Of a stretch of 45,889 nucleotides of DNA, positions 1-45,889 are shown in pieces; position 1 is the first letter of the stretch, and each line of letters begins with the position of its first letter. Origin of the DNA: Nitrospirota bacterium (GTDB taxonomy: Bacteria; Nitrospirota; JACRHL01); contig JAOUFN010000021.1 of the NCBI GenBank assembly GCA_029858285.1, forward strand, positions 1 to 45,889. The letters run 5' to 3'. The notes under the pieces were generated by a model, which worked only from the letters and a program-made list of their open reading frames with translations, made no database searches and was not told where the DNA came from. The position numbers were made by a program, and so were the translations under genes.

Positions 1-272
1 AACGGCGGGCACGGCCCGCGGCGATAAACGGCGGCTGGCGGCATGTGACCATCCGCGGGCCGCTCCGCAGCGCGGACGGCACAATATCCCTGCGCCGTGT
101 CGGGGAAAAACGGCGGGCACGGCCCGCGGCGATAAACGGCGGCTGGCGGCATGTGACCATCCGCGGGCCGCTCCGCAGCGCGGACGGCACAATATCCCTG
201 CGCCGTGTCGGGGAAAAACGGCGGGCACGGCCCGCAGCGCAAACGGCGGCTGGCGGCATGTGACCATCCGCA
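1..272. repeat. 108-bp tandem repeat, 2.5 copies
   Basis: Copies 1-108 and 109-216 are identical by eye. A third copy begins at 217, differs near the GCGGCGATAAAC segment (including a one-base deletion), and stops matching at about 272. Each unit can form a GCGGGC-ACG-GCCCGC hairpin and contains further GC-rich inverted repeats. The unit length is a multiple of three and one plus-strand frame stays open through the full copies, but the deletion in copy 3 brings a stop at 261-263. The array may continue beyond the left edge. I read it as a REP/BIME-like intergenic repeat; the tail of a repetitive coding sequence is the alternative. Confidence 0.85.
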
Positions 273-289
273 GGGGCGCCCCCCTGCGG
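268..289. other. Strong hairpin closing the repeat array
   Basis: CCGCAGGGG (268-276) and CCCCTGCGG (281-289) form a perfect 9-bp stem around a 4-base loop, exactly where the third repeat copy loses similarity. No T-run follows on either strand, so a canonical intrinsic terminator is not supported. A REP-like element or transcript-end stabiliser is possible. Confidence 0.6.
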
Positions 290-417
290 TATGCGCGTAA
301 AGCCGGTGTGGAATCCGGCTTCATCGCGAAACGGTCCACGCGGGATATACACCGGCCCAAAAAATCACCGTACGCCCTGAGCCCGTCGAGGGACGGGCCT
401 CCCATCGCCCCCCCCGC

Positions 418-783
418 TCAGGCGCGGGCGGTGCGCTGCGGGATGGCCTGCAGTCGCTGTACTTCCTGGGTCAGTTGATCCAGCACGTCGTCCCGCAGGC
501 CGTCGGCCACCCGCAGCAGATGGCCGAATTCACGGGGGGAACGCAGAATCACCTGCTTCAGGTCGGTGGCGATGCGGCCGGACAGGGCCAGCATTTCGTC
601 GTGATCCTGCTCCAGGGCGTCGGCGATAGCCACTACCTTGTCCTCCGCCGGGGGAGGAAACTCGCCGCGCTCGATTTTTGAAAGGTAGGTGGGGCTGATG
701 CCCACCTGTTTGGCGAACTTGCGCAAACCGATATTGCGTTTGGTGCGCAGCATCCGCACTTCGTGGCCGAATCGCCCGTCCAT
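418..783 (-). CDS. XRE-family helix-turn-helix regulator
   Basis: This 121-aa protein has an N-terminal XRE/Cro-type helix-turn-helix at about residues 6-64, with the family hallmark segment GISPTYLSKIERGE. A short helical C-terminal half of about 55 residues, GRIATDLKQVIL onward, probably dimerises the protein or senses a signal. I chose the ATG at 783 because GAGGAG lies just upstream and the longer frame to 969 is arginine-rich and unlike coding sequence. The gene stands alone on the minus strand. Two similar inverted repeats upstream (841-856, 985-1000) are candidate autoregulatory sites. The family is established; the target genes are unknown. No partner toxin, protease or phage gene is visible nearby. 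Confidence 0.85.
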   Translation of the reverse strand: MDGRFGHEVRMLRTKRNIGLRKFAKQVGISPTYLSKIERGEFPPPAEDKVVAIADALEQDHDEMLALSGRIATDLKQVILRSPREFGHLLRVADGLRDDVLDQLTQEVQRLQAIPQRTARA

Positions 784-840
784 AGCCGCCCTCCTCTTCC
801 GCCTTGCAGCCCCCAATTCCGCGCCCCCACATCCGGTACG

Positions 841-856
841 CAGGGATGATCCCCTG
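841..856. promoter_or_regulatory. Inverted repeat, candidate operator 1
   Basis: CAGGG (841-845) and CCCTG (852-856) surround ATGATC. The repeat lies 58 bp upstream of the XRE regulator start, where a promoter would be. It shares its CAGGGAT left arm and CCCTG right arm with the repeat at 985-1000. Binding by the XRE protein is inference. Confidence 0.35.
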
Positions 857-860
857 TCGG

Positions 861-881
861 CGGCCCGCGATAAACGGGCCG
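861..881. other. Hairpin upstream of XRE gene
   Basis: CGGCCCG and CGGGCCG form a 7-bp stem around CGATAAA. The loop and arms resemble the CCCGCGGCGATAAACGG part of the 108-bp repeat at the left edge, so this may be a diverged relative of that element. Confidence 0.4.
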
Positions 882-984
882 GACACCGGCACGTCGGATC
901 CCCGCAGCCGACGGACGCACGCAGGCGCCGCGCGCGCAGCAGATCCCACATGTCTACCGTAGACGACACGGGATACGTCGTAAA

Positions 985-1000
985 TCAGGGATTACCCTGA
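985..1000. promoter_or_regulatory. Inverted repeat, candidate operator 2
   Basis: TCAGGG (985-990) and CCCTGA (995-1000) are perfect 6-bp arms separated by ATTA. The site lies between the XRE gene and the small reading frame at 1034-1153. It resembles the repeat at 841-856, which suggests the same protein could bind both. No T-run follows, so it does not look like a terminator. Confidence 0.4.
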
Positions 1001-1033
1001 AAAATTGAACGTTAAGGGAGGTTTGGAGAGGGG

Positions 1034-1153
1034 CTAGCGGTGAGTGCGGTGGCGGCGTGCGCGCCGGGCATCCTGGCCGAGGCGCACCAGAAAAAACAGT
1101 CCGGAGGCCGCACTCAGGCCGATCAGCAGCCACCCTGGGTCCACACCGTTCAC
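1034..1153 (-). CDS. Possible 39-aa single-span membrane protein
   Basis: A GTG at 1153 is preceded by GCGAGG with 5-base spacing. It opens 39 codons with strongly G/C-biased third positions, ending in TAG at 1034. The product has a short N-terminus, one hydrophobic stretch (residues about 8-24, GWLLIGLSAASGLFFLV) and a very basic tail (RRARRHRTHR), which predicts a small inner-membrane protein with its C-terminus in the cytoplasm. I know no family for it. It lies upstream of the XRE gene on the same strand, with about 250 bp between. The size makes chance a real possibility; the ribosome-binding site, codon bias and clean topology argue for it. Confidence 0.4.
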   Translation of the reverse strand: MNGVDPGWLLIGLSAASGLFFLVRLGQDARRARRHRTHR

Positions 1154-1608
1154 AAACACCTCGCACCGTTACACACACCGGGGGACGCCTCACTACCGGA
1201 GGGCCCCCCCGCTCACTCGCACCGTGAGTGGAATATGAGCAAAAACCGTACCGGAAGCGAAAAAGCCGATAACTTGCTGTTTATGCAGCGACCTGGACGG
1301 TGCGGCTCGCCCGACGAGCACCTCTTCCCAACTGGAACAGGGAAACGGGTTGCCCATGTTGCCGAATTTTTGGACTCTTTCCTCCAATTGGACGATGTCG
1401 GCGGATCGGGGGTGACTTCTCAAAACCATTTAAGTTTAAGTCATTTATTTCGATAAGAAGGCAACTCCTTCTATAACCCGCCGGGGGGTGGCATGACCAC
1501 TCACCTAAAAGTGGCCAACCGTCGGGTGAATACCATCACAGCACAGACGGGGCGGTGGCGTGGGGCTCGTCGGTGTCCAGCCATCCGGCCCGCCCCCGTT
1601 CCCCCTGC
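1154..1608. other. Intergenic stretch, AT-richer, no recognised gene
   Basis: From about 1225 to 1500 the base composition is clearly less GC-rich than anywhere else in the window. Short frames exist on both strands (for example minus 1193-1429 and plus 1235-1456), but none has a good ribosome-binding site, codon bias or a familiar motif. A 6-bp hairpin AGAAGG-CAACT-CCTTCT lies at 1456-1472 and a weak CCACT/AGTGG hairpin near 1495. The stretch could be a remnant of transferred DNA. Confidence 0.5.
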
Positions 1609-1914
1609 TCAGGGCCGCAGGCAGCAGGCGGCACCGGCCGGATCGGGGCCGGTGACCTCCACCAGCTTATCCCGCGCCAGCTCGCCGCTGACGATGCGCA
1701 CCGCCCCCTTGGGGACGCCGAGGAGTTTGGCCAGGAACGCGATCAGCGCCTGATTGGCCTTGCCGTCCACCGGCGGGGCGGTGAGGGCGATTTTGAGGGC
1801 GTTGTTGTGTTCCCCCAGCACGGCGTTGCGGCTGGCGCGGGGGGCCAGCCGGATGCGCAGGCGCACCCCGCCCGCCACCCCGGTGATCATCTTGCCGCCC
1901 CCCGCTTCGGTCAT
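1609..1914 (-). CDS. yggU: DUF167 (YggU-like) family protein
   Basis: This 101-aa protein matches the small DUF167/YggU family. The features seen are a hydrophobic strand followed by RLAPRASRN, and the signature APPVDGKANQALIAFLAKLLGVPKGAVRIVSGELARDK split over the middle of the chain. The biochemical role of the family is not established. Genes of this family commonly follow yggS, proC and yggT, as here. The ATG at 1914 fits the family's usual length; the ribosome-binding site is weak, and the gap to yggT is 44 bp, so it is probably co-transcribed with yggT. It is the last recognisable gene of the cluster. Confidence 0.85.
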   Translation of the reverse strand: MTEAGGGKMITGVAGGVRLRIRLAPRASRNAVLGEHNNALKIALTAPPVDGKANQALIAFLAKLLGVPKGAVRIVSGELARDKLVEVTGPDPAGAACCLRP

Positions 1915-1958
1915 CGTCGGCTGTTTATTTGTCCGGTGCGGCCGCTCAGTGCCGCCGC

Positions 1959-2255
1959 TCAGTGCAGCCGCATGGACAGTTCGAGCAGGGACTGGACCAC
2001 CGCGACCTGCAAAAACTTGATGCCCAGCAGCACCAGCAAGGGCGAAAAATCCATGCCGCCCATGGGTGGCAGAATGCGCTGCGCCTGACGCAGCACCGGA
2101 TCGGTGGCGCGGCGCAAAAACTGCACAATGGGGTTGTAAGGGTCGGGGTTCACCCAACTGAGCAGCACCCGTGCGAAAAAAATCCAGAAATAGATCGTCA
2201 ACAGCGCGTCGAGGACCAGGGCGATGGCCTTGACCAGATTTCCCAGAACGAACAT
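1959..2255 (-). CDS. yggT: YggT family membrane protein
   Basis: This 98-aa integral membrane protein has two hydrophobic regions (about residues 3-30 and 62-90). The conserved YggT segment FARVLLSWVNPDPYNP lies between them, followed by RATDPVLRQAQRILPP. The family is linked to membrane organisation and osmotic or division-related phenotypes, but its mechanism is not settled. I chose the ATG at 2255 because GGGAG lies 5 bases upstream; a GTG six codons earlier has no such site. An intrinsic terminator sits between proC and this gene, so yggT and the DUF167 gene may depend on read-through or on a promoter of their own. Confidence 0.88.
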   Translation of the reverse strand: MFVLGNLVKAIALVLDALLTIYFWIFFARVLLSWVNPDPYNPIVQFLRRATDPVLRQAQRILPPMGGMDFSPLLVLLGIKFLQVAVVQSLLELSMRLH

Positions 2256-2296
2256 GTCGGCTCCCTGTATCACTGCCTGCCCGTGGGCCTGGCCAT

Positions 2297-2328
2297 AAAA
2301 AAACCGCCCGCCGGCAGATGCCGGGGGC
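2297..2328 (-). terminator. Intrinsic terminator after proC
   Basis: Read on the minus strand, CCGGC-ATCT-GCCGG is extended by CCC/GGG pairs across one bulged base, and is followed by CGG and then seven T residues (2297-2303 on the plus strand). It lies 20 bp past the proC stop and is the clearest T-tailed terminator in the window. Confidence 0.7.
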
Positions 2329-2348
2329 CCAAAACGAACGGGCCGGAA

Positions 2349-3203
2349 TCAATTGCCGGAATCTGTCCCGCCACCCGCTCCGCCCAGTTCACGGGCGCGG
2401 CGGCAGGCCGCCTCCACGGCGCCGATCACCGCGCCGCGCATGCCCGCCGTCTCCAGCACGTGCAGCCCGGCCGCCGTGGTGCCGCCGGGGCTGGTGACCA
2501 TGTCCTTGAGGGCCGCCGGGTGGGTGCCGGTTTGCAGCACCATGCGCCCGGAGCCCAGCACCGTTTGCGCCGCGAGCACCATGGCCACATCGCGGGGGAG
2601 GCCCATTTTCACGCCGCCGTCGGCGAGGGCCTCGATCATGACGAACACGTAGGCCGGGCCACTGCCCGAAAGGGCGGTGACGGCGTCCATCTGCTCCTCG
2701 GCCACCACCACCACTTTTCCCACCGCCGCCAGCAGGGCGCGCACCTCCTCCAGTTCCGACGCCGTGACGCGCGGGCCGGGGGCCATGGCCGCAGCCCCCT
2801 CGCCCACCAGCGACGGGGTGTTGGGCATCACCCGCACCACGCGGGAATCGGCATACAGGTGCGACTGGAGGCGGGCAATCGGCACCCCGGCGGCGATGGA
2901 CACCACCACCTGACGGTCGCTGATCTCGTCCTGCACCTCGCGCAGCACCGCGTCGATGATCTGGGGCTTGACCGCCAGCACCACCATGCGCGCCCCCTTG
3001 AGGGCCTTTTTGTTGTCGGCGTGGACGGTGACCCCATAGGTGTCCGCCAGCCAGGCGCGGCGCGCCTCCTTCGGTTCGGCCACGTGGATGTTTGCGGGGG
3101 ACGGGGCGTTTTCGCCGGCCAGCACCCCCTTGATGAGGGCTTCGGCCATGTTGCCGCCGCCGATGAATGCCAGTGTCTGCTGCTTTTTGCCGGTTGCCGT
3201 CAC
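2349..3203 (-). CDS. proC: Pyrroline-5-carboxylate reductase
   Basis: ProC catalyses the last step of proline synthesis, the NAD(P)H-dependent reduction of 1-pyrroline-5-carboxylate. The 284-aa length is typical. An N-terminal Rossmann motif is present (FIGGGNMAEALIKGVL, residues about 13-28), with VKPQ near residue 80. The C-terminal dimerisation/catalytic region carries the family signature ALSGSGPAYVFVMIEALADG and the segment VTSPGGTTAAGL. The ATG at 3203 overlaps the yggS stop (ATGA), so the two are probably translationally coupled. An intrinsic terminator follows. The yggS-proC-yggT order is widely conserved in Proteobacteria. Confidence 0.96.
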   Translation of the reverse strand: MTATGKKQQTLAFIGGGNMAEALIKGVLAGENAPSPANIHVAEPKEARRAWLADTYGVTVHADNKKALKGARMVVLAVKPQIIDAVLREVQDEISDRQVVVSIAAGVPIARLQSHLYADSRVVRVMPNTPSLVGEGAAAMAPGPRVTASELEEVRALLAAVGKVVVVAEEQMDAVTALSGSGPAYVFVMIEALADGGVKMGLPRDVAMVLAAQTVLGSGRMVLQTGTHPAALKDMVTSPGGTTAAGLHVLETAGMRGAVIGAVEAACRRARELGGAGGGTDSGN

Positions 3204-3901
3204 GCTACACCTCGGTTTCGTTCGCCGAACAGGGCCCCGCCCACCCGCACCAGGGTGGCGCCTTCCTCTACGGCGACCTCGAAATCGCCACTCATGCCCA
3301 TGGACAGGGTTTGCATCTGCACACCATGGTACCCCTGTCGGGCGATGTGATGAAACAGCCCCGCCAGTTCCCGGAACACCGGGCGCGCCCGTTCCGGGTC
3401 GTCGCTGTAGGGGGCCATGCCCATCAGGCCCGTCAGGCGCAGGTGCGGCAACCGGCCGATGGCGCGGGCCAGGGCCTCGGCCTGTTCCACCGCCACGCCG
3501 TTTTTTTGCGCCTCGCGGGCGGCGTTGACCTCGATCAGCAGCGGCTGCACCACACCGCGTTCTCCGGCGATGAAATCAATGCGCTCCGCCAGGGCCAGGG
3601 AGTCCACCGAGTGGATCAGGGCAAAAGCGCCCACGGCGCGGTTCACCTTGTTGCGTTGCAGGTGGCCGATAAAATGCCACTCCGGCCCGGATCCGACGGC
3701 CTCCATCTTTGGCAGCGCCTCCTGGATGCGGCTTTCGCCGAATCGGCTCAGGCCGCAGACCAAGGCCTCGCGCACCGCCTCCGCCGGAAAGGTTTTGGAC
3801 ACCGCCAGCAGGGTGATGTCCTGCGCCGGGCGCCCGGAGCGCCGCGCCGCCGATTCGATGCGCGCGCGCAGGGCCGTCAGCCGCGCGGCGAAATCCTTCA
3901 C
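3200..3901 (-). CDS. yggS: PLP homeostasis protein YggS (PLPBP)
   Basis: This 233-aa protein belongs to the PLP-binding YggS/PROSC family, single-domain TIM-barrel proteins that hold pyridoxal phosphate and help keep vitamin B6 and amino-acid pools balanced; no enzymatic reaction is known. The PLP lysine lies in LLAVSKTFP (about residue 36). Further family motifs are FGESRIQEALPK, WHFIGHLQRNK, HSVDSL, and the C-terminal MGMSGDFEVAVEEG followed by VRVGGALFGER. The gene overlaps pgeF upstream and proC downstream by 4 bp each, placing it in the same transcript. Confidence 0.95.
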   Translation of the reverse strand: MKDFAARLTALRARIESAARRSGRPAQDITLLAVSKTFPAEAVREALVCGLSRFGESRIQEALPKMEAVGSGPEWHFIGHLQRNKVNRAVGAFALIHSVDSLALAERIDFIAGERGVVQPLLIEVNAAREAQKNGVAVEQAEALARAIGRLPHLRLTGLMGMAPYSDDPERARPVFRELAGLFHHIARQGYHGVQMQTLSMGMSGDFEVAVEEGATLVRVGGALFGERNRGVA

Positions 3902-4545
3902 GCGGGCTCCTCGGGGGCGCAGCGGATCCAGCTTACCATGCGTCCCGAGGCGGCGCCGTCGCGGCGGTAGGACTCATAGCCGTTGTGGCAGTGGGTGCAG
4001 GCGCCGCTGTCGTCGATGCGGGTTACCCCCAGGGCGGTCAGTTGCAGGCGGTTGAGAAGGGCCACATCAAGGGTGGGGCGGCCACTGCGGAAGGTGCCGA
4101 TGACCTGTCCGGCCCACTGGGGAAAGTGTTCGCGCACGGTGGCGGCCAGCTCCGGCCCCACCTCGTAGCAGCAGGGGCGGATACACGGCCCCAGCCAGGC
4201 GTGGATCTCCTTTGGCGTCACGCCGTGGTCGGATTCCATGGCGCGCACGGCGGCGGCGGCAACCTGGGCCACGGTGCCGCGCCAGCCCGCATGCACCGCC
4301 GCCACCACCGTGCCGTTACGGGCACTCAGCAGCAGCGGCAGGCAGTCGGCGGTGCGCACCCCCACGGTGGCGCCGGGCAGGTGGGTCAGTACGACGTCGC
4401 CATCGGCCCCGGACAGCGCGGGCGGGTGGCCGCCGAGGCGCAACACCACGGTGCCGTGCACCTGATTGCCGGTGACGGTGCCGGGGGGGGGCGCCTCGCC
4501 CTTGCGGCCAAAGTGGTGGGGCGGGGGGGTCAGGGGCCGGGCCAT
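3898..4545 (-). CDS. pgeF: Purine nucleoside phosphorylase YfiH/PgeF (laccase-domain)
   Basis: This 215-aa protein of the YfiH/DUF152 multicopper-like family has been shown in homologues to act as a purine nucleoside phosphorylase/adenosine deaminase, and in E. coli as the peptidoglycan editing factor PgeF. Metal-ligand motifs are visible: [23 protein letters not shown] and [16 protein letters not shown] near the C-terminus. The ATG at 4545 is preceded by GGAG and matches the family's N-terminus; the frame continues further upstream but lacks support. The gene starts inside the last 16 bp of ftsZ and ends in a 4-bp overlap with yggS. Its place directly after ftsZ fits a role linked to peptidoglycan quality. 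Confidence 0.93.
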
Positions 4546-5924
4546 GCGGCTCCTGCTCCGGGCCCCGATTTTGGACCGCCGGGGGAGGATGCCCCACGGG
4601 AGGTCGGCGTTTTCGGACTGCCACCTGTGGAGGGGCTGCCTTTGGGCGCTGCCCCCCTGGCGGTGACCGGGGAATTTTTTGGAGACACTTCCTGTGGTGG
4701 ACGCCGGAGGTAGGCGGGAATGTCCCACTCCGCCTTGAAGCGCTCGTCGTCCCCCACGGGTTGCGGGGCGCGGCCCGCCGCGTCGGGGCTGGCGGTCCCT
4801 GCGCCTGCGGCCACGGCCGGGGCGGGCTCGTCCTTGCTCACGAAGGCGGTGGAACTGCGGGGCTCGGCCGGCATGGCGCCCGCTCCGGCGGCGATGCCGG
4901 CGCCGGCGGCCATTTCCAGAGGGGCGGTGGCGGCTTCAGGCCGGGCCTCTTCCTGAACGGCGGGGACGGCGCCCTCGAAACCGGTGGCGATGACGGTGAT
5001 GCGCACTTCGTCCCCGAGGGACGGGTCGATCACCGTGCCGAAGATCACGTTGGCCTCCGGATTGGCGGACTCCTGGATCAGTTCGGAAGCGGCCATGACC
5101 TCTTCCATGGTCAGGCTCTCACCGGCCGAGATGTTGAACAGCAGGCCTGCCGCCCCGAGGATGTTGCCGTCCTCCAGCAGCGGGCAGGCAATGGCCGAGC
5201 GCGCGGCGACCACGGCGCGGTCCGCGCCACTGGCCGCACCCACGCCCAGCAGGGCGCGGCCCGGATGGCACATGACGGTCTGCACGTCGGCAAAGTCCAC
5301 GTTGATGAAGCCGGGGATCAAAATCACGTCGCTGATACCCTGCACCCCCTGACGCAGCACGTTGTCGGCGATGCGGAACGCTTCCACCATGGGGGTGTTG
5401 GGGGGCACGAAGGCGGCCAGCCGCTCGTTGGGGATGACGATCATGGAGTCCACCATGCGGGTCAGTTCCGCCACCCCCTCCATGGCCCGCTCCATGCGCT
5501 TGCGCCCCTCGAAGGGAAACGGTTTGGTGACCACCGCCACCGTCAGCGCACCGATTTCCCGGGCGATGCTGGCCACCACCGGAGCCGCACCGGTGCCGGT
5601 GCCGCCGCCCATGCCCGCGGTGACGAACACCATGTCGGCCCCGGCCATGACCTCGCGCAGCTTGTCGGCGTCGTGGGTGGCGGCGGCGCGCCCCACCTCG
5701 GGGTTGGCCCCGGCGCCCAGTCCACGGGTGGTGGCGGTGCCGATCTGCACCCGCACCGTGGCCTGGGAGCGCCCCAGCGCCTGACGGTCGGTGTTGACCG
5801 CGATGAACTCCACCTTCGACAGGCCGGAGGCGATCATGGAGTTGATGGCGTTGCAGCCGGCGCCGCCCACGCCGATCACCTTGATGAGGGGCGTGCCGTC
5901 TTCCTTGCTGGAAAATTCGAACAT
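4530..5924 (-). CDS. ftsZ: Cell division GTPase FtsZ with extended C-terminus
   Basis: FtsZ is the tubulin homologue that forms the division ring. The GTP-binding core is complete: [10 protein letters not shown] near residue 20, the tubulin signature [10 protein letters not shown] near residue 106, and the catalytic T7 loop [10 protein letters not shown] near residue 207. An Ala/Pro-rich linker (about 315-395) leads to the conserved C-terminal peptide [10 protein letters not shown] (400-409), which binds FtsA and other partners. In most FtsZ proteins the chain ends within a few residues; here 55 residues rich in Pro, Ser, Gly and Thr follow, to a total of 464. That tail's 3' end overlaps pgeF by 16 bp. 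The start has GGAGAG upstream, 40 bp after ftsA. Confidence 0.97.
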
Positions 5925-5964
5925 GGGTCACTCTCTCCGTATGACGTGCGGACCGGTCTTGGGG

Positions 5965-7182
5965 TCAGAACAGGGCTTTCATCCAGCGGGTGACGCGGGC
6001 CACGCCGCGCGGCCGGGCGGGTTCCGTGCCCTGGGAGGCCAGCCCCGCCAGCGCCAGCCGCGCCAGCCCCACCGCCGTGGCGTGGCGCGGGTTGGCCGCC
6101 AGATCCACCAGGCCGGTGAGCCCCACCGGGGCCGCCCGCCGGGCGTTCAGGGCCGTCACCTGACGGGCCAGTTCCACGCTGCCGGGCAACAGCGCCCCGC
6201 CGCCGGTGAGCACCACCCCGGAGGCGATGCGCGGCAGGTAGCCACAGCGTGTCAGTTCCTCCGCAGCCAGTTCCAGAATTTCTTCCATGCGCGCGCCGAT
6301 GATGCGGGCCAGGTCCTGGCGGCTGAAATTGTGCGCATCGCGCCCGCCCACGCCGGGCACTTCCACCTGCTCGGTGGCCTCCACCCGCGCGGCGATGGCG
6401 GTGCCGTACTGCACCTTGATGCGCTCCGCGTCCCTCAGGGGGGTGGACAGGCCGTAGGCGACGTCGCGGCTGATGTGGACCCCGCCCAGGGGCAAGACCC
6501 AGGTGTGGGACAGGGCGCCGTCCACGAACACCGCAAGGTCCGATGTGCCGCCACCGATGTCCAGCACCGCCACCCCCAGTTCCATCTCCTCGGGGGACAG
6601 CACGGCGTGGGCGGAGGCCAGGTTCTGGGGGGCGATGTTGTCTACCTGAAGCCCGGCGCGTTCCACGCAGGTGAGCAGGTTTTGCATCGAGGTGGCGGGG
6701 CCGGTGACCACATGGGCCTCCACCGACAGGCGGTCCCCGGCCATGCCCACCGGGTTGGCGACGGCGGCGTGGGTATCCAGCATGTAGCGGCGGGGGACCA
6801 CTTGAATGACGTCGTCGTCGCGTCCCAGATCGACGGCGCGCACCTGATCCAGCACGTTGGCCACGTCGGCGTCGGTCACCTGTTCGCCACGCACTCCCAG
6901 GGCGGCGCGGTTGTTGAGACCGCGCAACTGTGCCCCGCCGATGCCGGCGACCACGGCGTGGATGTCCACCCCGGACATGGTTTCGGCCTCCTCCACCGCG
7001 CGGGTGATGGCGGTTACCGTGTCGTCGATGGACACCACCACGCCGGATTTGACCCCGGCGCACCCGGCGCTGCCGACGCCGAGAATTTTCAGTTCACCAC
7101 CGTCCCCCTGTTCGGCGACCACGATGCTGACCTTGGTGGTGCCAAGGTCGAGCCCGACGACGATTTCATCCCGTTTGGCCAT
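5965..7182 (-). CDS. ftsA: Cell division protein FtsA
   Basis: FtsA is the actin-like ATPase that anchors FtsZ to the membrane and recruits later division proteins. The 405-aa chain begins with the actin-fold phosphate-1 motif GLDLGTTKVS, has the phosphate-2 motif LDIGGGTSDLAVF near residue 205, and an adenosine-type motif GVVLTGGGALLPG near residue 325. The last residues (ARVTRWMKALF) form the basic, amphipathic membrane-targeting helix typical of FtsA. The gene lies 93 bp after ftsQ and 40 bp before ftsZ, the standard order. Confidence 0.97.
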   Translation of the reverse strand: MAKRDEIVVGLDLGTTKVSIVVAEQGDGGELKILGVGSAGCAGVKSGVVVSIDDTVTAITRAVEEAETMSGVDIHAVVAGIGGAQLRGLNNRAALGVRGEQVTDADVANVLDQVRAVDLGRDDDVIQVVPRRYMLDTHAAVANPVGMAGDRLSVEAHVVTGPATSMQNLLTCVERAGLQVDNIAPQNLASAHAVLSPEEMELGVAVLDIGGGTSDLAVFVDGALSHTWVLPLGGVHISRDVAYGLSTPLRDAERIKVQYGTAIAARVEATEQVEVPGVGGRDAHNFSRQDLARIIGARMEEILELAAEELTRCGYLPRIASGVVLTGGGALLPGSVELARQVTALNARRAAPVGLTGLVDLAANPRHATAVGLARLALAGLASQGTEPARPRGVARVTRWMKALF

Positions 7183-7251
7183 GTGCGCCTCGTTTCGTCT
7201 CCTGACTGGTGTTGCGGTTTTGCCGTCGTTCGTCCATGTCGTTCATCCATG

Positions 7252-7267
7252 CCGCACGTTGGTGCGG
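7252..7267. other. Hairpin in the ftsQ-ftsA spacer
   Basis: CCGCAC-GTTG-GTGCGG forms a 6-bp stem in the 93-bp gap between ftsQ and ftsA. TTTT follows on the plus strand, antisense to the operon; on the transcribed strand no T-run follows. An RNA processing or pausing role is possible but not shown. Confidence 0.35.
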
Positions 7268-7275
7268 TTTTGCGC

Positions 7276-8151
7276 CTACAGGGGGTGCGCCACCACCCGG
7301 TCGTCGTAGCGCAGGTCCACCTCGGTTCCCCGTTTGCCACCCATGTCCTGCAACTGGGGGCGCAACTGCTCCAGCCGCGCCAGCCGCCAGTCGTATCCGC
7401 CCTGATTACCCAGACGGATGCGCAGGCCATCGGACAGGAGCAGGGGGTCGCGCGGGTCGGTCAAATCCACGCTCACATCCGGCTTGCCCCAGGCGGCGGC
7501 CAGGTCCAGCGCCAGACGGATGCTGTCCGGGTCCACGCGGCTGCCGGGGGCCAGGCCGCGCAGGGGGACGCCGCTTACCGCCAGCAGCCCCTCTGCCTGC
7601 GACTCCCCCGCCTGCAGAAGGTCTGCCGGGCCGGGGTGGTCCAGCACCGCGCCCTCACCGTCCACCATCCAGCGAGGGGTGCCGCCGGCGTCGGTGAGCA
7701 GCAAGCGGGGGGTGCGTTCCCACACCCGGATGCTGAGGGTGGACGGGTAACTGCGGCGCACCGCCACGCGTTCCACCCAGGGGTGGGTGAGGAGCTGGCG
7801 CGAGACGGACTGCACGTCCAGTTCCGGCAGCGAGGCGTGTTTGGGCAGGTGCAGGCGGATGAGCAGTTGCCCCTCGGGGATGCGGGCGTTGCCGTTGATC
7901 TCGATGCGCTGCACCGTCAGCAGGCCGCGGCTGCGCAATTCGCCATAACCCCAGAACACTCCGGCCGCGAGCAGGACGGCGCAGGCCAGGCCGGAGGCCA
8001 GCAGCCAACGGCGGCGGCCCCGCCGGGACGGGACGGCGGGGGTGTCCGTGCGGGGGCGGCGGGCATCGTCCCGCGCGTCGACGCGGCGCACGTTGCGGCG
8101 TGCGTTCTGACGCGCCCCTTTCGGGGCTTTTCTGGTGGCCAGCACGGTCAT
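7276..8151 (-). CDS. ftsQ: Cell division protein FtsQ
   Basis: FtsQ is a bitopic inner-membrane protein that links the early division ring to FtsL/FtsB and the septal synthases. The 291-aa chain has a basic cytoplasmic N-terminus of about 45 residues, one membrane span (WLLASGLACAVLLAAGVFWG) and a periplasmic POTRA domain starting at VQRIEINGNARIPEGQLL, followed by the FtsQ beta domain with TLSIRVWERTPRLLL. It overlaps ddl by 4 bp upstream. The ddl-ftsQ-ftsA-ftsZ order is conserved in many Proteobacteria. Confidence 0.93.
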   Translation of the reverse strand: MTVLATRKAPKGARQNARRNVRRVDARDDARRPRTDTPAVPSRRGRRRWLLASGLACAVLLAAGVFWGYGELRSRGLLTVQRIEINGNARIPEGQLLIRLHLPKHASLPELDVQSVSRQLLTHPWVERVAVRRSYPSTLSIRVWERTPRLLLTDAGGTPRWMVDGEGAVLDHPGPADLLQAGESQAEGLLAVSGVPLRGLAPGSRVDPDSIRLALDLAAAWGKPDVSVDLTDPRDPLLLSDGLRIRLGNQGGYDWRLARLEQLRPQLQDMGGKRGTEVDLRYDDRVVAHPL

Positions 8152-9095
8152 GTCGCCGGGGCGCCGTCCAGCGTGGCGCCGTGCATCATGCGCCCGATGA
8201 GCTGTTCGAAGGAGACACCCACCGCTCTGGCGGCCTTGGGCAACAGGCTGGTGGGGGTCATGCCGGGGATGGTGTTGACCTCCAGCACCCAGGGGGACAA
8301 ATTGGCGTCCAGCATCACGTCCACCCGCGCCGCGCCGCGGCAGCCGAGGGCGGTGTAGGCCGCCACCGCCGCCTTGCTGACGGCCTCGGAGCAGCTTGCG
8401 GGCAGTTCGGCGGGCACCAGATAGCGGGTGCCGGAGTCTTTCTTGTACTTGGCTTCGAAGGTGAACATGCCCGCGGCGGCCACCACCTCGACGATCGGCA
8501 GCGGTTCGCCGTCCAGCACGCTCACCGTCACCTCGCGACCGGTCACGGCGGCCTCGGCATAGGCGCGGCTGTCCTGGGCAAAGGCTTCGCTCACGGCGGC
8601 GGCCAGCCCTGCGGCGTCCTTGACGTAGTGCACGCCGATGGACGAACCGCCGATCACCGGCTTGACCACCACCGGGTAGGGCAGGCGAATGCTGCCGGTG
8701 GCGGGGGTGAGCACTTCGTAGGCCGGAGTCGGCACGCCGAGGGCGGCCATCAACCGCTTGGTGGCTAGTTTATCGGCGGCGGCGGCGCTGGCGAGCACGC
8801 CGGAGCCGGTGTAGGGGATGCCCATCACCTCCAGCAGGCCCTGCACCGTGCCGTCCTCCCCCAGCCGCCCGTGCAGGGCGATGAAGGCGGCCTCCGGGGC
8901 CGCCTCGCGCAGCTTTTGCGGCAGGTCGTCGGCGGCGTCCACCTCGGTCACCCGGTACCCCAGGGAGCGCAGCGCCTCGGCAGCGGCGCGGCCACTGGTG
9001 AGGGAAATTTCCCGCTCGCTGGAGCGGCCGCCGAGGAGCACCGCCACATGGCGGAAGCGGAGGGGGGCAGAGCCTGTGCCGGGGCTATTGCTCAT
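8148..9095 (-). CDS. ddl: D-alanine--D-alanine ligase
   Basis: Ddl makes D-Ala-D-Ala, the end of the peptidoglycan stem peptide, with an ATP-grasp fold in the cytoplasm. The 315-aa length fits the DdlB type. Visible motifs are VLLGGRSSEREISLTSG at the N-terminus, LHGRLGEDGTVQGLLE, PVVVKPVIGGSSIGV (ATP-binding loop) and the C-terminal metal and substrate site LEVNTIPGMTPTSLLPKAA. The start overlaps the end of murB by 11 bp and the stop overlaps ftsQ by 4 bp. Confidence 0.96.
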   Translation of the reverse strand: MSNSPGTGSAPLRFRHVAVLLGGRSSEREISLTSGRAAAEALRSLGYRVTEVDAADDLPQKLREAAPEAAFIALHGRLGEDGTVQGLLEVMGIPYTGSGVLASAAAADKLATKRLMAALGVPTPAYEVLTPATGSIRLPYPVVVKPVIGGSSIGVHYVKDAAGLAAAVSEAFAQDSRAYAEAAVTGREVTVSVLDGEPLPIVEVVAAAGMFTFEAKYKKDSGTRYLVPAELPASCSEAVSKAAVAAYTALGCRGAARVDVMLDANLSPWVLEVNTIPGMTPTSLLPKAARAVGVSFEQLIGRMMHGATLDGAPAT

Positions 9096-10026
9096 GGTGT
9101 TTGTCCTCCCGGATCGGGTCCCGTCCGATGACTTTCACTTCCATCTCCAGGGTGACCCCGGCGTGTTCCTGCACGCGCTGGCGCACGCGCTCCACCAGGA
9201 TCATGACGTCGCTGGCGCGGGCCTTGCCCACGTTGACGATAAAATTGGCGTGGCGTCCGGAAACCACCGCGTCGCCCTGCTCCCACTCCTTGCATCCGGC
9301 GGCCTCGATGAGGCGCGCCGCGTAGTCGCCGGGCGGATTTTTGAAAAACGATCCGGCATTGGGGGTGAGAATCGGCTGGGTGCGCTCGCGGTAGGCGAGG
9401 TTTTCTTCCGTGACGCGGCGGATCTCCTGCTCGTCCCCGGCGCGCAGGGAGAACACAGCCGACAGCACGATGCCGTCGGGCAGGGCGGAAGTGCGGTAGC
9501 CCAGGCCCAGACGCTCCACCGGCAGGGTGATAAGGTCGCCATCCATGGTCACCATGTCCACGCACTCCAGGGAGTCGGACAGTTGCCCGCCGTGGGCGCC
9601 CGCGTTCATGCGCACCGCGCCGCCCACGGTGCCGGGGATGCCGGCGGCGAACTCCAGCCCGGTCAGCCCGCGGCGGGCCGCGTCGCGCACCAGACGCGGA
9701 AACGGCACGCCGGATTCGGCCACCAGGGTATCGGGGCCGATGGGGTTGATGGCGGTGCAGCGCGCCAGGCGGATCACCACTCCCTCGATGCCGCCGTCCC
9801 GCACCAGCAGGTTGGTGCCGTTGCCGACCACGGTGACCGGTGTCCCCAGGGCGCGGGCGCAGGCGAGCAGGCCGGGCACGGTGCGCACCGAGCGCGGGGT
9901 GACCAGATAGTCCGCCGGGCCGCCGATGCGCAGAGAAGTGTGGCGCGCCATGGGCTCGCGCTCCTTGACCTCGCCGAACACAGCCAGGGCGTCGGCGAAA
10001 CTGCCGCGTTGCGCCTCTGCGTTCAT
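9085..10026 (-). CDS. murB: UDP-N-acetylenolpyruvoylglucosamine reductase MurB
   Basis: MurB reduces UDP-GlcNAc-enolpyruvate to UDP-MurNAc using NADPH and bound FAD. The 313-aa chain shows the FAD-binding PCMH region (VVGNGTNLLVRDGGI near residue 70, GIPGTVGGAVRMNAGA near residue 130) and the active-site segment with the proton-donor serine, PNAGSFFKNP (about residue 235). The final glutamate is in LEMEVKVIGR. The GYRTSALPDG region and the overall length fit type II MurB, common in dcw clusters. It overlaps murC by 4 bp (ATGA). Confidence 0.95.
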   Translation of the reverse strand: MNAEAQRGSFADALAVFGEVKEREPMARHTSLRIGGPADYLVTPRSVRTVPGLLACARALGTPVTVVGNGTNLLVRDGGIEGVVIRLARCTAINPIGPDTLVAESGVPFPRLVRDAARRGLTGLEFAAGIPGTVGGAVRMNAGAHGGQLSDSLECVDMVTMDGDLITLPVERLGLGYRTSALPDGIVLSAVFSLRAGDEQEIRRVTEENLAYRERTQPILTPNAGSFFKNPPGDYAARLIEAAGCKEWEQGDAVVSGRHANFIVNVGKARASDVMILVERVRQRVQEHAGVTLEMEVKVIGRDPIREDKHHEQ

Positions 10027-11405
10027 GCTTCCCCCTTGCGGGCGGCGAGAAACGCCGGGCCCAGTTTCACCACGTCGCCCGCCCCCAGGGTGAGGATCAC
10101 GTCCCCGGACTGGGCCTGGCTGGCCAGATGCTCCAGCACCGCCGCGTGGTCCGGAACCAGGTGTGCGTCGCGGTGGCCGCAGGCGCGGATCTGGTCCAGC
10201 AGGGCGGCACTGGTGATGCCTTCGATGGGGGCCTCGCCGGCCGGATAGATGTCCATCAGCAGCAGGCGATCGGCACTGTGGAAGGCGCGGGCGAAGGCTT
10301 CCATCTGGTCACGGGTGCGGGTGTAGCGGTGGGGCTGGAAAATCACCAGCAGGCGGTGATCGGGAAAACTCTCGCGGGCGGCGGACAGGGTGGCGCGCAC
10401 CTCGGTGGGGTGGTGTCCATAGTCGTCCACCACGATGATGCCATCCGTCTCGCCCTTGCGCTCGAAGCGGCGGCCGACACCGGAAAAACCCGCCAGCGAG
10501 GTGCGGATGGCGTCCAGCGAAATGCCCAGTTCCAGCCCGGCGCAGATGGCGGCCATGGCGTTCTGGGCGTTGTGGCGGCCGGTGAGGGGGATGCGAAAGA
10601 CGCCCAGGGGCTGGCCCCGGAAGCTCACCTCCCAGTGGGCGCCTTTGGTGTTCAACTCCAGCTTGTCGCCGCGCATGTCGGACTGACGGTTGAAGCCGTA
10701 GGTGATGGTGCGCTTGTGCACGTGGGGCATCAACGCCTGCACCTCGGGGTCGTCCAGACACAGGATGGCGGCGCCGTAGAACGGCACCTTGTTGGCGAAG
10801 TCGGCGAACGCCTTGCGAATGGCGTCCATGTCGGCGTAAAAGTCCAGATGTTCCCGGTCCAGGTTGGTGATCACGGCCAGGGACGGCGACAGTTTGAGGA
10901 ACGAGCCGTCCGACTCGTCGGCCTCGGCCACCATGTACTGGCCGTTGCCAAGCTTGGCGGAGGAGCCGTACTGGTTGAGGCGGCCGCCGATCACCACGGT
11001 GGGGTCCAGCCCGCCCTGCCCCAGCACGGTGGCCACCAGACTGGTGGTGGTGGTTTTGCCGTGGGCGCCGGCGATGGCCACGCCGTACTTCATGCGCATC
11101 AATTCCGCCAGCATCTCGGCGCGCTGGATGACGGGGATGCCGCGCTCCCGCGCCGCCACCAGTTCCACGTTGGCGGCCTTGACGGCGCTGGAGACCACCA
11201 CCACCTGGGCATCCACCAGGTTGTCGGCGCTGTGGCCGGTGTAGACTTTGCCTCCCAGGGAGGCCAGCCGGCGCGTTACCTCGGTGTCGGCCAGGTCGGA
11301 GCCGGAAACCCGGTAGCCCTGGTTGATGAGCACCTCGGCGATGCCGTTCATGCCGGAACCGCCGATGCCAATGAAGTGAATGTGCTGGATGTTATGAAAT
11401 TTCAT
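10023..11405 (-). CDS. murC: UDP-N-acetylmuramate--L-alanine ligase MurC
   Basis: MurC adds L-alanine to UDP-MurNAc, the first amino acid of the stem peptide. The 460-aa Mur ligase shows an N-terminal Rossmann motif HFIGIGGSGMNGIAEVL, the ATP-binding loop AGAHGKTTTTSLVATVL (about residues 112-128), the central VTNLDREHLDFY-like segment (ITNLDREHLDFYADM), and VVDDYGHHPTEV near residue 325. The start lies 9 bp after the murG stop; the end overlaps murB by 4 bp. Confidence 0.97.
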   Translation of the reverse strand: MKFHNIQHIHFIGIGGSGMNGIAEVLINQGYRVSGSDLADTEVTRRLASLGGKVYTGHSADNLVDAQVVVVSSAVKAANVELVAARERGIPVIQRAEMLAELMRMKYGVAIAGAHGKTTTTSLVATVLGQGGLDPTVVIGGRLNQYGSSAKLGNGQYMVAEADESDGSFLKLSPSLAVITNLDREHLDFYADMDAIRKAFADFANKVPFYGAAILCLDDPEVQALMPHVHKRTITYGFNRQSDMRGDKLELNTKGAHWEVSFRGQPLGVFRIPLTGRHNAQNAMAAICAGLELGISLDAIRTSLAGFSGVGRRFERKGETDGIIVVDDYGHHPTEVRATLSAARESFPDHRLLVIFQPHRYTRTRDQMEAFARAFHSADRLLLMDIYPAGEAPIEGITSAALLDQIRACGHRDAHLVPDHAAVLEHLASQAQSGDVILTLGAGDVVKLGPAFLAARKGEA

Positions 11406-11414
11406 TGGGTTCTA

Positions 11415-12578
11415 TCAGCCAGATATGTCGCCGGACGAACCGCCGGACGAACCGCCGGAGGGCGTTGGAGACGACGTTGGAGACGAATCGGGGGCGGCGT
11501 GCCCCGCCGCGCGGGCGATTTCGAGGCACTCGCCCACGATGCGGGCGGCGGCATCGGGCCGTCCCAAAGCCAGGGCCGCCTTTGCCATTGTAGCCCGAGC
11601 CGCCGCGTCGCGGAGCAGGGGGGTCACGGTGGCGGCCAGCCGCTCCGGGGTGAGGTCCTTTTGCTCCAGCAGTATCGCGGCATTGGCATCGGCCAAAGCC
11701 AGTGCGTTGGCGCGCTGGTGGTCGTGGGTGGCGTGGGGGTACGGGATGAGGATGGACGGCTTGCCCAGCGCGGTGATCTCCGCCAGCGAGGTGGCCCCGG
11801 CGCGGGCGATTACCACATCGGCCCGGGCATAGGCGGCGCCCATGTCGTCGATGAACGCCAGCACCCGCACCCGTTCCCCGTAGCGGCGCACGGCGCTTTC
11901 CATGCGGCCCTGATCGCGTTCGCCGGTTTGCAGGGTGACGGTGAGGCCCGGCAGCGCCTCGAACAGGGCGTCCAGAGCGTCTACCAGCGCGCCGTTGATG
12001 GCCTGCGCCCCCTGACTGCCGCCGAATACCAGCAAGTGGGGGGCGTCCGTGGCGGCCTTGAGCGGCGCGCGTAACAACTCGGCGCGTACCGGATTGCCCG
12101 CCACCGAAAACCGCCCGCCGCGAAAATGGGTGCGGGCGGCGTCAAAGGCCAGAAAGACCCGGTCCACCGAGGGGCCGAACACCCGGTTGGTGACGCCGGG
12201 GATGGCGTTCTGTTCCATGATGACGCGGGGGATGCGGCGCAACCCGGCCACGAACAGGATCGGCGCCGAGGCGTAACCGCCCACGCCCACCACCAGGTCG
12301 GGACGAAATTCCGACACGATGCGCCAGGCGGCGGCGAAGGCCGACGGCAGCACCGCCAGCGCCAAAAGGCGGCGCACCAGCCCGACGCGGATCATGCCCA
12401 TCACCGGCAGCACATACAGGTGATAACCGTGTTTGGGCACCACCCGCGCCTCCAGCCCGTGGGCGGTTCCGGCAAAGGCCACCTGCGCCTGCGGCACGCT
12501 GTCGCGGAACGCCGCAGCCACCGCAAGGCCGGGGAACAGGTGTCCGCCGGTGCCGCCGCCTGCGATCAACACGTTCAT
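11415..12578 (-). CDS. murG: Lipid II synthase MurG (GlcNAc transferase)
   Basis: MurG transfers GlcNAc to lipid I on the inner face of the inner membrane, completing lipid II. This GT28-family protein has the N-terminal glycine-rich motif IAGGGTGGHLFPGLAVA, the second motif VFGGSQGAQAING near residue 195, and the donor-site segment VIARAGATSLAEITALGKPSILIP near residue 270 (given in parts). At 387 aa it is longer than usual because of a roughly 27-residue tail of Ser, Pro, Gly and Thr, encoded by two 12-bp tandem duplications. The start overlaps ftsW by 4 bp. Confidence 0.96.
   Translation of the reverse strand: MNVLIAGGGTGGHLFPGLAVAAAFRDSVPQAQVAFAGTAHGLEARVVPKHGYHLYVLPVMGMIRVGLVRRLLALAVLPSAFAAAWRIVSEFRPDLVVGVGGYASAPILFVAGLRRIPRVIMEQNAIPGVTNRVFGPSVDRVFLAFDAARTHFRGGRFSVAGNPVRAELLRAPLKAATDAPHLLVFGGSQGAQAINGALVDALDALFEALPGLTVTLQTGERDQGRMESAVRRYGERVRVLAFIDDMGAAYARADVVIARAGATSLAEITALGKPSILIPYPHATHDHQRANALALADANAAILLEQKDLTPERLAATVTPLLRDAAARATMAKAALALGRPDAAARIVGECLEIARAAGHAAPDSSPTSSPTPSGGSSGGSSGDISG
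11429..11487. repeat. Two 12-bp in-frame tandem repeats at murG 3' end
   Basis: CGCCGGACGAAC occurs at 11429-11440 and 11441-11452, with a partial third copy. GTTGGAGACGAC at 11464-11475 is followed by a copy with one change at 11476-11487. Both keep the reading frame and encode the low-complexity tail of MurG, consistent with slippage. Confidence 0.85.
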
Positions 12579-13729
12579 GCGGCCGCCGCCCGGCCGGAGC
12601 GGCCCTTGGAGATGTTGATCAGCACGCCGGTGGCAAACAGGCTTACCAGAAGCGCCGAGCCGCCGTAGCTGACGAAGGGCAACGGCAACCCCTTGTTGGG
12701 CAGCACCCCCACCGCCACGCCCATGTTGATGAGCGCCTGCAACACGATCATCAACGTCAGGGCCAGTGCCAGGTAACGCCCGAACGGCTCCTGGGCGGAG
12801 CGGGAGATCACCAGTCCGCGCCAGGCGAACAGCAGAAACAGGAACAGGATACCGAGGGCGCCGATCAGCCCCAGCTCCTCGCCGATCACCGCATAGATGA
12901 AATCGGTGTGGGGTTCGGGCAGGAAGAACAGCTTTTGCCGTCCCTCACCCAGCCCCACTCCGGTTATGCCGCCGGAGCCGAAGGCGAGGAACGACTGCAC
13001 CACCTGAAAGCCGGAGCCGGTGGCGTCGGCCCACGGATCGAGGTAGGAGGTCAGGCGCGTCAGACGGTACGGCTCCAGCCACACGGCGAACGCGAAGGCG
13101 CCCACCGCCAGCAGGACAAGCGGCAGCACAAAGCGCCAGCCGATGCCGCCCACGAACAGCAAACAGCCGGCCACCGCGGCAATGGCCACGGCGTTGCCCA
13201 GATCGGGCTCCGCCACGATCAGCGCCAGCACCGTGCCCAGCACCAGCACCGGGCGCACCACCGTGACCACCTTGCAGCGGCGCAGGGCGGCGCCGTGGTT
13301 GGTGAGGTAGGCGGCAATGTAGGCGGCGCACACGAATTTGGCCAGCTCCGAGGCCTGGATATTGAACCCCCCGGCCCCCAGCCAGCGGCGCGCCCCTCCG
13401 GCGCTGATGCCGATGCCGGGCACCAGGGTGGCGGCCAGCGCCACCAGAATGCCCAGCATCATCAGGGGCACCGCGGGCTTCCACAGGCGGTAGTTGATGA
13501 GCAGGCCGAGCAGCAGCCCGCACAGCCCAATGCCCGCCCACATCAACTGGCGCATGGCGAAGTGCCAACTGCTGCCATAGGTGGACATGGCGCGCGGGGC
13601 GCTGGCGGAATAAATCATCACCAGACCGACGGCGAGCAGGGTCACGGTGATGGCCGGAATCCACGGGTCAACGGGCATCATCTTGCCCCTGGCGCGGGTG
13701 CTGCCGCTGTCGGATGCAGCGCGGCTCAT
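12575..13729 (-). CDS. ftsW: Septal peptidoglycan polymerase FtsW
   Basis: FtsW is the SEDS-family glycosyltransferase that polymerises lipid II at the septum together with FtsI. The 384-aa chain has about ten membrane spans, with the SEDS features SSWHFAMRQLMWAGIG early, the large periplasmic loop containing FLPEPHTDFIYAVIGEELG, and the C-terminal signature GLPLPFVSYGGSALL. The product starts with a short basic cytoplasmic segment. It overlaps murD and murG by 4 bp each, indicating tight coupling of precursor synthesis and polymerisation genes. Confidence 0.96.
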   Translation of the reverse strand: MSRAASDSGSTRARGKMMPVDPWIPAITVTLLAVGLVMIYSASAPRAMSTYGSSWHFAMRQLMWAGIGLCGLLLGLLINYRLWKPAVPLMMLGILVALAATLVPGIGISAGGARRWLGAGGFNIQASELAKFVCAAYIAAYLTNHGAALRRCKVVTVVRPVLVLGTVLALIVAEPDLGNAVAIAAVAGCLLFVGGIGWRFVLPLVLLAVGAFAFAVWLEPYRLTRLTSYLDPWADATGSGFQVVQSFLAFGSGGITGVGLGEGRQKLFFLPEPHTDFIYAVIGEELGLIGALGILFLFLLFAWRGLVISRSAQEPFGRYLALALTLMIVLQALINMGVAVGVLPNKGLPLPFVSYGGSALLVSLFATGVLINISKGRSGRAAAA

Positions 13730-15255
13730 GACCCCTCCCGTACCCAGGCGCGGAACGAATCGCCTCGGTGCACATAGTTGCGGAACTCGTCAAAGCTGGC
13801 GCACGCGGGAGACATCAGCACCGTGTCGCCGGGGGCGGCGCTGGCGCGGGCGAGTTTGACCGCCTCGCGCAGGGATTCGGCGATTTCCAGATTGGGGTAG
13901 CCCTGCAGGACGATGCGGAATTTTTCCGCCGCCTCACCGAACAGGATCACCTGGCGGGTGTGCAGGAACACGTGTTCGCGCAGGGAAAACAGGTCGCTGC
14001 CCTTGTCGCGCCCGCCCAGCAGCAGGATCACCGGCCCCTTCTGGCCGTCCAGCGCCTTGATCACCGAGGCCGGGTTGGTGGCCTTGGAGTCGTTGATCCA
14101 GGTGACGCCGTCGTCGCTGGGGACCACCTCCATGCGGTGCGCCAGAGCGGTGAACGAGGACAGCCCCCTGGCGATGACCGGCACCGGGCAGCCCGCCAGC
14201 AGGCAGGCGGCGGCAGCGGCCTGGGCGTTTTCCACGTTGTGGGTGCCAAGGATTTTCAGGTCGGTCACCGGGCACACCGGCACGTCCCGCCCGCCGCTGC
14301 GCACGGTGATGACGCCGTCCGCCACACGCACCCCGTCCAGCAGGGGCTTGCCCGCCCCGGTCTGGACGTTGAACAGCACCGGGCTGGCGCCCTTCAGATA
14401 GTGCCCGGTGACCAGTTCGGTGCCGGCGTCGGCGTGGTTGAGCAGGGCAAAGCCGCCCTTCATGTAGTCGAAGATGTGGAACTTGGCGCGGTAGTAGTCG
14501 GCCACACTGGCGTAGCGGTCCAGATGGTCCGGGGCCAGGTTGAGCAGCACCGCGATGCGCGGGCTGAGGGTGCGGATGGACTCGAGCTGGAAGCTGGACA
14601 ACTCCACCACCAGGAAATCCCACGGCGTATCGGACAGTGCGGCGGCGGCCAGGGGATCCCCCAGGTTGCCGCCGGTGAACACGTGGGGTTTCCAGCCCGA
14701 CAGGATGTGGCCGACGAGGCTGGTCACCGTGCTCTTGCCGTTGGTGCCGGTGATGCCGATGAGGGGCGCGGTCAAAAAACGCGAGGCCAGCTCGATCTCG
14801 CCGATCAGCTCTACCCCGGCGTCGAGCGCCGCCTGCACCGCCGGGTGGCTGCGGGGCACGCCGGGAGACAGCACGATCAGTTCGGCGTTTTCGAGGGCCC
14901 GGGCAGGCTGGCCGAGGATAAATTGCACCCCTTCCGGCAGCTCGCGGGCGGCGGACAGGGCGGCGTCGCCGCTGGCGTCATCGGTTATGGTCACCCTGGC
15001 GCCCTCGCGCAGCAGCAGGCGGGCGGCGGCGCGGCCACTGGCCCCCAGCCCGAACACCGTCACGCGCCTGCCGGCAAGCGCGAGGGGTTTCGGGCCGGGG
15101 GCGGTGGCGGCGGCGGAAGATGGGCCATCCATGGCCCGGGCCGTATGGCTGCCTTCCGTGGCGCAGCCGCCGGACGGCACTACCGGGGTGTTCCCGGCCG
15201 CGCCGCCCACAGTCCGCTTCCTGAACCATCCGAACATGTCGAGCGCGCCGAACAT
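13726..15255 (-). CDS. murD: UDP-MurNAc-L-Ala--D-Glu ligase MurD, extended N-terminus
   Basis: MurD adds D-glutamate to UDP-MurNAc-L-alanine. The Mur ligase core begins at residue about 60 with LAGRRVTVFGLGASGRA, followed by the ATP loop GITGTNGKSTVTSLVGH, the central LNLAPDHLDRY and WINDSKATNPASV. The total of 509 aa is roughly 60 more than typical MurD because of a leader rich in Gly, Ala, Ser and Pro. I kept the ATG at 15255 because a GGGGGA site precedes it and no internal start has one; a start at 15132 is the alternative. The gene follows mraY by 18 bp and overlaps ftsW by 4 bp. Confidence 0.94.
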   Translation of the reverse strand: MFGALDMFGWFRKRTVGGAAGNTPVVPSGGCATEGSHTARAMDGPSSAAATAPGPKPLALAGRRVTVFGLGASGRAAARLLLREGARVTITDDASGDAALSAARELPEGVQFILGQPARALENAELIVLSPGVPRSHPAVQAALDAGVELIGEIELASRFLTAPLIGITGTNGKSTVTSLVGHILSGWKPHVFTGGNLGDPLAAAALSDTPWDFLVVELSSFQLESIRTLSPRIAVLLNLAPDHLDRYASVADYYRAKFHIFDYMKGGFALLNHADAGTELVTGHYLKGASPVLFNVQTGAGKPLLDGVRVADGVITVRSGGRDVPVCPVTDLKILGTHNVENAQAAAAACLLAGCPVPVIARGLSSFTALAHRMEVVPSDDGVTWINDSKATNPASVIKALDGQKGPVILLLGGRDKGSDLFSLREHVFLHTRQVILFGEAAEKFRIVLQGYPNLEIAESLREAVKLARASAAPGDTVLMSPACASFDEFRNYVHRGDSFRAWVREGS

Positions 15256-15273
15256 GTCTGTCTCATCCCCCCG

Positions 15274-16350
15274 TCAACGCAGTTTGAGGGTGGAAAGGGC
15301 CAAAAGGGCGAGCACGATGGAGATGATCCAGAAGCGCACGATGATTTTTGGCTCCTGCCACCCCTTCAACTCGAAGTGGTGGTGGATGGGGGACATCAAA
15401 AAAATGCGCTTGCGGGTCATCTTGAAATAGCCCACCTGCAGGATCACCGAAATGGTCTCCAGCACAAAAATGCCGCCCACCAGCACCAGCAGCAACTCGT
15501 GCTTGGAGGCCACGGCGATGGCGCCCAGCGCCGCGCCCAGGGGCAGGGAACCGACGTCGCCCATGAACACCGATGCCGGGTAGGTGTTGAACCACAAAAA
15601 GCCCATGGCCGCCCCCACCATGGCGCCGCACACGATGGCCATTTCGCCGCTGCCGGGGATGTAGGGGATTTGCAGGTAACCGGCAAAACGCGCGTGGCCC
15701 GACAGATAACTGACCAGCAAGTAGGTGGCGGCGGCGATCATCACCGGGCCGATGGCCAGCCCGTCCAGCCCGTCGGTGAGGTTCACCGCGTTGCTGGCGC
15801 CGACGATGACCAGCATGGTGAAGGGCACGAACAGGATGCCCAGATCGGGGTGCAGGCCTTTTAAAAACGGCACCGTCAAGTGGGTGTCGAAGCCCGCCAC
15901 GCGGTACAGGTAGACCGCGACGATGCCCGCCACCAGACATTGCAGGAGGAATTTGTAGCGCCCCGCCAGCCCCTTGGGGTTCTTTTTGATGACCTTCAGG
16001 TAGTCGTCCCAGAAACCGATGGCGCCAAAACCCACCACCGTGGTCAGCAGCACCCACACATAGGGATTGGCCAGGTCCGCCCACAGCAGGGTGGGGACGA
16101 TGATGGCGAACAGGATCAGCACGCCGCCCATGGTGGGGGTGCCGCGCTTCACATAGTGGCGCTCCGGTCCCTCCTGGCGAACCGGCTGGCCGATCTGGTA
16201 GTCGGACAGTGTGCGGATCAGCCACGGCCCCATCAGAAACGAGATCACCAGCGCCGTCAGCACCGAGTAGATGGTGCGGAAGGTGATGTATTTGAAGACG
16301 TTGAAAACGGCGTAATCGGTGCTTAGTGGCACCAGCAGGTGGTACAGCAT
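15274..16350 (-). CDS. mraY: Phospho-MurNAc-pentapeptide transferase MraY
   Basis: MraY attaches UDP-MurNAc-pentapeptide to undecaprenyl phosphate, making lipid I in the inner membrane. The 358-aa length is standard. Visible motifs include the early segment KRGTPTMGG, the catalytic loop [29 protein letters not shown], and the C-terminal cytoplasmic [14 protein letters not shown]. About ten hydrophobic spans are seen. The ATG at 16350 gives the family N-terminus MLYHLL; it lies one base after the murF stop codon. Confidence 0.96.
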
Positions 16351-16351
16351 G

Positions 16352-17749
16352 TCAGGCGTGTACCTTCCCGTTTTGTCCGGCGACGCCCAGCGCCGCCACA
16401 ACCTGTTCCATGCGCATGCCCCTTGAGCCTTTGACCAAAACCACGTCGCCCGCCTGAAGATCGTCCAGATGCCGCGCTGCTGCGGGGGCGTCCGCCGCGA
16501 TGCGCACGTCGGCCAGGGCATTGGCGCCCTCGGCCATGTGACGGGACAGGGGGCCGGTGCAGATGAGGCGGTCCGGCGCCAGCCTGGCCACCTCGCGCCC
16601 CAGTTCCCGGTGCAGTTCCTCGCCCCGCGCCCCCAGTTCCAGCATGTCCCCCAGCACCGCGATGCGGCGGCCAAACCCGGAGTGCGCCACCAGCGCCCGC
16701 ACCGCCGCCAGCATGGAGGCCGGATTGGCGTTGTAGGTGTCGTCGATGACGCGTACCCCCGCCGGGGTTTCGCGTTCGCCGCCGCGCATCGGCGGCGGCG
16801 TGAAAGCGGCCAGCCCGGCCGCGATTCGCGCCGGTTTCACGCCCATGGCGTGGGCCATGGCGGTGGCGGCGGCGGCGTTGCAGGCCTGATGGGCGGCGGC
16901 GGAGAAAAAACCCAGGGAGTGCTCGTCCCCGGCAATGCGCAGGGTCAGCCACGGACCTTGCGCCGCGGCCTCCAGCCGCGCCTCCACGTCGGCGCCGGAG
17001 ACGCCCGTGGCGCTGTAGGTAATGCGCCGCGCCGGATGGTGGCGGGCGGCCTCGTCCCGCACCAGCGCATCGTCCAGGTTGATCACCGTGACGCCATCCC
17101 TGGCGACGGCGGCGAACAGGCGGCCCTTTTCACGGGCCACTCCGGTGCGGTCGCCGAGCCCTTCCAGATGGGCTTCTCCCACGGCGGTGACCAACCCGAG
17201 GGTGGGCAGCGCGATGCCGGTCAAAAGGTCCATTTCCCCCGCGTGGTTGATGCCCAGTTCCACCACGCAGGCATCGTGTTCCGGGCGCAGCCCCAGCAGG
17301 GTGAGGGGCAGGCCAAGGTGGTTGTTGAGGTTGCCCGCCGTCACATGGGGGTGGCCGTCGGTGGACAGGATGGCGCGCAACATCTCCTTGGTGGTGGTTT
17401 TGCCCACGCTGCCGGTGATGGCGGCCACCGGCACCGAAAAGCGGCGGCGCCATTCGCGCGCCAGATTCTGCAACGCCGCCACCGTGTCGTCGGCGCGGAT
17501 GACTGCGGCGGAACCCGTGGCGGATGCCGGGAGCGGGCGGGAGACCAGCACGGCGGCGGCCCCGGCGGCCACGGCGTCGGGCACAAAGTCATGGCCGTCG
17601 CGGGTGCCCTGTACGGCCACGAACAGCCCCCCCGGCGCTACGCCGCGGGAGTCGATGGTGACTCCGGCGCGGGCGGTCACGCGGGCCTCCGGACTGCCCG
17701 CGATGAGCTTTCCGCCGCACATGCGGGCGGCTTCGGCGGCGCTGAACAT
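16352..17749 (-). CDS. murF: UDP-MurNAc-tripeptide--D-Ala-D-Ala ligase MurF
   Basis: MurF adds the D-Ala-D-Ala made by Ddl to the UDP-MurNAc-tripeptide. The 465-aa protein has an N-terminal UDP-binding domain ([25 protein letters not shown]), the ATP loop [15 protein letters not shown] near residue 112, [14 protein letters not shown], and [16 protein letters not shown] near residue 335. The ATG at 17749 overlaps the murE stop by one base (TGATG) and matches the family start; the frame upstream of it is the shadow of murE. Confidence 0.96.
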
Positions 17750-19287
17750 CAGGCCACCTCCGCCAGAATGCGGCGCGCCACTTCGCGGTCGTCGAAGGGG
17801 GTTACCGTCTTGCCGATGGTCTGGGTGGTCTCGTGGCCCTTGCCCGCGATCAGCACCAGATCGCCGGGGCGGGCCTCCGCAAGGGCGGTGCGGATGGCTG
17901 TCTCGCGGTCCAGAATGACCGCAATTTCCGCACCCGGGGTGGAAGCGGCGGCGCGGGCGCCGGCCTCGATGGCGGCGCAAATCGCGGCCGGGTCCTCGGA
18001 ACGGGGGTTGTCCATGGTGATATAGATGCGATCGGCGCCGCGGGCGGCGGCGGCGCCCATGGGGCCACGCTTGGTGGCGTCGCGGTCGCCTCCGGCGCCG
18101 AACACCACCAGCACCCGACCGCCGTGGGGGCCCCGGGGCGCGATGGCGCGCCCGGCGGTGGTGGTGAGGGGGCGCGGACGGTCGGCCACCAGCGGGCGCA
18201 CCGCCTCCAGCAGGCGTTCGATGGCGTCCGGGGTGTGGGCGTAGTCCACCAGCACGGTAAAAGCCTGCCCGGCGTCCACCGGCTCCAGCCGCCCCGGCAC
18301 CGCGCGGGCGCTGGCCAGCCCGCTGCCGATGGCCTCCGGCTCAATGCCCAGGGCGTGGGCCGCGCCGATGGCGGAGAGCAGGTTGTGGACGTTGTGCAGC
18401 CCGACAAGGGGGGATTCGACGGACAGACGCTTTTCGCCCAGACGAACGGTGAAGCGGATGCCCGAGCGGTCCCACTGCAAATCCGTGGGGTGCAGGGTGG
18501 CGGCGGGGGTGAGGCCAAAGGTGAGGGGCGTTTTCAGGCGCTCCGCCAGGGTGCGTCCGTAGGGGTCGTCCACGTTGATCACCGCGCGTTCCGGGGCGAG
18601 GTCGCGGAACAGCAGGCTTTTGGCCTCGAAATATTCGTCCATGGTGTGGTGGAAGTCGAGGTGGTCCGGCGTCAGGTTGGTGAACACCGCCACGTCGAAG
18701 TGGCAGCCGCGCACACGGGACAGGGCCAGGGCGTGGGACGAGACCTCCATCACGCAGGCGCTGGCGCCCTGACCCACCATGTGGGCGAACAGGGCCAGTA
18801 AATCCGAAGATTCGGGGGTGGTGCGGCCCCCCGCCACGCCTTCCAGGGTGAGGGGAGTTCCGGCCAGACGGGTCTCCACGGTGCCGATCACCCCGGTGGT
18901 GTAGCCGGCGGCGTCGAGGATGCCCTCGACCAGATAGGTGGTGGTGGTTTTGCCGTTGGTGCCGGTAATGCCCACCAGGGTAAGCAGGCTTGTGGGGTCG
19001 TCGTGGAAGGCGCCGGACAGGTCCGCCAGGGCGGCGCGGGTGTCGGCCACGGTCACCAGCGGCAGGGGCGAATCATCCACCGGGCGGGAAACCACCGCCG
19101 CCACCGCGCCGCGCTTTGCGGCTTCGGCCAGAAAGCGGTGGCCGTCGGTGGCGAAGCCGGTGATGGCCACGAACAGGCTGCCGGGGACGACCCGACGCGA
19201 GTCATAGACCACGCCGCCTACCTCCAGGTCGGCGTTCGCGCCGCCCAAGGCAATGCGTGCCCGCTCCAGCAGGGTTGCCAGCCTCAT
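17749..19287 (-). CDS. murE: UDP-MurNAc-tripeptide synthetase MurE (meso-DAP type)
   Basis: MurE adds the third amino acid of the stem peptide. The 512-aa Mur ligase shows YDSRRVVPGSLFVAI near the N-terminus, the ATP loop GITGTNGKTTTTYLVEGIL near residue 110, FTNLTPDHLDFHHTM, and the substrate loop DNPRSEDP near residue 410, the motif associated with meso-diaminopimelate specificity. The segment VDYAHTPDAIERLL is also typical. This supports a Gram-negative peptidoglycan. It overlaps ftsI by 4 bp (ATGA) and murF by one base. Confidence 0.97.
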   Translation of the reverse strand: MRLATLLERARIALGGANADLEVGGVVYDSRRVVPGSLFVAITGFATDGHRFLAEAAKRGAVAAVVSRPVDDSPLPLVTVADTRAALADLSGAFHDDPTSLLTLVGITGTNGKTTTTYLVEGILDAAGYTTGVIGTVETRLAGTPLTLEGVAGGRTTPESSDLLALFAHMVGQGASACVMEVSSHALALSRVRGCHFDVAVFTNLTPDHLDFHHTMDEYFEAKSLLFRDLAPERAVINVDDPYGRTLAERLKTPLTFGLTPAATLHPTDLQWDRSGIRFTVRLGEKRLSVESPLVGLHNVHNLLSAIGAAHALGIEPEAIGSGLASARAVPGRLEPVDAGQAFTVLVDYAHTPDAIERLLEAVRPLVADRPRPLTTTAGRAIAPRGPHGGRVLVVFGAGGDRDATKRGPMGAAAARGADRIYITMDNPRSEDPAAICAAIEAGARAAASTPGAEIAVILDRETAIRTALAEARPGDLVLIAGKGHETTQTIGKTVTPFDDREVARRILAEVA

Positions 19288-21092
19288 CCCTTGGTCCTCT
19301 CCCAGGGCATTTCGGGCGCTGCGTCCCCGGTTGCCACCACGGTCACCGTGCGGTCGGTATCCGGGTGGATGCCAAGGTAGCTCAGCACCGGGGCGGCCAC
19401 CGCGCGGAATATCGGGGCGGCCACCGTGCCGCCATAATACAGGCCTTTCGGCTCGTTCACCACCACCAGGATGACCAGCCGCGGGTCGTCCGCCGGGACC
19501 ATGCCGAGGAACGATGCGATGAAGGCGCCCGGCTTGTAGCCGCGGCCGTCGCTGCGGGCCTTTTGCGCGGTGCCGGTCTTGCCCGCCACCTCGTAGCCGG
19601 GAATGGCCGCCCGGGGCGCGGTTCCGGTGGACTGGGTGACGCCCACCAGGGCGCGCCGGAGGGCGGTGGCCACCGCCGGGCTCATCACCTGGCGCACCTC
19701 TCTGGGCTGAACGACGGTGACCTGATCGCCGTGGCGGATCTCCTTGACCAGATAGGGGCGCATCAGGTGTCCGCCGTTGGCGATGGCGGAGGCCGCGGTC
19801 ACCAGTTGCAGGGGGGTGGCGGACATCTCCTGGCCGATGGCGATGGACGGCAGGGAGCGCACCGACCAGCGTTCGGTGGCGGGCAGCACGCCGGGGGATT
19901 CACCCCCCAGTTCGATGCCGGTGCGCTGGCCGAAACCGAATCTGGCGTAGCCCGCGCGCAGGTTTTCCGGCCCCAGCCGCATGGCCACCTTGGTACTGCC
20001 GATGTTGCTGGATTTGGCCAGCACGTCGGCGAAGGACAGCATGGCATAGGGGTGGGAGTCGCGCATCGCCCCGCCGCGCAGGGGCATGTTGCCGTTCTCG
20101 CAGTCGATCATCTCGCTCATGCGCACCGCGCCAGCCTCCAGTGCGGTGGCGGCGAGGAACATCTTCATGGTGGAGCCGGGCTCGTAGGGATCGGTGAGGA
20201 CGCGGTTGCGCATCTCATCGGCCTGATAGTGGCTGACGCGGTTCGGATCGAACTCCGGGCGCACCGCCATGGCCAGAATCTCGCCGGTCTTGGGGTCCAT
20301 CACCACCACCGAGGCGGACTCGGCGCCGGTTTCCAGCATGGCGGCGTCCAGTTCGCGCTCGACGTGGTGCTGGATCACCTGATCGATGGTCAGGGTCAGG
20401 TTGGCGCCCTGACCGGGGCGGACGTAATCGTTGTCCACGGCGAGGACCGGGCGGCCCAGGGCGTCACGCTGCATCACCAGATGCTGCTGCTTGCCCCGCA
20501 ACTCGGCGTCGTAGGCGCGCTCGATGCCCGACAGCCCGACGTTGTCGGTGCCAGCGAAGCCGAGGATGTGGCCCATCATCTTGCCCTGGGGGTAAAAACG
20601 GCGGCTCTCGGGAACCTGATGGATGCCGGGCAGGTCGAGTGCCGCCACCCGCTTGGCCAGGGTGGGGTCGGCGTGGCGGTAGATCCAGGCAAAATGGCGG
20701 CCGCCGCCGAGGCTTTTTTCGATGGCGTGCCGGGACACCGGCAGCACCTGCGCCAGGCTGCGGGCGGTGGCGGACAGGTCGGTGATGGAGGCCGGGTTGG
20801 CGGTGATGGACGGCGTGTCCATGTTCTTGGCCAGAATAACGCCGTTGCGGTCGGTGATGGTGCCGCGTTCGCCGGACAGGATAATGGTTTTGTGGTGCTG
20901 GCGGTCGGCGCGGGCTTGCAGACCCTCGGCGCGCACCACCTGCAGGTGCACCAGTTGCGCGGCCACGGCCAGAAACGCCGCGGTCACGAACAGGCCCACC
21001 ACGGCGGTGCGCCCGCGCAGGGGACCGGCGGGGGCGGCGCCGCGCACGCGGGGCGAGCGCCGGGAACGGGCACCGCCTGAGGTCTTGGCCAT
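19284..21092 (-). CDS. ftsI: Septal transpeptidase FtsI (penicillin-binding protein 3)
   Basis: FtsI cross-links septal peptidoglycan as partner of FtsW. The 602-aa protein has a basic cytoplasmic N-terminus, one membrane span (AVVGLFVTAAFLAVAAQLV), a pedestal/PBP dimer domain with ERGTITDRNGVILA, and a transpeptidase domain with all three active-site motifs: STMK (in EPGSTMKMF), SSN (in AKSSNIGS) and KTGT (in VAGKTGTAQK). The ATG at 21092 has GGAGG upstream; the longer frame is unsupported. It follows ftsL by 13 bp and overlaps murE by 4 bp. Confidence 0.97.
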   Translation of the reverse strand: MAKTSGGARSRRSPRVRGAAPAGPLRGRTAVVGLFVTAAFLAVAAQLVHLQVVRAEGLQARADRQHHKTIILSGERGTITDRNGVILAKNMDTPSITANPASITDLSATARSLAQVLPVSRHAIEKSLGGGRHFAWIYRHADPTLAKRVAALDLPGIHQVPESRRFYPQGKMMGHILGFAGTDNVGLSGIERAYDAELRGKQQHLVMQRDALGRPVLAVDNDYVRPGQGANLTLTIDQVIQHHVERELDAAMLETGAESASVVVMDPKTGEILAMAVRPEFDPNRVSHYQADEMRNRVLTDPYEPGSTMKMFLAATALEAGAVRMSEMIDCENGNMPLRGGAMRDSHPYAMLSFADVLAKSSNIGSTKVAMRLGPENLRAGYARFGFGQRTGIELGGESPGVLPATERWSVRSLPSIAIGQEMSATPLQLVTAASAIANGGHLMRPYLVKEIRHGDQVTVVQPREVRQVMSPAVATALRRALVGVTQSTGTAPRAAIPGYEVAGKTGTAQKARSDGRGYKPGAFIASFLGMVPADDPRLVILVVVNEPKGLYYGGTVAAPIFRAVAAPVLSYLGIHPDTDRTVTVVATGDAAPEMPWERTKG

Positions 21093-21105
21093 GGGTGTGC
21101 CTCCG

Positions 21106-21498
21106 CTACCGGGTGGTGGCCCGGGCCAGCAGGATCGCCCCCTGGGGTGCGGGGGATCGCGGTGTGGACCGGGGCGCGCCATCCATGGCGTCCGGAGTGT
21201 CGGCGCGCACCACCCGCACCAGTTGCTCGGGGCGGGGGGAATCCATTCCCAGTTCGGTGCGGGCGATCTTTTCGATGCGCGACAGGGAGGCGAGACTGGC
21301 CGCCTCGAGTGTCAATTCGGAGCGCTGGTGCTGGAGGCGGGCGAGTTCCGTGCGGGATCGCTCCAGCCGGTATCCCAGATCCACCACCGCCATGTGCTGC
21401 CACAGGTACACCAGCGTCGCGGTGACGGCGAGGACGCCCAGAAACAGGGCGCGCACCAGCACGGTGCGGCGAATGTGTTGCGGTACCAGAGATTTCAT
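21106..21498 (-). CDS. ftsL: Cell division protein FtsL
   Basis: FtsL is the small bitopic protein that forms a complex with FtsB and FtsQ and activates FtsWI. The 130-aa chain has a short basic N-terminus, one span (LVRALFLGVLAVTATLVYLW), then a periplasmic coiled-coil (LERSRTELARLQHQRSELTLEAASL) given here only as a pattern of heptads, ending in the typical IEKIARTELGMDSPRPEQLV. A roughly 35-residue Pro/Ala/Arg tail is longer than usual. Its place between rsmH and ftsI is the standard one. Confidence 0.92.
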   Translation of the reverse strand: MKSLVPQHIRRTVLVRALFLGVLAVTATLVYLWQHMAVVDLGYRLERSRTELARLQHQRSELTLEAASLASLSRIEKIARTELGMDSPRPEQLVRVVRADTPDAMDGAPRSTPRSPAPQGAILLARATTR

Positions 21499-21595
21499 CG
21501 GAACCCCCTGCGGCCTGGACCCATGGGAAAGGGGACAGGCGGGAAAATGGTTACAGGCGGGATGGGCATGCTGAGGCGGGATTCGTTCCGGAAAG

Positions 21596-21618
21596 CACCG
21601 GCACAGGAGGTGCCGGTG
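21596..21618. other. Strong hairpin between rsmH and ftsL
   Basis: CACCGGCAC (21596-21604) and GTGCCGGTG (21610-21618) form a perfect 9-bp stem with a 5-base loop inside the 178-bp gap between rsmH and ftsL, the widest gap within the division operon proper. On the transcribed strand it is followed by CTTTCC, too short a T-run for strong termination. It could be an RNase-processing or mRNA-stability site, or partially attenuate. Confidence 0.5.
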
Positions 21619-21676
21619 TGGAGACGGGCCGGCCGCAGAGGACTCCGAAGGTCGTGAACGGTCGAAAATATCGGGG

Positions 21677-22660
21677 TCATATGCATGTGGCCCCCGTGGC
21701 GGGAGCGGCGAGCTTTTCCACCGCGCGCAGGCGGGCGGAGCGGGCGCGCGGGTTGGCTGCGGCCTCCTGGTCGGTGGCCTGCACGGCGCGGCGGGTGACG
21801 CGCAGGGCGCGGGGCGTCCGGCCGCAGCGGCATTCGGGAAATTCCCTGGGGCAGACGCAGCCGGTGGCCCAGTTCAGCATCCGCTCCTTGACCATGCGGT
21901 CCTCCAGGGAGTGGAAGCTGATGACGGCCAGACGGCCACCGGGGGCGAGCAGGTCGAAGGCGGCGGTCAGGCCGCGCTCGAGCATGCCCAGTTCGTCGTT
22001 GACGGCGATGCGCAGGGCCTGAAACACGCGGGTGGCGGGGTGGATGCGGCGGGTGTCGGCGGAGCGCGGCACCACCCGTTCCACCAGCCCGGCCAGTTGC
22101 AGGGTGGTGGTGAAAGGCGCTTTTTCGGCGCGGTCGCGCACGATGGCGCGGGCGATGCGCCCGGCGTGACGCTCTTCGCCGTATTCGCGGAAGATGCGGA
22201 TCAGTTCGGCCTCCGGCAGGTGGTTCACCAGATCGGCGGCGGTGATTTCCTGGCGGGGGTCCATGCGCATGTCCAGGGGGCCGTCGGCGCGGAACGAAAA
22301 GCCGCGCGCCGGGTCGTCGAGCTGCCGCGAGGAGACGCCGATGTCCATGAGGATGGCGTTTGCCGGGGCAAAGCCGTGTTGGGTGGCCAGTTCCGCCACG
22401 CTGTCGAAGGCGCCCGAGGCCAGTCGGGCGCGGTCGCCGAAGCGGGCCAACGCCGCGCCCGCCGCCGCCAGCGCCGCCGGATCGCGGTCGATGCCGAGCA
22501 GGCGTGCCTGCGGCAGCGCCTCGAGCAGCATTGTGGCGTGTCCCCCGCCCCCGAGCGTCATATCGATCAGCCTCTCCGGTGGTGTGGGGAGCCCGGCCAG
22601 CAGGGCGACCACGTCGCGGCCCAGTACGGGCGTGTGGTATGCGCTGTCCGGCTGTTGCAT
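21677..22660 (-). CDS. rsmH: 16S rRNA m4C1402 methyltransferase RsmH (MraW)
   Basis: RsmH methylates N4 of C1402 in 16S rRNA with S-adenosylmethionine. The 327-aa chain starts with HTPVLGRDVVALL, followed by the SAM-binding segment IDMTLGGGGHATMLLEALP, LGIDRDPAAL, MDIGVSSRQLDDPARGFSF, and the C-terminal ISFHSLEDRMVKERM with a CVCPREFPECRCG cysteine cluster that is also common in the family. It follows mraZ by 27 bp, the universal dcw arrangement, with a 178-bp gap to ftsL. Confidence 0.97.
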   Translation of the reverse strand: MQQPDSAYHTPVLGRDVVALLAGLPTPPERLIDMTLGGGGHATMLLEALPQARLLGIDRDPAALAAAGAALARFGDRARLASGAFDSVAELATQHGFAPANAILMDIGVSSRQLDDPARGFSFRADGPLDMRMDPRQEITAADLVNHLPEAELIRIFREYGEERHAGRIARAIVRDRAEKAPFTTTLQLAGLVERVVPRSADTRRIHPATRVFQALRIAVNDELGMLERGLTAAFDLLAPGGRLAVISFHSLEDRMVKERMLNWATGCVCPREFPECRCGRTPRALRVTRRAVQATDQEAAANPRARSARLRAVEKLAAPATGATCI

Positions 22661-22687
22661 GGGGTTCCCCGGCGCATGGTTGCCTGC

Positions 22688-23125
22688 CTACAGGCCGAGA
22701 CCGGCAAGGGCGTCGGCGAGATCGCCCGGATCGGTGGTCCGGTTCATCTCGGCCTGCCAGCGGGCCTCGTCCCAAATTTCAAATGTGTCGCCGGTACCGG
22801 CCAGAACCGTTTCGCGGTCCAGCCCGGCGTACTCCCTCAAGTGGGCGGGAATGAGGATGCGGCCCTGCCGGTCCAGGCTGCACACTTCGGCCCCCGAATA
22901 GAGCATGCGCCGGAACTGGCGCACCTCGGGCTTGACCTGTGACAGAGTCTGGAGACGGTCCATGAACTCGCGCCAGCGCTCCTCGGAGAAAACTTCCAGA
23001 CACGGGTCGAGAACCTTGCGGGTCACCACCAGACGCGCGGCACTGCCCACCACTTCCCGGAACTTGGCCGGGATGGCGAGGCGCCCCTTGGCGTCGATGC
23101 GATTGGATTCCCTGCCGAGAAACAC
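22688..23125 (-). CDS. mraZ: Transcriptional regulator MraZ
   Basis: MraZ is an AbrB-fold (SpoVT/MraZ) DNA-binding protein that represses the dcw operon in E. coli. The 145-aa chain contains the two tandem MraZ repeats: RIDAKGRLAIPAKFRE near the N-terminus and LDRQGRILIPAHLREYA near residue 82. I chose the GTG at 23125 because AAGGGAG lies 6 bases upstream and the product then begins with FLGRESNRID, the family start; the longer frame extends through the promoter. Three TGGGG-like boxes upstream support autoregulation. Confidence 0.96.
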   Translation of the reverse strand: MFLGRESNRIDAKGRLAIPAKFREVVGSAARLVVTRKVLDPCLEVFSEERWREFMDRLQTLSQVKPEVRQFRRMLYSGAEVCSLDRQGRILIPAHLREYAGLDRETVLAGTGDTFEIWDEARWQAEMNRTTDPGDLADALAGLGL

Positions 23126-23152
23126 GGCTGACTCCCTTGCCCCTCTCCGAAT

Positions 23153-23177
23153 CTCCAGTTTTCCCCACTTCTCCCCA
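23153..23177 (-). promoter_or_regulatory. Three MraZ-type operator boxes
   Basis: On the minus strand TGGGG (23173-23177), TGGGG (23163-23167) and TGGAG (23153-23157) occur with exactly 5 bases between boxes, the 10-bp spacing known for MraZ operators (TGGGN direct repeats) in E. coli. They lie between the -10 element and mraZ, fitting repression. The third box is degenerate. Confidence 0.8.
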
Positions 23178-23189
23178 CTACGAAGTTGG

Positions 23190-23218
23190 AGATTACCTAG
23201 CGGAAAAGGGGCTGTCAA
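23190..23218 (-). promoter_or_regulatory. Sigma-70 promoter of the dcw operon (Pmra)
   Basis: The minus strand has TTGACA (23213-23218), a 17-bp spacer and TAATCT (23190-23195), close to the sigma-70 consensus. Initiation would fall near 23183, about 57 bp upstream of the mraZ GTG and just before the MraZ boxes. Confidence 0.8.
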
Positions 23219-23328
23219 GGGACATTGGTCCGAAAAACGCGATAACACCGGCATTGAATGGGGCCGTGTGCATGGGTTCGGGGGGCGGGACGGGATGAGA
23301 AATGGCGGGTGATGGGGGCGTTTTTTTG

Positions 23329-23359
23329 GATTTTTTCCGCCCTAACCTGCGGAAAAATC
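23329..23359. other. AT-rich-stem hairpin downstream of SprT-like gene
   Basis: GATTTTTTCCGC and GCGGAAAAATC pair around CCTAACCT, giving an 11-bp stem with one extra T on one side. It lies between the end of the minus-strand SprT-like gene (23457) and the dcw promoter, so it could end or insulate transcription. Neither strand has a T-run directly after the stem. The rest of the 23219-23456 gap holds T8 and T7 runs and no gene. Confidence 0.45.
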
Positions 23360-23456
23360 GGGGTGCTTGTGGCGGGCGTGGGGAGTTGTGGGGATTTTTT
23401 TTGGAAAAGCGGGGGAAGCGGGCAGGCGTTTGCGGCGGGTGCTGTTGTGCGGGGCG

Positions 23457-24287
23457 TCAGCGCGAGCGCTTGCGAGCCCGTGCCAGATGGCCCGAAAGTT
23501 CCTCCCGCTGCCAGTTGGTGGAGCGTTCCATGTCCGGGTAACGCGCCTCCAGGGCACGGAAGCGCGCCCCGTGGTGGCGCTCGCCACGGGCGGAGTGTTG
23601 TACCAGAAAATGGTGCAACAACTCGTGGTAGACCACATGGCGCAGCACAAAATCCGGTACCGCCGGGTGGTCCAGCACCGGGTTGATGCGGATCAGGGCG
23701 CGTTTGGCGTCGTAACTGCCCAGCCGCACCTGACGGGCGCCGGGGCGGCGGCGCGGCCCCCAGGTGATGGCCGGATTCGGGCTGGCGGGGGCGCCCGGAG
23801 CGGCCGCGGCCGCAATGGCCGACAGGGCGCCAGAGGCCTCGGCCAGCAGTCGCCCCAGATGGTGGTGGTGGCCTCGGGGGCGCAGGGCGACCGGGCGCGG
23901 CGGGTCGTCCGGCAGGTGTTGCATCAGGTGATCGCGCAGGGTGCGGCCACTGGTGGCACAGCCGGTCACGACAAATTTTTCCAGGGCGGCGCGCACCGCG
24001 CGGGGGGCCTCCAGAAGGGCCTGATGCATGCGCACGCGGATGATTTTATCCCCCCGCCGTTGGCGCTCCACCGACACCAGCCGCCGCCGGTTTTGGGTCA
24101 GGGTGACTTGCACCGGACGACCGGAGGCGCGGGTCAGTTCGGCCTCCAGCGCGGTGGTTGGCGTGGCTTCCGGGGCTTTTTGCAACGCCGTTCGCGGCGC
24201 GGCCTGGGGTATTGCGGCGGAGGGGGGAATGGCGGAGGACACGGCGGAGGACACGGCGGCCAGTGTGCGGGCCACAGCGCCCCTCAT
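23457..24287 (-). CDS. SprT-like zinc metalloprotease-fold protein
   Basis: The C-terminal part of this 276-aa protein has a zinc-protease motif HVVYHELLHH (HExxH, about residues 216-225), followed by HHGARFRALEARYPDMERSTNW, the layout of SprT-like domains whose third ligand is the later histidine. The region before it (about 55-200) has helical stretches and an Ala-rich linker and is not recognised. The first 45 residues are Ala/Pro-rich, and a start further in is possible. No signal peptide is convincing, so a cytoplasmic role is likely. It overlaps sfsA by 4 bp, so it is the last gene of map-sfsA-sprT-like. The substrate is unknown. Confidence 0.8.
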   Translation of the reverse strand: MRGAVARTLAAVSSAVSSAIPPSAAIPQAAPRTALQKAPEATPTTALEAELTRASGRPVQVTLTQNRRRLVSVERQRRGDKIIRVRMHQALLEAPRAVRAALEKFVVTGCATSGRTLRDHLMQHLPDDPPRPVALRPRGHHHHLGRLLAEASGALSAIAAAAAPGAPASPNPAITWGPRRRPGARQVRLGSYDAKRALIRINPVLDHPAVPDFVLRHVVYHELLHHFLVQHSARGERHHGARFRALEARYPDMERSTNWQREELSGHLARARKRSR

Positions 24288-25072
24288 GGCGTGGCCTCCG
24301 GGAGCCGCCCCAGCAGGGTGACGCCGTGGGGGGTGACCCGGGCCGCGCAGGGCAGGACCAGCACGCCGCCCCGCACCGCCTGCGCCAGCGCGGCGGCGTA
24401 AGCGGGGTCGATGTGGCCGGCGGGGGCGAAGCGGACGCAGTCGGCGCGATGCACCAGAAACAGCACGGCGGCGCGGCCGCCCTCCGCCACCACGCGTTCC
24501 AGTTCGCGCATGTGGCGGGCGCCGCGGGTGGTGACCGCATCGGGGAACAGGGCGGTGTCATCGTCGGTCAGGGTGACGTTCTTCACTTCCACATAGCAGG
24601 GGGGCCGGTGGTCGTCCTCCAGCAGCAGGTCGATGCGGCTGCCGGTGCCGTAGGGCACCTCGCGGCGCAGGCGCGCATATCCGGCCAGTTCGGGGATGGC
24701 CCCGGTGCGGATGCCCGCCGCGACAATGGCCGGGCCGTGGCCGGTGTGGATGCCCACCCACGCGCCGGGGGCGCCGTCGGCCCCGGTCATGCGCACCGCC
24801 TCCCAGGTGTGGCGCAGCTTGCGATCGGGGTTGTCGGACTCCGACAGCAGCACCGGGCTGCCGGGTTCCGCGCACCCCGTCATGCTGCCGGTGTTGGGGC
24901 AGTGGGCGGTGACGGTGGAACCGTCATCCAGGGTGACATCGGCCAGAAAACGCTGGTAGCGCCGCACCAGGGTGCCGGTCAGCAGGGGGCGGGGCCACTC
25001 CCAGGTGTAGGGCGGGGCGGCGGGTGGCAAGGCGGGGGTCGGTTGCCGGGCGGGCAGGGCGGCGGAGGTCAC
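24284..25072 (-). CDS. sfsA: DNA-binding sugar-fermentation protein SfsA
   Basis: SfsA (262 aa) is named for an E. coli maltose-fermentation phenotype; the family resembles nucleases and its true function is not settled. Visible motifs are the N-terminal GTLVRRYQRFLADV, VTAHCPNTGSMTGCAEPG, LRHTWEAVRM, SRIDLLLE, the conserved YVEVKNVTL (a nuclease-like D/E-x-K pattern) and FPDAVTTRGARHMREL. The first 20 residues are Pro/Ala-rich, an extension over the usual start. It overlaps map upstream and the SprT-like gene downstream by 4 bp each. Confidence 0.93.
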   Translation of the reverse strand: MTSAALPARQPTPALPPAAPPYTWEWPRPLLTGTLVRRYQRFLADVTLDDGSTVTAHCPNTGSMTGCAEPGSPVLLSESDNPDRKLRHTWEAVRMTGADGAPGAWVGIHTGHGPAIVAAGIRTGAIPELAGYARLRREVPYGTGSRIDLLLEDDHRPPCYVEVKNVTLTDDDTALFPDAVTTRGARHMRELERVVAEGGRAAVLFLVHRADCVRFAPAGHIDPAYAAALAQAVRGGVLVLPCAARVTPHGVTLLGRLPEATP

Positions 25073-25827
25073 ACGTGGCCGTTCAGGCTGGTGAGGATGT
25101 CGCAGCCGTTCTCGGTGACCAGAATGGTGTGCTCGAACTGGCCCGACAGCGAACCGTCGCGGGTGATGACGGTCCAGTTGTCCTTCAGCAGCCGGATGTC
25201 GGGCTTGCCCAGGTTGATCATCGGCTCGATGGTGAAAACCATGCCGGGGCGCAGGCGGAAGCCGCGTCCGGGCTTGCCGTAGTGCAGCACCTGCGGCTCC
25301 TCGTGGAACTCGCGGCCAATGCCGTGGCCGCAGTACTCGCGCACCACCGAGCAGCCCTCGCTCTCGGCGTAGCTCTGGATGGCGTGGCCGATGTCGCCCA
25401 GTGTGGCGCCCGCCTTTACCGCGCCGATGCCCCGCACCAGCGATTCATGGGCCACCCGGGTGATTTTTTGCGCCTTGTCGCTGGTCTCGCCCACCAGAAA
25501 GGTGCGCGATGTGTCGCCGTGAAAGCCGCCCAGAAGGGTGGTGATGTCCACGTTCACAATGTCCCCGTCCTTGAGCACCTGTTTGCCGGGGATGCCGTGG
25601 CACACCACGTCGTTGACGCTGGTGCAGATGCTCTTGGGGAAACCGTAGTAATTGAGGGGCGAGGGGTAGGCGCCGTGGTCGCAAATGAAGTCGTGACAGA
25701 TCTCGTTGAGGCGCTGCGTGGTGACTCCGGGGAGCACGTGGGGCGCGATCATGTCCAGCACCTGCGCCGCCAGGGAGCAGGTGGCGCGCATGTGGGCGAT
25801 TTCTTCCGCGTTTTTAATGTGGATCAT
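25069..25827 (-). CDS. map: Methionine aminopeptidase, type I
   Basis: Map removes the initiator methionine from new proteins. This 252-aa enzyme has the type I fold and its five metal ligands in context: VNVDITTLLGGFHGDTSRTF split over residues about 92-111 (two Asp), GHGIGREFHEEP (His), FTIEPMI (Glu) and the C-terminal QFEHTILVTE (Glu). The substrate-side VNDVVCHGIP histidine is present. A sigma-70-like promoter lies just upstream and sfsA follows with a 4-bp overlap. No extra N-terminal zinc finger is present. Confidence 0.96.
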   Translation of the reverse strand: MIHIKNAEEIAHMRATCSLAAQVLDMIAPHVLPGVTTQRLNEICHDFICDHGAYPSPLNYYGFPKSICTSVNDVVCHGIPGKQVLKDGDIVNVDITTLLGGFHGDTSRTFLVGETSDKAQKITRVAHESLVRGIGAVKAGATLGDIGHAIQSYAESEGCSVVREYCGHGIGREFHEEPQVLHYGKPGRGFRLRPGMVFTIEPMINLGKPDIRLLKDNWTVITRDGSLSGQFEHTILVTENGCDILTSLNGHV

Positions 25828-25849
25828 GGTGGGTTACCGACGATCCGCA

Positions 25850-25879
25850 ATCATAGAGCCTTGGGCTCAGGCTCGGCAA
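25850..25879 (-). promoter_or_regulatory. Candidate map promoter with inverted repeat in spacer
   Basis: The minus strand reads TTGCCG (25874-25879), an 18-bp spacer, then TATGAT (25850-25855), 23 bp from the map start. The spacer is almost filled by GAGCCT-GAGCCCA-AGGCTC, a 6-bp inverted repeat that could be an operator. Confidence 0.5.
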
Positions 25880-25883
25880 GCGC

Positions 25884-25948
25884 CCGGATGATTTTCGGGG
25901 CGGCGGCGGGACGTCCCACTCCCTCCCCCCGAGGCCGGGATCATCCGG
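25884..25948 (-). terminator. Possible hairpin after fadD
   Basis: ATCATCCGG at 25940-25948, which includes the fadD stop codon, and CCGGATGAT at 25884-25892 are perfect 9-bp complements about 47 bases apart. The long loop and absence of a T-run make this a weak terminator candidate; it may protect the transcript end. Confidence 0.3.
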
Positions 25949-27617
25949 CCGCGCCGCCGTGTTTTTTGGCCTCTTCGTCCAGCAGCACCCGGCGCAGCAC
26001 CTTGCCGACGATGGTCTTGGGCAGCTCCTTGCGGAACTCCACCTCGCGGGGCACCTTGAACTTGGCCAGGTGTTCGGCGCAAAAGCTGGTGATGTCCTCG
26101 GCGGTGGCGGACTGCCCCTCCGCCAGCACCACATAGGCCTTGATCTTCTCGCCCAGGAACTTGTCGGGAAGGCCCGCGATCACCGCCTCCTTGACCTTGG
26201 GGTGGCGGAACAGCACTTCCTCCACGTCGCGGGGATAGACGTTCTCGCCGCCGGTCTTGATCATGTCCTTCTTGCGGTCCACCAGATAGAAGAAGCCGTC
26301 GGCGTCCATGCGCCCCATGTCGCCGGTGCGCAGCCAGCCGTCCTTGATGGTGTCGCGGGTTTCGTCGGGGCGGTTCCAGTAGCCCTGCATCACCTGCGGC
26401 CCCTGGACCACCAGTTCGCCGATTTCACCCACGGGCAGGTCGGCGCCGGTTTCCATGTGCACGATCCTGGCGTCGGTGGACGGCATGGGCAGGCCGATGG
26501 CCCCCTTCACGCGCTTGCCCAGCAAGGGGTTGGCGTGGGTGACGGGGGAGGCTTCGGAGAGGCCGTAGCCCTCTACCACGGTGGCGCCGGTGAGGGACTC
26601 GAAGCGCTCCTGCACCTCGGCCTGCAACGGCCCCGCGCCGCTGATGCAGCCGCGAATCGACCTCAAATCGTAATTTTTCACCTTGGGGTGATTGCCCAGG
26701 GCCAGGTACATGGCCTGAATGCCCGGAAACAGGGTGGGGCGAAATTTCTGGATGGCCTTGAGCACGTCCATGGTGGTGAACTTGGGCAGCAGGATCTGCT
26801 CGCACCCCACCATGATGGCCAGGTTCTGGCAGGTGGTCATGCCGTAGACGTGGAAGAAGGGGATCACCCCCAGAAAGCGGTCCTGCCCGGCTTGCGCATC
26901 AATCCACACCTTGCACTGGAGGACGTTGGCCACCAGGTTGCGGTGGGTGAGGATCACCCCCTTGGGGACGCCGGTGGTGCCGCCGGTGTACTGCAGCAGG
27001 GCCACGTCGCTGGAGGCGGGGGTGGCCTGTTGGGGCGCCGTGGAAGCGGACTCCAGCAGTCGCAGGAAGTCGTGGTTCGGCGCCACCTTCTCGAACGGTT
27101 TCCACATCCCCTCGCGTTTGGCCTTGAGGGGGTAAAGCGTGCGCAGCAGGGGCGGCAGGTAGTCGCGCACCCCGCAGTAGACCACGTGCTGCAACGTGGA
27201 GCCCTTCAGCACCGGGTCCACCTTGTCGCGAAAAATATCCAGTGTCACCAGCACCCTGGCGGCGGAGTCGGCCATTTGCAGGGCGATTTCGGCGCTCTGG
27301 TAGAGGGGGTTGGTCTGCACCACCACGGCGCGCGCCTTGAGCGCCCCGAAATAGGCGATGACCGCCTGGGGCAGGTTGGGCAGCATGATGGCCACCCGTT
27401 CACCGGGCTGCACCCCCAGCCCGCGCAGGGCGTTGGCGAAGCGGTTGGTGAGCTGGTCCAGTTGCGCGAAGGTGATGCCGCGACCGAAGAAGCGCAGCGC
27501 CACCTGATGCGGGGCCTTTTGCGCGGATTCGGTCAGAAAATCGGACAGTGCCCGGTCGGGGATGTTGATCTCCCGCGGGGTGCCTGGGGAATAGTGTGCG
27601 TACCAGGGACGATCCAT
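25941..27617 (-). CDS. fadD: Long-chain fatty acid--CoA ligase
   Basis: This 558-aa AMP-forming acyl-CoA synthetase activates fatty acids with ATP and CoA at the inner membrane face. Motifs seen are the phosphate loop LLQYTGGTTGVPKGVILTH (about residues 215-233), YGLSEASPVTH near 340, GWLRTGDMGRMD near 430, VDRKKDMIKTGGENVYP and the C-terminal catalytic lysine in GKVLRRVLL. The N-terminus RPWYAHYSPGTPREI fits the FadD subgroup. I chose the ATG at 27617, with AAGGAG upstream. A TTGACA promoter lies upstream and no beta-oxidation gene is adjacent. Confidence 0.94.
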   Translation of the reverse strand: MDRPWYAHYSPGTPREINIPDRALSDFLTESAQKAPHQVALRFFGRGITFAQLDQLTNRFANALRGLGVQPGERVAIMLPNLPQAVIAYFGALKARAVVVQTNPLYQSAEIALQMADSAARVLVTLDIFRDKVDPVLKGSTLQHVVYCGVRDYLPPLLRTLYPLKAKREGMWKPFEKVAPNHDFLRLLESASTAPQQATPASSDVALLQYTGGTTGVPKGVILTHRNLVANVLQCKVWIDAQAGQDRFLGVIPFFHVYGMTTCQNLAIMVGCEQILLPKFTTMDVLKAIQKFRPTLFPGIQAMYLALGNHPKVKNYDLRSIRGCISGAGPLQAEVQERFESLTGATVVEGYGLSEASPVTHANPLLGKRVKGAIGLPMPSTDARIVHMETGADLPVGEIGELVVQGPQVMQGYWNRPDETRDTIKDGWLRTGDMGRMDADGFFYLVDRKKDMIKTGGENVYPRDVEEVLFRHPKVKEAVIAGLPDKFLGEKIKAYVVLAEGQSATAEDITSFCAEHLAKFKVPREVEFRKELPKTIVGKVLRRVLLDEEAKKHGGAAG

Positions 27618-27721
27618 GTCCGTGTCTCCTTCCGGGGCTCTGCCCACATCTGCTGGCCCGTATTCATCCGAGTCGCCCCCCGGCTGCATCCGGCTCCGCC
27701 GTGCGCAGGTGGCCCGGGGCA

Positions 27722-27750
27722 AACTAGCCCGGTGGTGCGGTTCTGTCAAC
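27722..27750 (-). promoter_or_regulatory. Sigma-70 promoter of fadD
   Basis: The minus strand shows TTGACA (27745-27750), 17 bp, then TAGTTT (27722-27727). This leaves a leader of roughly 100 bases before the fadD start. The 306-bp divergent gap 27618-27923 otherwise contains the palindrome at 27874-27889 and nothing else I recognise. Confidence 0.65.
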
Positions 27751-27873
27751 TGACCGGAGGAACCGGAGGGGCGGCAAACCGGCTTCTTATCGGAACACGC
27801 CGCGCCGTCCTGTAACAACAAAACGCCCGCCGAAGCGGCCTGAAAGCCCTGCGCGAAAACCGACACCCATCAT

Positions 27874-27889
27874 TCGCCCGGCCGGGCGA
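27874..27889. promoter_or_regulatory. 16-bp perfect palindrome upstream of hemerythrin gene
   Basis: TCGCCCGGCCGGGCGA is a perfect 16-bp palindrome centred about 42 bp upstream of the hemerythrin-like gene start, in the gap shared with fadD. Its position fits an operator for the plus-strand gene. No regulator is identified. Confidence 0.4.
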
Positions 27890-27923
27890 TGACTGGTAGG
27901 CTGTGGGGCATGGAGGCCCGCCC

Positions 27924-28415
27924 ATGAGCAATTCACCCGTCCGCCGCGACCCGCGCCTGATTCCCCTGTCCCACGATCACCACGTGGCCCTGTTCCGCGC
28001 CCGTGAGGTGGTGCTGGCGGTGGACGGCGTGCAGCCAAGGGATGCGCGGGAGCTGGCGGGCACGCTGGTGGTGTTTTTCGACGCCGAACTGGCGCGCCAC
28101 TTCGAGGCCGAGGAGCGTTTTTTGCTGCCGCCTTTCGTGGCCCGGGTGGGGGCGGAGCATCCGCTGGCGGTGGAACTGCTGCGTCAGCACGCCGAAATCC
28201 GCGCGCTGGCGGCGGCGCTGGCGGAGGGGGCGAGCGAAAAACCGACCGAGGCCGAATTGTGGGATCGGCTGAAGGCGTGGAGCACCGCCATCACCGCGCA
28301 TGTGCGCTGGGAGGAGCGGCAGTGGTTCAACGCCGCGCAGGAAGCGCTCACCGAGGACGAAATGGCCGTCATCGGCGCGGCGCTCCAGCGCGAGGGGCCG
28401 AGTTGCCGGGCGTGA
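27924..28415 (+). CDS. Hemerythrin HHE domain protein
   Basis: This 163-aa helical protein has the HHE cation-binding (hemerythrin-like) pattern: LSHDHHVALF near residue 14, HFEAEERFLLPPF near residue 60, HAEIRALAAAL near residue 90, and HVRWEERQWF near residue 127. The repeated His and Glu residues would bind a di-iron centre. Such proteins serve oxygen, nitric oxide or iron sensing or storage; which applies here cannot be told. The ATG at 27924 has GGAGG upstream. It diverges from fadD and converges with the glutaredoxin gene, with a 39-bp gap. Confidence 0.85.
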   Translation: MSNSPVRRDPRLIPLSHDHHVALFRAREVVLAVDGVQPRDARELAGTLVVFFDAELARHFEAEERFLLPPFVARVGAEHPLAVELLRQHAEIRALAAALAEGASEKPTEAELWDRLKAWSTAITAHVRWEERQWFNAAQEALTEDEMAVIGAALQREGPSCRA

Positions 28416-28454
28416 GCGGGGCTGCCCCCGTCCCGGCTCCCGGCCCCCTGGTGA

Positions 28455-28829
28455 CTATTTGGCCGGGGGCGGGCCGCCGAAGACTTTTTCCAGCAGCGGC
28501 TTCACTTCGCCCTTGGACTCCATCTCGTCCAGCACGTCGGTGTCGGCATAGAATTCGCCGCCGATGAACACCTTTGGCAGGGTCGGCCACTGGGTCATCC
28601 GGGACAGCGTTTCGCGCTTTTGCGGGCTGGCCAGGGCGTTGATGACCTCGAACGGGTAGCCGTACTTTTCAAAAAAATGGATGGTTTCGACGGTGTAGCC
28701 GCACATGGGCATCTGCCGGGTGCCCTTGCCGTAAATGACGATCTTGTGGCGGGTGATTTCGTCCTTGATCTCCTGCTCGACCGGGTTCGGCGTGGAAGCG
28801 GATGCGGGGCTGGATGCCGGATTGGACAT
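28455..28829 (-). CDS. grxD: Monothiol glutaredoxin (Grx4-like) with CGYT site
   Basis: This 124-aa protein matches monothiol glutaredoxins that carry [2Fe-2S] clusters with glutathione and BolA proteins. It has the family KGT before the active site (residues 35-37), the site PMCGYT with Cys43, WPTLPKVFIGGEF (cis-proline and glutathione contacts), and a C-terminal helix. Two departures from the usual pattern are visible: CGFS is CGYT, and the usual GGCD segment reads ADTD, lacking the cysteine. A Ser/Pro-rich leader of about 15 residues precedes the domain. AAGGA lies upstream of the ATG. A bolA-family gene lies 45 bp upstream on the same strand, so they are likely co-transcribed and act together. 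Confidence 0.9.
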   Translation of the reverse strand: MSNPASSPASASTPNPVEQEIKDEITRHKIVIYGKGTRQMPMCGYTVETIHFFEKYGYPFEVINALASPQKRETLSRMTQWPTLPKVFIGGEFYADTDVLDEMESKGEVKPLLEKVFGGPPPAK

Positions 28830-28874
28830 GGGGAAATTCCTTGTATGGCTCGGGCCGTGGCGGGGGGAGCGGAA

Positions 28875-29123
28875 TCAGCCGCCCGCCGCCTCGGCGGGGG
28901 TTTGGGTTTTCAGGTCGAGGGCGTGGATGCGCCCGTCGGCCATGGGTTGTTGCAGCACCTGGTGCATCAGTCGCCGCCGGTCGAGGGGGTTTTTGCCCTC
29001 GAAGGCGGTGGACACCACCATCACGGTGTAGTGGTCCATGGTGCCGGTGCGGTCGGTGATGCGCACCTGGGCGTCGGACAGGTGGGTCTGGATGAGTGCC
29101 GTGAGGGCGTCGGGTGGAATCAT
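28875..29123 (-). CDS. BolA family protein (IbaG/YrbA-like)
   Basis: The 82-aa length and sequence fit the BolA family: VRITDRTGTMDHYTVMVVST, FEGKNPLDRRRLMHQVL and the invariant histidine in GRIHALDLKT (His67), which can take part in iron-sulfur cluster binding with monothiol glutaredoxins. The short variable loop is closer to IbaG/YrbA than to BolA itself. AGGA precedes the ATG. It is the first gene of a two-gene unit with the glutaredoxin. A role in iron-sulfur cluster handling or regulation is established for the pair in general and inferred here. Confidence 0.92.
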   Translation of the reverse strand: MIPPDALTALIQTHLSDAQVRITDRTGTMDHYTVMVVSTAFEGKNPLDRRRLMHQVLQQPMADGRIHALDLKTQTPAEAAGG

Positions 29124-29247
29124 GCCGCTGGTCCTGTGGCCGGGTAACTAAACGTACCCGCCCATTCTGGGGCCGAAACGGCCCGCCGGGCAAGGGTTGA
29201 GACACCATTTTTGCCCCCGTTTTCCCCCCTCCGCCGGAGAGGAACAG

Positions 29248-29253
29248 TAAAAT
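29248..29253 (+). promoter_or_regulatory. -10 element placing initiation at the mtaB start codon
   Basis: TAAAAT at 29248-29253 lies 6 bases before the GTG at 29260, so a transcript started from it would begin at or next to the start codon. No convincing -35 element lies 17 bp upstream and no usable ribosome-binding site precedes the GTG. Confidence 0.35.
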
Positions 29254-29259
29254 ACCCCT

Positions 29260-30675
29260 GTGCCCGACTCCCTGCGCATTTTTGCCCCCGTATCGCCGGA
29301 GACCGTTCCGCCCGATGCCGCTTCCGCCCCCGGTCACCCGCTGGCGGGGCGGCGGGTGGCGATTTACTCCATGGGCTGCCGGGTGAACCGCTTCGACGCC
29401 GCCCAACTGCGCGCCGAGTTCCTCGCCGAGGGGGCGCTGGTGGTGAACGGCGGGGAGCCGTTCGATCTGTTCGTGCTCAACACCTGCACCGTCACCCACG
29501 CCGCCGACAGCGAGGCCCGGCAGCGCATCCGCCGCGCCCGCCGCGCCAATCCCGAGGCCGTCATCGCCGTCACCGGCTGCTACGCCGAGGTCGCCCCGCA
29601 GGCGCTGGCCGCCCTGCCGCAGGTGGACCTGGTGGTCCCCAACAGCGCCAAACCGGAACTGGTGCGGCGGCTGGCCTACCTTCTGGCAGGCAGGCAGGAC
29701 GGGGGTGAGCGTGCCCCGGAGGCCTCGTCTTGCGCGGATTCCGCTCCGGCTTCCGGCCCGACCGGGCCGATGTTCGGCGCCGGTGCGACCGTCGCCCCCG
29801 ATAGCGGTGGCGACACCCGGCTGTTCCTCAAGGTGCAGGAGGGGTGCGACGTGGCCTGCGCGTTCTGCATCATCCCCGCCGCCCGGGGGCGCGCCCGCTC
29901 CATGCCGCCGGAGCGGGTCGTGGAGCAGGTCCGCGCCGCCCACGCCGCCGGGTACCGCGAGGTGATCCTGGCGGGCATCCATCTGGGGGGCTACGGCGAA
30001 GATTTTGACCCAAAACACGACTTCGCCGGGCTGCTGGAGAGGTTGCTGGCAGAGACGCCCATGCCGCGCATCCGCCTTGGTTCGCTGGAGCCGTGGGGGT
30101 TGTCCGATCACTTTGTGGACCTGTTCGGCAGCGCGCCGCGCCTGATGCCCAGCCTGCACCTGCCGTTGCAGTCGGGCTCTGCCTCGGTGCTGAAGCGCAT
30201 GCGCCGCCCGTGCACCCCGGAATTCTACCGCCGTCAGGTGGCGCGCATCCTCGCGGCCCGACCCGAGGTGGGGATTTCCACCGACGTGCTCACCGGCTTT
30301 CCCGGCGAGACCGACGCCGAGTTCGAAGCCGGGTTCGAATTTGTCGCGTCGTTGCCGTTCAGCGGGTTGCACGTGTTTCCGTATTCGGCGCGCTCGGGCA
30401 CCCCGGCGGCGGAGTTGCCCGGGGCGGTGCCGCCGCAGGTCAAGAAAACCCGCGTCGAACGGCTGCTGGCCTTGTCCGATTCCTTGCGGGCGGCGGCGCT
30501 GGCGCGGCAGGTGGGGATGGTCACCGCGGTGCTGGCGGAGCGCGGGGGGCGGGGCCACACCGGCAACCACTTTGTGGCGCGGCTGGGGCCGGAACTGGGC
30601 GCGGCCCCCGGCGAAGTCGTGACGGTGCGGGTGACCGGCCACGACGGCGAGGCGCTGACGGTGACGGCGCTGTAA
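29260..30675 (+). CDS. mtaB: tRNA t6A37 methylthiotransferase MtaB
   Basis: MtaB is a radical-SAM enzyme that adds a methylthio group to t6A37 of ANN-decoding tRNAs. The 471-aa protein has the three-domain layout: an N-terminal UPF0004 domain with cluster cysteines (YSMGCRVNRFDAAQLR, LNTCTVTHAAD, VTGCYAEV), the radical-SAM motif CDVACAFCIIPAARG (CxxxCxxC near residue 198), and a C-terminal TRAM-like part. The motif SMGCRVN separates MtaB from MiaB and RimO. A low-complexity insertion of about 40 residues lies between domains one and two. The GTG at 29260 is the only start before an in-frame stop; it lacks a ribosome-binding site. Confidence 0.93.
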   Translation: MPDSLRIFAPVSPETVPPDAASAPGHPLAGRRVAIYSMGCRVNRFDAAQLRAEFLAEGALVVNGGEPFDLFVLNTCTVTHAADSEARQRIRRARRANPEAVIAVTGCYAEVAPQALAALPQVDLVVPNSAKPELVRRLAYLLAGRQDGGERAPEASSCADSAPASGPTGPMFGAGATVAPDSGGDTRLFLKVQEGCDVACAFCIIPAARGRARSMPPERVVEQVRAAHAAGYREVILAGIHLGGYGEDFDPKHDFAGLLERLLAETPMPRIRLGSLEPWGLSDHFVDLFGSAPRLMPSLHLPLQSGSASVLKRMRRPCTPEFYRRQVARILAARPEVGISTDVLTGFPGETDAEFEAGFEFVASLPFSGLHVFPYSARSGTPAAELPGAVPPQVKKTRVERLLALSDSLRAAALARQVGMVTAVLAERGGRGHTGNHFVARLGPELGAAPGEVVTVRVTGHDGEALTVTAL

Positions 30676-30688
30676 CACCCTGCGGGCA

Positions 30689-30706
30689 CCACTCTCCGTG
30701 GAGTGG
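30689..30706. other. Hairpin after mtaB
   Basis: CCACTC-TCCGTG-GAGTGG forms a 6-bp stem 14 bp past the mtaB stop. No T-run follows. It may mark the end of the mtaB transcript ahead of the Sel1 promoter. Confidence 0.35.
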
Positions 30707-30726
30707 GCCGGGACAGCGGGAGGGGA

Positions 30727-30756
30727 TTGTCACATCCCCTGCCGGTCTGGTATAGA
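30727..30756 (+). promoter_or_regulatory. Sel1-set promoter 1
   Basis: TTGTCA (30727-30732) and TATAGA (30751-30756) are separated by 18 bp. The spacer CATCCCCTGCCGGTCTGG is nearly the same as at 31773-31802 and clearly related to that at 44885-44914. Conservation of the spacer, which the core promoter does not require, suggests a shared regulator. The Sel1 gene starts 95 bp further on. Confidence 0.65.
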
Positions 30757-30851
30757 TCGGACGCGCGGCGTGCCGTGGGAGCGCGGGGCGAGAATGCCCG
30801 GTTCACGGCACCGGGGAACAGGGCGGCAGAACAATTCTTTTTGGGAAATCC

Positions 30852-31715
30852 ATGAAAACAAACGTCAAGGTCGGGTTGGTGGCTGTTGGTTTGGCCGCAG
30901 TCCTGTCCGTGGTTCTGTTCGCCTTCCTGTCCGGAGGGCCGGAGGATGCCGCCGGGGATTTGCAAGCAGCCCAGGCAGCACTCAGGAATGGCGACTACCC
31001 CACCGCGATGAAGCTGCTGGGTCCGCTGGCGGAAAAGGGGGATGCCCACGCCCAGTTCACCCTGGGGGTCGTGTACCTGTCCGGCAAGGGGGTGCAGCAG
31101 AGCGGCGCCGAGGCGGCAAAGTGGTTCCTGAAATCCGCCGGGCAGGGCAACCAGGAAGCCCAGTTCAACCTTGCGGTCATGTATGCCTTTGGCCAGGGCG
31201 TGCCGCAGGACGGCAACCAGGCCGTGATGTGGTATCAGAAGGCCGCCGGGCAGGGCAGCGTCGAGGCCCGGTCCGCCCTTGCCACCCTGGGCTTCGCTGA
31301 CCAGGACGGACCGCAAACCTATGCCGAGGCGATGGAGCGGTTGCACAAGTCCGCCGCAGAAGGGGATGCGGGCGCCCAGTACAATCTGGGGGGCATGTAC
31401 ATGGGCGGCATGGGCGTGCCGCAGAATGCCGCCGAGGGGGTGAAGTGGCTTGGCCGGTCCGCCGGGCAGGGCAACCCCGATGCCCAGTTGCTGCTGGGGG
31501 GGGTGTACGGCGGCGGCCTGGGGGTGACGCAGGACCCGGTTCAGGGCTATTTGTGGTACAGCCTGGCCGCCACGAATTTCCCCGAGTTGGCGGCTGAGGC
31601 ACGCAAGGCGGCCACTGCGGGGCGTGACGCCCTGGCCGCCAAAATGACCCCGGCGCAGACCGCCGAGGCGCAGAAGCTTGTGCACGCGTGGAAGCCGAAA
31701 AAAGAAGGCCCGTAA
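30852..31715 (+). CDS. Sel1-repeat protein, exported (paralogue 1)
   Basis: This 287-aa protein has an N-terminal signal or anchor helix (LVAVGLAAVLSVVLFAFLSG), a helical pair NGDYPTAMKLLGPLAEKG, and five Sel1/TPR-like repeats with the pattern AQxxLGxxYxxGxGVxQD....A..W...AA.QG; the third is degenerate. The repeats form a solenoid for protein contacts. The C-terminus carries GRDALAAKMTPAQTAEAQKL and ends WKPKK, shared with the other three paralogues of this window. It is the first of three Sel1 genes in a row and has the shared promoter. The partner proteins are unknown; periplasmic location is inferred. Confidence 0.88.
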   Translation: MKTNVKVGLVAVGLAAVLSVVLFAFLSGGPEDAAGDLQAAQAALRNGDYPTAMKLLGPLAEKGDAHAQFTLGVVYLSGKGVQQSGAEAAKWFLKSAGQGNQEAQFNLAVMYAFGQGVPQDGNQAVMWYQKAAGQGSVEARSALATLGFADQDGPQTYAEAMERLHKSAAEGDAGAQYNLGGMYMGGMGVPQNAAEGVKWLGRSAGQGNPDAQLLLGGVYGGGLGVTQDPVQGYLWYSLAATNFPELAAEARKAATAGRDALAAKMTPAQTAEAQKLVHAWKPKKEGP

Positions 31716-31772
31716 CGCCTCCCCGTGTTGCCCGCCTGCGTTTCGCCCTCCCGCCGCAGGGTGACGGGGGCG

Positions 31773-31802
31773 TTGTGACATCCCCCGCCGGTGTGGCACA
31801 GT
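31773..31802 (+). promoter_or_regulatory. Sel1-set promoter 2
   Basis: TTGTGA (31773-31778), an 18-bp spacer CATCCCCCGCCGGTGTGG and CACAGT (31797-31802) align with the other two Sel1 promoters. The -10 element itself is poor, so the conserved spacer may be the functional part. The start codon is 34 bp downstream. Confidence 0.5.
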
Positions 31803-31835
31803 GAGCGGGGGAACCGGCCGCATGGGAAGGGAGTC

Positions 31836-32387
31836 ATGAAAACAATTGTCGGGATCGTGGGGGTGGCTGCGTTTCTGTCTGTGCTCCTGTCCGTGGGCGC
31901 ATCCCTGGAAGCGGTTACTCCGGCGTTTGCCGGGCCGCTGGAAGACAAGGCTCTGGCGGACGGGCAGGGGGCCTATCAAAACCACGATTACGCCACTGCA
32001 GAGCGGCTGCTGGGGCCGCTGGCCGAGGGGGGGAGCGCCGACGCCCAACTCACCATTGGGGCCATGTACCTCACCGGCAAGGGCGTGACGCAGGACCCCG
32101 CCGAGGCGCTGCGCTGGTTTCAGCGGGCCGCCGATCAGGGACTTGCCGACGCCCGCTCGCTGCTGGGCTTCATGTACGCCAGTGGCCGGGGCGCGCCGCA
32201 GGATTCCGTCCGCGCCTATGTGTGGTACAGCCTCGCCGCCGGGAGTTTTCCGGAATCGGCGGCGGAGTCGCGCAATGCGGCCATGGCGGGGCGGGACGCC
32301 ATCGCCACCAAAATGACCCCGGCACAGATCGCCCAGGCGCAAAAAATGGTCCGCGAGTGGCGGCCGAAAGGCAAAGACCAGCCGTGA
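31836..32387 (+). CDS. Sel1-repeat protein, secreted (paralogue 2)
   Basis: This 183-aa protein begins with a clear signal peptide ending near AFA-GPLED, then the helical pair NHDYATAERLLGPLAEGG and two Sel1 repeats (DAQLTIGAMYLTGKGVTQD and DARSLLGFMYASGRGAPQD). The C-terminus has GRDAIATKMTPAQIAQAQKM and ends in REWRPKGKDQP. I chose the ATG at 31836, which has AAGGGAG close upstream. It has its own copy of the shared promoter and is followed by paralogue 3 with a GTGA overlap, so the two are translationally coupled. Function unknown beyond protein-protein contact. Confidence 0.88.
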   Translation: MKTIVGIVGVAAFLSVLLSVGASLEAVTPAFAGPLEDKALADGQGAYQNHDYATAERLLGPLAEGGSADAQLTIGAMYLTGKGVTQDPAEALRWFQRAADQGLADARSLLGFMYASGRGAPQDSVRAYVWYSLAAGSFPESAAESRNAAMAGRDAIATKMTPAQIAQAQKMVREWRPKGKDQP

Positions 32388-33172
32388 ACCCCACGCATCG
32401 CCGCATCGGGTGGGGTGGGGTGGCCGTGGCGGCATGTGTCGCCCTGTCCGCACCGGCGTTGGCCGGAGCGCCGAAGGTGGCGCAGAATTTCCCCTTCCAC
32501 TCTGCCCCGGCGGCCCCGGCCAGCACCGATCCGCTGCGGGACGGGCAAAAGGCCTATCTGCGCGGTGATTTTTCCGCCGCCATGCAACTGCTGCGTCCGC
32601 TGGCCGAGCAGGGCAGCGCCGACGCCCAGGCCTATCTGGGACTCATGTACGACAACGGGCAGGGGGTGTCGCGGGATTATGCCGAGGCGGCGCGCTGGTA
32701 CCGGAAAGGCGCCGAAGGGGGGAATGTCACCGCCCAATCCCTGCTTGCGGGCATGTATACCGAGGGGCGGGGGGTGTCGAAGGACGACGCCGAGACGGTC
32801 AAATGGCTGCTGAAGGCCGCCGAACAGGGCAGCGCCACCGCCCAGCGGCTGATGGCCTTCCGTTATATGGAAGGCCGGGGGGTGCCGCGTGACGAGGAGC
32901 GGTCGGCGGAGTGGTTCTTCCGCGCCGCCGGACACGGCGACGCCGAGGCCCAGTTCAACCTGGGGCAGATCCATGCCGAGGGCCGGGGCGTCCCACGCGA
33001 CCCGGTGCAGGCGTACCTGTGGTTCAGTCTGGCCGCCGGGAACGGAGCGGATGCGCAGGCGGGGCGCCTGGCGGTCGAGGCCCGCAACAAACTGGCCCCC
33101 CGCATGACCCCGGCGCAGATCGCCCAGGCGAAACGGCTGGTTCGCGAGTGGAAGCCGGAAAAAGACCACTGA
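32384..33172 (+). CDS. Sel1-repeat protein, secreted (paralogue 3)
   Basis: The GTG at 32384 overlaps the stop codon of paralogue 2 (GTGA) and gives a 262-aa protein with a signal peptide (GGVAVAACVALSAPALA, cleavage near ALA-GA). After a Pro/Ala linker comes RGDFSAAMQLLRPLAEQG and four Sel1 repeats, for example AQAYLGLMYDNGQGVSRD and AQFNLGQIHAEGRGVPRD. The C-terminus KLAPRMTPAQIAQAKRLV and REWKPEKDH is the shared motif. The frame extends further upstream but that part has no coding character. It has no promoter of its own. It converges with the hydrolase gene. Confidence 0.87.
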   Translation: MNPTHRRIGWGGVAVAACVALSAPALAGAPKVAQNFPFHSAPAAPASTDPLRDGQKAYLRGDFSAAMQLLRPLAEQGSADAQAYLGLMYDNGQGVSRDYAEAARWYRKGAEGGNVTAQSLLAGMYTEGRGVSKDDAETVKWLLKAAEQGSATAQRLMAFRYMEGRGVPRDEERSAEWFFRAAGHGDAEAQFNLGQIHAEGRGVPRDPVQAYLWFSLAAGNGADAQAGRLAVEARNKLAPRMTPAQIAQAKRLVREWKPEKDH

Positions 33173-33178
33173 CAACCG

Positions 33179-33195
33179 GGCCCCGCCGGGGGGCC
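33179..33195. other. GC hairpin between convergent genes
   Basis: GGCCCC-GCCGG-GGGGCC lies in the 40-bp gap between the ends of Sel1 paralogue 3 and the hydrolase gene. It could act in both directions as a transcript end, but has no T-run on either side. Confidence 0.35.
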
Positions 33196-33212
33196 GGGGA
33201 GGGGCGGGAGCC

Positions 33213-34058
33213 CTACGCGGCGGGCACCAGCCGCGCCAGTTCGTCGAGGATCACCGGCATGTGCGCCCCCAGCCGGTGGTCGCCGCCGGGAATCTCTACC
33301 AGACGGCATTGGTCCGGCCCGATCTGCTGATGCAGGCTGCGGCCGGTGGCGATGGGCACCGATTCGTCCTCGCTGCCGTGCACGATGGTCACCGGGCAGG
33401 GGAGGATCAGCCGACCTTTGGGCGTCTCCATCATTATGGCGTCTAGCAGAAAGCCCTGGGTCAGGCGGTAGCGGGTACCGGGGCGGTAGCGGTCGTCCAT
33501 CTCCAAAAACCCCTCGGCCTTGAACTGCCGCGCCAGCTCCGGCGGCATGGTGGCCATGCGGCGCGAAAAAAAATCCGTGGGCGGCGCGATCAGCAGCAGG
33601 GCCACCGGGTCGATAAGGCCGGTGCGGGCGCTCTCCAGCGCCATCCAGCCGCCCATGCTGGAGCCCACTACCAGCAGCGGCTGGCCCGCGCCGCGCACCG
33701 CCTGAATGGCGGCGGCGTTGTCGGCCATGCCGCGGGAGACGCGGTAGTCCTCAAAATCGCCGTCGGAGTCGCCGTGGCCGATGTGGTCGTAACGCAGGCA
33801 GGCGTGGCCGTTTTCCGCCGCCCAGGCGGCAATCGCCCGTGCCTTGTCGCCGTAGTGCACCGAACGGAAACCGGACATGAAAACGATGAGCATGCCGCCG
33901 CCGGGCAGAAAGCGGCCGCGCAGGGTCAGTCCGTCGTCCCGCCGCAGGCTGAAATCCACCTCGCGGGGGGAGAGGGGGGCGCGCGGGTTGGTTGCGGGCG
34001 ATCCGGCGGGCGGCCCGGATGGTGTCGGACTGGATGGTGTCGGCCTAGATGGTGTCAT
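33213..34058 (-). CDS. Alpha/beta hydrolase, ABHD10-like
   Basis: This 281-aa protein has the alpha/beta hydrolase fold with a full catalytic triad: the nucleophile elbow VVGSSMGGWMALES (Ser near residue 130), Asp in HGSEDESVP, and His in IPGGDHRLG. The oxyanion region FMSGFRSVHYGDKA and LRYDHIGHGDSDG resembles ABHD10/YbbA-type esterases, which hydrolyse thioesters or glucuronide esters. The ATG at 34058 lies inside the last 14 bp of the glutamate dehydrogenase gene, with GGAG 10 bases upstream, so coupling is likely. A Pro/Thr/Ser-rich leader encoded by 15-bp tandem repeats precedes the domain. The substrate is unknown. Confidence 0.87.
   Translation of the reverse strand: MTPSRPTPSSPTPSGPPAGSPATNPRAPLSPREVDFSLRRDDGLTLRGRFLPGGGMLIVFMSGFRSVHYGDKARAIAAWAAENGHACLRYDHIGHGDSDGDFEDYRVSRGMADNAAAIQAVRGAGQPLLVVGSSMGGWMALESARTGLIDPVALLLIAPPTDFFSRRMATMPPELARQFKAEGFLEMDDRYRPGTRYRLTQGFLLDAIMMETPKGRLILPCPVTIVHGSEDESVPIATGRSLHQQIGPDQCRLVEIPGGDHRLGAHMPVILDELARLVPAA
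34017..34056. repeat. 15-bp tandem repeat across the gdhB-hydrolase overlap
   Basis: GGATGGTGTCGG plus three variable bases occurs at 34017-34031 and 34032-34046, with a partial third copy at 34047-34056. It encodes repeated Pro-Thr-Pro-Ser at the hydrolase N-terminus and includes the stop codon of the glutamate dehydrogenase gene. Confidence 0.8.
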
Positions 34059-37000
34059 CAATGAGCGACTCCAGATGGGTGAGCAGCAGCACCACGCGCA
34101 TCGGTTCGGCGTCCGGGGTTTCAGCCAGATGGGCGGCCAGTTCCGCCACCATGTTCCAGCGCGGGTGACGGTGCCAGATGTCCGCCCCCACTGCTGTAAG
34201 ATTACGCCCTTTTCCGGCTTTTCGCCGCAGCGCCGGAAGCCGGTTGCCCGAGGTCTGGTCGCCCAGCAGCCGGTCGATGGCGTGGCTGCGCATGCGCACC
34301 AGCCGCGCCAGCCACGCCCGCCGCAGCAGATAGGGCTCGCCCTCGCCCCAGGCCGGAGAGCGCAGGTGGTTTTCGCAGGTGAGGAGGGGGAGCAGGTCGA
34401 ACACCGCGCGCCCGGCGGCCAGCGCCCGCGACAGGGGGACCGCCCGGCTGGCGGTGGATTGCAGTGCGGCGCCGGAGCGCGCCAGCACCGGCATGGCGGC
34501 CATGCGGGTGCGCCATTCCGGGGGCAGTGCCAGGGTCTGGGGCAGCGGTTCGAAGTGGCCGCCGACGGGGGCTTTTTCCAGCAGGCGGGCGAAGCGCGTG
34601 AACTGACCGCGTTTGTGCGCCAGCCAGGCATGGTCGATCTCGTCCGCCTGATGCAGCCGCAGCAGCTCCTCGGCAAAGTGCTGCAAGTGGCCTTGCAGGG
34701 CCACCTCCAGGGTGAGGGAGGTCTCCAGATCGGCAACGCGGCGGATGGCCGCGCGCAGGGGGGCGGCGTCCAGCAGGTGGTCGGCGGCCAGCAGCGCCTG
34801 GGCGATGGCGGCCACCGCGGCCCCTTCCACCAGGTCTTCCAGATGGCTCACCGCAAGCATGCCGCAGCGGTCGGTGAGGGCGGTGGCGGCCATGGTGTGG
34901 ACGATGCCCGCACGCAACGGATGGGTGGCCACGGCCCGGGGGAAGCGGCGCAGGATGAGGGGTGGAAAATAGCCGTTGAGGAGCGCCTCGGCAAAGGGCG
35001 AACGATCGGCGAACCCGGCGTCCGCCAGACGCGCGGTGAGGCGGTTCTTCTCGTGCCCCAGCAGCACCGCCAGTTGCGGGCTTAAGGCAAGGGTGTCCTC
35101 GGCACCGGGTTCGGTGCCGGGGTTGGTGTCGGGGTCCAGTTCCCCCGCCAGCACCAGCCGGTTGCGCAGGCGCCGCAGGCGCGGCGGGAACGCACCGATC
35201 TCCTGGCGCGCCAGACTGATGGCGCGGGACTGGCTGCGGTTGTGGGTCAGGCACTGCGCGGCCACCTGATCCCCCACGCCGGCCAGCAGCCGGTCGCGGG
35301 CCTTGCCCCTGGGGGCGCCGGAGGCGTGGGTCAGCAGGATCTTCAGATTGACCTCGTGGTCCGACATGTCCACGCCGCCGGAGTTGTCGATGGCGTCGGT
35401 GTTGATGCGGCCGCCGCCGCGGGCGTATTCGATGCGCGCCCGCTGGGTGAAGCCCAGGTTGCCGCCCTCCCCCACCACCTTGCAGCGCAGGTCGGCGGCG
35501 TTCACCCGCACCGGGTTGTTGGCCGGGTCCCGCGCCTCTTCGTCGCGTTCGGTGGTGGCCTTGACGTAGGTGCCGATGCCGCCGTTGTAGAGCAGGTCCA
35601 CGGGGGCCTTGAGGATGGCGCGGATCAGTTCTTCGCCGCTCATCGGGCCGGGGTCCACGCCGAGGGCGGCGGCGGCTTGCGGGGAAACGGCAATACGCTT
35701 GGCGCTGCGGTCGAACACGCCGCCGCCGGGGCTGATGCGCTCCGGGTTGTACTGGTCCCAGCCGCCCGGATTGCGGAACAGGCGGCTGCGTTCGCGGAAG
35801 GCGGCCCTGGCGTCGGGGTCGGGGTCGAGGAAGACGTGGGCGTGGTTGAAGGCGGCGATCAGGCGCAGGGTGCGGCTTTGCAGCATGCCGTTGCCGAACA
35901 CGTCGCCGCCCATGTCGCCGATGCCGGCCACGGTCACCGGGTCTTTGTCCGGGTCCAGCCCCAGGTGGGCGAAGTGGTGGCGCACGCACACCCACGCGCC
36001 GCGCGCGGTGATGCCGTACACCTTGTGGTCGTAACCGTGGCTGCCGCCGCTGGCGAAGGCGTCGTCAAGCCAGAAACCGGCGGCGGCGGATTCGGCGTTG
36101 GCGAGGTCGGAAAAGCTTGCCGTGCCCTTGTCGGCGGCCACTACCAGATAGGGGTCGTGGGCGTCCTGTTCCGCCACGCGCACCCCGGCGGGGGGGACGA
36201 TCTCTGCCCCGACGCGGTTGTCGGTCACCGTCAGCAGGGCGTTCACGAAGGCGCTGTACTGGGCGCGGGTGAAGGCCGCGCCGCTGCCGTTTTTGAGGAC
36301 AAAGCCGCCCTTGGCCCCGGCGGGCACGATGATGCTGTTCTTCAACTGCTGGGTGGCCATCAGTTCCAGCACCTCGGTGCGGAAATCACCGGGGCGGTCG
36401 GACAGGCGCAGTCCGCCACGGGCCACGGGCCCCATGCGCAGATGCACCCCTTCCACATGGCGGCCGTGGACGAAAATCTCGCGCCACGGCAGGGGCCGGG
36501 GGGCAAAGGACAGCAGGGAGGGGTCGATCTTGACGGCCAGGGGGGCGCCCGACGGGCGGGTGAAGGCGTTGGTGCGCAGGGACGCCGTCACCAGTTCCGC
36601 CAGATGGCGGAACCAGCGGTCGTCGGTAAGGTTGCGCACTTCCGCCAGGGCGGCGTCGAAGTCCTTTCTGGCCCTGGCCGACGGGTCGATGCGGGCGGCG
36701 GCGGAGGGGGACAGCGGGGTTTCCGGAAGCGTCAGGGGCGGGGGCGCGTGGCGCGCGGCGAACATGGCATAGAGGGCCGCCGTCACCCGTGGCCAGGCGT
36801 TCAGGGTGCGGGTGAGGGCGCCGGGTCCGGCGTCCGCCACCAGTTGCACCAGATGGTTGCGCAGGGCGGTGATCACCGCCACGGCGGCGGAGTCCAGCCC
36901 GGCTGCCAGCACCAGGGCATTGGCCGGGTCGTTGTCGGCCAGGTCGGAGAGCACCGCCTCCAGGGCCAGGCGCAGGCGCGGCAGGGCCTCGGTGTGCAGG

Positions 37001-38751
37001 GGGCGGGCGTAGCCGCAGGTCAGGGTGGTCAGGTGTGCCGGCGGGGTGGAGGGGAACTCCACCACCACTTCCTTGAGGGCGGTCAGGCCAAAATTCTGCA
37101 CCACCGCCACCAACTCTCCCAGGGGCACGGGCAGGGCGGTGAAGATGTGCATCTCCACACCGTCCCCGGTGGTCTCCAGACGCACCTGCGGCCGCCCGCT
37201 GGCGCCCACCCGTCGGGCCAGCGCCAGGTTGGGCACGAAGGTCTGGGCGGGGAACAGATCGGTATACAGGTGCGGCAGCGCCGCCAGGGTTTCCATGGCT
37301 TGCCGCAGTTCCGCGCCGCTGAGCATGGCCTTGACCGAGGAGCGTGCGCGGTCGCGCCAGGTGATGGTGCATTCCTGAATCTGGTGGTGCAGGTTCTCCA
37401 GCCGCTCGGCGGAGATCGCCCCCCCTTCCGGCGGCAGGGCGCTGACGAACAACAGCATGTGGGGGCCCACCGCCGCCGTGTAGTGGTGCAGCGGAGTCAT
37501 GCCGGAGGCCGCCACCGCCCCCAGCACCCCCTGTTCCACGCGCCGTCCATAGCGGGAGGCTTCCACCACGGTGAGGATCAGGCGTACCGTGCCGGGGTGG
37601 GGCGCCCATTCGAACACCAGGGCGCGTTCCGGGTTGCCGGCCTCGCAGATGGTGACCATGGTCGCCAGCAACCGGGCTTCCGGCACCGACAGCAGCACCG
37701 GCTTGGGGAGGCGGTCGAACAGGGTGCGCACCTCCCGCGACAGATAGGCCGAGCGCGCCAGCGCGGGGGCGCGGCGCATGCGCTCCCACAGCCGCCCCAG
37801 CAGGGGCGCCTGACTGGCGTTGGTGTGGCGTGCCGAGCGCGAAAAATGGCCAAGAAATACGGCGCTTTCCAGATTGCCGTCGTGGCCCTGCCAGGTGGCC
37901 CGCACCACCTCCAGATGGGCGGCACCATAAAGCAGGCGCTGGCCGTGGGGCAGGTAGAGCCACTCCAGGCCGGGGGCGGCGGGGGGGGAGGCCTCTGCCA
38001 GCGCGGCCAGGTCGTCGGTCAGGCCGGGGGCCACCCGGCGCATGGTGGCGCGGTTGCCGAGGATGCCCAGCCGTCGGCCGTCGGCCTGGGCTCCAAACAG
38101 GATGTAACGCGCGTCACGCATCCACCCCAGCAGGGCGGCGGCGTCCGGGTGGGACAGGCGCAGCCCCTGGGCGGCTTCGGCCAGGGTGTGCGACATGGCC
38201 GCGAAATCGCGTACCGACAGGTGTACCGCGTGGGTGATCGCCACCAGGTCGCGGTGCAGTGCGGCGCCGTCCGGCACCAGGGTGGCGGATATCTGAAGCG
38301 CCACCAGCATCTCGCTGGCGTGGCTGCCCGCCTGCGGGGAACAGACGGTGGCGGGCTGGCCGCTGTCGCCGCGTGTGCAGCACAGCACCACGGTGTGACG
38401 CCCCAGCAGGGAGATACCGTTCTCGGCCAGATAGACCTTGATGCCGTCGAGGAAAAACGCCTGATCGGGGCAGCGCACCACCAGCAGGTGACGGTGCAGG
38501 TCGCCGTGGGTGATGGTGCGGAAGGAGACGCTGACGGCCTCGCTGGCGCCCCGTTCCAGCAGGTCGATGGCGTCCTCCAGCAGGGGCTGGCGGACCGCCG
38601 CCGGAATCGGTCCGGACGGCCCGCGCTCGGCCTCCGCCAGCAAAGCGCCAAGGGGCTGGGTGAGGGTTTGCCGGGGGGCGGTGGCTGCGGCCTTGCCGGA
38701 GGTGCGGGGCTGGCGGCCCTTGCGGGGCGGCTTTTTTGTGGAATCTTTCAT
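34045..38751 (-). CDS. gdhB: Giant NAD-specific glutamate dehydrogenase
   Basis: This 1568-aa enzyme is of the large (GDH-180 / L-GDH) class, which deaminates glutamate to 2-oxoglutarate with NAD and is mainly catabolic. The long N-terminal part holds ACT-like regulatory segments. The catalytic domain starts near residue 740 and shows GPVARGGLRLSDRPGDFRTEV, QQLKNSIIVPAGAKGGFVLKN (substrate lysine) and DPVTVAGIGDMGGDVFGNGM, each typical. A C-terminal helical region follows. The ATG at 38751 is preceded by GGAGG very closely; a basic, Lys/Arg-rich 25-residue leader follows. The stop lies inside the downstream hydrolase gene. An extended -10 promoter lies about 90 bp upstream. Confidence 0.94.
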   Translation of the reverse strand: MKDSTKKPPRKGRQPRTSGKAAATAPRQTLTQPLGALLAEAERGPSGPIPAAVRQPLLEDAIDLLERGASEAVSVSFRTITHGDLHRHLLVVRCPDQAFFLDGIKVYLAENGISLLGRHTVVLCCTRGDSGQPATVCSPQAGSHASEMLVALQISATLVPDGAALHRDLVAITHAVHLSVRDFAAMSHTLAEAAQGLRLSHPDAAALLGWMRDARYILFGAQADGRRLGILGNRATMRRVAPGLTDDLAALAEASPPAAPGLEWLYLPHGQRLLYGAAHLEVVRATWQGHDGNLESAVFLGHFSRSARHTNASQAPLLGRLWERMRRAPALARSAYLSREVRTLFDRLPKPVLLSVPEARLLATMVTICEAGNPERALVFEWAPHPGTVRLILTVVEASRYGRRVEQGVLGAVAASGMTPLHHYTAAVGPHMLLFVSALPPEGGAISAERLENLHHQIQECTITWRDRARSSVKAMLSGAELRQAMETLAALPHLYTDLFPAQTFVPNLALARRVGASGRPQVRLETTGDGVEMHIFTALPVPLGELVAVVQNFGLTALKEVVVEFPSTPPAHLTTLTCGYARPLHTEALPRLRLALEAVLSDLADNDPANALVLAAGLDSAAVAVITALRNHLVQLVADAGPGALTRTLNAWPRVTAALYAMFAARHAPPPLTLPETPLSPSAAARIDPSARARKDFDAALAEVRNLTDDRWFRHLAELVTASLRTNAFTRPSGAPLAVKIDPSLLSFAPRPLPWREIFVHGRHVEGVHLRMGPVARGGLRLSDRPGDFRTEVLELMATQQLKNSIIVPAGAKGGFVLKNGSGAAFTRAQYSAFVNALLTVTDNRVGAEIVPPAGVRVAEQDAHDPYLVVAADKGTASFSDLANAESAAAGFWLDDAFASGGSHGYDHKVYGITARGAWVCVRHHFAHLGLDPDKDPVTVAGIGDMGGDVFGNGMLQSRTLRLIAAFNHAHVFLDPDPDARAAFRERSRLFRNPGGWDQYNPERISPGGGVFDRSAKRIAVSPQAAAALGVDPGPMSGEELIRAILKAPVDLLYNGGIGTYVKATTERDEEARDPANNPVRVNAADLRCKVVGEGGNLGFTQRARIEYARGGGRINTDAIDNSGGVDMSDHEVNLKILLTHASGAPRGKARDRLLAGVGDQVAAQCLTHNRSQSRAISLARQEIGAFPPRLRRLRNRLVLAGELDPDTNPGTEPGAEDTLALSPQLAVLLGHEKNRLTARLADAGFADRSPFAEALLNGYFPPLILRRFPRAVATHPLRAGIVHTMAATALTDRCGMLAVSHLEDLVEGAAVAAIAQALLAADHLLDAAPLRAAIRRVADLETSLTLEVALQGHLQHFAEELLRLHQADEIDHAWLAHKRGQFTRFARLLEKAPVGGHFEPLPQTLALPPEWRTRMAAMPVLARSGAALQSTASRAVPLSRALAAGRAVFDLLPLLTCENHLRSPAWGEGEPYLLRRAWLARLVRMRSHAIDRLLGDQTSGNRLPALRRKAGKGRNLTAVGADIWHRHPRWNMVAELAAHLAETPDAEPMRVVLLLTHLESLIDDTI

Positions 38752-38838
38752 ACCCTCCGTCCGTGGAACGGGTCGCGTTGCGTGCGGCTCTATGGCCCGG
38801 CTTCCGGCCTTCCCCCCTTTTCGGGCGCGGATGCCCTG

Positions 38839-38847
38839 ATCATAACA
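38839..38847 (-). promoter_or_regulatory. Extended -10 promoter of gdhB
   Basis: The minus strand reads TGTTATGAT, a TGn-extended -10 element, with no clear -35. The expected leader is about 80 bases. The divergent gap 38752-38996 otherwise shows only GC-rich sequence. Confidence 0.45.
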
Positions 38848-38996
38848 GCAAGGGGGCGCGGGCGGCGGGGTGAGGGCGATCCGGCGCGTACCCTGCCTGC
38901 GCCGCATCGTCGGCCAGGAGCAGGCCGACCCTTTATCCGTCGAGGGGCGGCGCGGCGGGCGGACTGTGTTAACCTGACAGCCTCAGCATCGCCTGT

Positions 38997-41048
38997 GTGT
39001 GGGGCCCATTGGACGTAGCGCGCCTGACATCGTTGGCCTCCCGCCTGCATCAGGGTGGAGGGCGATTGTTCCTGGCCACGGGGGTGGCGGCGGCGTGGTT
39101 CGCCTGCCTGCACGCCTGGCTCAGGATGGTCCCGATCGCGGCCCAGAACAGCGACGTGACCGGCAGCTACCTGCCCGCGGCCCGCGCTTTCCGGGAGGCG
39201 GGCTTTGCCATGATGGCCCACTGGAAATCCCTGGAGATTTCCCCCTTTTCCTACGTGTACCTGTCGCTGTTCCTGGACCACCCGGAATTTGCCCAGTACC
39301 TGCATTGCGCGTTTTTCGGGCTGTGTGTCTGGCTTTTTTACCGCATCGGAGAACGCATCCACTCCCCCGCCGCCGGGGCGGTGGCAGCGTGGCTGCTGGC
39401 CAGCCAGCCATCCCTTGGCAGCCTGTTTTCCACCCTGCTGTCGGAGCCGCTGTTCTTTACCCTGCTCAGCGTGTCGCTGTGGGCGACGGTGGAGGTTGTG
39501 GCGGGAGGGCGGCGGCGTTTGATTGCCGTGGCCGGGGTGGCCTTCGGTCTGGGGCTGATTACCCGCGGGGTGTTCATTTACGGCTTTTACGCCGCGTTGT
39601 TGCTGCTGCCGCTGCTGGCCCGGGGGGCGCGGGGCATGTCGCGCAGACTCCCGGAAAAATTCCCGGTCGAACGGACGCTGGGGTGTTCCCGCAACTTGCT
39701 GGAACTATGGCGCATCTGCCTGTTCGCCCTGCCGTTTCCCCTGGTGGTGCTGGTCAAAAACCTGATTCTGTTCGGTTTTTTCGGCCTGTATTCGGGGGCC
39801 GGCGCCCAGCTCTACTACGGCAGCCACCCGCTGACCGGCGGCATCGATCCCAACTGGATTCTGGGGCTGTGGATGGATGTGCCGCTGACCTCTTCCCCGT
39901 CCTACATTCCGCCCCTGAGCCCACTGGGTGATCTGGTGTACGGCGAAATCGGCCGGGAGATGATCCGCGACCTGGGCCTGCTGCCGTGGCTGGGGATGCT
40001 GCTGCACAAGGCACTGGCCTTCGTATTTGCGGTGAACGGGAATATGGGGAGCAACCCGTCAAACCCGCTGCCGTGGGTCGATGTGCGGACCCTGCGCGTG
40101 GTGGAGGCGGGGCTGGCGGTGGCCGGGCTGTGGGCGGTCCGCAGCCGCCGCGCCGTGGCGCTGTTCGCGCTGGGCGCGGTGTATGTGGTGGCGGTTCACG
40201 CCCCGGCGCTGCTGGTGTACCGCTACTCCGTGCTGCTGGTGTTTTTTCTGATCCCCCTGAGCGCTGCGGGCGCGGTGTGGACGGCCACCCGGCTGGCGGC
40301 ATCCAGCACGCGCCAACGGACCGTCGCGTGGGGGGTGTGCCTGACCGTGGCCCTTGGCGTTGCGGCCGGAAAATGGCATTACGCCCACGCCCTGAATACC
40401 CCCATCCACGTCTCCCGCGGACACCTCCGGGAGGCGGCGGTGGTCCCCCCCGAGACGCTGCGCGCCCTGTCCGGCGAGCGCTGGAGGGCTGTCTCCACGG
40501 TCCCCGGCGCTGCCGCGGTGTCGGCCACCTATTTCGCGGCCGATGCCCGGCCGGTGCTGCTGGTGCCCATCACCGGCGCCGAACTGTCCGGCCTCCTGCT
40601 GCAGGGGCGGGTGCTGGCCGTCACCTCCATCCGCATGGCGATTGCCGCTCCGCATGGCGCGGACTGCCGCAGCGCGACCCTGTCCTTCCGGCCTGCGGGC
40701 AGTGACACCGGGTGGTCCCCCGGACAACGCTTCCGCATTCGCGCCGACGGCAGGGAGCGCTGGTATCACGTGGGCAGTTATCCGTTAAAGCTGGCGCGCG
40801 CCGGGCTGTTTCGGTTGACCTTCGATTGTCCGGCTGGTACCCGGGTGACGCCGGGCGATTTCCGCGTGCTGGAGGATTTTACCGCCGCGACGTACGGTCG
40901 CCGCGTGCTCCAGCGGCTGGAGGCGGAGGGGAAACTGCAGGCGATGATGGTGACCGGTGAGCCTCTGTTGCGCGTTCCGCCGCCGCTCTTCCGGTCGGCC
41001 CCGTTCCCCCCGGCCCGGACGGAGAACCGGCCCGCCGCCCGTCAGTGA
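38997..41048 (+). CDS. GT-C-type multi-span membrane protein (putative glycosyltransferase)
   Basis: This 683-aa protein has about ten hydrophobic spans in its first 470 residues and a soluble, probably periplasmic C-terminal region of about 200 residues. After the first span comes IAAQNSDVTGSYLPAARAF, an acidic residue in the first periplasmic loop followed by an arginine, the pattern of PMT/ArnT-like GT-C glycosyltransferases that use polyprenyl-linked sugars. RYSVLLVFFLIPLSAAG near residue 410 is another feature of the group. The start is uncertain: the GTG at 38997 has no good ribosome-binding site, and a TTG at 39009 is possible. No sugar or O-antigen genes are near. The stop overlaps the convergent lon stop by 7 bp. 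Confidence 0.7.
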   Translation: MWGPLDVARLTSLASRLHQGGGRLFLATGVAAAWFACLHAWLRMVPIAAQNSDVTGSYLPAARAFREAGFAMMAHWKSLEISPFSYVYLSLFLDHPEFAQYLHCAFFGLCVWLFYRIGERIHSPAAGAVAAWLLASQPSLGSLFSTLLSEPLFFTLLSVSLWATVEVVAGGRRRLIAVAGVAFGLGLITRGVFIYGFYAALLLLPLLARGARGMSRRLPEKFPVERTLGCSRNLLELWRICLFALPFPLVVLVKNLILFGFFGLYSGAGAQLYYGSHPLTGGIDPNWILGLWMDVPLTSSPSYIPPLSPLGDLVYGEIGREMIRDLGLLPWLGMLLHKALAFVFAVNGNMGSNPSNPLPWVDVRTLRVVEAGLAVAGLWAVRSRRAVALFALGAVYVVAVHAPALLVYRYSVLLVFFLIPLSAAGAVWTATRLAASSTRQRTVAWGVCLTVALGVAAGKWHYAHALNTPIHVSRGHLREAAVVPPETLRALSGERWRAVSTVPGAAAVSATYFAADARPVLLVPITGAELSGLLLQGRVLAVTSIRMAIAAPHGADCRSATLSFRPAGSDTGWSPGQRFRIRADGRERWYHVGSYPLKLARAGLFRLTFDCPAGTRVTPGDFRVLEDFTAATYGRRVLQRLEAEGKLQAMMVTGEPLLRVPPPLFRSAPFPPARTENRPAARQ

Positions 41049-43576
41049 GGGGCGCGGCGCGGGCGGATGTGAAAGGCCAGCCGCGCCACCTCGGGAAACT
41101 GCTTCACATAGTGCAGGTGCATGCCCTCGGTCACCGACTTGGGCAGTTCTTCCACGTCGTTGCGGTTGGCGGCGGGCAGGATCACCTCGGTGATGCCCAC
41201 GCGCTTGGCCGCCAGCAGCTTTTCGCGCACTCCGCCGATGGCCAGCACCTCGCCGGTGAGGGTCATCTCGCCGGTCATGGCCAGGGGCAGGGGCGGGCGG
41301 TTCAGGGCCAGGGACAGCAGGGCCGTGCCCATGGCGATGCCGGCGCTGGGGCCGTCCTTGGGCACCGCCCCCTCCGGCACATGCAGGTGGATGAAGCGCG
41401 AGTTGAACCAGTCGGGGTTGGCACCGAAGGTCGCCAGATGCGCCGACAGGTACGACAGGGCCAGTTCCGCCGACTCCTGCATCACCTTGCCCAGTTGCCC
41501 GGTGAGTTTTAAACCGCGTTCGCCGCCGTGCACCACCGCCGCCTCCAGGGTGAGGGTGGTGCCGCCCAGGGCGGTCCAGGCCAGCCCCGTGGACACCCCC
41601 ACCATCTCGCGGATGGCGGTTTCGCGGAAACGCGGCTTGCCCACCCACTGCTCCAGGTCGCGGGCACCGATGGTGAGCGGGGCCGAGCGGGGGCTTTCCA
41701 CCAGGTGGCGGGCGGTTTTGCGCAGGATTTTTTTCAGGTACTGCTCCAGTTGCCGAACCCCCGGCTCGCGGGCATAGTCCTCGATCAGGTGCTGGATGGC
41801 GGCGTCGGTCAGGCGCACGTCGTCGCGGCCCAGATGGTGGGCCTGAAGCTGGCGGGGCCACAGGTGGCGGCGGGCGATGTCGAACTTTTCCGAGGCCATG
41901 TAGCCGGGCAGGTGGATGATCTCGGCGCGGTCCAGCAGGGGCGGCGGCACCGTGTCCGGCACGTTGGCGGTAAGCAGGAACAGCACCCGCGACAGGTCGA
42001 AGCGCACGTCCAGGTAGTGGTCCAGAAAATCCACGTTCTGCTCCGGGTCGAGCACCTCCAGCAGGGCGCTGGCGGGGTCGCCACGGAAATCGGCGCCGAT
42101 CTTGTCCACCTCGTCGATCATGATGACCGGGTTGGCGAACTTCACCAGCTTGAGGGCCTGGATGATCTTGCCGGGCATGGCGCCGATATAGGTGCGGCGG
42201 TGGCCCTTGATCTCGGCCTCGTCGCGCATGCCGCCCACCGAAAAGCGGTAGAACGGCCGCCCCACGGCACTGGCGATGGCCTTGCCGACGCTGGTCTTGC
42301 CGACGCCGGGCGGCCCCAGAAACAGGATGATGGAGCCCCCCACCTCCTTCTTGCGGGAACCCACGGCGATGAACTCGAGGATGCGGTCCTTGACGTCCTC
42401 CAGACCGGCGTGGTCGCGGTCCAGCTCGCGCCGGGCGCGCTTCAGGTTGTAGCGGTCGCGGTGAAACTTGCCCCACGGCAGGGCGGTGAGCCAGTCCAGA
42501 TAGCCGCGCACCACGCCGAATTCGGGGGAACTGGTCTCCAGCATCGAAAGTTTTTCCAGCTCTTCCTCAAAGCGTTCCCTGGCCTCGCGGCTGAAGCGCA
42601 ATTTTTTGGCCCGTTCGGCGAAATGCTTCAACTGCTGGGTGCGGTCGTCGTCCTCCATGCCCAGCTCGCGCTGGATTTCGGTCAACTGCTGGTGCAGGAA
42701 GAACCTTCTCTCCTGATCGCTGACCTTTTCCTCGATGTTCTTGCGGATGCGGGTCTGGAGTTTCGACACGTCCACCTCGCGGCGGATCAGGGTCAGCACC
42801 AGCTTGAGGCGGTCGAAAATCGGGAAGGCCTCCAGCACCGCCTGCAACTCATCGCGGTCGGCGCTGGTGAGGCTGGCGGCAAAGTCGGCCAGGCGCGACG
42901 GCTCGCTGGGGCCAAAGCGCGACAGGAACAGTTTCAACTCTTCCTCGTGCAGCGGATTGTGCTTGAGCAGTTCCTTGATGGTGTTGAGAATGGCCACCGT
43001 ATAGGCGCGCAGTTCCAGGTTGTCGCGGTATTCGGTTTCGTGGTGGTAGCGCACGCGGGCGCGCAGGGGCAAATCCTCGGTCAGGAAATGCTCCACATGG
43101 AAGCGCTCCAGACATTCCACCACCAGATGCAGGCCGTGGCCGGGGACTTCGGCCATTTTGTGGACCCTGGCCACCACTCCCACGGCGTGCAGGTTGGAAG
43201 GCACAAAATCGCCCTCCTCGTCCCGCGCCAGCACCAGCCCCACGTAATTCAGGGTGTTTTCCCCCATGTCGCGCAGCACGGATTTGATCCTGGGGTGTTC
43301 GTAGACCAGTGGCACCACCAGTCCGGGGAACATGGGGCGGCTGGTGAGGGGCAGGATGAGCAGGGTGTCGGGCAGTGTGTAGCGGGCCAGCACCATGGCC
43401 TTGCCGGAACCGGCCCCGGACCCGTTGTCGTCGTTGTCGTCGTTGTCGCCGGAATCCGCCTCTCCGCGCCCGAGCAGTTCCGGGCGGTGGAGGGTGTTGT
43501 CGTTGCCGGAGTCGCCGTCGACGGGGTGGCCAAGGCGGCGAAGGGCGTCATGAAGGGCGTCGTCGATGTGGCTCAT
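41042..43576 (-). CDS. lon: ATP-dependent protease Lon
   Basis: Lon is the hexameric AAA+ serine protease for damaged and regulatory proteins. The 844-aa chain has the N-terminal LON substrate domain (LILPLTSRPMFPGLVVPLVYE), the ATPase domain with Walker A LGPPGVGKTSVGKAIA (about residue 420), Walker B VIMIDEVDKIG and the sensor region, and a C-terminal protease domain with catalytic Ser in KDGPSAGIAMGTA (about 745) and Lys in LLAAKRVGITEV. The first 60 residues are unusual: an Asp/Asn/Gly-rich segment (GDNDDNDDNGSG) encoded by a 9-bp repeat. I chose the ATG at 43576 with GGAGGAG upstream. Confidence 0.96.
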   Translation of the reverse strand: MSHIDDALHDALRRLGHPVDGDSGNDNTLHRPELLGRGEADSGDNDDNDDNGSGAGSGKAMVLARYTLPDTLLILPLTSRPMFPGLVVPLVYEHPRIKSVLRDMGENTLNYVGLVLARDEEGDFVPSNLHAVGVVARVHKMAEVPGHGLHLVVECLERFHVEHFLTEDLPLRARVRYHHETEYRDNLELRAYTVAILNTIKELLKHNPLHEEELKLFLSRFGPSEPSRLADFAASLTSADRDELQAVLEAFPIFDRLKLVLTLIRREVDVSKLQTRIRKNIEEKVSDQERRFFLHQQLTEIQRELGMEDDDRTQQLKHFAERAKKLRFSREARERFEEELEKLSMLETSSPEFGVVRGYLDWLTALPWGKFHRDRYNLKRARRELDRDHAGLEDVKDRILEFIAVGSRKKEVGGSIILFLGPPGVGKTSVGKAIASAVGRPFYRFSVGGMRDEAEIKGHRRTYIGAMPGKIIQALKLVKFANPVIMIDEVDKIGADFRGDPASALLEVLDPEQNVDFLDHYLDVRFDLSRVLFLLTANVPDTVPPPLLDRAEIIHLPGYMASEKFDIARRHLWPRQLQAHHLGRDDVRLTDAAIQHLIEDYAREPGVRQLEQYLKKILRKTARHLVESPRSAPLTIGARDLEQWVGKPRFRETAIREMVGVSTGLAWTALGGTTLTLEAAVVHGGERGLKLTGQLGKVMQESAELALSYLSAHLATFGANPDWFNSRFIHLHVPEGAVPKDGPSAGIAMGTALLSLALNRPPLPLAMTGEMTLTGEVLAIGGVREKLLAAKRVGITEVILPAANRNDVEELPKSVTEGMHLHYVKQFPEVARLAFHIRPRRAPH
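43424..43450. repeat. 9-bp tandem repeat in lon
   Basis: Two copies of GTTGTCGTC and a third with one change (GTTGTCGCC) lie in frame and encode the repeated Asp-Asp-Asn stretch near the Lon N-terminus. A length change here would not alter the frame. Confidence 0.85.
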
Positions 43577-43723
43577 GCTGGATGACTCCTCCGGGCGACA
43601 GGGGGAGTCTCCACTTCCCCCGCCCCCTGTGTCCCCCCCCGCGCCGAAAAGGCATTGTCCGTGCGGACCACACCTCCATTGTGCCAGATATCCGACCGCT
43701 GCGGGAGTTCGGGTAGAAGTGGT

Positions 43724-43753
43724 TTGCCGACGGCCGCCGATCCGGGCTATGGT
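43724..43753 (+). promoter_or_regulatory. Candidate pldA promoter
   Basis: TTGCCG (43724-43729), 18 bp, and TATGGT (43748-43753) lie 55 bp upstream of pldA. The -35 element and spacing equal those proposed for map. The rest of the 43577-43808 gap between lon and pldA shows no other feature. Confidence 0.4.
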
Positions 43754-43808
43754 GGGCCGCCGGAACGGGGCCGTGAGATGGGCAGGAGCCGAGGGAAAGG
43801 AGTCCGGG

Positions 43809-44849
43809 GTGAAGCTGCGGAGACGATGCCACTGGTGGCTGGCGGCCTTGCTGCTGTGGGGGGGGACCCCTGTTTGGGCGCAGGAGGCGGGCACGGCCCC
43901 TTCGGCCACCGATGCCACCCCGGCGGAGACGGCCGCCCCGGCATCCGCCACCCTGGCCCATCTGCTCGCCCTGCCGGAGGAGGTGCCGGAAATCGCCCCC
44001 ATGGAGCGACCGTTCTCCCCGCATCTGCTGAATTACCTTCAGTATTCCTCGGGGGACGTGCAGTTTCAGTTTTCGGTGAAATACAAGATGTGGTCGTGGT
44101 CCGAAAGCGCCCCCGCCTCCGGGGCGTTTTTCACCTACACGCAGCGCTCGTACTGGGGGTTTTCCCTGCCGTCGCGACCGTTTCTGGAAAGTGACTACAA
44201 TCCGGGGTTTCTCTTCTGCAACAACCGGGGGCGCGACACCGGGGGCATCAGCGGCATCTGGCGCAGGCCGTTGTTTTTGGGGGGGTGGGAGCATGAGTCC
44301 AACGGCATGTCCGGCCCCACCTCCCGCAGTTGGCACCGCTGGTTCGGGCAGGCGCGGCTGCTGGCGTGGCACGGAGAGGACGAATCGGGCGGCGGTTTTG
44401 AACGCTCGTGCAGCCCCACGGAACGTTCCCACAAGGGGCAGGAAGTCTCCCTGTGGCTGAAGGGGTGGCACGCCTACAGCGACGCCCAGAACCCGGACAT
44501 TCAGGATTTTTACGGCAACGGCGAGGTGCTTTTGCACGTCTCGGGCCGCCATGAGTTCATCAACGCGGCCTGGCGGCATGGCGAGAGCGGCGGGCGCCAG
44601 TCGCTGCGGGTGGATGCCTCGTGGCACCTGGTCAGAACCCTGGAGCGGCTGCGGCTGGACCGTGTGCTGAAGACCTTCAGCCCGCTGGTCGGCGTGTCCC
44701 GCCGGGAGTTTGACCCCGCGTGGGAGGTGCGGAGGAACCGCAACAACGTGTACCTGAACGTGCAGTACTGGATCGGCTACGGCGAATGGCTGGGGACGTA
44801 CAACCAGAAGTCCCAGGGGGTGAGCGTGGGGCTGGTGTTTCCGAATTGA
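43809..44849 (+). CDS. pldA: Outer-membrane phospholipase A
   Basis: OMPLA is a calcium-dependent outer-membrane beta-barrel enzyme that hydrolyses phospholipids misplaced in the outer leaflet. The 346-aa precursor starts at a GTG with AAAGGAG 6 bases upstream and has a signal peptide (WWLAALLLWGGTPVWA). The active site is clear: catalytic His in GGWEHESNGMSG (near residue 161) and Ser in PTSRSWHRWF. The strands before it (FFTYTQRSYWGFS, FLESDYNPGFLF) and the C-terminal aromatic phenylalanine pattern (LVFPN) fit the barrel. A Pro/Ala/Thr-rich linker of about 40 residues follows the signal. It diverges from lon. Confidence 0.93.
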   Translation: MKLRRRCHWWLAALLLWGGTPVWAQEAGTAPSATDATPAETAAPASATLAHLLALPEEVPEIAPMERPFSPHLLNYLQYSSGDVQFQFSVKYKMWSWSESAPASGAFFTYTQRSYWGFSLPSRPFLESDYNPGFLFCNNRGRDTGGISGIWRRPLFLGGWEHESNGMSGPTSRSWHRWFGQARLLAWHGEDESGGGFERSCSPTERSHKGQEVSLWLKGWHAYSDAQNPDIQDFYGNGEVLLHVSGRHEFINAAWRHGESGGRQSLRVDASWHLVRTLERLRLDRVLKTFSPLVGVSRREFDPAWEVRRNRNNVYLNVQYWIGYGEWLGTYNQKSQGVSVGLVFPN

Positions 44850-44884
44850 ATTTGCCGCATGGGGGGCTGTACAAAGGCAGGGCA

Positions 44885-44914
44885 TTGTGACGCCCCGCGC
44901 CGACGTGGTACAAA
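44885..44914 (+). promoter_or_regulatory. Sel1-set promoter 3
   Basis: TTGTGA (44885-44890), an 18-bp spacer CGCCCCGCGCCGACGTGG and TACAAA (44909-44914) align with the promoters at 30727 and 31773. It lies 41 bp upstream of Sel1 paralogue 4, 13 kb from the others. Confidence 0.55.
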
Positions 44915-44954
44915 ATGGTCACGGGGTAGGGGACACACGGATGGGGAGAACATC

Positions 44955-45344
44955 ATGAAAAAACTTGTCAGGGCGGGGCTGATGGCGGTGCTTCTGTGCG
45001 TGGCTCCGACCACCCCGGCGCTGGCCGGGCCGCTGGAGGACGATGCAAGCGGCGACTACGCCACCGCCCTGCGGCTGCTCAAGCCCTTGGCTGAACAGGG
45101 CCTTGCCGACGCCCAGTTCAACCTCGGGGTCATGTACGCCACCGGTCGGGGCGTGCCGCAGGATGACGTGCGGGCGCACATGTGGTACAACCTCGCCGCT
45201 GCTGGCTTTCCGGCGGCGGAGGCGGAACCGCGCAATGTGGTTGTCGCAGTTCGCGATGCCGTGGCCGCCAAAATGACCCCGGCGCAGATTGCCGAGGCGC
45301 AAAGGCTGGCACGGGAGTGGAAGCCGAAAAAAGACGGTCAATAA
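44955..45344 (+). CDS. Short Sel1-repeat protein, secreted (paralogue 4)
   Basis: This 129-aa protein has a signal peptide (LMAVLLCVAPTTPALA, cleavage before GPLED as in paralogue 2), SGDYATALRLLKPLAEQG and a single Sel1 repeat (DAQFNLGVMYATGRGVPQD). The C-terminus VAAKMTPAQIAEAQRL and REWKPKKDGQ is the shared motif. The ATG at 44955 has GGGGAG upstream. It is in effect the two ends of a longer paralogue with the middle repeats missing, so it may be a minimal form. It lies after pldA, has its own copy of the shared promoter and is followed by a weak terminator. Confidence 0.87.
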   Translation: MKKLVRAGLMAVLLCVAPTTPALAGPLEDDASGDYATALRLLKPLAEQGLADAQFNLGVMYATGRGVPQDDVRAHMWYNLAAAGFPAAEAEPRNVVVAVRDAVAAKMTPAQIAEAQRLAREWKPKKDGQ

Positions 45345-45386
45345 TCGCCCCGCGCCGCCCGCTTTTGTCCGATCCCTCCCCCCCAT

Positions 45387-45404
45387 CACCCCCCGGTGTT
45401 TTTT
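45387..45404 (+). terminator. Weak intrinsic terminator after Sel1 paralogue 4
   Basis: CACC-CCCC-GGTG forms a short stem followed directly by six T residues (45399-45404), 43 bp past the stop of the Sel1 gene. A longer alternative pairs CACCCCC with GGGGGTG downstream. Confidence 0.4.
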
Positions 45405-45503
45405 GCGGGGGTGGGTTGCGCTATGCTTGCCCCCGGTTTTGGGGCGGGGAATCGGGAAGTTTGAAACCGGAACGGGCGCGTGTGCGCCGGATTGGGGAGA
45501 TGT

Positions 45504-45889
45504 ATGCAACAAACCTTGTCCGCCCTCAACCAGCGTCTGGCGCGCCGCATGGGGGTGCTCCGCACCTGGTTCGCCGGTGGCCCCGAGCGGCCATTTCTGG
45601 TGCTGCTGTGCGCCGCCCTGCTGGGCATGCTGGTGTTCGCCCCGCTGGAAGCGCCGCTGCGCCATTACGCCACCTCGGGCAGCTATCAGGACGTGGCCGA
45701 TCTTTTGGGCAGCTTCGGCATCAAGGCCTTCTGGCAGGAGCGCGGGGCAATTTACCCCCTGATTCTGGCCTTGAGCGGCGCTCTGGGCATGGCCCACTAC
45801 GCAGCCGTGGGGCTGTTCAATCTGGCCGGAATCGGCGTGCTGGCGTGGCGTCTGGCCGCCCACGGCATGGGAAAACTGGCCCTGTACAC
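45504..45889 (+). CDS. Membrane protein, 3' end beyond window
   Basis: An ATG at 45504 with GGGGAGA upstream opens a frame that runs to the right edge (128 codons seen). The product has a basic N-terminus (NQRLARRMGVLR), a first span (FLVLLCAALLGMLVFAP), an extracytoplasmic stretch with Tyr, Asp and charged residues, and two further spans (YPLILALSGALGMAHYAAV and LFNLAGIGVLAWRLAA). The order span, charged loop and paired spans is seen at the start of PAP2-type lipid phosphatases, but the catalytic part lies outside the window, so I leave the family open. Confidence 0.75.
   Translation, partial: MQQTLSALNQRLARRMGVLRTWFAGGPERPFLVLLCAALLGMLVFAPLEAPLRHYATSGSYQDVADLLGSFGIKAFWQERGAIYPLILALSGALGMAHYAAVGLFNLAGIGVLAWRLAAHGMGKLALY

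Follow-up and report, generated by a model that had tools for sequence, protein, structure and literature searches.

Families of proteins with Sel1-like repeats (PF08238) that lineage-specific duplication has expanded show a variable number of repeats, N termini resembling signal peptides and several paralogues per genome, and these three traits recur in the genome described here. The promoter types that come closest to the sequences upstream of its genes are sigma-70 promoters with an extended -10 element (TGn) and promoters read by ECF sigma factors, which are often tightly conserved. For the ECF41 group, a promoter of the form TGTCACA-n16-CGTC has been described (PMC3426412).

The window (the whole stretch of 45,889 nucleotides that was analysed) contains four Sel1 genes, all on the forward strand and all exceeding the PF08238 gathering cut-off of 30.7 bits. 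They encode (i) a protein of 287 aa (gene 1; 30852..31715) with a hydrophobic N terminus, Sel1 repeats and the C-terminal tail ...KMTPAQTAEAQKLVHAWKPKK (113.5 bits, E 3e-33), (ii) a protein of 183 aa (gene 2; 31836..32387) with a predicted signal peptide, Sel1 repeats and, as seen in the alignment with gene 1, the same tail (58.8 bits, E 5.5e-16), (iii) a protein of 262 aa (gene 3; 32384..33172; 133 bits, E 2.1e-39) and (iv) a protein of 129 aa (gene 4; 44955..45344) with a predicted signal peptide, one Sel1 repeat and the tail of gene 1 (45.6 bits, E 8.2e-12). Membership of the MerG, AlgK and MotX families was rejected, as all scores were far under the cut-off. Gene 1 is preceded in this genome by a methylthiotransferase gene, and a phospholipase A1-family gene (PF02253) lies upstream of gene 4.

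Three of these genes are preceded by a promoter-like box of 30 bp on the forward strand. Box 1 (30727..30756; TTGTCACATCCCCTGCCGGTCTGGTATAGA) consists of TTGTCA, an 18-nt spacer and TATAGA, with TGG ahead of the second hexamer, and is located 95 nt from the ATG of gene 1. Box 2 (31773..31802; TTGTGACATCCCCCGCCGGTGTGGCACAGT; TTGTGA, 18-nt spacer, CACAGT) and box 3 (44885..44914; TTGTGACGCCCCGCGCCGACGTGGTACAAA; TTGTGA, 18-nt spacer, TACAAA) are found 33 nt and 40 nt from the start codons of genes 2 and 4, respectively. The pattern common to all three is TTGT-S-AC..CCC..GCCG...TGG-Y-A-Y-A. Gene 3 has no box of its own, because its GTG start codon overlaps the TGA stop codon of gene 2 (GTGA); it is probably co-transcribed with gene 2 from box 2, as predicted from this arrangement. 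An earlier sequence-only reading of this DNA had placed the three boxes at exactly these positions, with the sequences given above and each upstream of a Sel1 gene, and this was borne out, with the amendment that the three Sel1 genes of which it spoke are those carrying a box, out of four in the window.

The boxes share 24/30 (boxes 1-2), 22/30 (2-3) and 20/30 (1-3) identical positions over their full length, and 16/18, 13/18 and 11/18, respectively, within the spacer. At the base composition of the window, the chance identity of spacers is approximately 0.285 per position, and the probability of even 15/18 identities is about 2e-6 per comparison; boxes 1 and 2 have 16. The "related form" that it saw in box 3 is a fair description, but a weak one when the spacer is taken alone: in a leave-one-out scan of the window (91,718 positions), the box 3 spacer ranked 68th, and its assignment to the group is therefore based on spacer and hexamers jointly. 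Each full box, in contrast, ranked first in the same scan.

The check proposed in that reading was a search of the genome for the 30-bp pattern. In pattern searches of the 2.56-Mb genome and of sampled stretches, on which our genome-wide statements are based, a degenerate consensus allowing up to three mismatches matched these three boxes only, all of them upstream of Sel1 paralogues, and the reversed control pattern had no match in the genome. The genome contains at least seven Sel1 genes; those outside the window (contigs C20, C30 and C54), as well as those of the relative G003, have no strong match to the box nearby. The consensus likewise had no match in the remaining three genomes of the family, and among 395 further genomes of the phylum it matched five times at three mismatches, compared with two matches of the reversed control, which is the chance level. 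In the literature, nothing was found on this element. The data support a promoter-like element that is common to three Sel1 genes and confined to them.

An identical 30-mer, TAGTGACACTTCAGGCCGATCTGGCATAGA, with three mismatches to the consensus, occurs in L093 and L094, which belong to genomes of two different families of the phylum. This match is at chance level and could perhaps reflect a conserved gene or a mobile element. Contig C20 carries a fifth close Sel1 paralogue (L062:2308-3030), with a related C-terminal tail and no box, located directly downstream of a gene resembling those for YifB/magnesium-chelatase-type ATPases.

These searches also bear on the view that the likeness of the boxes is due to chance or to a general promoter feature of a G+C-rich genome. 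The hexamers alone are sometimes indistinct (those of box 2 ranked fourth in the window), and TGG followed by YAYA is somewhat frequent in front of genes (8 occurrences on the forward and 0 on the reverse strand; shuffle mean 3.8). However, the top ranks of the full boxes, the absence of a further match in 2.56 Mb, the outcome of the 395-genome search and the spacer identity of boxes 1 and 2 all contradict this view, which we consider extremely improbable and have rejected.

Judged against the sigma-70 consensus, the hexamers score poorly. No site in the region 28001-45889 reaches 9/12 consensus positions, and this includes the three boxes, in which TTGTSA and YAYARW are 18 bp apart, with TGG before the second hexamer. 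Owing to these poor matches, the promoter activity of the boxes is putative; their organization fits a weak sigma-70-like promoter with an extended -10 element. A crude promoter background compiled from approximately 190 kb plus the window revealed no strong general consensus, a result of little weight, since the gene caller had missed genes 2 and 4.

The genome encodes five sigma-70-type factors: (i) a 603-aa open frame, which we take from its size to be RpoD, (ii) an RpoS-like, (iii) an RpoH-like and (iv) a FliA-like factor, and (v) a single ECF-type protein of 207 aa among the PF04542 matches, whose best matches are the PRK12513, SigY, SigM and RpoE models. The box might be read by a dedicated sigma factor, either an alternative one or one of the ECF type. 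Tight conservation is a frequent property of ECF promoters, and box 1 does contain TGTCACA, the sequence that defines the -35 element of ECF41 promoters (PMC3426412). The corresponding sequences are TGTGACA in box 2 and TGTGACG in box 3, however, and CGTC is found 16 nt further on in none of the three. The 207-aa ECF protein does not have the C-terminal extension that an ECF41 factor should carry, and no ECF41-type factor was found in the genome; assignment to ECF41 was rejected on these grounds. Moreover, the genome holds no larger set of sites, and a regulon of just three paralogues would be unusual. A dedicated sigma factor with these three genes as its sole targets is improbable, and we give very little credence to any special sigma factor as the reader of the box. 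Of the two causes proposed in the sequence-only reading, a common regulator or a special sigma factor, the latter is thus unlikely, given five sigma-70-type factors and three sites, and the former is possible.

That reading had set duplication aside on the grounds that the coding parts had diverged much more than the promoters. This proved to be wrong. The codon-aligned DNA identity of the coding regions is 70% (genes 1-2), 68% (1-4) and 73% (2-4), and that of the corresponding boxes, with 30 positions each, is 80%, 67% and 73%. In sliding 30-nt coding windows, the identity of the boxes is reached at 19% (1-2), 56% (1-4) and 57% (2-4) of positions, and the first 60 nt of the coding regions (42/60, 35/60 and 37/60 identical positions in the three gene pairs) are nearly as alike as the boxes. 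Four-fold degenerate sites are 56-63% identical, with 37-39% expected at saturation. The Sel1 genes do differ in their number of repeats, which may be why the coding parts looked more divergent. The boxes have diverged in step with the coding sequences, so duplication of gene and promoter together is sufficient to explain their likeness, and it is the simplest reading.

The relationships of the proteins point in the same direction. A comparison across 31 genomes placed other Sel1 genes of this genome closest to gene 2 (53-60% identical); the best matches in the 30 related genomes share 44-47% identity along a part of the protein. The Sel1 paralogues are closer to one another than to anything in these 30 genomes, and in the relative G003 no Sel1 genes follow the methylthiotransferase gene. 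The simplest reading of these comparisons is that a single transcription unit has multiplied within this lineage, giving rise to the Sel1 genes and their boxes.

The end of contig C41 (L065:3005-3229) contains copies of the 3' ends of gene 4 and of the phospholipase A1-family gene, corresponding to window positions 45281-45381 and 44772-44867, respectively. The gene 4 copy covers 101 bp at 100% identity and adjoins the phospholipase copy, which is 93% identical. This structure may have arisen by a duplication around gene 4, or it may reflect a mixture of strains or, as the exact 101 bp would allow, an assembly overlap.

Some observations speak against co-duplication as the whole explanation. 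The leaders, the 60 bp preceding each box and the 3' flanks could not be aligned above shuffled sequences; only the coding starts and box pairs 1-2 and 2-3 could, box pair 1-3 being non-significant in local alignment. Continuous homology through leader and flanks, by which a duplication of gene plus promoter would be recognized, was thus not found, and if the boxes had simply been inherited, some likeness would be expected in these regions, barring its loss through indels. The identity of the boxes is also somewhat above that of four-fold sites. The missing flank homology is nevertheless compatible with an old duplication followed by indels, as continuity is to be expected of a recent duplication only. 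The box appears as an island of similarity, but its conservation exceeds that of silent sites by only a small margin in a comparison of three sequences, which is suggestive at most. Because two box pairs align while the flanks do not, and in view of the identity at four-fold sites, there is some room for selection on the box, possibly through a common regulator.

A detailed inspection of the boxes revealed an inverted repeat whose centre lies at the -35 hexamer. In box 1 (30717..30744) it has the structure CGGGAGGGGAT-6 nt-ATCCCCTGCCG, with 10/11 pairs. Shorter repeats occupy the same place in box 2 (31765-31787; 6/6 pairs, 11-nt spacing) and box 3 (44877-44898; 6/7 pairs, 8-nt spacing), and the centres agree within one base across the three boxes. 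When random stretches of the window took the place of the upstream DNA, a fraction of 0.0001 of trials attained the joint score, and when the upstream bases were shuffled the fraction was 0.0027; neither probability is corrected for the choice of the test, which was made with the sequences already in view. Among the remaining hints of a shared operator the repeat is the strongest, albeit weak and post hoc.

The inverted repeat may indicate that a common transcription factor binds an operator overlapping the -35 element (G-run, TTGTSAC, C-run) and controls all three copies, the spacer being conserved as part of this operator. Its presence in all three boxes with nearly coincident centres would be explained in this way, as would the confinement of similarity to the box between non-alignable flanks, and such an operator can coexist with co-duplication. 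On the other hand, arm length and spacing (6, 11 and 8 nt) vary, G-runs and C-runs are frequent in DNA with a G+C content of 69%, the comparison is limited to three sequences, the genome searches yielded no additional site, and the scanned neighbours included no gene recognized as a regulator. On balance, we regard the operator as rather unlikely. A more specific version, in which a local regulator would read an inverted repeat straddling the -35 element into the spacer and jointly control an expanding family of exported Sel1 proteins while the other upstream DNA diverged, is in our judgement unlikely. At L065:3010-3027, the sequence TTGTCACCCGCGCGACAA, an inverted repeat with the TTGTCAC word of box 1, is located upstream of what appears, judged by eye, to be an alcohol dehydrogenase gene.

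We consider it probable that one ancestral transcription unit gave rise to three copies, each with one of the boxes as its promoter, i.e. that the boxes result from the ordinary expansion of a small gene family. The ancestral unit would have comprised a promoter, a short leader, a signal peptide, Sel1 repeats and the conserved C-terminal tail, and would have been duplicated within the lineage, giving genes 1 to 3 by local copying and gene 4 by copying to a site 13 kb distant. Each box would most likely act as an ordinary housekeeping or RpoS-like sigma-70 promoter, with TTGTSA as the -35 element, an 18-bp spacer and an extended -10 element (TGG plus YAYARW), driving the synthesis of a small, predicted exported Sel1-repeat protein; box 2 would also serve gene 3 by way of the overlapping start and stop codons. 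The likeness of the spacers would have been inherited with the genes, with some help from modest purifying selection acting on the promoter.

The locus illustrates how members of a small gene family that are copied along with their promoter can remain co-expressed. Promoter conservation between paralogues says little unless it is set against the divergence of the coding sequences. If the operator were proven, it would provide an entry point to the signals to which the exported Sel1 proteins of this little-studied Nitrospirota lineage respond.

Compared with the described systems, the three boxes resemble extended -10 sigma-70 promoters in the TTG at -35, the 18-bp spacer and the TGG directly before a TATA-like hexamer, but differ from them in their weak hexamers (e.g. 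CACAGT and TACAAA) and in a spacer that is alike among paralogues along its whole length. With ECF41 promoters the likeness is limited to the TGTCACA of box 1, boxes 2 and 3 being different and a CGTC -10 element being absent. The difference from Sel1-like families is that three members here keep the same upstream box, whereas the other Sel1 genes that were checked do not.
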